Assembly: GCA_037447655.1 (NCBI GenBank)
Contig: JBBHKE010000956.1
Coordinates: forward strand, 102,079-166,078
Origin: Zygnema cylindricum
Taxonomy: Eukaryota > Streptophyta > Zygnematophyceae > Zygnematales > Zygnemataceae
Length of the DNA stretch: 64,000 nt
Direction of reading: 5' to 3'
Positions within the stretch are counted from its first letter, which is position 1. Every line of letters starts with the position of its first letter. Below the pieces are notes generated by a model. The model worked only from the letters and a program-made list of their open reading frames with translations, did no database searches and was not told the origin of the DNA. Made by a program: the position numbers and the translations under genes. Of the stretch, positions 1-64,000 are shown in pieces.

Positions 1-1
1 T

Positions 2-283
2 TTGTTGAGTCCGAGGAAGGACGGTGAAGGTGCAGAGAGAGATGCGGATTTTGTGTCATGGCAAAGCAGTAACAGTTCTGGAAAAGGACAGGGACAGGCT
101 GCCAAAGGGTTCAAAAGTAGGTGGGCAGATTACGACAACGAAGATTCATCTTCTTCTGCGACAAGTTTGCCCATATCTTCAGATACTGCCGGGGGAAATC
201 GGCGTTTCCCTGACATGTCGGCTTTTGGGAATGAGTCACAGCCAGCGCCGTCGGCCAATCCGGTGCCAGGAATTAGTGTATAG
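2..283 (+). CDS. 3' end of an unknown ORF (partial at left edge)
   Basis: An open frame enters from the left edge and ends at a TAG at 281-283, giving about 93 residues. The visible part is polar and Ser/Gly/Asn-rich, with a Trp-Ala-Asp-Tyr-Asp patch near the middle and a Pro-rich C terminus. No domain is recognised. It could be the tail of a host protein or of a decayed transposable element. The real start lies outside the window, and the frame may be open by chance. Confidence 0.3.
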   Translation: MLSPRKDGEGAERDADFVSWQSSNSSGKGQGQAAKGFKSRWADYDNEDSSSSATSLPISSDTAGGNRRFPDMSAFGNESQPAPSANPVPGISV

Positions 284-1156
284 GTAACGAGAGAATTCGC
301 GGAGGAGAATGTCGAAAAGTGCTGGTGAGAGCAACAAACCTCGTCTATTCCTGGGGTAGGCATTTTTTTTTTTTGCTTATGATGATTGCCTCGTTTCCAT
401 TTTTTATTTATTCATCTTGGGTTATGTGTGTTCTATGCGTTTTTCAAATACTGATTCTTTGTTCTTGTAATAGTTGGGGTCTTGGTTTTCTGTTTGTGTT
501 TTTTATGCACGGTATGTCTGTCACTGTTTGACAGACATGAAAGAAAAAGTAAATTCGATGTGTTTGCTCTATTCAGAAGTCTTGTATTTAAGGGACTTAA
601 CTGTGATAGACTCTACTGAGACACAAATCACTGTGAAACGATGGATTTACTGTGGAGACAGTATTGTAGATGTATAAACAGAGGAAGATGAGGAAAATGA
701 GTCTGTCATGAAGTAAGCTATGATTTTCAGGTGTTCAATTTTTGTTGTGTGTTGATGGATTGAAAAGAGTGATTTAGATCATGAGCAGTTTAGTTTGATG
801 GGAAATGCCCCCTTGACATTTTGCCCTTTGTCTAAACTCAATAACATTTATTTGGGAGAACTGACAAAAAATAGGGGTTTAGTACTTGATGGGATGAAGA
901 CCGAATTCGACATTCACTTTTACTTTTATTTCTTGTCCGATAGTGAAATTGACAAAATGGATGCTGTGTTTTTGCAGTCTGGCTGGCAGTGGACCGCAGA
1001 CGGACAGTTTTGCAAAGTCCTTTTTCTTTTATCTATTTTGTTCTCTGTTTTAGTTTTTTTTTAAGCATGTGATGTTCAGATAAATAAAGTGATACTAAAT
1101 TGCAAGTGGGTCTTGGTGTGCTGGGACAGGTTTCCTGTGGTCAAGTTTTTTGGAAT
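284..1156. other. Intergenic, AT-rich, no gene seen
   Basis: T-rich sequence with only short frames that show no recognisable protein. A run of Ts occurs at 363-374. No repeat family is evident before the foldback element that begins near 1157. Confidence 0.5.
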
Positions 1157-1372
1157 AGTGTTAACGTTTTTTTCGCCACTTAAGACTTCTTTTCTTCGTG
1201 CTCACTTGTCAAATTGTCAATCCGATTGTTGCTACTGGAAGGCAAGATTCTCACCTTCCTATTGGTGGTCTCCGATTGACAACCCGACAAGTGTGCTCGG
1301 AGAAGAGATGTTTTAAGTGGCGAAAAAAACTCTAACTCTAATAACGATGAGCGGTGTAGTGTTAACACTGTT
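1157..1372. mobile_element. MITE-like foldback element (CACCG family), copy 1
   Basis: Two inverted arms of about 60 bp face each other. The left arm reads TTTTTTTCGCCACTTAAGAC at about 1168. Its complement (GTTTTAAGTGGCGAAAAAAA) is at about 1310, and the match continues through TCACTTGTC and GTCAATC. The right end finishes in TAATAACGATGAGCGGTGTA. Related arms occur near 9063, 48260 and 49150. No coding capacity is seen. The outer 20 bp of the left arm are eroded, so no target duplication can be shown. Confidence 0.65.
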
Positions 1373-1585
1373 TTAGACTTAACTTCACTAAATTACATTT
1401 TGCAACGTGGCCTATTTTGGGCCATGTGCTTAAATATCGTTATTACACAAATTTATGGTTTCGGGTCAAAAAACACCACTTGGAATTCGAGTGGTTAACT
1501 TTAATAGCGATGTGCGGTTTTGTGCATTGATTTTTATGATGAATGTCCATTGAATTGAGGAAATGGAGATGTTTGTCGTTTGCAA

Positions 1586-1588
<3 letters not shown>

Positions 1589-1636
<48 letters not shown>

Positions 1637-1676
1637 CCTCTCTCTCTCTCTCTCACACACACTCTCGCTCTCTCGT
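1589..1676. repeat. (TC)n microsatellite
   Basis: An almost pure TC dinucleotide run, ending in a short CA/CTCG-containing tail. Frames across it encode only Ser-Leu or Arg-Glu repeats and are artefacts. Confidence 0.9.
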
Positions 1677-2218
1677 TTGTGGTTTCTCTGACTCACTTAT
1701 TTTTCTTTTCTTTTCCCCCTTTTTTGTTGTGCATGAATAGTTTGTTGATTTTTTTTGTTTAGTTTTTACACTGTTGAACAGGTTGACATTTCGAAAGATA
1801 GACTTTCGGATGGTAAACTTTTCGGGAATCTTTAAATGATGAAAGAATCTGAAGGTTTCTTGGTGGAAGAGACAAAAAATCGTATACGAGAACAAATGAA
1901 CCTGGAAATGGAAAACTTGAAGTCGGAAAGACGAAGTAAAAAAAAAAAAAGTACGTTTCTAATGTTTCTAAAGACATGGTCATATGGAGACAAACGCTTT
2001 TATGGTTTAATGTTACGGAATCTACAGTACTACTGGATATCAGACAGAATGGTTTTATGTCTTTTGAAACAATAGTAGGATGGGTCTTTTCGGGTTTAAA
2101 TGGGTGGAAATAAGGGTTTAATACATTTGCGAAAGGATTATAAGGATTTTTTTTTTCCGCATTTTGAAAGGCAGTTTTGGAATTTTTGGAATAAGGCGGT
2201 AGTTTAATAGGTGGGAAA
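1677..2218. other. Intergenic, no gene seen
   Basis: AT-rich sequence without recognised coding, RNA or repeat content. The longest frames are under 80 codons and lack any motif. Confidence 0.4.
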
Positions 2219-2342
2219 ACGAGGGGGAGAGAGGGAGAGAAAGAGACAGACGGAAGGAGAGAGGGAGAGGGAGAGAGAGGGAGGGAGAGGGAGGGGGGAG
2301 GGAGAGGGAAAGAGGGAGAGTTAGGAGAGACAGGAGGGGAGA
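2219..2342. repeat. GA-rich (GGGAGA)n tract
   Basis: Purine-only run on the plus strand made of GAGAGGGAGA-type units. It is one of many polypurine/polypyrimidine tracts in the window. Confidence 0.85.
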
Positions 2343-4156
2343 GAATCGTTCACATCGAGGTACAGCAATCAGGAGAAGACAAAGATACTTGTTGTGTGGT
2401 CCTCCACTTGACTTTTGTCTTTTATGGCTTTAGTGGAAAAGTATCGACTCTTCTTTCTGTTTTTTTTAGCTTCATTTGTCACATACTTTTGGAAGAAACG
2501 TTTTGTATGAAAGTTGTTGAGTAGTAGAATATTGTCTTTTAGTGAAAAGGACAACGAGGTATTCTAGTTATGTATGAGCTTTAAAGAGAGTTTATTAACA
2601 GTTCTAAATGGGGTTTATGAGAAAGGTAACAAGAGATGGGATGGTGGGAAAATGTGGATTATTTTATGAACCATTTTTTCTACGTTTTTTCAACGTTTTT
2701 TCAACGTTTTTTCTTCTGAATCGAAACTAGTGAGTCTAAGCTAGTCATGGTATTCTTTCATTTTTTCCTTTTTTTTTCTTTCCGTCTCTTCTTTCCCTTT
2801 TTCTTTTTCCTTTTTTTTCTTTCCTTTTTTTTTTAGTGGTGGATTGTAGTACTTTTTAACCTTTCTGTTTTTGAAGACATATTTTTCGAAAGTCCCTCTT
2901 TTAAGGTTTTTCAAAATTTATTGGTCCTCAATTTATTGTACATTTTGTCCTTTTAAAGTTGGTCGTGATTGGTTAATAACATGAAACCTTAAAGAAGTCA
3001 ATTTATGTAAAAAAAATTGCAAAGTAAGTGAAAGAAGGTGACTTCTCTTTGTGAAGTGATTGTGCTGTAGTTTTTTATAGGGAAAGTTTTGACAAAAAGT
3101 AAAAATCGGATACGCAGTGGTTAATTTAAACTAAATGCTGATTGTTTTGTTGGTTTTTTTTTTTTTTTGGAGAAACAGTACAATGTAGCAACTGGAAAGG
3201 AAAAACTTGTTTCTATCTCTTTTTTCTCACTTCTCTCATTTGTAATTTATCACCACCTTTCAATTATGTTAATGCTCATTTTTTTCTACTGTTTTATTTT
3301 TTTGGTATACAATATCAGAGAACTCCTGCTTGAAGACTTGAAAAAAAAAAGGAAAAAAAAATTGCTCTTAATATCGATTCTACAACCAAGAAATCTCTAA
3401 ATACTGATATGATGTTCCAAAGATATTTTAAACACTATTGGGGTGAACACCGATTTTTATGACGCCAATAAATAAGGGTACAACTTCATGTGGCTAAGAA
3501 CGGGTTTTTTTCTGTCGTTTTCCTTTAGTACTTAGCGCTGTACTGCCTAAGTTGTGACCGTACGAAGTAATCGCAAATTTGTAGAGCACAATTTGCGTCA
3601 TCGTCGAACGTAGGATGTGCGTAAATTTGTCTTGTGTTTTTCCGACCCACTGTCACGTCATTAACTATTATAAACCACATCGGCAATGTGTTTTAAGCAA
3701 AGTAGAACAGTTTACACAAATAAGAAAATATAGTCCCACGTGTGAAAAGTTTTCAGAAGTTTTTGACGACTGAAAAAAGTAAAGGGTTGTTCGTTTTTGT
3801 CCGCATGCACCTTGTACGGCTTTTTTTTGCAGGGGTCTCGATGGTGCAGTGTCATTTCACATAAAGGTGAAAAATCTGCGAATCTATCATGGCGGCCCGC
3901 CAAGTGAGGTTTACGCAAAGGCGTGTCATACAGCCACGGCTGCAAGGCTGTACGTCTACGATGTCACGCAACGACATGCGACATGCCATATCTTTTCAAA
4001 AATTACGATGTGTCTTGCGACGCTTCAAAAAGTTTCGGAAAATACGGTGAGCATGACAGGTTGTACCCTAATTGTTCAAATAGCGCATTTTTTTCATTTT
4101 TTCCGATTTCTACATATTGTACGTGACTTTTGAAAAAAACCCAAAAAAACGCGATG
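2343..4156. other. Intergenic, AT-rich; possible faint transposon remnant near 3.8 kb
   Basis: No gene is seen. Near 2690-2712 the unit TTTTTTCAACG repeats three times. At 3829-3843 a short stretch (TTGCAGGGGTCTCGA) resembles the inner arm of the foldback element at 51.6 kb (CTGCAGGGGTCTCGA). This suggests a decayed relative, but the match is too short to prove it. Confidence 0.35.
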
Positions 4157-4390
4157 TACTTTCTGTCTGGTAAACTGAACGGACAATTAATGAAAACTGT
4201 ACGGTATTTTACGGTAACTGTAGGGTTTTTTACGGGAAATGTACGGAATTTGACGAAAAGATACGTTGCACGTATTAGTACTTTCTCTCCGGTAAACTGA
4301 ACAGAGATTTCACGGATAATGTACGGAATTTTATCGTTCATGTACAGACAATTTCGAAAAGAGACGTTGCAGCGTCACACTATTTGCGCG
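4157..4390. repeat. Tandem repeat of about 122 bp, two units plus a partial third
   Basis: The segment beginning TACTTTCTGTCTGGTAAACT at 4157 recurs at about 4279 as TACTTTCTCTCCGGTAAACT. Both units carry GTACGGAATTT and GAAAAGA(T/G)ACGTTGCA. A degraded third start follows near 4379. Confidence 0.6.
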
Positions 4391-4491
4391 CGGTAAGTTT
4401 AAAATGTGTACAAACATCTTCTTCAAATTTTTGAAAAGAAACCGCCATGAAAACTTGAAAGTGAATCTTAACGCCACGGCTAAATAGGTTA

Positions 4492-4674
4492 ATGGCTAAA
4501 GGGGCTAATGATCTCGTACGGGTCTTCACTAATCTCAGGTTGTTAAAGAAGACTAGGGATGTCAGCTATGAAGAGAATTTGATAGCATGGGAAGAAGAGG
4601 AAGGGGAGGTCAGGGAAGAGGATTCAGATGAAGACGTGATGGACTTCAATGTAGGGGAAGAAGATTTAGAGTAA
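4492..4674 (+). pseudogene. Possible hAT-family transposase C-terminal remnant
   Basis: A 60-codon ATG frame with a stop just upstream. It contains DLVRVFTNLRLLKK followed by a very acidic Glu/Asp tail. The L-V-x-V-x-T-N-L-R-L-L pattern resembles the extreme C-terminal end of DUF659/hAT transposases, where a TNLRLL stretch precedes an acidic end. That family call is from memory of the pattern, not a search. No upstream transposase core is visible, so at most this is a stranded fragment. Confidence 0.3.
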
Positions 4675-5883
4675 AAATAGACGAAGGACATATTTGTATT
4701 TCTTTTTTGGTTTAGTGTAATTTTTTTTTTATATTATTAACATGTTACGTCGTGCAATTCTGAATGATGAAAAATGTCATCTGCATATGGCCTATTGTTT
4801 GTTTTTTTGCAGTCGAAGGCCATGGTTCCCTGTCAGATAGTCTAAAACAGACACACAATATTATTATGACAAAAAGGAATATTTTGGATTTGAACCTCGC
4901 CCTGCAGATTGTCACGACATCATCGAAGAGTGTCGTCCGTAAACAGTTGATGTAAATGCTCCGATACACAGACGGAGTCTGATAATCATTTAAATCATAA
5001 AAATATTTTACCGCTCATCTAACGGGAAGCGTACAAACTGCAGTACATGTTCAATTCAATTTTTTTTACATGTACGGAATTGTACGGACAGAAATTCATT
5101 AACGATTTCTACGATTTTTTCAAATCGACCTCTCCGATTTCTACGTAGTGTACGCGCGTTTGAATCATGCGTAAAATGTGTTTTGAACAACTATGGATTG
5201 TACACGTTGACAGCCGTCACGGGCATTGTCGGCACATACAATTGTCACATAGTTAAGTAACAATTTTGAGTAAACACATAGAGACACTTGAAATCCAGGT
5301 CCGCCGGATCTGCGGTAAAAACAAAGTAAGTTCGCCAAGTTACAAGTACACGGGGCCTACCCTAGTTGTCTAGCCACGTGTCAGATGTGTAAATGTCACA
5401 TGTAGCAACCCTCAAAGCAACTGCCTTTCAAACTGCCTTAAAACAATTATAGTACTTCTTTACATGCATAGACCATGGCCTAATACATAATCAACCCGAG
5501 GCTAATCTATGTAATGGTTTCAGTTGGTTTCGTGAGGTTTAGTAAAAAAAGGGAATTGATGATGACAGTGATTGTTTTGGTTGCGCCCAGTCACTTACGT
5601 CAATTTGTCAAAAATTGTACGTTTGAAGTACACATTGTTACAAATAAAGTACCGTTGAGTACAAATTTGACGGTCAATCGGCTGGACAACTATGACTTTC
5701 AAAATATTGTTTTAACCGCTTAAGATTTTGCCGCGCTTGCGAACATCGACCTTCATAATAAAATTTACAATTCACACAGCCGGCGAACGTTTACGGTAAC
5801 AAAATTGAGACAACCACATGTAAATAAAAGTGTCGAGACAATCACTTTTTGTCTTTTAGTGAGCTCCACGGTGAGAGCACTTA
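4675..5883. other. Intergenic, no gene seen
   Basis: AT-rich, with scattered GTACGG oligomers. No supported coding region or RNA. The TTA flanking the Harbinger-type MITE lies at 5881-5883. Confidence 0.4.
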
Positions 5884-6550
5884 GGGTATGGTTACATCAG
5901 ACGAAAAGTGAGGTTTAATACAGAATTTTGTACTTGCCCGTACCATATCGTACTATTTTTTCGTGAGTTTTTTGAAAACAACATTACAGAAAATAAGATT
6001 ACGATTCTCCAAGTATCCGGGAGAAGACGTCGACCGTCCGATTACATTTTGGTCTTCATCTGCAAAGCAATCGCTCCATACGCCTCTGTATTGGTGAACC
6101 CACCTCGCGGAGGTAGGTTCACCAATACAGAACCAGCCATTTCGCTACACCTGGACGATAGACACGTGCGTCGATGAAAAATGAAAATTTTCACACGCCC
6201 CCAAAGTCACGTGCCTTCGGATAAGGTGACCGTAAAATCTTTGTCGAAAAGAAATGCGGTTTTTTCCTGAAAGTCAGCAGAGTGAAGGAGATTTTTTAGG
6301 TACATTGACGCGGTACACTTGCCAAGTACACGTACGTAATACGCAAGTACGGATTTCCGTACTAAAATGGTCGGTTTCCAAATCTTTAACTATTCTAAAG
6401 ATTTGATCGTCGACTTACGTGGAACCACTCAAATCAGAACACGTATGTAAAAACTTGTTTACAGACGATACGCGATGTAACCGAGGCCTCTGTAATACAG
6501 AATTTCTGCTGTCCGTACTATTACAGAGACCTCCTGATGTAACCATGCCC
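5884..6550. mobile_element. PIF/Harbinger-type MITE, copy 1 (667 bp, TTA target duplication)
   Basis: The left end is GGGTATGGTTACATCAG and the right end is its near-complement CTGATGTAACCATGCCC. TTA sits directly outside both ends (5881-5883 and 6551-6553). A 3-bp TTA/TAA target duplication with termini starting GGG is the hallmark of PIF/Harbinger and Tourist elements. Inner parts align along their length with the copy at 20.9-21.6 kb, for example ATTCATC..GC..CGCTCCA and ACTTACGTGG.ACCACTCAAAT. There is no transposase, so it is non-autonomous. A 47-bp palindrome lies near the middle. Confidence 0.8.
6085..6131. repeat. 47-bp near-perfect palindrome
   Basis: The arm TCTGTATTGGTGAACC is mirrored by GGTTCACCAATACAGA around a centre with few mismatches. 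It lies inside the Harbinger-type MITE. The other copy has only a shorter, diverged hairpin at the same place. Confidence 0.85.
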
Positions 6551-8689
6551 TTAGATACATGATTTTAATTTTTCCTTGACGTTAATTAAGGTACCGAACA
6601 ACATAGCGTAAAGAATGAAAGTACAATAATATCTAAATAGTGTGATACAGTGTTGATACCAGACCGTACATAAATGTACCTTTTCAAGTGAAAAATTTAC
6701 AAAAAATGTATTAAATCAGACGCGCACGCATGGGAACTGCGCTCCAAAAACCGGATTATTCTGACACGTAAATTAGTCTGACATGTACGGATATTAATAC
6801 TTCACGACGGCGTATGATTTCTAATATTTTTTACGGATACATATATTAATGTATATAATCGTACGGCGAATATTCCATTTTTGCTGTTCTCAAATTAGCA
6901 TAATGCCGAAATTAGAATACACCTTTTTAAAAAAAAAAAAAAAAATCATAATTAGCATCAATTACGTTAAATTTTATTCAACACTATTTAAAATTTGACA
7001 TTAATAACGATTCGCGGTGTACTTTTTGGGAATCAAGTAATCAACTCAGAAAGCTTAGCTGGATACGTGTCCGTACGGAATTCTTTTCGGTCGTTCCCAT
7101 AAAATATTACATAATCGTACGAAATCTTTTAGGTCCGCTACAGTACTGTACTTTGTTCCCCGATTGAATAATTTCGTACGCTGTATTAAATCGTTTTCGT
7201 ACGGAAGGGGAGTCGCACGGATATTGATGCATATGGACTGTACGGAAATGGAAAATTCAAAATGTACGGTCGGGGAAAAAATATATCTGGCGGATTCCAT
7301 ATTTTTGAGATTCTAAAATTCTGATTGGATTTCTACGACGATTTGTAGAAAAGGTACGATCGAAAATTTTGAAATTTTGATTATTGGTGTCGGAAAATGG
7401 GGAATAACAGCCGAAAAAGGCGGAAGTGTTTTGTTGTTTTTGCAAATATACTGTTGTCTACAACGGTACTGGATGCTTTAGAGAGTTAAATGCCCTAAAA
7501 TTTGACACCGGTTTATATCCTATTTAATATAAAATGATTGCTAAAACACCCATAAATAGAAGGAGCATGTACGGACGGACGCTGAAAAGTTTTAATAGAG
7601 TTTAACAACTCATAAAACAAAAAATATATATGTGGTCCTTGTTCACTAGGATTGACAACATGCAAGATATAGTGCGTATTTTTCCATTTTTTCTGGTTTG
7701 TTTTTGTTTTTAATTAGGTTTCCAAACGACCGGCCGCGATTTGAAGATGCCGTACACTGACGGCCGTCTCGTTTGTACTTTGTAGTTAAACGAGAGAACC
7801 TGCCAAAGCCGGAAACCTTTGTCGCTTTTCCACGTAAATACTAAATAGTATTAAAAGTAACCGTATCGTTGAGCACTTTAAGCACTCCATATAATTGAAA
7901 CCGGTTTGTACCCATTTCCATGTGAAAAAATATCATAATAGCTACAGTATATGCCTAAAGTACATCCAGCTTACAACTGGAATATTGAATTGTTAGTAAT
8001 GATCAGGTGAAAGTTTTTTCAGAAACGACAAAAGCAAAACATACCCTAAACTTTCCTACGCTAATCAGCTCGATTTCTTTTTTTGTTTTTTTTTACTTTT
8101 TTGTTCTATCCAGGGTTTTTTTTTTTTGGCTTGTCGGCCAATCAGATGTGATAGATCTACCATTCACGTATTTACACGTGTCAATTTTGTCTCTGATTAG
8201 CTATAAAATTTGAGAAAACAAATCTTGAATTGTATATAAGGTACAGTACCTCCACACAAATTCTTCTAGGTTTCATCATAAGCGACAAAATTAAGTGGCT
8301 TCCCCGTGGCTACTCTTTGTCCGACGCGACGATATAATTTGTCGCATACATAATCTAGCGAAGAAAATCGTTGCAAAACTGATTTACGGTTGACATACTA
8401 AATGCGACAAAATTTGTTTTCGTTCATTTAAGTACTTGTTCAATGTCGTCCATACATGGACGAACCAAATTACCTCAATGTCTCTTTCACCTGTAGGGGT
8501 GTAGCAGCTGTCAACATTTACAAGGGATAGAAATTTTCCGCTGTTGTCCAAATTGGTGCGGATTTCGACTTTTTTACGAGAATTTCGTATTCGTCGATTC
8601 CATACTTTTCGCAAATTTCGTGTGTAGAATTTTTTTACGAAACTATACGGCAAAGTTCGAAATGTGCAACTAAAAAAAAATCCTTAAAA
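6551..8689. other. Intergenic, AT-rich; one CACCG-family terminus
   Basis: No gene is seen. A polyA run occurs at 6928-6945. At 6999-7021 the sequence TAATAACGATTCGCGGTGTA matches the terminal motif of the CACCG-type MITEs at 1.2 and 49.7 kb, so a decayed copy may end here. GTACGG and its complement are unusually frequent around 7060-7350. Confidence 0.4.
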
Positions 8690-9062
8690 AATCATAAAAA
8701 GTAAATAAACGATTCATGCATGTACGGAAATGTAAGAGTACCCTAAAAAATCCTAAAAGTACGGAAAATCTAAGCCAGTTGTACTAAAATATACGGGAAT
8801 GTACAGGAATGTACCGTATAAACCCTAAAATCCCCCCTATAATAACCCTAAGAAGTAGAGAAATGTACGAGCACTGTAAGATACTGCTTGAAATGTACAA
8901 GAATGTACGGAAATGTACCCTAAAACCCTAAAATCCCCCCATAAATAACCCTGCAAATAACGAAAATATACGGAAACTGTACGTAAATGTACGAAAATGT
9001 AAGGCATCTGTACTGAAATACAAGCAATGTTCGAAATGTACCCTAAAACCCTAAAATCCCCT
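8690..9062. repeat. Tandem repeat of about 105-120 bp with CCCTAAA-like blocks
   Basis: Three units each contain GTACGGAAATGTA-type sequence followed by ACCCTAAAATCCCCC, at about 8820, 8925 and 9046. The CCCTAAAA blocks resemble the plant-type telomere repeat but are embedded in a longer minisatellite unit. Confidence 0.65.
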
Positions 9063-9190
9063 TAAATAAGCACATCTATTCTTTGTTCACATTTAGAATT
9101 GTTAATCAGATGGTTGCGATTGAAAGATAAGATACTCACCTTTTGATTGGCGCATATCATTAAAAATTTCGGACAAGTGTCCACGGGAAA
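9063..9190. mobile_element. CACCG-family MITE fragment
   Basis: Contains GGTTGCGATTGAAAGATAAG and CGGACAAGTGTCCACGG. These match the central part of the copies at 1.2 kb and 48.3 kb. The ends are eroded. Confidence 0.5.
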
Positions 9191-9665
9191 AAGGCAAAAA
9201 GCGGCGACAAGCAATACACCTTGTAGTTTAGCAAAGGAACAAATTCATTTCTTGGTCTAAACATATTTCGACATACACTATTATGTCTTTGTTTTCTTTA
9301 AAGTGCTACGAGGAATTTCTCCTCTGTGTGTCATCTCATACTCAATTTTAACACGCACATATATATGTATATACTGCAATCAGCTTCCAACACCTTATGG
9401 AAACACGGACTACGAGGTTATTTATGTTGGCGACGTTTTCTTTGGTCAATCCGTACAATGAGACATGACGGACAAGATTTGCAAATTCAACTTCTTGCGA
9501 TGGTGGTTATAAATAAGTGTCGCGAAGACGTAAACATGATGGACTTTTGAGTTTGACTTTTTCATTAAAACAAGTTCACAAGACCGACAAAACAAAATAA
9601 GGTCGGACGTCCATTAGCGATTTCAATAAACGTACGGATACGTTTACTGATTGTCGTGTCTTCCA
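9191..9665. other. Intergenic, no supported gene
   Basis: A 74-codon frame at 9326-9550 has no recognisable motif and unremarkable composition. It is not supported as a gene. Confidence 0.3.
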
Positions 9666-9800
9666 TTACGTTTGTATATATGTATGCATGCACGTGTGTA
9701 CGTGTGTGTACATGTGTGTGTATGTGTGTGTACGTGTATGTGTGTGTGTACGTGTACGTGTGTGTACGGGTGTGTGTACGTGTACGTGTGTGTACGTGTA
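9666..9800. repeat. (TACGTGTGTG)n microsatellite
   Basis: GT-rich repeat with TACGTG interruptions. It sits immediately left of the solo LTR. Frames here encode only Cys/Val or His/Thr repeats. Confidence 0.85.
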
Positions 9801-9801
9801 T

Positions 9802-10011
9802 TGTTGAAATTTATAGATTTCTATAGTATTTTCTAGGTTTAAATATGTTTTTATAAAAGGAAAAGAAAAGGACGGACAGCCTGCCTCCACCTCCGCTCTC
9901 TAGCTCCCATACTTGTTGTAGTCACTGAAGGTAAGAGAGAGAGGTTGATCCATGGCTGCCTTAGTTCAACAGACAGCTATTTTTAGTAGGTTCATTTCTG
10001 CATATCTCACA
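9802..10011 (+). mobile_element. Solo LTR of the copia B family (210 bp)
   Basis: Starts TGTTGAAATTTATAG and ends CTCACA. It aligns throughout with the 210-bp LTR at 30270-30479, sharing AGTATTTTCTAGGT, GACAGCCTGCCTCCACC, ACTTGTTGTAGTCACTGAAGG and TTTTTAGTAGGTT. A TATAAAA-like box lies near 9853. No internal copia sequence follows, so it is a solo LTR or a truncated copy. No convincing 5-bp target duplication is seen. Confidence 0.75.
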
Positions 10012-10174
10012 GATCTGTGAGCGGAATTCATTGAAATTTTGTGTGTGTGTTCCTTTGTATGTTATCTACACTGTGGTAAATTTCCACGACCATTGGGGTG
10101 TTTTCTGAAAGTTATAGTCTGTCAAAGTTTCTGTTTAGCCATCGGTATTTGTGGAAGCTTCCTCTTTTGATTTG

Positions 10175-10630
10175 TTATACGATGACTACTGCTGCATCTT
10201 CTTCATCTTCAGTGCCAGCAGTTGTCTCAGAACAACATAAACAACCAGGAAAAGTCCTAGCAGAGTCGCGTAAAGCTTGAAGGTGAGCTAAAGCAAAAAG
10301 GGGGGCCCCCAAAGGATCACCTTGACGGGTGCCAGTCGCAGACTCCAATGTGGCAACCTCACCAAAGGGACCGCCAAGAGGAAAGACGAGGGAGCTCGGG
10401 CGAGAATGAAATGCACGAAAAAAAGGGAAAATGTGGCTGATGGGAGATGGAGCATGCCTCAATTCTCGAAAGATAGCATTACGGTTGACAGTGTTAAAGG
10501 CGTTTGCAACATCTACCTGGAGGACTACCCAATCCGGATGGAGATCCAAAACAACCCGAAGACCATGAACAACCGCCTCACAACCCCTTTTTGTAGCAAC
10601 TCCGAACTGGTGCGGTGGATAATAGTTCAA
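10175..10630 (-). pseudogene. Non-LTR (LINE-type) reverse transcriptase fragment
   Basis: The minus-strand frame gives PHQFGVATKRGCEAVVHGLR, then VLQVDVANAFNTVNRN, then GTRQGDPLGAPLFALAH. These correspond to the early RT motifs of non-LTR retrotransposons: Q-x-G-V...G, the F/Q-x-D-V-x-x-A-F motif with its first catalytic Asp, and the R-Q-G-D-P motif. The YADD catalytic box, endonuclease and C-terminal parts are absent. The frame decays after about residue 115 into a Ser/Glu/Asp tail unlike RT. It is a truncated, non-functional remnant just downstream of the solo LTR. Confidence 0.75.
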
Positions 10631-10639
10631 AAGTAGGCG

Positions 10640-11243
10640 TTTTTATGGTAGGCCTTTGGTCGACGTCTTTATCGTAAGTTGTGTTATGGGCTTTTCATGT
10701 GATCTTCCTAGATCGCTACTTTGATCAGCGACTGTCCGATCGTCCGAATCTGACGGTGTAAATAAAAGTTTTTGGTCCGAATGTTTTAATTGGTCCGAAT
10801 AGGTCCAAATACAATATGGGTCTTAAGGTCATATTGTATGTTTTGCATACAACAGGCATATTGTATGGGCCTACTTTCACCTACTTTTGAACTTTGCGGT
10901 GGATCCTTTGCCATAACTGTCGCCGTCGCCTATTCGTCCACCTGTACGAAAATGTATTGTTCGTACAACCGTCAATATGCTGAATAAATTTTGCCACGTG
11001 TCCAAATCCTGTTCGCTTTCACGAAGCGACCACCGAATAAATCCGTACCAAATCATCTAGACCATCGCCGAGCGAATCGTTTCCGTCCAGCTAAAAACAA
11101 ATACACCGTACATGTGTTCCCCCCCAATTTCCGTACCTTTCTATCAGTACGGCTACATTAGAATTGGTGTGCACGAAACTAAGTCTTCAAAAACAATATA
11201 TCAGTGACGTCTCCATCTCCCCTTCTACCGTTCCAATAACAGC
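10640..11243. other. Intergenic, no gene seen
   Basis: No supported coding or RNA feature. Short frames lack motifs. Confidence 0.4.
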
Positions 11244-11372
11244 AAGGGGAGGGGGAGGGGGAAGGGAGGGGGAAAGGAGGGGGGGGGGAGGGGGAGGGGG
11301 AGGGGGAGGGGAGGGGGAGGGCAGGGGTAGGGAGAGAGGGAAAGAGAAAGTGAGGAAGGAGAGGAAGGAGAT
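11244..11372. repeat. G-rich (GGGGGA)n tract
   Basis: A run of GGGGGAGGGGGAGG units on the plus strand with many G4-capable blocks, followed by GA-rich sequence. It is a candidate quadruplex former. Confidence 0.85.
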
Positions 11373-14222
11373 TGTGAGATATATACATAGACGGTTAGAC
11401 AGGAAGAGTAAGTTTGTTTCTAGTTGAAGTTATCTTTTATGGTTGTAAGTCGCAATTATAAGCCATGGAATATTATTTGTATGTTTTGTGTCAGTCTTTG
11501 TACCGTTTGAGGAAGAATAACTAACTATCAACCACATTTTATCCAATTTTCAACGTCAATTTTCTTTTCGCTAGTTTTTTTTTTTGTTACTTTCATCATG
11601 ATTTCTTACTTTTCATAAGATAATGTTATATCTTTTGGTTCTTGTGTGCCGCTACACCTGTTTGTGTTCTTCAATTCTTATCGTTTTACAATTCGTTTTC
11701 TTACCTTGTGTTCAAATCTTGGTCAACTACCATATCCTATATATCCAAAATTGCCTTTGCTTATTTAGGTTAAAAACGAAGGTTTAAATGTGAGTAAACA
11801 ATAAAAAAAACGCCATATGTATTCACTCTCTACCATACACCGTAGACCAAAAGTGCAAAAACGGATGGAAGCATCATATTTGGTCACACCACATTATATG
11901 CATATGTTACCTAGAAAAACAAAAAAATAAAATCAACAAGACTTCGTTAGGAAAGAGTGATGGTAAACCATCTAAAATCACTAAGAAAACACATGGAATA
12001 CGCAATACACGTATAATAAAGTGGTACTAGATATATGCCATCGGAATACAAGTATCAATGCATCACGGCGACCACAATCAACAATAAACAATGCTCCTTG
12101 TGCTTAGCTGGGTCATATATTGTCACTCGGCAATACCGAGGTGCAAGAGCCACAACTGGAATAGAGGAAAGGCACGCTTAAATACATCTCCAAAGAAACG
12201 AGAGGCACCATCGGGCACAACTATATCAATCCGGCATAAAGGAATAATATGTGATAAGTAATTACTTCACCACACCCTCCCTTGCAAGGAAGATATAAAT
12301 GTCGCGAACTGAATCGACTCTACCCCGTAGGAGGAACAGTGGAAGTACCATTGAAGCTCAAGAATACTACCGCAGGGGCATGCATGAGTAGAGGAGTTGA
12401 GAGATAAAGAGTGAAAGAATGGACTACCGAAGGACTTAAACCCACCCCATAAAGGAAATCGCGCGCGAGAAGAGTTAAAAGGAAGCCCCTCTCATCTTTG
12501 GGAAGACAAGATCCAGTACCGGCCACAACCTCCTTAAAATTCAGTCTTAGCCAAGTTACTAAAATTCAGTCTTAGCCACGCGTAATTGACTTCGTAATTA
12601 GGGCCAAGAAGACCAGCGCATTTGCTCGAGCAGTGTGAGGAATATAACACGCAACCTTTAAATGAGGGATGATTGGAGCAATAAGAAGAGTAAGAAGTGA
12701 GAGAACAGCGTTGAGGCAATAAGACACCAATTCCCTACATACGCATCACATGCCACTCTTAACGTGGATATCGAGCCTAACCGCGTAGTAGGGATAAAAA
12801 GGTGTATAAGAACACGGGTCGCATGCTTAAGAACCCGATGAAATAATGTAATAAAATTATATAGATTATTTTGACAAAGAACCACCCGATTGTATGAATT
12901 TACCAAAAGTGCAAAACGGCGTTGAAACTATCACACGATGACCAAGAAAAAACATAGAGCACTGCAAAAAAAAAACCAATGACAAGCAAGTAAAACAAGC
13001 GAAAAAAACTTTTAAAGGAAGAACTACAAATGTTGAAATTTAGTAACATTACGAGTTGAAATTGTAACACAACCAAACATTCGAGAAGAGCAACACTAAT
13101 GTAAGCCCCCCATGCTCGGACGAGCTCGTTAAGAGAAGTTGGAAGGCAACAAGGTGCCCAACCTGTGGCGATGAGTATCCCTTTCCCCCTTGATAGGAGT
13201 GACGGCATGTCCCCTCGAGCGCTTCATGGACGTTTCTAGCTTGATTCTCCGCTTACCCTAATCTCATGCAACGATTTTCCACCGTTCACTCTATTTGATA
13301 CGCGTCCTTTTTTTGTATCGCGTGGTGTATCCGAATTTTTAAAATTTTCCTCGAAGACCATACAATTGCGGACCCATATAATTTCCTGGCCATGGTTCCC
13401 ATTTGATGCCCTCGGTCTTCCTTAGGCCGATAACTAAATTATATAATCCAATAGCCAATGAAAGAATGTATCTAAACATCTACTGATAAAAAATGCCAAT
13501 AGTCCATTTCTATTGTAGCAAATGGGCTGTAACAAGTGCACAAATGAAAGAGACAAAAGATAAAGACGTGGAATTGAAGCTTGTTTGTTAACGATAAGAA
13601 CTTCAAAGATAAGTTTTGTTGAAAACAGCAACCTCTAAACAAGGATGTCGAAAAAGTTCACGTGACCACACGATGGTGGTCTTATCCGTGCCCATGTCCT
13701 ATAATATAACTCACGTGTGACCTATGGTTCGAGGTGACGTTGTGTAGGCACTATCCTCTCTACTACGACATACTATATTGCCTCGATGAGACCCGAGGTA
13801 GGTGCAAAAGAGCACCGGACAACGCTTTCTTTTCGCTTGATGACCACTTATTCGGAGCATACATCATAGACCACTCCTTAAATTTACACACAAAGAGGAT
13901 TTATAAATTAATGCACAACAGATGAACCAAATACATATAGCACTAAACAACACTAATGCACATGATATCATCGAATTCCCCTTATACTATCCCAAAGCAA
14001 CACAACTTCATTATCGACCTTTTCTTTTATTTCCGGTTGGTTTTTTTGTTTGGCCGCATCGAGTGATCTTAGTTCGGCTAAAAACACTTGCCAATTTAGT
14101 TCTTTTGGTTGATTTTATTTTTAGAGTTGTTCAACCTTTTTTTAATTTGTAACTCTTGTAGGAAGTTTTGATAGATCGTGAGGCTTTGTCACCCATCCAT
14201 CGGCATACTATTCACGTAAACT
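11373..14222. other. Gene-poor stretch, AT-rich
   Basis: No protein is recognised on either strand. Minus-strand frames of 60-102 codons at 12.3-13.2 kb have no motif. A short direct duplication (AAAATTCAGTCTTAGCCA) occurs at 12535 and 12560. The compositional texture suggests decayed transposon or plain intergenic DNA. Confidence 0.4.
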
Positions 14223-14572
14223 AAAATTGTAAATGTAGATAGATGCGCGAAAGCTGCCGAAATGCTAAAGAATGTGCAATAATCTCAAGCAATGTGCAAA
14301 ATTGTAAGAAATGTCACCTTATTTTTGAGCTATAATCACCCTAGTAAAAGCCTTGCGGGAATTTAAGAAAATATGCACAAATTTGAAACAAATGTGCAAA
14401 AATTGAAAGAAATGCACATTTGTTAAGTATTTCTGAATATCTTTTCGATTTCGACAGATTCCTTGCAAATCTTTGCACATTTTGTTACAATTTTCGCACA
14501 TTGCTTGAGATTGCTACACATTCTTTGACATTTTAACAGTATTCGCACATCTATCTACATTTAGAATTTTAA
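14223..14572. mobile_element. Foldback/MITE-like hairpin element of about 350 bp
   Basis: The left arm (TGTAAATGTAGATAGATGCG ... AAGAATGTGCAATAATCTCA ... AGCAATGTGCAAAATTGTAA) is matched by the complement of 14480-14572. That right arm reads TAAATGTAGATAGATGTGCG ... AAGAATGTGTAGCAATCTCA ... AGCAATGTGCGAAAATTGTAA. Arms are about 90 bp with modest divergence around a 170-bp centre. No coding capacity. Confidence 0.7.
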
Positions 14573-15867
14573 AACTACGGGAGTATTAAGTCGATTGATG
14601 GTTGCTAAATACCCACGGTCTATGGATATTCCTTACGGGCGTTTTTGCAACAAAAAAGACTTAAACAATAAGATTGAACAACTAGAAATATAATAAACCG
14701 AAATAACCGAATTCAAAACTGAAAATGTATTTAACTGAAATAAGATAACTCGATGCGACCAACAAAAACAATTGGAAAATAGTTGGATTTGTATCGTCAA
14801 CCGAACAATTCAAACATGCCAAATAAATCACACGAAGGGAGAAAAATAGAACGATGTGACATGATGATAAATAATTTGACGACACAAACGTGAGAAAAGT
14901 GAATGGAAATCCTGCAAGCGTGGCAATTAAGCCGTATAGACTAATTTGTAAAGCATGTTACAAAGGAAAAAGAGAAACCAAGTAATGAAACTATGACGGT
15001 AAGAAAGTGAAATTTCACGTACGACAATTCTACAAAAAAAATGCAAAAACCGAAAGCACAAAGCAAGCACCAATGGAATTCCCGTACTCTTAAAATTGTG
15101 AATACAAAATTTCACGAAAAATGCTTAAATACCTACGTCTCTATTAGGTTAAAACGAACCAATAGGCGCTAGAAGTTCTATGTTAAAACTACGCCTCTTG
15201 GCTAATAAGCGGTCGAGGTCAACGTTACCCAAGTGACTCAACTGACTCACCTTTTGACCTTTCCGCCATACTTTTTGTTTCATTATTTCTTTTTGTACCA
15301 CATTGTTGTTTTTTTCGATTCACAACTGATGATATTGCGTCCTCATATCATTTGACACATGCACGACAACATTCCCTTGAGGATCTCAATTGGGGTTGAT
15401 CTTGATCAAAAAGGCCATCATGAATAGAAACTTGGTCTGAACAGGAGCATTAAGTGGCTAAATGGCTATTTGTTGGATATTCTCTATAACACCAAATCCA
15501 AAGTTCGATAAATAGGGCTCTTTAAGACCGCATCTCTTGATTCGTGGAATATCGTCCCGCAAAGATCCTAGGCGACCCTCCGAGTCGAAGGAAAGATAAG
15601 AAAGATTGAGTTGAAGGAAAAAATAAAATAATTGGTAGAAAGTTGAAGGAATGATGTAAGATAGAAAGGATATAAACGCCTTTTGCTTTTGTTCCCACGT
15701 TGTGGGATGGTGTACCATTTCAACTTTCTTAATTACTTTTCTCATGTTATGGTTTTAAGGAAAAGATAGGGATTAAAAAAAAGGATGTTTGACCATGAAC
15801 AAATCACACCACTACACAGTAATTGTGTCCCATATCCAAAAACATCGTAGTTTGTTTTCCACTGTTT
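14573..15867. other. Intergenic, no gene seen
   Basis: AT-rich. A 95-codon minus frame at 15458-15745 has no recognisable domain. Confidence 0.4.
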
Positions 15868-16075
15868 TTTAGGATTTTAAGGTTGCTTAAGGATTTTTAG
15901 GAGTATTTTAAGGTTTATTTCAAATTTTCAGGGTTTCTTAGGCTTTTTAGGCTTCAATAATTTTGTAGGGCTTAAGAGTTTTTAGTACTTATTAGGGTTT
16001 TCAGGATTTTAATATTTAGGGGTTTCCGGCGATATAGGTTTTTTTAGGGTTTTTTCAGGGTTTTCAAGGGTATGT
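15868..16075. repeat. Degenerate AGGATTTT/AGGGTTTT minisatellite
   Basis: TTTTAGGATTTTAAGG, TTAGGGTTTTCAGG and TTTTTAGGGTTTTTTCAGGG variants repeat with a period of roughly 10-15 bp. The units resemble degenerate TTTAGGG telomere repeats but never form a clean heptamer array. Confidence 0.55.
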
Positions 16076-16854
16076 CACGCCTCTTGGACTTATGCAAAAA
16101 CAGTTGATTGAGCACAAAATGGACAAAGCTGAAAAATTGGATATCCCATTTATATTTATGTTGTTTAAACTATTTTGTTTTCAAACCATTTCATTACAAT
16201 ATTTGCTCTCAACATCCATTAACAATATTACAAAAACATTTTTTCAAAAAAAATTCATGGACTTTACTCAAAAGCAAAATAATTATCAATAGTAATAAAA
16301 AACAAGTCTCACGAAAAAAACATCGATTGATATATTTATTAAAATGTAGATTGTAAAAGAAAACAAAAAAAAAAAACGAACAACTACACCTAACCGATGG
16401 TATTTTTTTTTTTCACAATACATCCTACATAAAGACTCCGACTCTTTTTATAAAAATGGAGTCTTATTTTTCACAAAACTCTTTTCCTTCTTAGTTCCAA
16501 TTTCCACGATAAAATCTACACTATTTTAGGTGTTGTGAAAATAATTTCACTTTGCTAAAATTATTGAATTCGTGATGCCTCCGAATTTTTAAACACTATT
16601 TTAAGGTAAATAAATATCTAAAACGACAAAAGATTTGTTTTAAGGATCTTTTTGATCGTCATTTTTCTTTTTGATGTCCATCTCTTTTGCCTGATTTCTT
16701 TGATTTTTCCTCCTTTTTTGATTTCCATTTTCATGTCATCAACTCATCATCTGATCTCAACTGATCTCTCGTCTGGCATCCAGCTCCCAACGGATCCCCC
16801 TCCGATCCCATCTAACTGACTGATTCCCCCTCCCCTCCTCCTAACCATGTAATC
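16076..16854. other. Intergenic, no gene seen
   Basis: Very AT-rich sequence downstream of the 17-21 kb minus-strand gene. It may contain that gene's 3' UTR, but no clear polyadenylation signal could be assigned. Confidence 0.4.
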
Positions 16855-16995
16855 GACTCTAAGCTAATCCTCAACATCTCCCTCTCTCTCCCTCTCTCTC
16901 CTCTCCCTCTCTTCTTCCCCTCAACCAAATCAAATATAATCTAATCCTCTACATCTCCCTCTCTCTCCCTCTCCCTCTTCTTCCCCTCAACCAAA
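16855..16995. repeat. CT-rich tract with an internal duplication
   Basis: CTCCCTCTCTCTCCCTCT units flank a repeated ATAATCTAATCCTC...ACATCTCCCTC / CTAATCCTCAACATCTCCCT segment. It lies just 3' of the stop codon of the 1288-codon gene and would be purine-rich in its transcript. Confidence 0.7.
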
Positions 16996-17004
16996 TCCAC
17001 TAAT

Positions 17005-20000
17005 TTAATCCTCAACCTCTGCCCTCAGGCAACAAGAAAACAGTCCTCCCTTTGCCTTCTGTTTTTTCGCACTCGGTCTCCGTGAAGGAGGAGGAGGAAG
17101 AGGGAGAGGTTCGTAATTCCCTTGTTGTTTTACCGAAACTTTCGAAACTCCTTCAGAAACGTTGGGAACCGATTGAGGAGTCACTGAAGTCACAAGTCGA
17201 GGAATTTCCGGTGTATCTTCTTTTCCTTTAGGATTTTCTTCCGGTACATTTACAATTTTAGGAATTTCAGGAGCGTTTTCTTTAATGGGATCCTTTGTGA
17301 CCGATGTCACCTTAGTAGGAATCTCACCTGCAATTGTCGCTTCCTTCTTTATCCCTTCATCTGAAAGAGAGTCGATTGCAGGAGTTTGTTCACTATCGAA
17401 TACATGTGAAGCTTTCTTTGCTGAGGACCCAGTTACGGTTTCAGTTTCAGTCTCAGTTTCAGTTTCAGTTTTGCTTTTAGCTTCAGTTTCAAGGTCATTC
17501 TTACTTTCACTTTCAATCTCAGTTCTGGTTCCAGTTGGGATTTCAGCTCCGGTTCCAGTTTCAGTTAAATTTCCAGATTCGATTCTCCTTAGAGTTTCCA
17601 CTACGGTTTTATTTCCTGTCACAGTTTCGGTCCCGATCTTATTTCCAGTTCCAGTTCCAGTTCCAGTTGCAGTTTTATTTTCAGTCACAGGTTCAGTCCT
17701 TGTTGAAACTAAAATCCTGTCTTTCACAGTTTCCTCTTCGATTTCTTTGTCCTTTAGTGTCGAATCATTTACACCTACTACCTCCAATTCCCGTTCCTCT
17801 TCTGTTTTCTTTTCCGTTTTTTCAGTTTCTTCCGTTTTTTTTGGTGGAAATGTTGTCGATCTTCCCAATTTCGGTGTTCCCACATCTCGAGGATTTAAGA
17901 AACCGGGATGAGCTGATGGGAAAGAAATCAAAATATCGTCGTCTTTTCCAAATTCGTCCTTTTCGTCATTTTTGACAGAAGGAAGACCCAAAGAATCTTT
18001 GAGGTCGATAATACCCGGAGAATCTCCTTCACGTTTCAATTCTTCAAAAAACTTAAAAGAGAGATCAGTCGGAGTTTTTTCACCGTCCGGATCGGTACTT
18101 CTTTCTAAAAAGACTCCCGGTTTTAAATCATTTTCTTCGAGTTCTCCTTGAGAAGCCAGAATTGCTTCTTCAAATTCTGACATCGCTCTCATCATTCTCT
18201 CCTCCTCCTCCTCTCCTTTCCTCGAAAGACAATCGGTTTTCAAAACATTCCCCACATTATTTTCGCTTGAGAAACTTTCGTCTATTTTTTTCCCCGATTC
18301 GTGTGTTTCTGTTTTTTCCGTCGATAAAACAGGCACAATATTTTTCTCGTCTCTTTCTTTTGTCTGTACAATAGGTTCTTCAGGAGATAATAAATTAGGA
18401 GGAGGATCGTTTTTCTTCGAAGGAATAGTTTCCGGAAGAACAGAGGTAACAAAAACTTGTCTACTATTTTCCATTGGCAATAACGGAACAAGTTTTTCAT
18501 GGAGAGGAGTCGAAACTAAAGGACTTATTGCAGTTTCCCCATCTCCCACAATAGGGGTTTTCTCTTGAGAATTTTCTTTTGACAAAATTTCCTCAGGAAA
18601 ACCGGTTTGTTTATTTCTCTCGTCTTTTCTCGTAAAATTCTCATCTGTACCTTCTTTGGTCACATCCTCTCCTTTCACTACCTCTTCAGCCATTACCTCT
18701 ACCCCACTTTCCCCCATTTCCTCTCTCTCTCCTTCTCTCTCTTCTCCTCCACTTTTGCTCAAACCAAAATTATCATCCTTGATTTTTATCTCTTTCTCTG
18801 TTGTCATCGCCTCTGGATTTCCTTCCCTCTCCCCCTCTACCTCTCTGTACTCCTCCACTGGGATCAACTTCCCATCTCCTGCTTCCAATACTCCTCTCTC
18901 CCTCTCCTCCTTCTCCCTCTTCTCAACTAAAGGGGAGATTTTCTCAAGATTCTCCATGAGCCCATCACCTTCAGATTCCTTCAAATTATCGGCTAAAGAA
19001 AGTCTCTCCCTCTCCCTGCTTTCCAATTGAGCATCTCTCTCTACCTCTTCTTTGTCCACCTCCATTTTATCCTCTCTCTCTCCCTCTTTTTTGTCCCACA
19101 CTTCCATTTTATCCTCTCTCTCTCCCTCCTTCAAGTGCCCGTCTTCCATAGACTCAATCACCTTTCCACTTTTTCTTCCCTCTCCTTCCTCAAGATGGTC
19201 AGCCATAGACACGCTTCCCTTGACATTCTCTCCCTCTCCTCCTTCCCCTGAACCCAAATCCCTCTCACTTTTCCCTTCTATGGACCCACTACCATCCTCC
19301 TTGTTGCCCAAAACCTTCCCCTCTCCTCCCACTTTGGTCTCAACCCTATCCCCGAGTTCAATATTTACTTTTGAATCGATATCCATCCTCTCTCCCTCCT
19401 CTTCCTCTACCTTTTTGGAGCAAGGTTTATGTTCAGTGTCTACCACCTCTCCCTCCATCCCTTCCCCTTTAATCACTTCCTCTCTACCTTCCTTACTCGC
19501 ATTTCCACTCGCTACCTCCGTTTTTTCTCCTTCTCCTCCTCTGTTATTCATTTCTGTCAAATTCATTACCTCTCGCTCATCATCCTTCCACCCCTCTCCC
19601 ACTTTTTCTTTCTCTTTCCATTCCTTATCACCATCACTCAAAACCTTAACTTTACCAACATCTCCCTTCTCTCCCATGTCAATGTCTCTCTCACCTCCCC
19701 CATCTCTTTCTTCCCTCTCATCAACCTTACCCAACACTTCGTCTCCCTCTCTCCCTCCGACCCCCATTACCTCTTCTTTTTTTTCCTCCACAACTTCTAC
19801 CTCTACCATACCGACATCCTCGTCTCTCTCCTCTCCTCCCTTGATAGTTACCTCAACCTCTCTCCATTCCCCTCCTTCTCTATCCCTCTTCTGCGTTGAT
19901 TCATCCTTCAAGATCACAATCGACTTGTCTTTTCTTTCACCATCTACCTCTCCTCCCTCTCCCTCTCCTTTACTTATATCCTTTTCTTGGCGTTTTCTCT

Positions 20001-20871
20001 CCATAGAAGTTGCTCCGACCTCTCTCTTCCTTATCTCTTCCTCTTCCTCTTCAAACATCTCATCTGCTGACCCATATCTCTCACTCTCCTCTCTCTCTTC
20101 TCCATTTTGTCTCCCTCTTGCGACTCCCATCGAATCATTTCCCACAACCTCTCTCAACCCTTCTCCCACCATCCCTTCTTTCCCCCTCTCACCTCCCTCT
20201 CCCCTTCCCTCCGCCTCCTTTTTCTCTCTCTCTTCCATCTTCTCCTCCACAAAACCCACCTTCTCTCTTCCTCCAACCACCACACCCTCCTCTATTCCCA
20301 CCCCAAAACGTCCTCCTCCTCCTCCTCCTTCTTCTTCCCGCCCTTCCTCCTCCTTCCACTCTCCCTCTCGCTCTCCCTCCTTCGGCTCTCCCCCTTTCCG
20401 TCTTTTCGCCATACTAACCGCCCCTGCCACTCCAGCTTCTCCCTCCTCTCCCTCCTCTCCCTCCTCTCCCTCCACTCCCTTCACTCCCTCCACTCCCACA
20501 GAACTCCTCCTCCCCCCATTTCCCGTAGTATCTATATCTAAAAACGCCTCGAGGGTCAAAGGAGACCCTCCTTCCTTTTGAAAGAAGAGAGCTCTTTTTA
20601 CGGCCAAGGGTCTTTCCGCAGAAGAGACGACATTTTCCGTTTGGGTTTTAGAGGAGGGAGAGGAGGAGGAAGGAGAAGAGAGGTCCTTTACCCGAGAAAC
20701 TGATTTTGAAGGGACATCGAGGGAGGGAGAGGGAGACGGAGAGGAGACCTCGGGCAAAAGAGAGGCGGAAAATCGCCCTCGATCCTCTCCTGTAAAAGCC
20801 CATAGAGTACTATTAAAATTAGAGGTAAAGTTAGGAACGAAAGAAAAACAAATTAGTGTTATTAACGGCAT
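17005..20871 (-). CDS. Large acidic low-complexity protein, function unknown (1288 aa)
   Basis: A single uninterrupted 1288-codon frame. The N terminus is hydrophobic (MPLITLICFSFVPN) and Ser/Pro-rich by residue 50. Residues of about 100-700 are dominated by Glu, Gly, Lys, Arg, Asp and Val in runs such as EGEEGEEGEEGE. Residues 700-1000 are more complex, with E-x-x-I-L-A-S-Q-G-E-L-E-E-N-D-type helical stretches. A TGTGTGTG/TETETETE repeat follows near 1130, then a proline cluster (PLPLPPPPS), a basic patch and a C-terminal GGLFSCCLRAEVED. The paired cysteines beside basic residues could be a lipidation site (inference). No enzyme domain is recognised. The complex segments and lack of stops argue for a real gene. 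The true start is uncertain, because a MITE begins 12 bp upstream of this ATG. Confidence 0.7.
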   Translation of the reverse strand: MPLITLICFSFVPNFTSNFNSTLWAFTGEDRGRFSASLLPEVSSPSPSPSLDVPSKSVSRVKDLSSPSSSSPSSKTQTENVVSSAERPLAVKRALFFQKEGGSPLTLEAFLDIDTTGNGGRRSSVGVEGVKGVEGEEGEEGEEGEAGVAGAVSMAKRRKGGEPKEGEREGEWKEEEGREEEGGGGGGRFGVGIEEGVVVGGREKVGFVEEKMEEREKKEAEGRGEGGERGKEGMVGEGLREVVGNDSMGVARGRQNGEEREESERYGSADEMFEEEEEEIRKREVGATSMERKRQEKDISKGEGEGGEVDGERKDKSIVILKDESTQKRDREGGEWREVEVTIKGGEERDEDVGMVEVEVVEEKKEEVMGVGGREGDEVLGKVDEREERDGGGERDIDMGEKGDVGKVKVLSDGDKEWKEKEKVGEGWKDDEREVMNLTEMNNRGGEGEKTEVASGNASKEGREEVIKGEGMEGEVVDTEHKPCSKKVEEEEGERMDIDSKVNIELGDRVETKVGGEGKVLGNKEDGSGSIEGKSERDLGSGEGGEGENVKGSVSMADHLEEGEGRKSGKVIESMEDGHLKEGEREDKMEVWDKKEGEREDKMEVDKEEVERDAQLESRERERLSLADNLKESEGDGLMENLEKISPLVEKREKEERERGVLEAGDGKLIPVEEYREVEGEREGNPEAMTTEKEIKIKDDNFGLSKSGGEEREGEREEMGESGVEVMAEEVVKGEDVTKEGTDENFTRKDERNKQTGFPEEILSKENSQEKTPIVGDGETAISPLVSTPLHEKLVPLLPMENSRQVFVTSVLPETIPSKKNDPPPNLLSPEEPIVQTKERDEKNIVPVLSTEKTETHESGKKIDESFSSENNVGNVLKTDCLSRKGEEEEERMMRAMSEFEEAILASQGELEENDLKPGVFLERSTDPDGEKTPTDLSFKFFEELKREGDSPGIIDLKDSLGLPSVKNDEKDEFGKDDDILISFPSAHPGFLNPRDVGTPKLGRSTTFPPKKTEETEKTEKKTEEERELEVVGVNDSTLKDKEIEEETVKDRILVSTRTEPVTENKTATGTGTGTGNKIGTETVTGNKTVVETLRRIESGNLTETGTGAEIPTGTRTEIESESKNDLETEAKSKTETETETETETVTGSSAKKASHVFDSEQTPAIDSLSDEGIKKEATIAGEIPTKVTSVTKDPIKENAPEIPKIVNVPEENPKGKEDTPEIPRLVTSVTPQSVPNVSEGVSKVSVKQQGNYEPLPLPPPPSRRPSAKKQKAKGGLFSCCLRAEVED

Positions 20872-20883
20872 TTTGTGGACTTA

Positions 20884-21646
20884 GGGTGAAGTTCCATCAA
20901 ACGAAAGTGGGGTCGTTTACAGAAATCCAGACCTCTCCATCTTACGCCGTACCACTTATTTTGTCTTTATTAGCAAAACAACATTACAGAGAATCTTGCC
21001 AATATCTCTTGCCAATATTCTCCAAAGGTCTGGCAGGTAACAATAACCGTTGGATATTCATCCGCGAGGCATTCGCTCCAATCGGTTTTGTAATTGATTA
21101 ATTACAGATATCAAAGAGAGAATCGGCGAAAATCGGAGAAAGAATCGGTTTTGTAATTCCAGAAATCGAAGAGAGTCGCGACAGCTGGATAAAAAAGACA
21201 CGGGTCACGATGGACTCCCACCGGAATTCAAAAAATTGCACATGATATGTACCTTCGGACAAAGTGGACGCGAGTCCACCAAAATTCAAACGAAAATCCA
21301 AAAGTTATTTCATAACGCTCTTTCGTCACGCTATTTTTGGCAACACTTTTTCGTCACGCAAAAAAACAGGAACCATAAAAAATGAGCTAGTTTAGAAGAC
21401 AAGGGGTCTGCAAAGAATACAGGAGTTCGGTCATACGATGACTTGGTACGCAAGTACATGGTATGCAAATGACGATTTTAAGTTAAAATTGGTCGATATG
21501 AGAAATCTTTGACGATTTTCAATATCCGATCTTAACTTACGTGGTCCCACTCAAATTAAAACACGTGGTTTACAGGCTCTACGCGATGGACCAAGCCAGT
21601 AATGTTGGCCGTACAATTACACAAACCTCCTGATGGAACTTCACCC
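20884..21646. mobile_element. PIF/Harbinger-type MITE, copy 2 (763 bp, TTA target duplication)
   Basis: Ends are GGGTGAAGTTCCATCA and TGATGGAACTTCACCC, with TTA outside each end (20881-20883 and 21647-21649). It shares internal blocks with the copy at 5884-6550: AACAACATTACAGA, a CGCGATG-containing subterminal block, and CACTCAAAT. It sits between the 1288-codon gene and its upstream region. It must therefore contribute the gene's 5' UTR or promoter, or have split the original 5' end. Confidence 0.8.
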
Positions 21647-21647
21647 T

Positions 21648-21790
21648 TAATTGTTTACCAGGATCAATATTTAAAAAAAAGGAAGCTTAATTATATACCA
21701 AGACCAATATTTTAAAAAAAGGAAGCTTAGATCAATATTTTTAAAAAAGGATATTAATTTTACACCAGGATCAATATTTTAAAACCGGAA
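21648..21790. repeat. About 40-bp minisatellite (GGATCAATATTTTAAAAAAA unit)
   Basis: Units containing ACCAGGATCAATATTT, ACCAAGACCAATATTTT, AGATCAATATTTTT and CACCAGGATCAATATTTT follow each other with AAGGAAGCTTA linkers. It abuts the right end of the MITE. Confidence 0.65.
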
Positions 21791-22594
21791 ACTCGACTAG
21801 ATGAGTACTTCAAAAACAAACGAGTAATGGATATTTAAAAAACGAATACTTAATTACCCATAAAGACGATTAAAAATGAGCTCATCAGATACTTTTTGGA
21901 AACTCTAGTAGAATATGAACGCTCCAGATTTGATCTAGTAAAGGTGCTAAAAACCCTTAAAAAAACAAAAAAAACTCACAACATTTAGTGTGGATACACT
22001 CTTCCTAATTTACAGATTTGTGCTTCAGATTTGTGCTTTGGAGGTGGTTTGGAAAATAGAATTACTAAAAAATAGTGATACAATTCTTTCCATACTATTT
22101 ATTAATAACAGTAATATAATTATTTACATACTACTCACTAATAATAGCAATATAATTCTTTTCGTACCACTTTCTAATAATGGTAGTATAATTTTTTCCA
22201 CACTAATTACTGTTCCGTTGGGAGGATTGTAGGTTTTGTCTAAATGAGTATTTCTGGTGATCTTCATTTAATAAAAAACAAGTTTTAAAAGTCTCAAAAA
22301 TATTATGGTTAAAGAAACGTCAAAAATATCAAAAATAGCTTCAAGTTCGAGACTAAATGTGAAAACTAATTCTTCAAAAGTTTAAAAAGATATCCATTCT
22401 ACAGTTAAAACAGTAAATGAAAACCCGACTAAGAATGTTAAAAAAAAAGTCCTAACACAAACACAAAATATATCTGAATAATTTTTAAAATAGCTTTAAA
22501 ATCGCTGTTGGAATTGCTTTTGGAATAATTTTGAAAACAAATAGCTTTGAAATAGCTTTTGACTAGATACTAATAATGATACGCATAATTATAA
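21791..22594. other. AT-rich intergenic with a short tandem repeat at about 22075-22210
   Basis: At about 22075-22210 three units of the type AATAATAGYAATATAATTCTTT...CATACTA recur with a period near 50 bp. The 80-codon frame across them merely reflects the repeat. No gene is supported. Confidence 0.5.
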
Positions 22595-22912
22595 ATTGTA
22601 ATGGTAATCGTAATTGTTATCGTAATTGTAATCTTAATCATAATCATTTATAATTATAATCAAAATAATCATAATTATAAGTGTAATCGTAATCATAGTC
22701 GAAAACATAATCATTTACAATTGTAATTATCATCGTAGTCGTAATCATAATCATGATCGTAATAGTAATTGTAATCGTAATCATAACCATAATCGTAGTC
22801 ATAATCATTTGTAATCATAATTATAATCATAGCCGTAATCATAATCGAAAACATAATCATTTATAATCATAATCAAAATCGTGATCGTAATCGTAACCAT
22901 AACCTTAAAAGA
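22595..22912. repeat. Degenerate hexanucleotide array (TAATCG/TAATCA)n
   Basis: More than 40 imperfect TAATCR/ATAATY units, broken by TTTATAATTATAATC blocks, lie between the two minus-strand genes. Confidence 0.85.
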
Positions 22913-22989
22913 AGATGATGGGCAGCTTAAAAATAGTCCACTATGACTTTACCCAAAAAAAACAAAATAATGGAAAATACCAGATCACG

Positions 22990-23275
22990 GTAGAGGTAGG
23001 GAGAGGAAGGGATGGAGAGGAGAAAAGGAAGGAGGAACAGAAATGATCTAGAGAAATGAGGGAGGAAAAGGAAAGAAAGGGAGAAAGAGGGGATGCAGGG
23101 AGGGAGGGGAGAGCGGGAGGGAGGGAGAGAGTGACGAAGGAAGGTTACAAAAAAATAACATCCAGCCTTACAAAATCCACTGAAGGAAGAGGGGGAGGGG
23201 GGGAGAGAGAGGGAGAGGGAGAGGGAGAGGGAGGGGGGGAGAGAGAGGGAGGAGAGGGAGAGGGAGAGGAGGGAG
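22990..23275. repeat. GA-rich purine tract
   Basis: GGGAGAGGGAGAGGGAG-type units on the plus strand, immediately 3' of the 294-codon minus-strand gene. The plus-strand frame across it is repeat-derived. Confidence 0.8.
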
Positions 23276-23291
23276 ACTTTAAAAGGGAAGT

Positions 23292-24176
23292 TTATGCACC
23301 TGATTCTCCATAATAGAGATGTTTTGACTTTTTTTCGGCTGCCTCTCTCGCTTTCCTTAAACTTTTTTCCAAAACCTCCGAATCCACTCCGGCTATTCTG
23401 GCCATCTCCAACATTTCTTTTTTTCCGGGCAGTGATCCGACATCGGTAAATTTAAAAGAAAGAGGAGAACCTTCGAGAGATTGGTGGAGAGTACTATTAT
23501 TAAGAGACGAAGTTTTTCTTGACCGAAAAGGAGATTGCGTTGGAAAAGTTTTCCATTCCTCCAAGGAAAAAAAATTATTATCATTATTGTTATTACTATT
23601 ATTGTCATTACTAGTATTGTTATTTATACTATTGCCATCTCCGAGAAGATTCTCTTCGGGAAAATTTTCTTCGTGAAAATTCTTTTTGGGAAAATTTTCT
23701 TCGGTCAAATAATGACCGAAACTTTCGTCCGTTTCGGAAAATTCTTCCAAACCGGCGGTCGCAGCGATTTGCGCTGCTTTTTTGAAAAAGGGTTTAAGAA
23801 AAGAAATGAACTCAACAATTTGATTTGTAACGGAAACGAACGAAATAACCGGAGAAGAACTATCCACCGGAGGAAAAAAAGTGGTTTCCTGCGCCAAAAA
23901 AAAAACGGCCCCAGGAATTCCTTTTTCGTTGAGAGTTTTTAAAACGGATTCGATATCGATAACTTGGTTATTTAGCGTTTCCAGAGAAGGGTTCAAGAGA
24001 AATTTCTTCAAAAGAGGAGAAGATTCGGCATAAATCGAGTTACAAAATGGTTGATATTTGGGTATATTTGCTCTTAAATCCAAAATAACATCTCCTTTAT
24101 ATTCGTCCCATTTAGAAAGAAACTCTTCAGCTTCGATTGTCGATTGAAATGAATCGTCACTCGGAACCGAGGCCAT
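23292..24176 (-). CDS. Hypothetical Asn-rich protein (294 aa)
   Basis: A complete frame from ATG to stop, starting MASVPSDDSF. The first 170 residues have the mixed composition of a folded, probably helical domain, including EAEEFLSKWDEYKGDVILDL and a hydrophobic stretch FISFLKPFFKKAAQIAATA. They are followed by an E-N-F-P repeat (EENFPKKNFHEENFPEEN) and an Asn-rich linker. The C terminus is helical and basic (EMARIAGVDSEVLEKSLRKA). No family is recognised. It is head-to-tail with the 1288-codon gene about 2.4 kb downstream. The upstream 260 bp are a minisatellite. Introns are not needed to explain the frame, but more exons cannot be excluded. Confidence 0.6.
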   Translation of the reverse strand: MASVPSDDSFQSTIEAEEFLSKWDEYKGDVILDLRANIPKYQPFCNSIYAESSPLLKKFLLNPSLETLNNQVIDIESVLKTLNEKGIPGAVFFLAQETTFFPPVDSSSPVISFVSVTNQIVEFISFLKPFFKKAAQIAATAGLEEFSETDESFGHYLTEENFPKKNFHEENFPEENLLGDGNSINNNTSNDNNSNNNNDNNFFSLEEWKTFPTQSPFRSRKTSSLNNSTLHQSLEGSPLSFKFTDVGSLPGKKEMLEMARIAGVDSEVLEKSLRKAREAAEKKSKHLYYGESGA

Positions 24177-24184
24177 TAATTTCT

Positions 24185-24445
24185 ATAACCCTAAAAAAAC
24201 CCTAACATAATCTTAGAAACCTGAAATAATCTCAAAAACCTAAAATATTCTCAAAAACCTAAAATAATCTCAAAAACCTAAAATATTCTCAAAAACCAAA
24301 AATATTCTCAAAAACCGAAAATATTCTCAAAAACCTGAAGTACTCTCTAAAACCTAAAATAATATCAAAAAGCTGAAATAATCTCGAAAACCATAAAATA
24401 ATCTCAAAAACTAAAATAGCCTCAAATCCTAAAATAATATGGAAC
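24185..24445. repeat. 19-bp minisatellite in the promoter region of the 294-codon gene
   Basis: About a dozen imperfect copies of AATAATCTCAAAAACCTAA and variants. It begins within 10 bp of the ATG, so it occupies the likely 5' UTR and core promoter. Confidence 0.75.
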
Positions 24446-24796
24446 AACCGAAAACTCTGGGAATACTCAACAGGGAATATTTGTTTAAGAAACACCAAAA
24501 ACAAACCGAAGAAAAAACGGTTTATAAACTTGAAACCAATACTGATTTTTTTTCCATAAAAGCGAAATAAACGGGCAAAAGGAAAAAAAATAAAATCGGA
24601 AAAAATCTAAAAGAGACACTCCAAGAAAATGTTGCGAATAAAATCTACTAATTTTAGAAAGGAAATCGATGAACAGTCTTTGTTTAAAAAACCTAAGAAA
24701 GGAGTAAATAAACAGTATCGAGCGAGAACTGGAACTCAAACTGGAATTTTAACTGCCAAAATAGGAACGAATCCTTTGCAAAATTTTCAAAACTTT
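24446..24796. other. Intergenic, no gene seen
   Basis: AT-rich. A 68-codon plus frame (24629-24835) is basic and Thr/Gln-containing, without recognisable motif. Confidence 0.35.
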
Positions 24797-25455
24797 GAGA
24801 CAGTACAGTACAGTATTGTACTGTATTCACATTAACATTTTAGTATTTTACTGAATCATCATACGTTTCTGGAGAAGGATCTTATATCTAATTATCTACA
24901 GTACAGTAAGGGTATCGAACAAGCCCCCATACAAGTGTGGGACCTTCGGCACCTCGCGGCACCTCGCGCCGACATTCGGCACCTCTTGGGATCGGGTACG
25001 AGAAATAGGGTTTTGGGGTTTGGGTTGTTTTTTTAATAAAAAAAAACAAAAACAGAAAAAATAAACCCTAAACGAGCGGTCGCGGACGTCTTCGGCACCC
25101 CGGAGGGCCAAAAAGTTGCAAGATTCAGTACAGTACTGTACTGTACTGTAGTGCATTATACATTATTTATTTTTATCAGTAGTGATTTTCAGTACAGTAC
25201 AGCATGGCTGCTGATACAGAAAAACAGAAAATCTAGGGTTTGCAAAAGGAGAGACTGTTATAACTACAATACAGTACTACATGTGAATCTCTACAGGTAC
25301 TATAGTACAGGTCAGCCTGAAATTTCGTATTTTAGCTATTCCGTGTACCTTGGTACAATAAAGAAAGTACAGTGCTGTAGTACAGTAATCAATTCATACA
25401 AAAAAGGACGTCAACATCTACAGTACAGTACTGTACTGTAATGTAATGTACAGTA
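24797..25455. repeat. Cluster of CAGTACAG/CTGTACTG palindromes
   Basis: Self-complementary runs of CAGTAC units occur near 24800, 25127, 25195, 25268 and 25370. A perfect 22-bp palindrome at 25419-25440 has arms TACAGTACAGT and ACTGTACTGTA. Between them, near 24945-24985, lies a CGGCACCTCGCG repeat. Shorter versions (CAGTACTGTA) also occur near 7140, 49015, 52357 and 52411. Confidence 0.75.
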
Positions 25456-25515
25456 CTACTGTACTATAGACCTGTCTGATAGAATGTCGTTTTTGGAAAT
25501 AATGCACGGGAGCCA

Positions 25516-25914
25516 ATGAAACCTCAGAAGATACGGATTCTGTTTTCCTTAACAGAGTCAGCCACGCCATTTGACGAATTGTCAGAATCGTGTCAAGATT
25601 TTTACGGGATTCGCGGGTACATTGGCTGTAAGGGAGTACTGGTTTGTCTTTTTTTACACGTAGGTAATTCTAAAAGTATGTTTGTCAAATATTTGAGCGA
25701 CAAGAAATTATGGACGGAAAACAATATTGAACGTAAGTGGCTGCTTGCGCCGGATGACGTTCGACCACACGTGATAAAAATTAAAAACTTTTATTTCTTT
25801 CAGAATTTTGACAGAAATTTATTGCAAAACGACCGACATCGCGGAAAAGACAAAACGATGTACTCTCACTCTAACAAAAAGGATAGCCGCGCGGAATCCA
25901 TCAAAATCTTCTGA
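25516..25914 (+). CDS. Hypothetical 132-codon ORF
   Basis: An ATG frame starting MKPQKIRILFSLTESATPF. It has a Cys-containing central part (QDFYGIRGYIGCKGVLVCLF) and a basic, Asn/Lys/Arg-rich C terminus. Composition is more protein-like than most random frames here. There is no recognisable family, no conserved neighbour and no signal for introns. It may equally be a chance frame. Confidence 0.25.
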   Translation: MKPQKIRILFSLTESATPFDELSESCQDFYGIRGYIGCKGVLVCLFLHVGNSKSMFVKYLSDKKLWTENNIERKWLLAPDDVRPHVIKIKNFYFFQNFDRNLLQNDRHRGKDKTMYSHSNKKDSRAESIKIF

Positions 25915-26543
25915 CAATGCGTCAAATTCCTTGGCAGAATCTTTCCACGAAAACAAAATTTACCACGTCAACGACAATCTGTCAAAAAAATTTGTAATAG
26001 ATTAAGATTTGATTTTGGCCGTAGAAAGTCTGTTGCACGACTGTGTAAAGAATGGGTAAACTACAAAATTTTAGGCTGATTTGTAATTAATATAGAGATT
26101 CACATGTAGCAGTTATTTAAAAACTCCTTGCAAAATCCGTTCTAGGAATTCTCCGACTTTCTTAGGGTTTCCACTTTTCTAGCTGTGAAAGAGTGAACCA
26201 CAGGTAAGCGACTCAGCAAGAATCCTTTATCAATTTCCACACTATATTTTATGTACTTGAAGACATAACGAACGTGTTGCAACATTGTGAAACTTTTACG
26301 AACAAGTTAAGATTGTCCAATAGGATTCTTGCATGATTGACACACCGACATTGGTGGGTACCATTGACAGCGATGAATCTGTCAGAGTCGTACAGTTCTG
26401 TCACACGACTGACTCAATCATCCTAAAGCTGACTGCTGAGTTTTAACGGTAGCTAAATCGCCGCTGCGGCTCATCGGACGGTCCATATCGGTATGATTTA
26501 CTAGTTTGTCGATCATTTGTCCGAATGGTACAGTCAGGAGCTT
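25915..26543. other. Intergenic, no gene seen
   Basis: No supported feature before the double hairpin. Confidence 0.4.
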
Positions 26544-26590
26544 AGATTCTGATGTTAGGGTTTTACAGTAAAACCCTAACATCAGAATCT
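26544..26590. repeat. 47-bp near-perfect palindrome (hairpin 1)
   Basis: The arm AGATTCTGATGTTAGGGTTT is mirrored by AAACCCTAACATCAGAATCT around a TAC.GTA centre with a single odd base. It abuts hairpin 2 without any spacer. Confidence 0.95.
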
Positions 26591-26635
26591 ACAGCTATGA
26601 CAAAAAGTAAAACTTTTACTTTTTGTCATAGCTGT
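26591..26635. repeat. 45-bp perfect-arm palindrome (hairpin 2)
   Basis: The arm ACAGCTATGACAAAAAGTAA is mirrored by TTACTTTTTGTCATAGCTGT around a short A-C-T centre. It begins at the base after hairpin 1 ends. The two hairpins have unrelated sequences. Confidence 0.95.
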
Positions 26636-27156
26636 ACCTCAGGAGTGACGTAAGGCAGCACTAGAGATCCGAGCTGGCATATGTACAAAAAGCCAAATAC
26701 TACCAGTATGATCGTTGTACTCGAAAACTCGAAGCCGTACATATAAAGGCTCCATTTTTGACTTTCTGGCAGTACAGTGTACTGAGCCTCCTTTAAGATT
26801 TTCAAATCATACCGGCCGACTCGCTGCCAGTTTTTAAGGGCTCGGCTCCATTTATGGACCACTTTGAGTCACAGTTTCTAGCCGTCCAATTCCGATCTGT
26901 GTGGACGGACGGTAGGAACAAGCTATAAAAATTGTTAGCCCAAAGTTCGTACGGTGCACCGACTCGTCAAGCACGTGATGCATGACAGAGTCCCTTAGCA
27001 TGAGATTTTGTCAGTCCCATAGGAAATTATTGTCGTTTGTCGCTATTGAAAGTAAGTTAACCGCGTCCACCACCGGGGCAATAAAACTGTGTACGGTCTC
27101 GCCATGTCAGTAACCTCGGGGGTCGACCCAGCTCCTAAACGACAGACGACCGGAGG
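26636..27156. other. Intergenic, no gene seen
   Basis: No supported feature. The minus frame at 26626-26862 has no motif. It ends where copia A sequence begins near 27157. Confidence 0.4.
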
Positions 27157-27756
27157 TCTAACATCTTATTGGAGGTGGATTGGAGGAAGCCATGAAATTA
27201 GACAAAAGAAAGATCAATGCATTGGAGAGAGAAATTGATTTGTATTTGGGATGATTTCATTGAGTGAGAAAATTCACTTATATACAAAATACACAGTGCT
27301 AATTACTGTGGAGTCTAAGCGCTCTTTGGTGCGCTGTAACTAAAAGGATCCTAGTCAAGATTCTAATACATCTGTTCAAGATTTTAAGTGACTAGATTCT
27401 AATGTATGTAGACTAGATTCTAACGTAAGTTAGCTTGTAACGGATTGACTTTAGGTCGCAATGTACAAAAGTAATTAAGACCTAAAGTAACGACGTAGAC
27501 TCAAGCGACAAAGAGTACGAAGATAAAATTAAAGTACAAAAGAGAATTAAAACAAACAAAAAACATACATAGAAAAAGAGAGACCGTCGCCCAAAGAACT
27601 TGTACGTAGGGCGACAAGACTGGACCGACGCATGTAGAGTACGACAAGACCAAGACCGGACCGACGCATGTAACGATGGGTACGGACGAGACCAAGCCCG
27701 GACCGACGTATGCAATGAGGAGCACGGACAAAACTAACGCTAAATGACCCTTAACA
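27157..27756 (-). mobile_element. Copia A LTR followed by a truncated gag start (minus strand)
   Basis: Read on the minus strand, the LTR begins TGTTAAGGGTCATTTAGCG at 27756, directly after a polypurine tract (GAGGGGGGG). It aligns along its length with 47277-47811. Sequence homologous to the copia A leader and gag start (ATGGCTTC at about 27193) follows it, as at 47243, then ends near 27157. So this LTR is the 3' LTR of the pol half at 27757-30269 and also has a gag start on its far side. That arrangement is expected for tandem copies sharing an LTR. Confidence 0.75.
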
Positions 27757-30269
27757 CCCCCCCTCAAGCGAAAACTAGGAAGTAGATTGAGATGAAAAGA
27801 AAGGAAATTTAGCCAGGAGGAGAAGGAAGACGAAGGTCGGAGGAGAGGTGATGCTGCTCAAAGTGAGGGCGATGAAGAGCCTTGGTGAGATAATCGGCCA
27901 CTTGGTCAGCGGATTTGACATAAAGAAACTGGAGAGTGCCATCTTCGACCCGCTCCCGAGAGTAATGATACTGAATGTCGATGTGCTTCGTTCGCTTGTG
28001 GTGAACATGATTGCGGATCAAAGCAAGGGCTCCTTAGGAATCGAAAAAAATAGGAGTAGGGACTGAAGGGGGAAATTCAAGATTGGAAAGCAGAGTCCGA
28101 AGCCAGAAAGCTTTCTTGGCGGCAGGACAAGCGGCCATATATTCCGCCTCAGTGATGGAGCATGCCGTGGTAGGTTGCTTTCTGCATGACCAAGAGATAA
28201 GACCATTGCCCAAAAAGAAGCACGAGCCAGTGGTGGAACGGCGGGAAAGCTCATCTTGTGCCCAATCTGAATCAGCAAAACGCGTAAGAGCACTAGAGCC
28301 AGAGGAAAAATATGCAAGACAAAGAGTTTTAGTGCCCTGTAGATAACGAAATACACGTTTGGCTACGACAAGATGATCAAGAGAAGGACGTTGGAGGAAT
28401 TGACTGAGTTTAGTGACAGCTGTGGCAATGTCAGGACAGGTGGCCTGCATGGCGTACATAAGGGCTCCGACCATCGAGCGGTAAGTGGAATGGAGGGAGG
28501 GGGAGACAAGGGATTCAGTGGAAGGGAGGAGAGGGGCGTTGGCATCCAAAAGAGTGGAAAGGGAGGAGGACTCTCCCATGCCAAACCGTTCCAAAAGATC
28601 AAAGATAAAGGTCTTCTGATAGACGGAGAGGGTGCAAGTTGAGCGATACTAGAAACTTGAATGCCCAAATAATACTGAGCTCACCTAGATCGGCCATGTC
28701 AAAATGGGTTTGAAGGAGAGATTTGACAGTAGAGATTTCAGAGAGGGAACGACCAGCAAGAAGTAGATCATTGACAAAGATGGCAACAATGATGAAACAG
28801 GTGTCGGAGCCGCGAGAGTAAATGCTAAAATAAACATCAATTCGGGTAAATCCTTCTTTCCGCATAATAACATCTATATTATGGTTCTATACACGAGGGG
28901 ATTGTTTTAATCCATAGATTGTTTTAATGAGATGGCAAACCAGATGTTCAGATCCAGGGGAAATATAGCCCTCAGACTGATGCATGTAAATATCCTCGGA
29001 CAAGATCCCATTTAAGAAGGCGTTGTTAACATCCATCTGATGAACATGGAAATCATCTTCAACAGCTAAAGCAAGTAAAGTGTGGATAGATGTTAACCGT
29101 GCAACTGGGGCAAAGGTTTCAGTGAAATCTATACCTTCGATTTGGGAAATGTCCTTCCCCACAAAGCGAGCTTTGTATTTGTCCACTGATCCATCGGCTT
29201 TCTATTTTACACGCAAGACCCATTTTGAGCAGATTGCCTTTCTTCTAGGGGGAAGGGGAACAGAATTCCATAATTTGTTGGAAATTAAGGCATGGAATTT
29301 AGCATCAGCGACAATTTTCAAAAGGGAGGGATTAAGACGTTTTAGGGCAGCTTTGAGAGAGAGAGGGGATGAAATAAGAGAGGTAAGACCCAGCCAAGTA
29401 AGCGTAAGCAAAAGAGGCATGACCTATAGAGGTAATAAGCCGAGAGGGGGGTACTCTAGAATATGCGGGGTTACGGCGAGGTAAAAGAGAGGGCTTAGGA
29501 AGAGGGGAAGTCTTAAGCTTTGGAGGTGAAGTCTCAAGAGGAGTTAAAGGGCCCAAGAAGAGGTGAGTGGGAAAAAATTGTGGGGGAAAGATAGCCAAAA
29601 AGATGATCATCTTGGAAAAGAGGGAGAGAGGAGGTAGTATCTTTGGAATTTGTGGCAGGATGAAGAAGAAGGGCAGGTTATTGGCTGGCAGAAGTGACGG
29701 GAGCAACCGGGAAAACAAAGGGGGTAAGAGAAGATGGAGGAGGGGGACTTGAAGATGATGAGGGAAAAAATATATGAGGATTAGGAGGAGAGGGATGGGA
29801 AGATGTAAGATAGGTGAGGTCAAATGGCTGAAGAGATTGAAAGGGAAGGTTTGGGGGAAGAGGGTCATAAATGGTGAGGGAGGGAAAGTCGGATAATATG
29901 GGAAGAGGGGAAGGGAAGGGCTTATGAGACAAGGGCTAGAGAAGGGGCGTTTCGTTGAAAGTTACTTCTCAGGTGGTGATGACTCGATTTTGAGAAGGGC
30001 TCCAAATGCGGTACGCTTTGGAATTTGGAGTGTATCCAACAAAAATGCCACAAAATGCGCGGGCACCCAATTTGCCGTCTGATTGGATGAGGTATTATAC
30101 CACGCTTCACATCCAAAGATACAAAGGTGGCGTGAATCTTGTTTGACAGATGACCACGCTTCCATTGGAGTAGATTTTGTTAAAGCGTTAGTGGGAAAAG
30201 ATTGCGTAATAATTTGCGTAAACGACATCCTCTGCCCAAAATTCATCATGCAAATTGGAAAAGTACAGT
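27757..30269 (-). pseudogene. Ty1/copia pol remnant (copia A): integrase C-terminus, RT, RNase H
   Basis: Minus-strand pieces appear in copia order. The integrase end (TPMEAWSSVKQDSRHL...FGCEAW, about 30.1 kb) is followed by a Ser/Pro-rich linker at 29.3-29.9 kb. RT follows: DFTETFAPVARLTSIHTLLA and HQMDVNNAFLNG at 28.9-29.2 kb, then the catalytic region at 28.6-28.87 kb. RNase H follows: YRSMVGALMYAM, LTRFADSDWA, SITEAEYMAA. A closing KHIDIQYH and KSADQVADYLTKALH lies at 27.8-28.0 kb. The RT YVDD box reads FVND, losing one catalytic Asp, and frames shift repeatedly, so it is dead. Protease and the integrase core are missing. The right edge is cut by the copia B LTR at 30270. Confidence 0.85.
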
Positions 30270-30479
30270 TGTTGAAATTCAATAGATGCATAGAGTATTT
30301 TCTAGGTCAAAATATATCAGTATAAAAAGGAAAGGAAAAGGTCTGACAGCCTGCCTCCACCGCCTCTCTAGCCACGCTACTTGTTGTAGTCACTGAAGGA
30401 TACAGAGAGTGGTCAAATCATGGTTGCCTTCGTTCAACAGGCACTTGTTTTTAGTAGGTTATTAAAATGATACTTCACA
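30270..30479 (+). mobile_element. Copia B 5' LTR (210 bp)
   Basis: Begins TGTTGAAATTC and ends ACTTCACA, giving TG...CA ends with short inverted termini. A TATAAAAAGG box is at about 30320. It has the same length and sequence family as the solo LTR at 9802 and the truncated 3' LTR at 35645. It is inserted in copia A pol, whose integrase sequence stops at its left border. Confidence 0.75.
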
Positions 30480-31288
30480 GACCCAGGATTTGATCTTGGC
30501 ACTTGTCGTACGTCAAGTTGGCCGATAGCAGTCAACTTCATCCTATTAGTCTAGGACCAATGTTAAATGCTATAGGGTTTGGTAGATATATATCTATTTA
30601 GGAGTGAACAAATTCATTTAACTAAAACTATATACAACATGCATATATACAGTTTTGTAAAGTACGAAGTACGGTATAGTTTTGAAATGGATACCGCGCA
30701 TTTTGTTTTGACAACGAACCAAATATCGCGTAAGTATTTATGACAGCTGGGATTTCATTTTGGAAGTTATCCAATGGCGCACATAATCGTCGAGATCCTG
30801 GAGTGGTCACTTTGGCTTTTTGTGACATGGCATGACCTGGCGCCACATGGAGAGATGACATTTGGTCGAGGGAATTACGGGGAACCTACGGACGAGTAAA
30901 AAGAGGGCACGCGTCCACGTAATAGCCTTGTCGTACATTGGTCGTACAAAAGGTACACCGACACTAGTACTTTTAGGTACGGTATAGTAATATGATTGGT
31001 CCGTACCTTAGTAGACAGGAGTTTTTAGAGAGATTCAGGACTTAGTGTTTTTGGGAATACAGTCTCCTCCCCCTTTGAGGGTTTGTATAAAATAGGCATC
31101 TTTGCCACCCCATAACTTATCGACTGGTTGGCTGTTTTTAGTGATTTTTTTTGCTACGCACTCAAAGGAGTCCTAGCTGCAAAAGGGTGCAATCAAACTA
31201 TCAGTTTGCCTTCTTGGGAAGTAGTGGTTGTGGCTTGAAGCGGGTTAATTGAAACCTATCTAGAGGCTTCTTGAATTTTGTAGTCCAA
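30480..31288 (+). other. Copia B leader region
   Basis: Non-coding sequence between the 5' LTR and gag. No classical primer-binding site (TGG directly after the LTR) is seen. On the minus strand at about 30480-30560 there is a tRNA-like B-box (GATCAAATCC) with a possible A-box (TAGTCTAATAGG), but no convincing cloverleaf. A second TATAAAAT box lies at 31086. The leader is longer than usual, so it may include another decayed insertion. Confidence 0.4.
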
Positions 31289-32343
31289 TGGAGGACATAT
31301 AATTGCAGGTTATGGGCCCACCCCGTAAGGTGCCCACCTTCAATGGATCTAGGTTCATCTATTGGGAAGCCATAATGATGGGGGCTTTGTGAAAAATCGA
31401 TGATGGGGTATCGTTAGTGTACAAGTGAAATGTCCACGTTCGGGAACTCCACCAGGATTTGGAGGAGTTAGGTTTTCTGCAGTAGCGACTGCTTCAGCGG
31501 AGGAGGCAGATGACGGGGACATTAGTGAGTCTCAAAAGAGGAAAGGGAAGGAGACACCCATCACTCTTACTTCCACAACACCAAGAGAGGCGACCGTGAA
31601 GACCGTGGAGAACGATATTCAAATGTGGGAAGACCTAAACATGGCTGCCAAAAACTTCATTCTAAAGCACTTCACTCAAGCTTTGGCCACCCCTCACCTT
31701 CACATTTACAAGGCGGAGGAGTTGTGGGTGAGTTTGGTGGAGATCTATAAAGCTGGTATTATTCAAGAGCTCCAGTTGGCTGAGCAAAAGCTAGTGAGTT
31801 ACACTTACAAAGGAGGAAACACGTTAGATAATTGTAATGATCTTTCTTGTTTGTATATAGAGATGGAAAGTTTCGGGTGGACAGGTACAATGAAGATGAA
31901 AGTTAAAACTCTCATCGTGAAGTTACCAGATGAGTATTATAACATAGTGTACCGCGTACAAGAAATGATTGATAGTTCATAGAAGTGGAATACACTGGTC
32001 CACATGATACTTGTGCAGGAAAACACAATAGAGATTATGAGAGGAGGGAACAACATTCAAGCTCTAGCTGCAAGAAAGGACCGATGGGGGAAGGATCTGA
32101 AGAAACCGTACAAAGGGGAAAGAGATCAGTCTAGAGGACCGAGTCCCCAAAAGGGCCTTTGTCATTTTTGCAAAAAGCCGGGACACTTTATCGCGGATTG
32201 TGTCAAGCTGTCGGAGCTGAGGCTCCAAGAAAACCATGGGTGGGGTTTTTTCGGATGGAAGAAAAAGGCACTTGTGGTCACAAAAATTGCAGGAGAAACC
32301 AAGGACGAGTCCTCTGAGGAGGATGGGGAGCTTCTTTCTTGAC
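31289..32343 (+). pseudogene. Copia B gag, with CCHC zinc knuckle
   Basis: The start region near 31289 encodes PTFNGSRFIYWEAIM, the N-terminal gag pattern of Ty1/copia elements (PxFxGxNYxxW). Stops and a shift follow. A 185-codon frame from 31425 carries the UBN2-like gag core (EDLNMAAKNFILKHF, HIYKAEELWVSLVEIYKA). The frame from 32004 carries the nucleocapsid knuckle CHFCKKPGHFIADC (C-x2-C-x4-H-x4-C) at about 32160. Gag packages the RNA and forms virus-like particles. It is broken by at least two in-frame stops and one frameshift. Confidence 0.8.
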
Positions 32344-33560
32344 AAGAGTCTGGTGGAGAAGGAGATCCCTCAGAGACAAAATTGTGCCCTTAGGGCAATT
32401 CAGGATGCTCCACACGAAGGATGGATCATCGACTCAGGTGCATCCATGCATATGTGTCGTGATAAGCAATTTTTCACTAAGCTAAGAAAGATCCCTACTA
32501 TAGAGATAGAGTACGGGGATGGGAGAGTGGTTACTACATATCTAGTGAGATCAGTAGATCTGAAAGTCATAGTGGAGGGTAAGACTTCTATACTGACATT
32601 CTCAGATGTACTCTACATTCCTCAGTTGAGTAAAAATCTTGTCTCTACATCTGTGTTAGATGACAAAGAGTATGATACCTTCACTAGAAAGGGAGTCTTC
32701 ACAGCTAAGTATGGGGATGAAGTCTTTTTAACGGCAGATAAGGGTAGCCAAGGCATGTTTATGCTTAACCAGAGTAATGAAAAGAAGAATGCTTATTATG
32801 TTGGTGTTCCAAAATTGATGATCTGGCATAAGCGGTTGGGGCATGTGCATTTTGAAAGGTTGAGGGAAATGAAGAAGCTTGATGCAGGGGAAGGCATTTG
32901 GTTGGTGATAATGAAATGGTGGATGATTGTAGTGGATGTGCTCAAGGAAAAGCTACAGACTTCCTTTTCCCAAGGCCACCCTATATAGGGGGAAAAGGTA
33001 CTAGATCTAGTTCACATAGATATCTGGGACCTGGAAGAGCACCTTCGGTTGGAGGGAAGAGGTTTCTATTAAAAAAAACCGATGACTATTCTAGGTACTC
33101 TAGAGTCTACTTCCTAGAAACCAAGTCTGAACACCAACTTACTTCAAAAAATATAGAGCCTGGAGTGAGAAGTTGCATGGAACCCCCATTAAGAGAACAA
33201 GGAGGGATAATGGGGGAGAATATACCTCTAACCATTTTGAGGAATACCTGAGAGATAAGGGAGTTCAGTACCAGAAAACTATACCATATAACGCGAAACA
33301 AAATGTGGTAGCTAAAAGATTGAACCGAACACTATGAGATATTGTATCTAGTATGTTGGCTGACAAGAAAACAGGAAAAAGATTTTGGGGAGAAGCCATA
33401 AACTATGCAAACTACATTAAGAAGAGAGTCCTTACCTCACTCGTAAATGGAATGACACCTTATGAGAGATGGGTTGGAAGGAAACAAGATATCTCACACC
33501 TTAAAAAATTCGATAGCCAAGTTTACAGTCTTGATACGGATAAGAAAAACTAGAAACTAG
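32344..33560 (+). pseudogene. Copia B protease and integrase, decayed
   Basis: The aspartic protease motif WIIDSGASMHMC lies at about 32422. The GAG-pre-integrase domain follows at about 32815 (MIWHKRLGHVHFERL), with its zinc-binding Cys residues near 32930. Integrase core traces are TDDYSRYSRVYFLE at about 33080, LNRTL next to a TGA stop at 33335-33337, and GMTPYERWVGRK at about 33450. The middle of the integrase is frameshifted and the catalytic D-D-E cannot be read in one frame. A stop follows at about 33551. Confidence 0.8.
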
Positions 33561-35644
33561 ATGCTAAGGGCAAACCTGGATACTTTGTAGGATATGATGA
33601 GGATGTCAAGGGATATAAACACTATGACTTAGCAAAGAAAGATATTATTATGGTCAAACACCTAGTTGTCATGGATGAAGGGAAGTCATTTGACCCCTTC
33701 AAATATACCAAAAAGATAAATATGTGTTTTGAGGCTGAAAGCGAGGAGAGTCTTGTCTTTCCCTAAAAGGACAGGGGTGAAATAGTGATTGCATATTCAG
33801 GGGAGATCCAAGATACAGGAGATCTACCAGACACCTCACATATTCCTATGGACTTTGAGGAGACAAGAGAGAAGGAACTAGAACCGGCTTCCATGAAAAG
33901 GGGAGCTAATGAGACAGTAAAGAGAAACCCGAGACTTCCTTCCATTCTAGCTTCAAAGTTTGAGGGAGGGAGAAAAAGCAACAAAAGGCTACAAGAGAAA
34001 CAGGTTGCTCATAAGGTAACTAAGCTATCTCATCCTGATGAGCCTTAGTCATACTTGGAGGAAGTGAACAGCCCAGAAAAAGACACATGGATTAGAGCCA
34101 TAAATGATGAGATGGCTTCTTTCAGGGAGGCAACTACTTGGGAACTAGCGGATTGTCCTCAAGACAGAAAAACCTATTAGCTGTAAATGGGTATTTTAAC
34201 TAAAACTAAACCCAGATAATACCATTGAAAGATATAAAGCTCGTTTGGTAGCAAATGGGTTCACCCAAAATTAGGGGATTGACTATGCGGAGACGTTTGC
34301 TACAGTTGTTCAGTTCCCATCAGTACGGATTATCCTCAGTCTAGCAGTAAATGAAGACGTGGAAATTCATCAGATGGATATTAAGATAGCATTTCTCAAT
34401 GGTGAGTTAGAGGAAGAAATCATCATGCGACAACTAAAGGGATTTGTGGAAAATGGGGAAGAGAGCAAAGTTTGCAGGCTCATAAAGTCCTTATATGGAC
34501 TGAAGCAGGCTCCCCGACAGTAAAATAAGAAAGTATATGAGTTTCTCACAGGTCTGGGATATATCTAGATCAGCTCTAACCATTCTATCTATATGTTTGA
34601 AGATGAGAATGGTGTCATTTTTATTGCAATTTATGTGGATGATCTGCTTGTGTTGAGTAAATCTTTGAAAAAAATCAATAAGTTAAAGAAGGATCTTAGA
34701 AGCAGATTTGATATGAAGGATTTAGGGGAGGCAAGATACATTTTGGGGATCCAAATGGAGAGCGATAGGGGGAAAATGATTATTAGAATTACTCAAAAAG
34801 AAGCAATAGGTAATATGCTTGAGAAATTACAAATGGAAAAGGCAAACAGTTATACCACTCCCATGGACTTGACGAAAGAAAGTGATGGGAGTGTAGAAGG
34901 AGGAGTGATAATCTTAGATGATCGGATGAGTCCAGAGGAGAGAGAGTTTATGAAGTCTATTCCTTATAGACAGGTCGTAGGAAGTTTGATCTACTTTATA
35001 AACTGTATAAGGCCGGACATAGCCGCAACAGTAGGAGTCTTGAGTCAAAGTCTTAACGATTCTAGGAAGAAAGATTGAAGGCAACCAAGAGAGTCATGAG
35101 ATATCTGGTAGGAACTAGAGAGTTATGGATGCATTTGGGAGGGGAGCACACTGATATCACTACTTGGAGTGATGTCAGTTATGGGGATGCACCTATAAGA
35201 ATATGCACTTTTAGGTATTTGTTGTATGTCGCGGAAAGTGATTGTTGTTGGAGCAGCAAGCAACAAAAGGTGGTTGCTCAGTCTACTATAGAGGCTAAGT
35301 ACATGGCTTATTGTTCTGCTATGAAAGAGTTAATGTGGGTCAAATCCTTGTTGTAAGAATTGGGGTATATGAAGGAGGGAGTGCATGATGTGTTTTGTGA
35401 CAATTAAGCTGGCATTGCAATTGCAGCTAATCCAAAGCATCATTTCAAGGCTAAGCATATGGACATAAGATTGAGTTTTGTGAGGGAAAAAGTTGAGAAT
35501 AAGATTGTGAATCTTGTATATAGATTTGATAAGAAAATGGTGGCAAATATGATGACAAATCAAATGCCTTCTCCCAAATTAAAACATTGCAGAGAAAGTG
35601 TGGATTAAAATTGAAGTTAAAGTTAGACTAGAAAATAAGGGGAG
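33561..35644 (+). pseudogene. Copia B reverse transcriptase and RNase H, decayed
   Basis: RT begins near 34050 (SYLEEVNSPEKDTWIRAIND). It continues through HQMDIKIAFLNGELEEEI, LYGLKQAPRQ and FIAIYVDDLLVLSK; the YVDD box at about 34630 is intact. Then come DMKDLGEARYILGIQM, YRQVVGSLIYFINCIRPDIA and RNase H (TTWSDVSYGD, EAKYMAYC, then AGIAIAANPKHH). Stops at 34046-34048, 34272, 34521, 34568, 35354 and 35404, plus a 1-bp deletion near 35077, break it. Most stops replace expected Gln, Arg or Trp codons. A polypurine tract (AATAAGGGGAG) precedes the 3' LTR. Confidence 0.85.
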
Positions 35645-35764
35645 TGTTGAAATTCGGTAGATTTATAGAGTATTTTCTAGGTCTAAATTTATCAGTATAA
35701 AAACGAAAGAAAAAGGTCTGACAGCCTGCCTCCACCTCCTCTCTAACCACCATACTTGTTGTAG
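35645..35764 (+). mobile_element. Copia B 3' LTR, truncated at 120 of 210 bp
   Basis: TGTTGAAATTCGGTAG through CATACTTGTTGTAG matches the first 120 bp of the family LTR. It then switches abruptly into gypsy gag sequence (GAAGAGACCTGCTCCC). The missing LTR part is not seen at the far end of the gypsy element. Confidence 0.8.
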
Positions 35765-36817
35765 TGAAGAGACCTGCTCCCAACACAACTCGTGTCCGCC
35801 CTGCCGAAGGGCTCTAGAGATCTAGGCCTACCGATCCCGAGGTTCCGGGTACGGGACCAGCTGATTTGTCCGAGGGATGGAGGCGGACCAGACCTAATGA
35901 TCCCGAATTTACGGGCACCGAGATAGCGCATCTTACCAAAGTAGTGGAAAAAGCCAAGGAACTAGTGGAGGTTCTGAAATCCCAAGGACAGGCTACGGCG
36001 GGGGCCGGACCCGTCACGGTAGATTGGGAGGCCTTAGAGGAAGAGAGGCGAAAGGCATGGGAACAAGAATTGACGCTCATTACGGAAGCTTGGCGTAGGA
36101 CAAGTGGGATTATTAGCGGGAAGATTCCTCCTACCTCACAGATAGGGCCGCATTCAGAAGCTCCAGCAGTGGGGACTTCTCCTCCCGCCACTTCTTAGCC
36201 TGAAAGGCCTTCTTCGGAGCCAAGCCAAGAGCTTCCCCTTCCGTAGAAAGGGGAGGAAAACAGAGGACCTAATGTGGAGGGTTTGGGTGCAGATCTACCT
36301 TCTGGAAACACTTCAGCTTATCAGGAAGAGACCTCCTTTGTCACGGTGGAGGTGTCTACTGCTGTGGAGGCTTTAGTGGAGTTACGGCCTGACATGAGGA
36401 TTCACATCCCCTTGAGGGCTCCGACACCCCCTCTCTCTTCTCCCAAAAAATCCCCAGAGCCCCCATCTTCTGCTCCCCCACCTTATTCCTCTCACTCCAC
36501 GGAACACGCCACAGGTCCGGGACTGTCCATATCCCTCTCCTTCGCCATCCGTTTCTCCCGCTGCAGCTGTCCGTGGGTCCCCTGGTCCGTCTGTGTTGCC
36601 CTACGAATAGGACGTACCTGCCTATTCACCTCCTCACCGACGCTCTCCTTCCTCCAGCTCCGGAACTTCCCCTCTAGAGACCTCTAGGAGGCGAACCAAG
36701 AGACAGACATCTTTACCCGCAAGGGCTGCGCTGTCTCCTTCTATATCCCCTTCTCCGTCTCCGCCACCAGCCATTCCTCAAAGGCCTAGTAACAAGTCGC
36801 GCCTCCACATCCCATCG
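35765..36817 (+). pseudogene. Gypsy element G: 5'-truncated gag N-terminal region
   Basis: The frame carries two similar blocks (RPTDPEVPGTGPADLSEGW and RTRPNDPEFTGTEIAHLTK), then a helical Glu/Lys-rich segment (VVEKAKELVEVLKSQGQ). After a TAG at 36196 a Pro/Ser-rich region follows (APTPPLSSPKKSPEPPSS). No LTR or primer-binding site precedes it, so the 5' LTR and leader are lost. GC content and CpG frequency look clearly higher than in the surrounding AT-rich DNA. Confidence 0.6.
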
Positions 36818-37912
36818 GTGGCAACCGTCCTCGAGGATCCACAATATTCTGCTGGATATAGAGGAGTAGTGGGGGACATCCTACCTCCAACCATCTTCTC
36901 CGACACTGGTACTTCCTCATTGGGAGGGGGATCCACACCACAGGGGGCCGCACCTTCTAGCAGGGAAGGACACGATTCCGATCCCGAGGAAGAGGATACG
37001 AGAGTCATCTCACCCGCTCAGTTTGTCAGTCCCACCGCGCCTTCCTCTTCCCATTTCACCAACTCTGTAGAGGAGGAAAAAGAAATGGGGGATATTCGGA
37101 TCTTTACCGGAGATAGCTCGGGGATTGCATTCTCAGATTTTGAGTTGTTGTGGAAATCTTTCACCATGAGATAAACAAGTACTACCGGGGGGGAGCCATT
37201 CCGGATGACTTTGAAACCACCCTCTTCCCCATGATGGTGAACTACCTGTGTGGAGGGGCGTTGGCACATTACAAGGAGCGTCAACCTCTTTTGATTGCTC
37301 CTAGCATTAAAATCTTCGATCCAGCCCTTGATGCCGCTTTTTTGCAAGCGGGGGCTGACTTGGCCACGGCTCCGGCAACCCCTGTGACTGCTACCTTTAC
37401 ATAGCATGAAACTACAGGCGCAAGGAAGTGCCTATGTTAACCAGCTGCAGGCGATCCAGGAAGCCCAAGCAGCAACTCGCATGGTGGCCAACCCAAACCC
37501 TTGTACCACCCTGCTGAATATCTGGAGACTCCTCTACACAGAGAGGAACGAGTCCGCGATCAAGGAATTCAAGGAATTCCGATGTTTGAAGAACGAGACT
37601 CCCCAGACTTTGTTTAACCGACTCTCTAGTCTTTGTCAAAAGACAAAGCTGTCCACGATTGATCTTCTGGCCATGGCCACAAAATATTTCATCGCCGTCT
37701 GTAAGTCCTTCGGGCCGACAGGGCAGACTACACTAGACATTTCGATTGCCGGACACGCAATTCAGGACATTAATCCCTCCGCCAAGGACATTTCTCTGGT
37801 GGCCATGAAGTTGTATGACCACTTCGTCCATAGTGAGGCAAGGGAGAAGGCCGTGACTGGCAAGGCCCGAGCAAATTTGGCAGGATTCGCCGGGGAGACC
37901 TCTTTGAATTAA
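36818..37912 (+). pseudogene. Gypsy element G: gag capsid region
   Basis: A frame from 36818 gives an acidic segment ending MGDIRIFTGDSSGIAFSDF. A shifted frame from 37150 gives FHHEINKYYRGGAIPDDF and Y-L-C-G-G-A-L-A-H-Y. The frame from 37406 gives SAIKEFKEFRCLKNETPQ and TLFNRLSSLCQKTKL. The pattern fits the Ty3/gypsy retrotransposon gag capsid (surface x helices before the x-F-x-x-L-x-Q-x segment). At least two frameshifts separate the pieces. Confidence 0.65.
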
Positions 37913-38867
37913 GAGGAACAGGCTGAACTCCAAGCTCTTCAAAAGCTTAAAGGGAAGCAAGTAGTAGCTGACAGCGGGTCAGAGCAAGCTATGGGAGTAG
38001 ATGAGCGGGTATTTCTCTATAATTGCCTGAATTATCAGCAAACCAGGTCATGGGTGGAAGCATTGCACCAGAAAACTTAAACCAGAGCTGGCTTTGAAAC
38101 TTAAAGAATGGGAGAAAAAACGCGCAGAAAGAACCTTGAAACAGCAAGAAAGGCTCAAGGGGGGGAGGGGAGAGGACAAGACACCGGTAACCAAAGAAAC
38201 TTACCGTCCAACTCCACGGAGCGAAACCTCTAAGATGTCCCAATCTCAGTTGCGGCAGATCAAACTTCCCAAGTTTGATGACGCCCAAATCTCCAACGAA
38301 ATCCGGAGTAAATATACTACCGAGGGCGCCAAGTGCGAAGCTTGTGGATTTCTGGGGCATAAGGAAGGGCAATGTTTCTGGAAAAATGGAATACCCAAGG
38401 AAATGATGCAGTTTTCTTTGTTTACTGAGGAAGAGGAAACCGCCGTTAACCCTCTACCCCTCCAACTCCTTTACCCGTGGGGGCGCCAACTTATGCCAAC
38501 ACCGGAAAGACCTGAGGGAGTTCCGGCTCCTCCGGCAAAGTTTACGTCGGAGATCATTATACAGCAACAAAGTCAGCAGTTGGCCGCGATGGCTGCAAAG
38601 TTAGCTGCCCTCCGCTTGGGATCTTCCTCCCCGCCTACACCTCGTACAGCAGCCCAACGACTCCAAAGGCAAAGACAGGAGTTGTTACAGAAGCTCGCAG
38701 AGCTTGAGCTTCAAAGCACAGAGGGTGCCAATGATGACGACTTATTGGGCTGGGATTTGGAACCTCCAAATGCCCACCATGCCCGAAGCTTCCCGTCCGG
38801 AGCTTGGAATGTTGGGGTAGGAGACAGTCGTCGCCAACTCCGCAACTCCACCACAATGCAAAGATAG
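37913..38867 (+). pseudogene. Gypsy element G: nucleocapsid with CCHC zinc knuckle
   Basis: The 257-codon frame from 38094 is charged and Gln-rich. At about 38333 it carries KCEACGFLGHKEGQCFW, a C-x2-C-x4-H-x4-C nucleic-acid-binding knuckle. A coiled-coil-like stretch follows (QRQRQELLQKLAELELQ). It ends at a TAG (38865-38867) which probably replaced CAG, because the same frame continues straight into the protease ORF 12 bp later. Confidence 0.8.
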
Positions 38868-38879
38868 GACCGGCAGAAA

Positions 38880-40016
38880 ATGGGTCAGAGGGATCACAAC
38901 CAGAAAGCTACGGGGCCTTTGTCATTTACTTCCCGAGCCGTGATGCTGAACAACGACAACGGCTTAGGAATCAAACCCACTCACCAGCCATCTCTTCCTC
39001 CCAAACCTAAATTGCCTCCCGGTTTCGAAAATTACAAGAAGGAGAAACAGCAGCGAGAAAAGGAGGTACTAGAACAAGAGAAAAAAGACAATCAGAACTG
39101 GTTTGAGAAATATATGGCCGAATGCCCAGAGAATGATGCTCCCCAAACACCTCGTGTTCCAGATTCTGGCTCACAGAGTGAGCAACAAGGACAAGATCAA
39201 GATCAGCAGGAGGCAAACTCATCTCCATCTTCACCAAAAGCAACACTTCCCTCCTCCAAGCCGGCTGTCATGCTAGTTCGACACCTCATGCCCTATGCTC
39301 TCACACACGTGAAGACTCTAGCCTCGTCCCACAACCTTCCCAAAAAAATCCTCATTCAGGCATTGGGAGAGGAGATCCATTCTGGAAAGGGAGGGGTAGA
39401 CAAGACCACTCCGCCAACCACATTATTTTTGTCCACCGATCCTAAAACCCCTATAGTGGATAGGGAATACAAAGCCTTATCCGTGGCTCTCATACTGAAC
39501 AGAACCGGGAACTTCAAGCTCAACGGATACAGGGGATACCAGGACGCTGTGGTCGACACCGGAGCTCTCCCCAACCTCATTACCACCTCCGCTTTGCAGA
39601 AGATGCCCGAGGAACTCCGGCCCGAAATCTGCCCAAGCAACATTTGCATAAGCACCGTAAGAAGCGGCAGTCAACCAGTCCATGGGATAATCAAGGCCAT
39701 GGATATCAAGTTTTCGGATGACGGAGGCCAACGGGTTAAAATTGAGCTCCCCTTCTTGGTGGTGGAAGGGACTCAATTCGAAATTCTGTTGGGAATGGCC
39801 ACCTGGACCCAGCTCAATATGAGTTTGAGCGTGTGGAAAGAACAGTGTACCGTTCGGGACCCCAAAAATCCGGAAGGAACCAAAGTGGTGGTTCCTCTGG
39901 ATTTATGGAACCGGGGAAAGACAAATGTCCCAGTGTCTAGATGCTACCCAATGTACACAACATCATCTCCGACGGAACTGTTTGGCAGTTCCACAGATAT
40001 CGCCAAAGAAATCTAG
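38880..40016 (+). pseudogene. Gypsy element G: linker and aspartic protease
   Basis: A 378-codon frame in the same phase as the nucleocapsid. The first 200 residues are a charged Gln/Pro-rich linker. The retropepsin follows, with VVDTGALPNLITTSAL (catalytic D-T-G at about 39552) and the flap-to-C-terminal motif FEILLGMATWTQLNMSL (I-L-L-G). The protease would process the polyprotein. It ends at TAG (40014-40016) followed by CAATTC. The same frame then runs into the methyltransferase, so PR and DNMT were one polyprotein before this stop. Confidence 0.85.
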
Positions 40017-41156
40017 CAATTCCGAATTTCCAGGCGGTGGGAAGAGGAATATCAGAATAGATTATTACAGGTAGCAAAACTCCGGTGGGGAGTGGATCAG
40101 GCATTTTCAGCCTTGACGTTGAAGGAAGCTACCTCACCTTCTAATGCTTCCAAACCCAAGAGCAGTAATAACGAATTCAATCGACAAGTGGTGTCATTGG
40201 CAAATCTCGATTCCGGACTGCATATTTTATCTCTATTTTCAGGAATTTGTTCTAAATTGGAAGCGGTCTTCACACCATGATATCTGGTGGAGTCATACAC
40301 AGCCGTGGAAGTATCTCCCGAGGCTAGGGCGGTCAGCGAACATCGCCTCGACCACCTTCATCACCTATATCCTCAACAGCTTCTAGTATTAGCCTTCTCC
40401 AAAGCTCACCGTAGTCTTCCCCACAATGTAGAAAACATCACGGTGACCCACATGGCCAGTTTGGTAAGAGTGGATTTGGTGTTGGCAGGCTGGCCTTGTC
40501 AGGGATACTCCCTAGCAGGACAAGGAAAAGGGCACCAAGACCGCAGAAGTGGAACCTTTTTTCGGTTGATAGAGTTAATCTCGTGGCTTCAACAACTTCA
40601 GGAAACGCCGGTGGGGTACATTCTGGAAAATGTCCACCCGGGAGATGATAAACGAAAACAGGTTGCGGACAGCTGGAATCACGTAACCCAAATTTTAGGG
40701 GCTCCATTAGTTTTCGACACCGCACAGCTGGGATCCCTGGCACACCGTGTCAAGGCATATTGGACCAACATGATCCCGATTCCAGTCCTCCGACAACTGT
40801 TAAAGAAGGAAATCCCCGACCCGAAAAATTCCATCCAGCAAATACTTGGGGAAGGTAGAATAGCCACACAAGTGACTCGACCCTACCGCCCACCTTTTTT
40901 TCGGTGCAACAGACCGGGATTCCCAAAGAAAGCCCTCCCGACATTGGTCGCTTTCCCTCACAGTCACGCATATCGGTATGGAGCGGTGGGAATGATTTTT
41001 GACAGCAAAGTTGGACTCTGGACAACACCGACAATTGCCGAACAAGAAGAAGCAATGGGATTTCAGAAAGGAACAACGGTAGCACAAGGTATGTCAGACC
41101 TTCAGCGGTGCAGACTCAAGCATGCACTCGCCTTTTCCAGTTTCACGTCCACGTAA
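40017..41156 (+). pseudogene. Gypsy element G: DNMT3-like C5-cytosine DNA methyltransferase domain
   Basis: In phase with the protease, the frame gives motif I (LHILSLFSGI, about 40210, AdoMet binding). A single TGA follows at 40278-40280, then TAVEVSPEAR (motif II), VLAGWPCQGYSLAGQGKG (motif IV with the catalytic Pro-Cys, about 40493) and YILENVHPGD (motif VI, Glu-Asn-Val, about 40618). Next are SLAHRVKAYWTN (motif VIII) and EEAMGFQKGTTVAQGMSDLQ (motifs IX-X). Motifs run I to X in canonical order, unlike rearranged DRM enzymes. The A-H-R-x-x-x-Y/F-W-x-N form of motif VIII recalls DNMT3. About 320 residues with all catalytic residues present; only the TGA (CGA in the likely parent) breaks it. 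It would methylate C5 of cytosine in DNA. Its place between PR and RT is not standard for Ty3/gypsy. Confidence 0.9.
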
Positions 41157-41440
41157 TCGAGAGCTATTTACCATCAAGCTCCTCAGTTATTAGCACTGCA
41201 GGCAACTTTGCAGCTTGAGGGGGGGAGAGAAAGGAGAAGAAAAACCAAACTTTACATTTTACCGCCGCAGGTTTTCCTAGTGGGGGGGGACAGCAGCTCC
41301 GATGGTGATAGCTTAGCGGAAGTTGTCAGCACCAGTGTACTAGCCAGAGAGATATGGGCAGATCCACCGGTAGGGTTGGAATTCGACATTAACCTCCGGG
41401 AAGACCGCCGGAAGCTAAGGCTGCCGTTGAGCCGGGGAAA
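41157..41440 (+). pseudogene. Gypsy element G: connector between methyltransferase and RT
   Basis: After the TAA at 41154-41156 the same frame continues open (SRAIYHQAPQLLALQATLQL). From 41208 it gives a basic then acidic stretch (REIWADPPVGLEFDINLRED). Between about 41390 and 41440 the coding phase shifts to that of RT. Whether this shift is a programmed frameshift or damage cannot be told from one copy. Confidence 0.6.
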
Positions 41441-42859
41441 ATGGATTGGACCTTGGGGGAAAAGCTGGACCCTCAGCAGAACGCGCAACTCTCAGAGCTG
41501 TTGGCCGAACACAAACAGGTGTTCTCATGGTCAGAAACAAACGTCGGTATCTACAAAGGAACACCCTTCCGAATTGATTTGATCGACGAGACGGCTAATG
41601 TTTGGCAGAAGCAGTATCCTCTCAGTTTCAAAGAAAAGGAATTCATCACGGCTAAATTCCAGACCTTGGTGGAAGCCGGATTGGTTCAAGAAAGTACCAG
41701 ACTTCATGGATTCATTTCCCCGACAGTCCTCCCTCCCAAAAATGACTCGTCTGGGAAAACTGTAGATTTTCGGATGTGTGGAGACTATCGCATGTTGAAC
41801 ACGGCCACCATCTCTGACCGGTATCCGATGCCGACTCCGGAAGAGATATTCGACTCTCTTGCAGGCGCCACTATATATTCCACTCTAGACCTGAAGAATG
41901 GTTTCCACGAGATTGCAATGGAACCAAAGCACTGGGAGAGAACTGTATTTTGGGTGAGTTCCAGACTTTATGAATGGATTTACATGCCCTTCGGGCTTAA
42001 AAATGCACCGGCAAAATTCCAACGGGCCATGGACGAAGCACTCCGAGGAATCGAGTGTGCCCGGTGCTATATTGATGATGTTATTATATTCTCAAAGACT
42101 TTTGATGAACACCTGGAGCATATCCAGATCGTTCTCCGGGCACTCCGAGCAGCGGGCTTGAAATGTCACCCGGGCAAAGGCATTTTTGGGGTGCACAAAA
42201 TCATTTACCTCGGACATGAGGTGACACCCGGGACTGTGGGTCCCCACATGGTCAAGGTGGCAGCCCTTGACGCTCTTCCCCCACTACAAGACATCTCCGC
42301 CGTTCGCACTTTTCTAGGTTTGGCCAATTACTATCGGCGGTTTATCCCAGAGTTCAGTAGTCACGCCCAGCCCCTTAACCAGCTACTGCAGAAGGACCAA
42401 GAGTGGCAATGGGCCAAAAAACAACAGATTTTCTTCCAGTTCTTGAAGGATGCTCTGAAGCAGCACCCCGTGCTCCGGATGCCTGATCACCAAAGACCTT
42501 TCCTCCTTTATACTGATTGGAACAGGTTTGGATTGGGAGCGGTTCTGGCTCAAGTCGATGATGCCGGAGCTGAATATGTGGTGGCCTACGCCAGCCGGAG
42601 TAACAACAAGGTTGAGGGGAATTATAGCAGTTACCACGGAGAGTTACTCGCAGCGGTTTGAGCCATCCAGCATTTTCGGCCTTATTTGTACGGAGTCCAT
42701 TTCACACTGATTACGGATAACCAACCCTTGAAATGGATCATGGAAAATAGTAAGTTGACCGGCAAACTCGCCAGATGGGTTCTTATCCTGCAGGAATATG
42801 ATTTCGACATTGTTCATAGGGCAGGGGAGATCCATGGGAATGCCGACCGACTTAGCTAG
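41441..42859 (+). pseudogene. Gypsy element G: reverse transcriptase and RNase H
   Basis: RT opens with LDPQQNAQLSELLAEHKQVF. It continues with FRMCGDYRMLNTATISDRYP, STLDLKNGFHEIAM (first catalytic Asp), YMPFGLKNAPAKFQRAMD and CYIDDVIIFSK (YIDD box at about 42067). FLGLANYYRRFIPEFS is the Ty3/gypsy thumb signature. RNase H follows: LLYTDWNRFGLGAVLAQ, YSSYHGELLAAV, then a TGA (42659-42661) where TGG is expected (V-W-A-I). It continues HFRPYLYGVHFTLITDNQPL and HGNADRLS to a TAG at 42857. Catalytic residues are intact, so this part is only lightly damaged. Confidence 0.9.
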
Positions 42860-43840
42860 AATCCAGATCCCTCCACCATGGATTCTACCAGGGCTCGGCA
42901 TGATGAGGACCGTGAGATCAGCTTGGGAATCATTCGAGCCTCCTCTGTTTTCATCTAGCTTCCCCAATCTGGGAGGGAACTGTCAACTTTCTCTGCCGAT
43001 GTGGAGGGGCAGGCGCCAATAGGGGCCGGACGGAAGGAAATCTGGAACGACCCGATGCTCTCCAATCTATCTAGCGAGGTCCCCTCTTCCCCACTTGACT
43101 GGAGTTCCTTTGTCCCGGGTACAGACCGGATGGCTGCTTATGATTGGGACAGAGGCGTTCTCCTTCGGAAATGGTCAGACGGTACGAGGAAAGTGGTTCC
43201 TCCCCCCTCTGACCGAGAAACTCTGATTTCTAATCTCCATCGGCAATGTGGACACTTCGGGCAAAAGCGGACCACTTCCCTGGTTACGGGTTCTTATTGG
43301 TGGCATGGGTTGCTGACCCAAGTCAACCGAATTGTGCAAACTTGCTCCTCATGCGATCGCGTTAAGACAGCTTTTGACAAAAAGGGCGGGACTGAGCTTC
43401 ACTCACTGCCTATCCGAGGGATGTTTTATCGGTGGTCGTTGGATTTTTTGGGACCCCTTCCGACCAGCAGGCGGGGGAACCGCTTTGTGCTGGTTATGAT
43501 AGAACATTTTTCCAATTGGATCGAGTTGGTGGTTTTGCCCCGGAAGGAGTCCAAGGCAATTGCCGATGCCTTTTTGCAACGCGTGCTGGCCCAATTCGGA
43601 GCGCCGGCGAAAGTTCTGACCGACTAAGGCTTCGAATTTGCCGGAGAATTTTCCAACCTCTTGGAAAAATGCTTGGTCGACCATCGGCTAACCAGCCGTG
43701 ACCACCCTCAAGCCGATGGTTTAGCCGAAAGGTGTGTACAGACATTGAAGCGGTCACTACGAATATATGCCGTGGAAGAAGATTTGGGGGAGTGGGACAG
43801 AAAAATTGCCTTGGATTGCTATGGGTTACAGATTTAGCAG
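42860..43840 (+). pseudogene. Gypsy element G: integrase
   Basis: The frame from 43001 carries the zinc-binding H-H-C-C domain (NLHRQCGHFGQKRT with C-S-S-C at about 43351). The core begins YRWSLDFLGPLPTSRRGN (first Asp) and continues to FGAPAKVLTD (second Asp), where TAA at 43625-43627 replaces the usual Gln. The phase continues to DHPQADGLAERCVQTLKRSL, giving the catalytic Glu. The D-D-E set is therefore present, interrupted by one stop. Further stops and shifts follow after about 43835. Confidence 0.85.
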
Positions 43841-44525
43841 GCAGGCTTCTCTCCACTCCTATAGCCCTTATTTCATTCTATTTGAACGACATACCATCTT
43901 GCCCGGAGCTGCATCGGCCCAAGCGGTGGTCCTACCGGAGATGGATGACAAGGGGACAGTCGAAAAACTGATCGACGACAGGGCCAAGGTATTCCACCGA
44001 GAGATGCCTCTCGCCATGGGCAATTTGTAGGCGGCTCAACACCAAGATCAATTGTGGTATTCTCAGCGCCAGGGTGGGAATTGTGTGCCCCGGCAGCGAC
44101 GATTTATGCGGGAGACCTTGTATATCGAATGCAATAGAAGAAGGACACGTTGGACATTTCTGCCGGGAGGGTAATATTGAAAGTGGTCGAGGTGTCTAAC
44201 AAAGGGGTTTTTACATTGGAGGGGAAAGATGGTCGACAAATTAAAGAGAATCAGATCAATGTGGCCCCTTGCCATCTTCGGGGATTGGAAGACGAACCAA
44301 CTTTCCACTTAACGCACAGTGTCGATCCTCCCTTCGTTCCACAGCTTGCAGCCAGTCTTCCCAGCTGCACCACCTATTGGTCTGCAATCAGTGTGGTCAG
44401 TGTTGGCATTCAGCCTGTCTCCCCCCCTCTTGGGAGCCACACCATATACCCTCTAGCATGTGGTTCTGTGGGAACTGCGAATGGAGTGGGTAATTGTTTT
44501 CATATCTTAGTCACGGTTGACTAAG
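43841..44525 (+). pseudogene. Gypsy element G: integrase C-terminal region with PHD-finger-like tail
   Basis: After damaged sequence, the frame from about 44100 gives AGRVILKVVEVSNKGVFTLE, the small beta-rich integrase C-terminal fold that follows the core in gypsy elements. A phase change then leads at about 44370-44490 to VCNQCGQCWHSACLPPSWEP and WFCGNC. The spacing C-x2-C-x4-H-x2-C and the closing W-x-C-x2-C match the second half of a PHD finger. The first Cys pair is imperfect: only one Cys (STAC) is in place, with Ser where its partner should be. PHD fingers bind histone H3 tails, so it may replace the targeting chromodomain of chromoviruses (inference). Confidence 0.6.
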
Positions 44526-44536
44526 AGGGGGGGAAA

Positions 44537-46011
44537 TTGGGGATATCAGCCCGATTGTCGAGACCCTAATCCCTTCCCCCGTTCAGGGGGGAGAGGAAGG
44601 AGGAGGGGATAACTTTCACTTGCCCCCTTGCCCTCCTCCCTATTCCTTGCTCATGCCTCTCTCCTATTTTGCATGCATATCCATGGGAGGGATGTGGGCA
44701 GCAGTGAGCATGATCATCCTTTTTGGGAATCATTCGCATTCGGGATTTATTTGCAAGACCCCAATGCTGAAGACTCCGGGCTGTGGGCCCCTCCCTCACG
44801 TTAATCAGGCACGCTCGACAGCTGGGAAGCTCATGTGCTTTTCAGGCATACCTTTATATCATCAAGGATTTCCGGGTATTTTTTATGCTGTACGGTCTTC
44901 AGAGTACGGAGGAGTGAGTGCAACAAGCCGGACGAGATCCTTGTATTTTCTTAAATGAGCGGAACGCACTTTATTTCGCGTCTAACGGAGGCCGAATGAC
45001 CAAGTTCTACCGTTTCAAAGATTGCAATTCCGTTACCTGAGACCAGTTTCCAACAGCCTCTGTGGGGGGGTACATTCTGGATTGCCACGTAACTTTCCGG
45101 ATTTGTATCTAGATTATGCTGTTAGCCGTCAGTAGGAATTAAGCTCCGGCTCAGCTGACTTTTGGTCCTTTAATTACGTTAAGTCAAAGTCTGACAAGTT
45201 AGTGTCATTTTCAGGATTTTGTCTTAAAATAGGGGACTAAATAATTAATTCCGGCCGCGGATCTAGCCGCAGTCCAGAGCAGAAATTTTTGACCCAAGTG
45301 TAGTACGGATTAATTTGTCTTGTGTCAGTTCCATTACACTTGCTTGCGGCTCATTGGTTAATAGCGTAGCTTTGACTTTCAGACTTGCAAAATGACAAAC
45401 TTTGATGTATAAGGCACTTGGGGTCGAAGGAGTTAGGTTGCTTTTCAGTACTGTCTCCTGTGAAAACCCTCAGAAATTCCAAAAAACCTTCTTTTGGAGA
45501 ATCTTTGTGTTGTTTCGACTCTATTGCCATCTTGGTTTTGGATCTGTCTTTTGTGGAAATCACACTCCGGGCGGGTGGTTGGCAGTATCTTCCTTTTTGG
45601 GTGATTTTACACTTTTTGCTGTTTGGAACCGAGAAGAGTCTGGTGGGTTCCGAGCTGCGGACACCGAAGGTTGCTCGAGTACCATACCTTTTGACGATAC
45701 TCTCGGTAGAGGGCTCGCCTTTTTCTCATTTTCATCGTTGATTGCTGGGGTATGTTGAGCTCGTTTCGCTACATTTCACATATTATATCTTTTATTCTTT
45801 TTTCTGGGGCAAGGTGATATTGTTAAATCTGGAAAGCCAATCATATTTATCTATATATATATATATATATCTACGTGGTAGTGCATTTGTGTCTTCATCA
45901 AAAGTTCTCTTTGCTTTGGAGTTACTTTTCTGGAGTAAGCTGAAAACCCCCTAGATAAGGACAGTGGGTTTTGAGGGAACAAATGCGTTAGACTTCCCGT
46001 CGACAAAGCAA
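44537..46011 (+). mobile_element. Gypsy element G: 3' LTR (about 1475 bp)
   Basis: It follows a polypurine tract (AAGAGGGGGGGAAA) and begins TTGGGGATATCAGCCCGATTG. The first 285 bp recur at 46012, which defines the unit. It contains pyrimidine/purine-rich borders, a (TA)n run at 45850 and no gene. The plus frames inside have no motif. Terminal bases look like TTGGGG...AGCA(A); exact ends cannot be fixed from one full copy. Confidence 0.65.
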
Positions 46012-46296
46012 TTGGGGATATCAGCCCGATTGCCGAGACCCTAATCCCTTCCCCCGGCCAGGGGGGGGAGGAAGGAGGAGGGGATAACTTTCGCCTGCCC
46101 CCTTGCCCTCCTCCCTATTCCCTGCTCATGCCTCTCTCCTATTTTGCATGCATATCCATGGGAGGGATGTGGGCAACAGTGGGCATGATCATCCTTTTTG
46201 GGAATCATTCGCATTCGTGGTTTATTTGCAAGACCCTAATGTCAAAGACTCCGGGCTGTGGGCCCCTCCCTCACGTTAATCAGGCACGCTCGACAG
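46012..46296 (+). mobile_element. Gypsy element G: second, truncated LTR copy in tandem
   Basis: Repeats 44537-44821 almost base for base (GGGGATATCAGCCCGATTG through CAGGCACGCTCGACAG), then stops and copia A gag begins. The two LTRs touch without internal sequence between them. Confidence 0.8.
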
Positions 46297-47243
46297 AAGA
46301 TCGTGGGAGGGATGGAGAAGGGGAATAATGGTGAGGATAAGGAAAATTTGGAGGGAAAGAAGGGTGTGGAGGGAGTGGGGGGGTGGGAAGAATTGGTGGG
46401 GTGGTAGAGGCAGCGTTGACATTCCCTCCATTTTAAGGGGGATTGGAAGCCTCGGCTGCTTTTTGCCTTGCCAATTTTCGACAGTCTTCAACGAAATGTC
46501 TTTTTGTTTTGCAGTAAGCGCAAAACAAATGCTGCACCCCCCCGAGTTAGTTTTCTCATTTTCAGCAATAAAGGCATTGGCATGAGAGAGATCTGGAGCA
46601 GAAAAAGAGAGAAGTTTTGTCTCTTCATGCAAATTTTTTGTACAAATGGAGTGAAAGGGAATGGATTAGTCTTGATTGTCAAACTAGGAAATGAAAGGGG
46701 AAAAGGTTTAAAGGAGTCCTCCTAAAAGGGTAGAAGAGAGGTCCTCGTCGGAAAGATGCACGCTTATCATGGTGCACTTTCTGGCCAACAATTCGATTGT
46801 GCTAATCCAATCTTGCATAGATTCCGTCCGCTTTTTCATGGAGTTAAAAAACGCTCGTTTATGAATTCGGCGAGCGGCCCATCCGGTTTGAATGTAAGTC
46901 GCTTGAAAACGACTCCAAGCCTCGGCGGAAAAGGAGGCGCCGCGAATAAGACGAGTGCGCTCGGTGGTAAGTGACATCACTAAGCGAGCGCGCATATCCT
47001 CATCCTTTTGTTTCTATTTAGTTATTGCCAACTCTTTTGTAGCTTTTTCTACTAGTGTATCAGTAGAGGAAAGGATAAAAGGTTTTGAAATTCCAATGAA
47101 ATGGTCCTAAATCTTCTCGTGTTTGAAAAAATGCATGGCTAAATATGACCAATCATAGAATTTTTGGCCATCAAACTTCTGGATAGTATGAGAAGTGGCT
47201 TGGCTTGGCCCATATCCTATTGGAGGTGGATTGGCAGAAGCCA
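46297..47243 (-). pseudogene. Copia A gag (minus strand), decayed
   Basis: The minus strand starts near 47243 with MASANPPPIGYG, followed by SHTIQKFDGQKFYDWSYLAM. The main frame (46708-46995) gives ERTRLIRGASFSAEAWSRFQ and DWISTIELLARKC, a typical Ty1/copia UBN2 gag core. A Cys-containing tail near 46530 (GGCSICFA, then a shifted K-T-K-R-H-F) looks like a broken CCHC knuckle. It is the 5' half of the element whose pol half lies at 27.8-30.3 kb. The protease and integrase core between them are missing. Confidence 0.8.
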
Positions 47244-47276
47244 TGAAATTGTACATAAGAGAAAATCAAAGCATTG

Positions 47277-47811
47277 GAGAGAGAAATTGATTTGTATTTT
47301 GGGATGATTTCATTGAGTGAGAAAATTCACTTATATTCAAAATACACAGTGCTAATTACCGTGGAGTCTAAACGCTCTTTGGTGCGCTGTAACTAAAAGG
47401 ATCCTAGTCAAGATTCTAATACATATATTCAAGATTTTACGTGACTAGATTCTAATGTATGTAGACTAGATTCTAACGTAAGTTAGATTGTAACGGATTG
47501 AATTTAGGTCGGAAATGTACAAAAGTAATTAAGATATAAAGTAACAACGTAGACTCACGCGACAAAGAGTACAAGGACAAAATTAAAGTACAAAAGAGAA
47601 TTAAGACAAACAAAAAACATATATAGAAAAAGAGAGACCGTCGCCCAAAGAACTTGTACGTAGGGCGAGAAGACTAGACCGACGCATGTAGAGTACGACA
47701 AGACCAAGACCGGACTGACGCATTTAATGATGGGTACAGACAAGACCAAGACCAGAACGATGTATGTAATGACGAGTACGGACAGAAACTAACGCTAAAT
47801 GACCCTTAACA
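47277..47811 (-). mobile_element. Copia A 5' LTR (minus strand)
   Basis: Reads TGTTAAGGGTCATTTAGCG inward from 47811 and aligns with the LTR at 27.2-27.76 kb over its whole length with scattered differences. The left end is approximate. Confidence 0.75.
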
Positions 47812-48259
47812 CATCATCACGTTAGGCGCTAATCGACAACATACAAGAAACTTGCGCTCCTCTGTTGGAGGATATGCAAATAGTCGTACGCTGAACTGTA
47901 CGGTTGTGATGCCACGTGGAGACACCTCGTAAGTGACACTTCGTCGGTTATATTACACAATGCATACATCGAGGTCATGTGGAAAGAGGGAGTTCGTGTA
48001 CACCTTAGACGCTGAGAGGCTATTCGAAAGAAGCTTTGCCATTTTCTTCTTGTGATGTGACAACTCAAGTAAGTTGAGAGTACGACCGTTACACGTACGA
48101 CATTCCTACACGTACTTCTTACACGTGCTTATGGTGGCGCGAAACATGTTTGTTGCTTCTCGGCTCTCGAACGTTTGGGACGAAACGTGCTCGTAGGTCT
48201 GGTAACTTTTTGCGGAAACGGAAGGCTCTCCATTCCAGTGGCGAAGTATTGTACTATAC
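47812..48259. other. Intergenic, no gene seen
   Basis: No recognised feature. The minus frame 47829-48068 lacks motifs. Confidence 0.4.
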
Positions 48260-48480
48260 ACTGTGAACCTTTTTTAGTGTTAATTTTTTTTTCGTCTGTT
48301 TAAACAACGTTTTTCCGTACACAGATGTTGGTTCATAGATTTGACGGTTGCGATTGAAAGGTAAGATTCTCATCTTGCGATTGGCAGTCTCAAATTAAAA
48401 ATCGGACAAATGTGTACGGAGAAAAGATGTTTTAAGTGACCAAAAAAATATTAACCCTAATAGAGATACACGGTGTACTA
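48260..48480. mobile_element. CACCG-family MITE, diverged copy
   Basis: It contains TTAGTGTTAATTTTTTTTTCG, GGTTGCGATTGAAAGGTAAG, CGGACAAATGTGTACGGAG and GATGTTTTAAGTG, and ends AGATACACGGTGTA. These are the blocks of copy 1 at 1157-1372 in the same order. Confidence 0.65.
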
Positions 48481-48974
48481 TACTGTACCTTTCTATTGAA
48501 ACCACAGCCTGGGTTTTGGCGTCTGACGTAGAAAGTTAACAGATCCGCGTACGAATCCGCGACCACGATTCCTCCGAGACTTGAACCGGAAACCAATTAT
48601 AGATTCTCTTGCGTGGAAGTCCTTGGCCTACATGGGGGAACCGACAAGTTTATGAAAAATGAGCGTGTGTAACCAAAGAAGACAAAATGCCGGTGTGGCT
48701 ACCACAACGTTTGGCGTTCTTACAACACCAAATTACGGGCAAAGGAAAAAAGTTAAGATTTCATAAGCAAAATAACAAAAAAGAATGAAAAAAACGCAAG
48801 AAAAACAAAGAAAACAAATATGCCCACTGTACTCCAAAACGTAAAATAGGGGTGTGCCCGTGTAACCTACTGTAAATAAAACTTGAAAAGTGTTTATTGC
48901 AAAAATTGCAATGGAAAAACCATCTGTGTACAAAAGGGGTAAAACTGAAAAAAAAAACATTTGGAGACTTCAAA
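48481..48974. other. Intergenic, no gene seen
   Basis: A minus frame with Phe/Cys-rich hydrophobic residues (48733-48960) arises from AT-rich sequence and shows no domain. Confidence 0.4.
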
Positions 48975-49149
48975 GTGGTGCAATACTTTGTATTTTAGTG
49001 AAGATTCTTCGTACTACAGTACTGTACTTTGCAGAGAGTTTCAAATGTGCGAAAATGTAATCGTTACTTTATATGTGACGGTTGTAGAGATTACAAAACT
49101 TGCGACGATTGGTGACGTTTACAAAAATAGCGACGGTTGTAGACTTATA

Positions 49150-49250
49150 CATCGCCCACCGTTATTAGTGTTCTTGTTTTTTTCTCCACTTAAAACATCT
49201 TTTCTTTGTACACACATGTAGGGTTGTCAATAAAAGACCGCCATTAGTAA
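49150..49250. mobile_element. CACCG-family MITE arm inside the foldback element
   Basis: CACCGTTATTAGTGTT...GTTTTTTTCTCCACTTAAAACATCTTTTC matches the outer arm of copy 1. Only one arm is clear. Confidence 0.5.
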
Positions 49251-49257
49251 GGTGAAA

Positions 49258-49491
49258 TCATTCCTTCCGATAGAAACCATCTATGTGCACAACAAAAAAT
49301 GTTATAGCTTTTGGTGAAATTGTAGATGTTTAGGATGATGTGACATTGTGATGTCATGCTCACTTGTGACAGCGTCATTCCTTCCGATAGAAACCATCTA
49401 TGTGCACAACAAAAAATGTTATAGCTTTTGGTGAAATTGTAGATGTTTAGGATAATGTGACATTGTGATGTCATGCTCACTTGTGACAACG
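49258..49491. repeat. 117-bp tandem duplication (two nearly identical units)
   Basis: Units 49258-49374 and 49375-49491 both run from TCATTCCTTCCGATAGAAAC to CATGCTCACTTGTGAC and differ at only a few positions. The duplication is recent relative to the divergence of the surrounding element arms. Confidence 0.9.
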
Positions 49492-49670
49492 TCGACGTCG
49501 CTAATTTCCGAACTTTACGCCAAAATTTCTCGATTTTGTTATTTCGTCTTCTCTCATTCGACTTGCCATCAAACTACGCCCAAATGTAGTCAAAAAAATA
49601 TTTTTCAAAACTCTTACATTTCATATCAATATTTTGAGTTTCATTCTAATAATTGTGAGATAATATCGAT

Positions 49671-50178
49671 ACACCGTGAATCGCTATTAGAGTAAATAAA
49701 AAATTACGGTTATTAACTATATTTTGTATTTAAGGGCATAAAGTAAAAAAAAAAAAAACGCTAATTTATACACTTGGCACTAATTTGGATACACGTTCTC
49801 ATAGCCGCGATAGTCCGTGTTCACATGTTTACTGCTTCGAACATCTGAGAACATTTTCGCACAATTTTCCCTCATATTTATGACTAGGAATTAAATCCGA
49901 GTGTTTTTTTCCGTGTCCACGCACTCAATTTCACGTGTCGACGCCTTTATTTGACACTTATTTTGTATATCTATATGAAATGATAAGCATTTTTAGTACG
50001 GACTAACACATTCTCTACATTATGCTAATTAAAACACTCATGATTACCGCAATTAACACTAATTAGGGAGTACGTACATTAATGATAAATAAATAGAGTT
50101 ATTAATTCTATTTTAGGTTCGAGGGTCAACATTTGGGGGCGCCGACTTAGCGTTATTAAAGCGAATAGCGATTCACGA
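49671..50178. mobile_element. CACCG-terminated MITE with TA target duplication (about 508 bp)
   Basis: The left end is TA|CACCGTGAATCGCTATTAG and the right end is its near-complement CGAATAGCGATTCACGATG|TA. The TA on both sides suggests Tc1/mariner-type insertion. It is non-coding and inserted in the left arm of the foldback element. Confidence 0.6.
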
Positions 50179-52324
50179 TGTAGTGTGAGGGGGGGGGGGA
50201 GAGGCGACGACAACATAAACTTTTATAAAGGACCTGTGAATGGCAAAGGAGGTCCCAGACCTTTTCCATTTTTTGACGTATATGCACTTTAAGGGCAAGG
50301 AAAAAAATGGCGAGTACTCTCCCTCGTGCTAAAATTTTCCCACTCTTGTGGCGTGTGCGTGTAGGTTTTTTCATTCATTTTTTGGGTAATACTTTAATTA
50401 GAATCACCTCGCGAGGAGATTTTAGATACAATTTTGATGTGCTGGATTCACGTGCTTGTGCGTCGAAAAGAGGAGAACGCCAAAATGAGTACATACGAGT
50501 GAACCTCCATAACGCAAAAAAGAAGGTTGTACTTGGAAAAAGTACATTTTAATAGATGTTTTACTATTTTTTTTTATGTTTTTTGTAGATTTGGCAAGAT
50601 TCTCCAAACTTTTGGGCGACGAATTCGACGATCCGATTTTATATTGTCGTATCAAAAACGCTTTTTATATCCGATGTTTGGCTAGTGTTCTCAAGTGTTT
50701 TCAAGAAGGATACTAGCCACACATTGGACGTGAAGGATTAGTACAATTGGAAATAAAATATATGATCCACAACGGATGAGTGGTTACAACATTAAAATTG
50801 GCGAAAGTCATGTGCTTTCGAACATGGCGGATTCAAATCCACCAAAATCGACCAAAAAATATTTGACATAAGATATCATTTGACGCTTTTTTCTCCATTT
50901 ATTGACCTTCGCGTAAAAGACCGCGCACGCACATACCATTGCCACGTAGCTTGCAGACGGTTCTCACTCCGTCCGACATGATAATTTAGTGTGGTCTTTT
51001 GTACAGTGCAGAACAACGCGAATCTTATCAACTTGAACATTAGAATTCACATATGTAAAATGAATTTTGTAATTGTAATTAAATAATTGTTGTCCAATTA
51101 TGTTGGAAAACTTTTATCGAGTAAAGCTTGATGTAAAACACAGAGTAGTACAGTAATAATCTCATGCAACAAAACTGAAAAAGTCGTTGTGCACAACGCT
51201 CCGACCGAAACACTTCGAATTTGCATTCATAATTTCATACCTTAGTGTGTCCCCATGTATCAAAATATTGACTTTTTCCTATCGTTTTTTCCTCAAAACG
51301 CAGCCCCGAACGAGAAAAACTTTAGCCGTATGAGAAAATCAAGTTTACCAAAGTACACCCAACGTCAATTCAATATTTTGAATATACTTCATGTTTGTCG
51401 TCATGTGAACGCATTTTGGCATTTTCCTTTTTTTGACCCCCAGACAAGAGAATCCACCCCGTCAAAAAACTTCATCAGAAGTCGCATCGCGACTGGATTT
51501 CAGGGAAAGTATCACCTAAACAACGAATGAAAAACGTCCCACGCACGCGTCACACGAGTGGGAAAATTTTAGGACGAGGTAATCTACTCGCTTTTTTTCT
51601 CCCTGTCTTTCACGCGCATGTACGGAAAAATACGAGCATGTACGGAAAAAAATCTGCAGGGGTCTCGAACCTCCCCCTTCATTCATGGGCCCTTTGTAGA
51701 ATTTTGCGCCTTCGTCGCCTCTCCCCTCTCCTTCTCACATTATCGCTTTAATCTCACACTTTTTAGAATGAGGCACGACAATACCGGTATTAAATGAAAG
51801 ATATTTGAAAAAAAAATCTTTTATCTACCTTTAAGTATATTTTTATGGCAAGTCGAGTGAGAAAAGTCGAAAAAACAAAGTCGAGTAGCCGTAGCCGGAA
51901 GTTCTTGAATCTGTGACGTCGACGTTGTCACAAGTGAGCATGGCGTCACATGTCACAAAACCCTAAACGTCTGCCATGTCACAAAATTACAAAAATCTAG
52001 CCGTCTACAACTGTCGCTGTTTTTGTTGGCGTCACCAATTTCGTAGTCGTCTTCAACCGTCACAAAGTTGTACCCACGTCTACAACCGTCACATGTCAAA
52101 GTTCCGATTTCATTTTCGCACATCGAGACGCTCTTCAAAGTAGTACGGAGAATCTAACTACAGTTCAAAATACTTTATCAAAGTACCGATAACCGATTGC
52201 ATGGGTGACACGGCCTAATTCTCGCCGTCCATGTACTGTACGATCTTGTACGGTTAAAGATCCCCACGCGACAACAATAATACTTTTTATTGTTGGCAGC
52301 TCCGAAAGGAAAGCCCTAAAATTG

Positions 52325-52708
52325 TCAAATCACCGGATCCGTCGAATCATTATAGTACAGTACTGTACAGTACCGGACACGTCGAATCACAACCGGTTTC
52401 GTCGACACTACAGTACTGTACCGGTTCCGTCGAATCAGCGAAGTATCGATTTTGTCGATATCAAGCATACTGTACCTGCCAGCTTCGGCGGCTTTTTCGT
52501 CTGAATTGTTGGCGGTCACTCCCAAACCATGCAAAACCTTAACCCTTTCTTTCACTCTCTCTCGCCTACCGACTCTCTCCCTCTCTTCTCCTATCTCCTC
52601 TCTCTTCCCTATATCACCCTTCTTATTTCCATCCCATTTCCCTGTTTTTGACCAGGAATTATCTTCAAAACTTTTTATTTCTTCTTTATGAGAGATAATC
52701 TCCACCAA
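52325..52708 (-). CDS. Possible divergent 127-codon ORF upstream of the DOMON gene
   Basis: The minus-strand ATG frame starts MVEIISHKEEIKSFEDNSWS and is rich in Lys, Glu and Arg. It has a stretch VLHGLGVTANNSDEKAAEAG that looks protein-like. The last third is translated from the GTACTGTAC repeats and is unlikely to be coding. Its start lies 63 bp from the ATG of the plus-strand gene, so the two would be divergent. It may be a first exon or a chance frame over a CT tract. Confidence 0.25.
   Translation of the reverse strand: MVEIISHKEEIKSFEDNSWSKTGKWDGNKKGDIGKREEIGEERERVGRRERVKERVKVLHGLGVTANNSDEKAAEAGRYSMLDIDKIDTSLIRRNRYSTVVSTKPVVIRRVRYCTVLYYNDSTDPVI
52332..52440. promoter_or_regulatory. Cluster of ACCGGnnnCGTCGAATCA motifs and GTACTGTAC palindromes
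   Basis: ACCGGATCCGTCGAATCA (52332), ACCGGACACGTCGAATCA (52372), ACCGGTTTCGTCGA (52392) and ACCGGTTCCGTCGAATCA (52420) alternate with ACAGTACTGTAC palindromes. Their regular arrangement upstream of the DOMON gene suggests either binding sites or a local minisatellite. Function is inference. Confidence 0.4.
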
Positions 52709-52771
52709 ATCCTAAAACCAATCATTTCCAGGATTTTTTTTTGCTTAAATTGACTTACAAAAAGAAATCAA

Positions 52772-54570
52772 ATGATGAAGGCTAGAGTTATCCTTCTAAT
52801 TTTAATTATCGCTCTTTCTTTTTCAAAAATTTCCACGTGTCTCCGTCTCGTGTACCCTCCGGCGCGAACATTTAGCGATTTTTTAAAATCAACAAATTTG
52901 TCGTCTCCATGCGGAGTGTACCACACATCCGACAGTTTGGTGACGTCACTCTCAGCTGGAAACCTGCTAAATGTGACGTGGAGTCTCACATATGCCAACA
53001 CAGGAGGGTTCCGTTTGGAGCTTTTGAGACCTTACAGGTGAATCTTTCTTTTTCTCTTCTCTCTCTCTCTCTCTCTCTCTCCCTCTCTCCCTCTTTCTCT
53101 CTCTCCCCATTTAGTTTTAGATTGTGTTGTCAGAGGAAACACAAAGGAAGAGAAACAGGAAGAGAGTGGGAGAGTAGATTTTTTTAGAAAAATGGTTAAC
53201 GGAAACTAGAATAAGTTGGTTTTTTGAATGGCGGAGATTGAAAAGGTAAACATTAATAATCTTTTTGGAGTTGGCGAATCACATAGATCACAACGAGGTA
53301 CTGAATGATTAAAATTACTCTCCTAGTTTCTACAAATCCATTAAGAGTAGTTGTAAAACTAAATTGAAGTTGTACGGGTAAAAATGATTAAATCATCAAA
53401 TTAAAGGGACTAGCGATAAAACTAAAAAATGGTCAAATTAAAGAATTAAAACTAAAGGTTAATTCATCAAATTAAAGGGGATAAAAGTAAAAGTAAAGAT
53501 TAATTGTTCGGATGATAAAGGTTAGAGGTAAAACTAAAGATTACTTGTTTTAAGAAGTTAGAGGTAAAACTTAGGAATTGAGCACAAACAAAGGGAAAGA
53601 GGGAAAACATTTTTTTTTTGATCAAATATTTCCTTGACAAAAAAACTTCAAAGCTAAACCTCTCTGCTTGAACCAAAAGGAAAATCAAGTTAAAATTTTG
53701 TGTATTGAACTCAAACCACAATCAAGTTTAACAATGTTGCTATTTTTATTCCAAACATAAGTTTCCTTTTCATACTAAATCTATTTATTATAACCAATCA
53801 CTACAATCACCCATACTAAACGTAAAACCGAAGACTAGCTGATCAAAATCAAGACTTATGGCTAAATTAAATTAGGATGTCTTTATGGACATTAATACTG
53901 GAAAAACCCACTATCGTTATTTTTGAACTAATAACGAGTACATAAACACATAAATACTAATCATATGACCTGCCTTATCGGAAAATAATGGTGCAACAAC
54001 ATTTATCTCCTCCAGCTATTCGAACGAATCCACGGAAGATAGCCACGTGGCGACTCCTCTCCTCCTAGTAGAATCGTCCAATGGGAGCATCACGGAACAA
54101 TACCACGTGGAATATTTGACCAATGAGACGTCGATCTCCTGGGGTCTGCTGGCCAATCCGACGGCTCAGTGGGCTCTGGTGCAGCTGCCGGATGAGGACT
54201 GCTATGGGTGCACCATACGACTTGTACGGCAGGTACATAACTGTCCTTACAAAGTACAAAAAATACACTCCCTCTCTCTCTTTCTCTCTCCTCTCTCTCA
54301 CTCACTCTTCCATTTGCTCTGCAACTGTCTCTTAAGAGTTTCCCCCCCTTCCCCTTTTACCTACACCCCCTCCTCCACCAAACATGTACGGATGGTACAT
54401 GAATACAGGCTTTCGATCTCGATCCTTCTGGGAAGCTCTCTCTGTGGAGCTGTGCAGACGTCAACATTATGAGACATGGCGTTAATCCGTGCCACGATTG
54501 CAGCAACCAATCAGCACCCTGCATGTACGACAACAAGGAGAGCAAATGGGAATGCGTCTGCGATCCAGCG
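52772..54570 (+). other. DOMON gene exons 1-3: signal peptide and N-terminal Cys-containing domain
   Basis: Exon 1 opens MMKARVILLILIIALSFS, a clear secretory signal, with cleavage likely near Thr-Cys-Leu-Arg. The mature part has PCGVYHTSDS, GNLLNVTWSLTYANTGGF and, in exon 2, LLVESSNGSITEQYHVEYL, many NxT/S sites, and DCYGCTIRLVRQ. Exon 3 gives LDPSGKLSLWSCADVNI. The layout C-x2-C-x-(I/L)-R...W-S-C-A-D-V/I is reminiscent of copper-binding, chitin-binding type-4/LPMO-like beta sandwiches, but no N-terminal His brace is evident. That family link is tentative. Introns are phase 2 then phase 0. Confidence 0.7.
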
Positions 54571-57500
54571 GTACGCTCAACTTATCATTGTATTTGTAAA
54601 TGTTGACATTCTGTAGCATTTAGTTTCTAATTTTTGATTTATGATTTCCAATGTCTGATATCCAATGTTCAATGTCGGTTGTCCAGTATTAATGTCCAAC
54701 ATTCAATGTCTAATATCTAATATCCAATGTTTGATGTCCGACGTTCAATTTCGATTTTCGCTGACTAATTTTCAGAATTCAGTGCTTTATTTTTATTTTC
54801 TAAGGCTAAATGTCCAATTTTAAATGTCAATGTTCAATCTCCACAGACTAATGCTAGATCCAATTTTCAATATCTGATGTTCGATGTCCATTGTCTTATA
54901 TTCAATGTTCAATTTTAAATTTTCAAATTTGAATGTCTGATGTCCAATGTCGATTTTCCTGGTCAATGTCGGAGGCCAATGTCCCAGCGTTGAACGTCTG
55001 ATGTCCAATGCTCAGTGTCCAATGTCCATGTTTAAATGTCCTTTTTCATTGTTCCATGTCCAATGTCCATTATCAAATAGCTAATACCCAATCTCTAACG
55101 TCCAATGTCCAGCTTTTAATCTCAAGCTTCAGCTTTCAAATCTGCAATGTCCTAATCTTCTATTGCACAATATCCAACATCAGATGATCAATGTCAAAAG
55201 GCAAATTAGAAGTCTAAATTTAAATTTGATCGTTAGAATTTGAATATTTTAGCTTAAACGGCCTGCTATCCAGTAAACCAAGTACAAGAAATATTCAAAT
55301 TGCCAATTCTTAGTGTCTTTGTATGTTGTTTATGCAAAACAAGGTGTACGTGTCTCATCTTTTACAATCACTCAATAGAATTTTCTCCGTTAACATTTTA
55401 AGTGTCTCTCTTAAGTGTATTTAAGATATTTTAATTTTATCTTTGAGCTTAACAACAGCTTCCACTCGGAGGAACCTACTGCGAACGTCGAGAAGAGTGT
55501 GTGGCGGATATCGACTGCGGACCCACAAACGCCAAATGTATCGATATTGTGTCCACAAACTCTCCCTCCAAGTGAGAAATTATTACGCGCATAATAATTA
55601 GTGTGTATTACTGTTGGTTGCTTTTGCGTTTGAGTGGTCTAAAATGGCAAATATAATGTCTCCCTTTTCAAGTAAGCCGTTAATACTCAGAATAGTTAGT
55701 GTTGATTATTGTTAGTTATTTAGGGAGGGAGGGAGGGAGGTTTATCACATTCTTGAAAATGAGGGTTTCTCACAGTAATTACTGTGGATTATTGCACTTA
55801 TTGAGAGGTTTTAATATCGGTCGTCATGTCTCCTTCCAAATATGTATAGGTCATAAAAATCGGTAAGGATTATGAGTGGTGAATTCACTATTGGACGAAA
55901 CCAGAAACTACATCAAAATGTTTGAAAATACATATGCTATATAGCTTTTTTTTACGTCTCTCTAATTTTTATTTATTTATTTTTCTTTATTTTTTAGATT
56001 TTTATTTCTTTATTTTTTCCCCTTTTTTTGATTTTATCTTATTAATTTATGATTTTTTTCTTTGTGTCGTTTTCAAGGCAATGTTATTGTTTACAAGGGT
56101 GGACGGGCCCCGGATGCCAAATCGAATCGAATCTGACGCTCGATCCGACGGTCGATGTTTCATCCTGGGACCGCAAATATCCCTTCAACTTTTCGGCGGA
56201 TAACTTCACAATGTTTTGGCAAATCATTCCTTCGAAGTCGGGATCTCTGGAAGACGACGGCCGCCAGGTTTTCTTTTTAATCTTTTCTATTTTATTTTAA
56301 TTCGTTACTTTTTTTTTTCTTTCGTAATATTGTTTTTCTATGGATAATTTAATAATTTCACATTCATACATATGTAAGTACACTTTTGTAGTTTTGTATG
56401 TAACGCATATGTAGCACGTGGGAACATACCCCATACAGTGTAGCGTACATTTGTAATTATAATTTAGTGCGTATGTTATTTTCAGTGCGTTACCCTCTCA
56501 CTTACCCTCTATCCCTCTCTCTCTCTCACTCCCTTATCCCTGTCAAACTTGACGACAGAAATAGTACTAGTCTGCACAAAAGACAAAACGAATCAAAATT
56601 AATGTAGTGCGCACGGAAAAGCGCACGGAACATAAATAAATACGAACAGAGGCATTTAGGATGATTCTCAACATTTTAACTTTTCACTTCAATATTTTCT
56701 TAATTCTTAAACTTTCGACCAAAACTTTGTTTCATTTTTGTAAAGTATTGATCCTAAGTTTCTAACTCTAGGAAATCCATACTATCACTCAAAAGTTAAA
56801 AAAAAATTACCGTTTTTCTTTTTAACTTCTAACCTTACAAATTGCCCAACATTTTTATTTCTTCCAACATTTTAATTCTTTAAACATTTTAATTCTTTTA
56901 ACATTTTAATTCTTGAAGCATTGTAAATTTTTGAGCATTGTAATTCTTTCAATACTTTTATTTCTTCCAACATTTTACTTCTTCTAACATTTTAATTCAT
57001 TTAACATTTTAATTCTTTAACCATTGTAATTCTTTCAACATTGTGATTCTTTTTTGACATTTTGATTACCATTTTTTTATATTTATTTTTTTTATTTTAG
57101 ATTGAAGTTGCAATCGCCGCAAAAACTTTGTCGTTTGTGGCGATCGGATGGAGACCCACAAATACCCCTTTTATACCCATTCCCGGAACTGACCTCTCCT
57201 CCTCCTCCCCCTTAAATACTACAGTTCCTTCCATTCCTACCACTCTCAACGCTCCTCCTCCTCCCTCTCCTCTTCCTCCCTCCTCTCCTCATCCTCCCCC
57301 CACTCCTCGTCCTCCTCTCCTCTCTCCTCCCTCCCCTTTCTCTCTTCACTCTCCTCCCTCCCCTTTCTCTCGTCCCTCGCCCATCTCTCCTCCTCCTGTG
57401 GTTAAAAGAAATGGTTATCCTTCTCCCCCCATTTCCTCTCTCTCTCCTCCAATTCCTCCCCCTAGAGCAAAATTTCCACCCCAAGTTCCTGCGGAGGAGG

Positions 57501-60500
57501 TGGAGGGAGAGGGAGGGAAGGGAGAAGAAACTCCTCCGACATCCACAATAATTCAGAGACAAGGGAGAGAGAGAAATTTAAGAGGTAGTGGATAAAGTAA
57601 CCCCATTTTTTGTCTTTCGTATAATTTTTTTTTATCTCTCTCTTCCTTTCCCTCTCCTTCTTCCCCTCCCTCTCCTTCTCCTTAACTCCCTAACTCCCTC
57701 CCTCCCTACATTTTTTTTTCTTTCATATGATATTTTTTCTCGCTTCCTCTCCCCCTCTCCCTCTCTCCCTCCCCCTCTCTCCCCCCCTTCATGTGACAGC
57801 CCGTCACCTGGCGGAGCAGAACAGACAAAATTCTTCGAGTGGCTTCGTGCATCTCACTGCTGCGAGATGTCGCTAGGGCGTCCACCTGGGGGGGGGGGGG
57901 GGGGGAGGGCGAGGGCGGGGGAAAAGGGGGGGGGGGGGGGGGGGGTCCTCCATCTCCTTCCTCTTCTCCCTCTCCTCCCTCCATACCCAAAACAAGTACC
58001 TCACAATCTCCTCCTTCCAAAATTACTCCCTCTTCTCCTCCCCCAACTCCCAAAACCCTTGCCTCTCTCCCTCCCTCCACCCCACCTCCTAAACTTCCTT
58101 CGCTCGATCATCTTCCTCCTCCCGTTTCCGTTACGGCTAACGGAACGGATTCCGTGGAACCAACTTCGGCGGCGATTTTGACTCCAGAAGAAGACGAAAG
58201 CGGACAAAACGTGACGTTATCACAATCGGAAATCGAGATCGAAAAAAATCCCGAAAACCCCAATTTCAAAAACATCGGAGAAGTCCCGGCGATGTTTTCG
58301 CAAGATATGACGATAGGATTCGCTAAAGGAAATTATTATCGAGTTCAAGTGAGCGACATCTCTTTCTCTCTCTCTCCCTCTTTCTTTCCCTCTCTCTCTC
58401 TATCTGTGGTTTTTTTCTCTCTCTGGAAATTATTATCCAGTTCAAGGGAGCGCTATCTCTCTCTCTTTCTCTCTCTTCTCTCTGTCTTTCTCTCTCTCTC
58501 TCTCCCTCTCTCTCTCCCTGTCTTTATCCCTCCCTCTCCCTCCCTCTCCATCCCCCCCTCTCTCTCTCCCTCCCTCCCTCCCCGCCTCCCTCCATCCCTC
58601 TCCGTTCCTGCTTTTACTTATTTATTTCAAACATCAATTAGTGAGAATATTTTGCTACATTCGGAATTTTAATCTTTAAAAGTAGTGGAGTACAATCTGT
58701 TAAAACTGAACGGAATCCGTTAAATCCAAAATTACCCATGAAGGTTGAACCGAAAGAAAAGCCGTTAAACTGAACACCTCTCGTAAAACAGGAAATTAAA
58801 AAGGATTCCCTTTTCAAGTGAACCATTTTCCTTTTAACTGAAATAAACACCGCTGAACTGAAAACACCCGTCAAAACCGGAAAAAATCCGTTAAAGTAAA
58901 ACTCTTTTGTTGAACATTTTCCGTTAAACTGAGCTAAAAGCCTGTTGAATAGAACACCCTCGGTAAAACCTCAAAGAAATATGTAGACCGTTGAAGAGAA
59001 TATTTTCCGTCGTACATTTTCCATTGAACTTTTCCGTTGAACTTTTCAGTGAATTTTCTGCTGAACTGAACGTTTTTTGTCAAACATTTTTCCGTAAAAC
59101 TTAAACAGGATTCTTGGAGTTTACCGGGATCTCATTCGACTCCTCTCTCGGATGTTTCCATGGGAGGAGTCAATGACATAAGTGACGCGACGGGTTGCGA
59201 AAGTCCGGATGGGACGACTTACATTATTTTCCGGAGGCCTTTTACACCTTCAGATAAAGGTGAGAATTGTCTCCTTCTGTGTCTCTCTCTTCCAATTCCC
59301 AATTTCCATTTTTTTTTCTATTCACAGTTTCTACCGTCCTTTAATTTTTTATTTCCAATGTCCAATTTTTAATTTTGATTTCCAAGTTCCAGCTTCTAAC
59401 TTTAGATTTCCATCGTCAACCATATCCAGATTCAATGTCAATGTTAATGTCAAACAGCAATGTCAACGTCAAATGTCAAATTTCAACGCCAATGTCAATC
59501 TCAATGTCAGTGTTGATTTCAAATGTCAATGTGACTGTCAAATGTCAAAACGCCAATGGCAATGTCAACGGCAATGCTAATATCAATTTAAAACTCAACT
59601 TCAATGTCAATTTCAATGTCAATTTTAATGTCGAATTCCACGTGTCAATGTCAGTTTCAATTTCAATGCCAACATCAATTTCCATGTCAAATTCCAAATT
59701 CCAAATGTCAATGCCAAATTTTGATTTCAGTGTCAATGTGACTGTCAAATGTCAAATGTCAATGTCCTTCAAATCTCATGAATCCCTCCCTTACTCCTTC
59801 GCTCCCTCCCTCTTCTTTCCCCATCATTCTTTCATTTTTTCCTTCTTCTCCTTCTTTAGACCTGGACTACACCCTGAATACGGACGAGGACTTCACTCTC
59901 GTGTGGGCGAAGGGGCAGTCTCCGGGAAGCATTGAGGATTCCGGACTCTCTACCTCCTCCGTCACTCTCTACCTCAAACAAGAGATTGAAACGTTTTATA
60001 GGTAGGAATTTTCTTTTTTGTTTTTCTCTAGGAAGAGGGAGAGGGTGAATGAGAAGGAGAAGGAGAGAAGAGAAAGAGAGGTGGAGTGAGAGGTATATAC
60101 CTCCAACAAGAAAGTGAAACATTGTGTAGTGGGAATTCTTTTGGTTCGAAGAGAGGGAGTGGGAGAGGAAGAGGGAGGGAGAATACTCAAACACCGGAAA
60201 CTCCCATTAGTACGTATCCATTGAATAGACTGTAAAAAATGAGTAGTGGAAAAAATCATATTCTGTATTCAAAAAAACATTTTACACAGATATAGTGATT
60301 TTTTGTTTTTCCTTTTTCTAACTTATTTAACTTTTGTATTCTGTACTCTGTTTTTTTTTTTTTTTGTGGGTTGCGCAGACCGGACGAATTAAAGTTCCAT
60401 GGAAAAAAAAATGCAGGAAAAATTGGAGATGTCAATTTAGCGCTGGGAGTACCGACATTGAGTGGACAAAAATGTAAAAATTCGACATTACCCGAATTCC

Positions 60501-63243
60501 AATGTGAATATTCGGTGAAAGGAGACGAGTAAGTTACTTTTTGACCACTTTATTATTTAGTATAATCAAAGTCGAAGATAAACATAAATCAAGTAGAAAT
60601 CAAGTAGAAATCAAGTGGAAGTTGAGTGGGACCTATGGTAGAATCAAAACCTAAAGCAATCTTTTAGGGAATCAAAAACTCGTCATAGGATATTGTCACA
60701 TGAAGCTCTTTTTGAAAATGATGAAGTCTACTGATTTGAAGGGACAGAAAAACAGTGAAAAAGTTACAAAAATGAAGATGAAAAAACCAAAAATACACCT
60801 AAATACATCGACAATCTATTAGATTTTAGAAAGTCTTTGTTGAACATTGCATATTGTGAATTTCATGTTGAGCATCGAGAAACAATTATTATACATCAGA
60901 CAATGAACAGTAATATTGGACATTAAACATTAAACTTATATTTAGACATTTGAACATTGAACATGGAACATTGAGCACTTCGACCTTTGGACATTGAACA
61001 AAACATTTATCATCGAACATGGAACATTAAATTCAACATTTTACATTGATCATGAAAATATTGTACTGAATATTCATAATTGAACATGGAGGATTGAATT
61101 TAACATGTAACCTTCAACATCAAATTTAACATTGAACATTGAAAATCGTTTCCTCTCTCGCTTCTAATGTACTTTATTTCCAATCCAACTTCTTCCTTCA
61201 ATCCAAAATTTTCCTTCAATCCAAACTTCTTTCAATCCAATTCCTTTTTCTTTTTCCTTTTTCCTTTATTTCTTTCTTCTTTTTTTCTTCTGCTTTTTCC
61301 TTTTTCCTTTTTCCTTCTTTCTTCCTCCATCCCACTTCCTCCTTCCTCCTTCCTCCTTCCTTCTTTCTTCTTCCTTCTCCCTTCTTTTTTCTTCCTTCTT
61401 TCTCCTCCCTTCTTCCTTCTTCCTTCTTTCTCCTCCTTCTTCGTCCTTCCTCCTTTTTCCCTCTTTTCCATTTTTCTTTTTTCTTTTTTTCCCTCTTTCC
61501 TTTTTTCTTCCTTCTTTCCTCTAGTTACATACTCCATTGGACTCTCCATAGTGAAAATATAAATTTTGCGATACAAGTAAAAACAAGAGGATGGGTTTCG
61601 ATTGGTTTTTCGAAAACAAAGAAGGTTTTTGATTCCGACGTAATTATCGGATACCCGAACGAAAAAAACGGGTCTTTAAACGGAACCATTGGGGTTTTTA
61701 AAATAGTGAAAAATAGTGTGGATGGAGTCGTACCGGAGTCGAAATTAGTTCTTTCCAATGCGAGGATTTATCAAGTGAATAAGACGACAATTATGAGGTA
61801 GGGAGGGAGAGGTAGAGGAGGGAGTGGGAGGGAGGGAGAGGGAAAGACGGAGGGGTAGAAGGATAGCGGGGGATAATAGAGGGTAAAAAAAACGACAATT
61901 TAATGATTTTTAATCCCACCTTGATTTTTTTCTTTATCCACTTTTTGATATTTCCTTTTTTTTTGTTTTGGATCTCTCCCTTCTTCTCCTTCTTCTTTTC
62001 ATATTTTTTCTTTCTTAACTTTTTTTTTTTTTCGGGCAGCTTTTCGCGAAACTATTCGAGCGGAGACTCGGAAATAAAAATAGGGGCGGCAAAATCCACC
62101 CCCCTTGTATGGGCCTTTTCGCCCGATAATTCCCCCATATTAGGGAACCATTTTATTAAACATAGCCCTCCCCTCTCTTCTTCCCTCTCTCCCTCCAGCC
62201 CTTCCATCTATTTCCATTCATTTTTTTTCAGGCTCTCTCTTCCTCCTTCCTCCTTCCCTCCCCCTCTCCCCCCCCTCTCTCTTCCTCTCATTCCATTCAG
62301 GCCACAATTTGGGCCCTCCTTCTCCCCCTCTTCTTAACCTCCTCCCCCCCCCCCACTCTCCTCCTCTCCCCTCCCCCCCCCCTCCTCAGGGAGTATCAAA
62401 CCTGATCGGTGGTCGTCCGTATTGAGAATACGATGGTCCTTTGGCGCACTATTAGGGCCGTTTCGCACTTTTCGTACCACTTTGGCAGTATTCGCCAGGT
62501 GGGGAAGGGGAGGGGGAGACTGGGGGGTTTGTTGGTTTGTTTGTTTGTTTGTCGCTCTCTCTCTCTCTCCCCTCTCTACCTGCCCTCTCGCCCCTTTCTC
62601 TCCCTCTCCCCTCTCTTTCCGCCTCCCCTCTCCCCCCCTCCCCCTCCCCTCCCCCCTCCCTCCAAAAACAAACCCACCCCTCCTTCCCTCCCTCCACTCT
62701 CTCCCTCTCCCTCTACTTTTTTTTCCCTTTGAAGGTTAGCCACAATCAAACCCATTTTAAGTCAAAATTCTTATAAATGACTCTCCCCCTCCCTCTCCAC
62801 CTCCCTCCCTCCCCCCCTCCCTCCCTCTCCCTCTTTTTTTTCTTTTTTTTCCCTTTTTCTTTTGAAGGTTATCCGCAATTAAACCCACTTTAAGACAAAA
62901 TTATTATAAATGGCTCCATTTTGTCTCCGTTTTATTTTCCATTTTTTTGATTTTTTCCGGAGTTTTTATTGCGGTCACAAAATTTTTAGGCAGCCAAAAA
63001 AGTAGATTATTTAGTGCGCACGGAATTTTGGGACTCTGTATTTTATTTTTTTTCGGGATCGAATTTTTGAACGGAGTTCTTTGCAAACCGAGGAAAATGA
63101 AAAATTCAAGTTTTACAAATTATAAAAAAACATTGTGGATTCATTTTCATAAATTTTTGGGTCTTGGAATTATTTTCGGAGGAGCCGTAAACGCTATTTT
63201 GGGTTTTTTGAAATTCAAAAGTTTGACCAATCAACAAATTTGG
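52772..63243 (+). CDS. Multi-exon DOMON-EGF-cytochrome b561 membrane protein (3' end outside the window)
   Basis: Exons joined by frame continuity and GT-AG borders: 52772-53037, 54016-54232, 54409-54570, 55459-55571, 56078-56267, 57101-57584, about 57800-58348, 59109-59259, 59860-60001, 60379-60528, 61525-61797, 62040 to about 62170, about 62390-62498, 62868-63243. The predicted order is signal peptide, Cys-containing beta domain, two EGF-like modules, DOMON 1 with a long Pro/Ser-rich insert, DOMON 2, and a b561 core. DOMON domains bind heme or sugar on the outer side. Cytochrome b561 passes electrons from ascorbate across a membrane. The whole is probably a trans-membrane redox protein at the cell surface (family knowledge plus inference). 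Phases do not join between exons 6 and 7, and no clean donor is seen for exon 12. The b561 domain needs two or three more helices beyond the right edge. Confidence 0.8.
54409..56160 (+). other. DOMON gene exons 3-5: two EGF-like modules
   Basis: Cys spacing across exons 3-5 supports two EGF-like units. The first runs NPCHDCSNQSAPC...WECVCDPA in exon 3 and LGGTYCERREEC in exon 4. The second runs DCGPTNAKC in exon 4 and QCYCLQGWTGPGC in exon 5. The C-x-C-x2-G-W-T-G-x2-C end is the classic EGF signature. Such modules normally lie outside the cell, in agreement with the signal peptide. The 4-5 junction is phase 2, splitting a Lys codon. Confidence 0.75.
54600..55200. repeat. Degenerate AATGTCCAAT-type minisatellite in intron 3
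   Basis: Dozens of ATGTCCAAT, ATGTTCAAT, ATGTCTGAT and TCCAATGTC variants fill about 0.6 kb of the intron with a period near 10-12 bp. Confidence 0.75.
56850..57070. repeat. Degenerate AACATTTTAATTCTTT repeat in intron 5
   Basis: About ten imperfect 16-bp copies of ACATTTTAATTCTTTA lie just before the exon 6 acceptor. Confidence 0.75.
57600..57799. repeat. Polypyrimidine tract at the 3' end of intron 6
   Basis: CTCCCTCTCCTT-type sequence on the coding strand, ending at the candidate AG at 57798-57799. Confidence 0.7.
58349..58620. repeat. CT-rich tract in intron 7, with a copy of the exon 7 donor region
   Basis: Pure CT units occupy the intron start. At 58426-58460 the sequence GAAATTATTATCCAGTTCAAGGGAGCG repeats the exon 7 end and donor (GAAATTATTATCGAGTTCAA|GTGAGCG at 58329-58355), with the donor GT changed to GG. 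Confidence 0.85.
58680..59100. repeat. Degenerate CCGTTAAACTGAA repeat in intron 7
   Basis: Units such as TCCGTTAAA, GCCGTTAAACTGAAC, TTTTCCGTTAAACTGA and TTTTCCGTTGAAC recur at roughly 15-30 bp spacing up to the exon 8 acceptor. Confidence 0.65.
59400..59770. repeat. (AATGTC)n / (TCAATG)n hexanucleotide array in intron 8
   Basis: Over forty imperfect TCAATG/TCAATT/TCAAAT hexamers. The plus-strand frame of Asn/Val/Ser residues across it is a repeat artefact. Confidence 0.85.
60840..61145. repeat. Degenerate AACATTGAAC repeat in intron 10
   Basis: ACATTGAACAT, ACATTAAACATT and CATTTGAACATTGAAC variants fill about 300 bp upstream of the pyrimidine tract. Confidence 0.75.
61240..61522. repeat. 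CTT-rich polypyrimidine tract before exon 11
   Basis: Long run of CCTTCTTTC-type units on the coding strand, ending in CTCTAG at the acceptor. An extended example of the pyrimidine tract in front of most acceptors of this gene. Confidence 0.8.
62171..62389. repeat. C/CT-rich tract between exons 12 and 13
   Basis: CCCTCTCCCCCC-type low-complexity sequence. It contains several AG acceptor-like sites (62230, 62299, 62388) but no donor GT. Confidence 0.7.
62390..63243 (+). other. DOMON gene exons 13-14: cytochrome b561 membrane core (partial)
   Basis: Exon 13 (to 62498) reads SVLRIRWSFGALLGPFRTF and ends phase 2, joining exon 14 (62868) as ARLSAIKPTLRQNYYKWLHF. Helices FVSVLFSIFLIFSGVFIAV, SAHGILGLCILFFFGIEFL and FLGLGIIFGGAVNAILGF follow. 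His residues at K-W-L-H, S-A-H-G and W-I-H-F-H fit the heme-ligand positions of b561 helices. In exon 13 a Phe stands where the H-G of the first helix is usually found, so either that ligand is lost or the exon edge is misplaced. GGGTAAGT after Gln-Gln-Ile-Trp at 63243 is a strong donor, so the gene continues to the right. Confidence 0.75.
62520..62860. repeat. CT-rich intron 13 with a degenerate copy of the exon 14 start
   Basis: At 62731-62775 TTTGAAGGTTAGCCACAATC...AAGTCAAAATTCTTATAAATG mirrors the true acceptor and exon start at 62861-62910 (TTTGAAGGTTATCCGCAATT...AAGACAAAATTATTATAAATG). The copy carries a TAG in frame and is presumably not used. Confidence 0.85.
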
Positions 63244-63359
63244 GTAAGTTTGACTTGCGTTGACTTTTATTTAGACTTATTTTTTATTTTTGAGTATATA
63301 TATTATAAATATTATATATTAGAAGTAATATAGATATGATATATGTAAAAAAAAAAAAC

Positions 63360-64000
63360 TGTGATTTCCTCCCTTTCTTTTTATTATGTTTTTTAACCCT
63401 CCTCTGCTCTTTCCTCTCTCCCATCTCCTCTCCTCTCCTCTCTCCTCTCTTCTCTCTTCTACCTCCTCTCCTCTTGCCTCTTTCCTCTCCACTCTCCTCT
63501 GTCCTCTCTTCTCTCCCCTCTCCTCTTCTCTCCTCCCCTCTCTCCTCCGCTGTCCTCTATCTCCTCTCTCCTCCCTTCTCGCTCCTATCTTTTCTCTCCT
63601 TTTTCCTCTCCTCTCTCCCCTCGCTCCCTCTCTCCCTCTCTCCTCTCTCCTCTCACCTCCTCTCTCTCCCCTCTCTCCTCTTTCCCCTCCCCGCTCACCT
63701 CTCCTCTCCTCGTCTCTCATCTCACATCTCATCATCTCTCATCACTCTCATCTCTCCTAGATCCGCTCATTCTTCCCCCCCTCCCATTTTCCTCTCTCCC
63801 CCTCTCCTTCCACCCCTCCCTCTCTCACTCCCCCTCTCGCGCACTCTCCCTCTCTCCCTCTCTTCCTCTTTCCTCTCTCCCCCCACCTCCTCTCTCCTCT
63901 CACCTCCTCTCTTCTCTCCTCTCTCATCTCTCCTCTCTTCTCTCCTCTCTCATCTCTCCTCTCCTTCATACTCCCCTCCCTCTTTCCTCTCTTCCTCCCT
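63360..64000. repeat. CT-rich low-complexity tract to the right edge
   Basis: Almost purely CTCTCC/CTCCTCT units on the plus strand. It probably lies within the next intron of the DOMON-b561 gene. Frames here on either strand are repeat artefacts. Confidence 0.85.

Follow-up and report, generated by a model that had tools for sequence, protein, structure and literature searches.

A Ty3/gypsy retrotransposon fossil from Zygnema cylindricum with a C5-cytosine methyltransferase domain in its polyprotein and a PHD finger downstream of the integrase

Why a transposon should carry an enzyme of the very pathway by which it is silenced is an open question, and this question is raised by a stretch of 64,000 nucleotides of Zygnema cylindricum DNA (the window). 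A previous reading based on the letters alone (the sequence-only reading) had proposed that a Ty3/gypsy retrotransposon in this window harbors a C5-cytosine methyltransferase domain between its protease and its reverse transcriptase (RT). Our analysis confirms that the polyprotein of a Ty3/gypsy retrotransposon contains such a domain, located at 40017-41153, and it has identified a PHD finger downstream of the integrase. Our best explanation, to which we assign a probability of roughly two in three, is that the locus is the now dead copy of a Ty3/gypsy element in which a working DNMT3-like methyltransferase marked the cDNA and the PHD finger tethered the integrase.

Anatomy and reading frames of the element

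The following parts of the gypsy element can be recognised:

35766-37912, plus strand: gag-like region, truncated at its 5' end; the name gag rests on its position
38031-38864, plus strand: zinc-knuckle (nucleocapsid-like) region with CX2CX4HX4C (CEACGFLGHKEGQC), read from the translation
38868-40013, plus strand: retropepsin-like aspartic protease (AVVDTGA), DTG motif read directly, in the frame of the methyltransferase
40017-41153, plus strand: DNMT3-like C5-cytosine methyltransferase domain, in-frame TGA at 40278, open piece 40281-41153
41157-41392, plus strand: linker, still in the frame of the methyltransferase, ahead of the switch to that of RT (frame 0 open over 41157-41579, frame 2 opening at 41393)
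41393-42658, plus strand: reverse transcriptase with the first part of RNase H, Ty3 type (YIDD; PF00078 E 9.2e-27, PF17919 E 1.6e-22)
42959-43834, plus strand: integrase with H2C2 zinc domain and core; the frame is open up to 43624 and, after a stop, goes on to 43834
44138-44330, plus strand: probable C-terminal part of the integrase, end approximate, placed by its position, in the integrase-core frame after several stops
44245-44490, plus strand: PHD finger (PF00628 above cutoff), in a frame other than that of the integrase
44523-44536, plus strand: polypurine tract AAGAGGGGGGGAAA, read from the sequence
44535-44821, plus strand: terminal repeat B, first copy (287 bases)
44822-46009, plus strand: segment A between the two B copies (1188 bases, GC 0.42)
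46010-46296, plus strand: terminal repeat B, second copy, 95% identical to the first; end of the recognisable element

Thus, the domains follow each other in the order zinc knuckle, protease, methyltransferase, RT, RNase H, integrase, PHD finger and polypurine tract. The assignment to the Ty3/gypsy retrotransposons holds: RT and RNase H are of the Ty3 type, with 4ol8 (E 1.8e-61) and the Ty3-G polyprotein 7q5b (E 1.9e-60) as the best solved relatives, and protease, RT, RNase H and integrase are present in this order. The protease matches PF13650 with 18.3 bits (E 0.0038), below the Pfam cutoff of 24.3, but has the DTG motif, and the zinc knuckle was read by eye, with a Pfam E value of 0.21 that is below the cutoff. 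For the integrase, there is a match to PF17921 (E 4.3e-15), whereas PF00665 (E 5.5e-7) reaches 30.2 bits with a cutoff of 32.6, and rve_3 (E 0.013) is below its cutoff as well; the probable C-terminal part at 44138-44330 has no Pfam match. The open pieces of the gag-like region (35818-36198, 36247-36687, 36611-37174 and 37388-37912) match no Pfam family above its cutoff.

The gypsy element is part of a nest: A copia element on the minus strand encloses both a copia element on the plus strand (about 30270-35765) and the gypsy element. The gag-like coding region of the latter starts at once where the LTR of the plus-strand copia (35645-35765) breaks off, with the LTR matches ending at 35765. The minus-strand copia has LTRs at 27163-27757 and 47214-47812 that are 93% identical, gag at 46708-47010 (PF14223), and at 28034-28645 an RNase H-like sequence that was seen by eye only and has no Pfam match. 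In the plus-strand copia, gag is found at 31404-31979, the Pol beta-barrel and pre-integrase domains at 32221-32985, and RT at 34569-35075. A relative of its LTR is present at 9801-9992.

The sequence-only reading had put the methyltransferase in one phase with the nucleocapsid and the protease, upstream of RT, RNase H and integrase, and this is borne out. The frame that covers zinc knuckle, protease and methyltransferase (38031-41579) contains only 4 stops in 1183 codons (at 38865, 40014, 40278 and 41154); first-order Markov sequences, of which 1000 were generated, contained 43.4 stops on average and never fewer than 24. Over the same interval, 50 and 38 stops are found in the remaining two forward frames. 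With 4 stops instead of the about 43 expected, we can conclude that the three domains lie in one decayed coding frame, which extends into the linker beyond the methyltransferase. RT and RNase H (41393-42658) are encoded in the second frame, which is shared by the integrase (42959-43624). The length of the reading frame is less telling: in 300 Markov sequences as long as the element, the longest open reading frame had a median of 174 and a maximum of 289 amino acids, so that the 291 amino acids of the methyltransferase open piece are by themselves only just beyond chance (the longest real open reading frame has 422). The methyltransferase claim is therefore carried by the PF00145 match discussed below and by the stop count rather than by length.

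The base composition points in the same direction. The GC content is 0.505 in the methyltransferase open piece and 0.504 in RT, as compared to 0.37 in the flanks (1-9 kb and 48-57 kb). However, this argument is not clean since the GC content of the 261 bases before the TGA, 0.429, is below that of the remaining Pol, and values of 0.41-0.45 are reached in host coding-like stretches. Taken together, frame and composition argue for, although in a single copy they do not prove, a methyltransferase that belongs to the element as opposed to one that was inserted late. The alternative is a chance capture, i.e. a host DNMT3-like gene or retrocopy that was inserted in, or transduced by, one gypsy copy and that has never been a working part of a family. 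Such an event would be in agreement with the single copy seen (the methyltransferase, PHD and RT pieces give only self-matches within the 64-kb window), with the stop that the methyltransferase has of its own, and with the lower GC content of the first 261 bases of the region. Yet, zinc knuckle and protease share their frame with the methyltransferase over 3.5 kb, linker included, the open piece of the latter has the composition of RT and not that of the flanks, and a gypsy element with Dnmt3 in the Pol ORF is described in the main text of PMC5890265. We regard chance capture as improbable.

The copy is a fossil, with a truncated 5' end, with stops, and with a shift of frame ahead of RT and another ahead of the PHD finger. 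In the frame of RT and integrase, the stops include those at 42659, 42857, 42956 and 43625. Thus, while location and shared phase of the methyltransferase are as the sequence-only reading had stated, this copy has a TGA inside the domain and a truncated 5' end.

The methyltransferase domain

The open piece of the methyltransferase (40281-41153, 291 amino acids) matches PF00145 with 38 bits (cutoff 22, E 1.7e-9); TIGR00675 gives 43.9 bits, below the model cutoff of 100.65. In the numbering usual for C5-methyltransferases, the motifs can be read directly and in order: I (LSLFSGIC), II (AVEVSPEA), IV (AGWPCQGYS), VI (ILENV) and VIII (AHRVKAYW). All five align with DNMT3A, DNMT1 and DNMT2, and the Pro-Cys of motif IV and the Glu-Asn-Val of motif VI are present. 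Motif VIII reads R-V-K rather than the R-x-R of the three references, and motif X (RCRLKHALAF) is weak, with K-H-A and without the G of the references. A better motif X was not seen by eye in the other two frames near 41040-41279. Moreover, the TGA at 40278, which had escaped the sequence-only reading, splits the domain between motifs I and II. The off-consensus motifs VIII and X could be due to decay or to divergence, and given their state the enzyme of this lineage may have lost its activity before the stop arose.

Which family does the domain belong to? A comparison with the Protein Data Bank gives matches to 27 distinct sequences at E values up to 0.01, namely 17 of DNMT3A or DNMT3C and 10 of M.HhaI, and the best match is DNMT3A (E 2e-4). 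This alignment spans residues 49-196 of the 291 and pairs AHRVKAYWTN with AHRARYFWGN and GRIAT with GRIAK. DRM2 chains and chains that we take to be of the plant CMT type are present in the structure library, yet they are absent from the 27 matches. Local alignments evaluated against 500 shuffles gave z-scores of 16.3 for DNMT3A, 9.0 for DNMT2 and 4.4 for DNMT1, in a comparison that used one reference for each of these three families. The earlier designation as DNMT3-like thus stands among the families compared, and judging from the alignments it seems to be the best label. In animal DNMT3 proteins, PWWP and ADD domains adjoin the catalytic domain; neither was matched in the scanned pieces of the gypsy element. 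Retrotransposon DNMT3 proteins need not have a PWWP or an ADD domain.

Phage records matching the methyltransferase provide no support for a phage origin: among the 20 listed of 104 records, the identity is 26.7-35.5%, and none of the 104 covers 80% of the query. When viral contigs were scanned with the methyltransferase, RT and the integrase, 8, 4 and 24 pattern-matching stretches, respectively, were found and none was confirmed; a scan of prokaryotic genome contigs with the methyltransferase gave 43 such stretches, again with none confirmed. Since these collections are viral and prokaryotic, the scans say little about eukaryotes. The AlphaFold2 model of the domain from the single sequence had a mean pLDDT of 32.4, too low to be used.

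The PHD finger after the integrase

The sequence-only reading had considered the methyltransferase as the added domain of the element. This it is; however, it is not the only added chromatin domain. In the third frame, between the integrase and the polypurine tract and thus beyond the region on which that reading had commented, a PHD finger is encoded (44245-44490). It matches PF00628 with 30.9 bits (cutoff 24, E 2.9e-7) over residues 34-78, corresponding to 44344-44478. Seven of the eight zinc ligands are present (C35, C47, C50, H55, C58, C75 and C78 of the piece), with the first cysteine replaced by serine; they were assigned according to C4HC3, the ligand pattern of PHD fingers. Among the 60 listed of the 75 Protein Data Bank matches at E values up to 5, the best are PHD fingers of MLL3 and PHF21A. 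The E value of 1.4e-6 for MLL3 (2ysm) combines two stretches with E values of their own of 2.8 and 0.0023, and the best match in a single stretch, again among the 60 of 75 listed, is PHF21A (E 9.5e-5). The weak matches (E 0.4 and above) include proteins that have no PHD finger, such as nitrile hydratase. Pfam is the stronger evidence for the PHD finger. The single-sequence AlphaFold2 model has a mean pLDDT of 50.1, which is too low to be used.

PHF21A is a reader of unmethylated H3K4. No aromatic cage was seen by eye in the PHD finger of the element. If this finger binds histones at all, our guess from the absence of the cage and the likeness to PHF21A would be unmethylated H3K4.

Published relatives and a possible mode of action

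As assumed in the sequence-only reading, there are precedents for retrotransposon-borne methyltransferases in a charophyte and in dinoflagellates, as described in the main text of PMC5890265. In Klebsormidium nitens, KnitGypsy-Dnmt3 carries a DNMT3 under purifying selection in the gypsy Pol ORF, and Symbiodinium has DNMT-bearing DIRS and LINE elements, with the DNMT3 of SymbioDIRS sharing an ORF with RT (PMC5890265). A gypsy-borne DNMT3 is thus already published and its kind is known; the available part of the review PMC9861306 adds nothing further on gypsy-borne DNMTs. Judging from the published description, the Zygnema element resembles KnitGypsy-Dnmt3 in the presence of a DNMT3-like domain in the Pol polyprotein, here with a change of frame before RT. 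A possible second similarity concerns the terminal repeats. DIRS elements have the repeat order A-coding-B-A-B, and the same structure is reported for KnitGypsy-Dnmt3 (PMC5890265). In Zygnema, repeats are seen only at the 3' end (coding-B-A-B), and the 5' end of the gypsy element, where a 5' A or a first LTR with its primer binding site would lie, is missing. This order would fit what remains of a DIRS-like arrangement once the 5' end has been lost. An identical picture would result from a tandem of a complete LTR and a truncated one. The Klebsormidium and Zygnema elements may differ in the PHD finger, which is not mentioned in the main text of PMC5890265. With SymbioDIRS-Dnmt3 and SymbioLINE-Dnmt of dinoflagellates the Zygnema element shares a retrotransposon-borne C5 methyltransferase, but these belong to other element classes, with a tyrosine recombinase or an endonuclease in the published account (PMC5890265), whereas the Zygnema element has an H2C2/rve integrase.

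The position of the PHD finger has its own parallels. Gypsy lineages of the brown alga Ectocarpus are reported to have C-terminal chromodomains and one lineage, Gypsy-10, a Tudor domain (PMC12477816), and the Chronos elements of oomycetes are reported to carry a chromodomain (PMC5348765). As in the chromoviruses, Chronos and Gypsy-10, a domain of the histone-reader type is located C-terminally in Pol, after the integrase; unlike in those elements, the reader in Zygnema is a PHD finger, and Pfam finds neither a chromodomain nor a Tudor domain in the 3' pieces 43628-43834, 44138-44521 and 44245-44490. The combination of a methyltransferase as writer and a PHD finger as reader on one gypsy element may be new, as far as a thin literature check can tell: the word PHD is absent from the main texts of PMC5890265, PMC12477816 and PMC5348765.

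How might the two domains have worked? In the explanation that we favor, the methyltransferase would be made within the Pol polyprotein and thus be close to the reverse transcriptase, where it would methylate the new cDNA de novo, presumably at CG sites. The latter is suggested by the SymbioDIRS DNMTs, which carry out de novo CG methylation in yeast, while the SymbioLINE enzyme tested was inactive; in the passages of PMC5890265 considered here, activity on yeast DNA is reported for SymbioDIRS and not for the gypsy enzyme of Klebsormidium. The C-terminal PHD finger would tether the integrase to nucleosomes with one particular histone state, as the chromodomain does in other gypsy elements, and new copies would already bear the mark of the host's own silent DNA when they enter the chromatin. 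The benefit for the element could be twofold, less harm by insertion and no treatment as foreign DNA; in this way, the methyltransferase might contribute to hiding from silencing or to tolerating it, as the sequence-only reading had suggested. Against this explanation stand the single copy seen, which is broken in several places, the off-consensus motifs VIII and X, and the PHD finger, which is out of the integrase frame and lacks its first cysteine.

When a methyltransferase is combined with a reader downstream of the integrase, a joint strategy with two separable parts suggests itself, to mark the cDNA and then to choose the chromatin. Animal DNMT3 proteins combine the catalytic domain with a PHD-like ADD reader. 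It is tempting to speculate that there is a gypsy family with a writer before RT and a PHD reader after the integrase that methylates its own cDNA, steers it to the matching histone state, and has thus rebuilt the DNMT3-ADD module on a transposon. We put this forward tentatively, at somewhat less than even odds, and joint action of the two domains in marking and placing copies would go beyond the precedents cited. If the family is intact elsewhere in the host, a mobile element would have acquired, independently, the combination known from animal DNMT3.

Instead of providing the cDNA with a camouflage, the methyltransferase might silence the inserted element itself, a form of self-limitation by which the host is protected. 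Slowed retrotransposition is offered as one possibility in the main text of PMC5890265, and the CpG observed/expected ratio, which is 0.66 for the gypsy element, 0.43 for the plus-strand copia and 1.13-1.15 for two flanks, would fit methylation of transposons. However, two host coding-like stretches have an equally low ratio (0.65-0.68), and neither the gypsy element nor the plus-strand copia shows an elevated TpG (0.99 and 1.06 in the two). For these reasons we have rejected CpG depletion as evidence for methylation. We hold self-silencing to be improbable, slightly more so than chance capture. About as improbable is an enzyme that targets RNA, i.e. the transcript of the element or the tRNA primer, rather than DNA: DNMT2, which the structure records annotate as a tRNA methyltransferase, is the second of the three families (z 9.0) and RNA methylation has been raised for LINE elements whose DNMT left yeast DNA unmethylated (main text of PMC5890265), but DNMT3A is clearly ahead (z 16.3) and its AHRARYFWGN is the counterpart of AHRVKAYWTN.

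Several other features of the window deserve mention. One copia LTR has a CpG observed/expected ratio in the flank-like range of 1.13-1.16. An RT fragment on the minus strand at 10175-10639 (PF00078, E 5.4e-7) is perhaps derived from a non-LTR element, and the region 14043-14768, which matches its own reverse complement with 67% identity over 772 aligned columns, is perhaps a foldback element. On the minus strand, an open frame of 1291 amino acids at 17005-20880 is very acidic and repetitive with a strong strand skew. At 49258-49491, a unit of 117 bases is present in two tandem copies that are 98% identical. Finally, DOMON and cytochrome b561 domains are encoded by host gene pieces at 61136-63330, which possibly belong to one gene split by introns.
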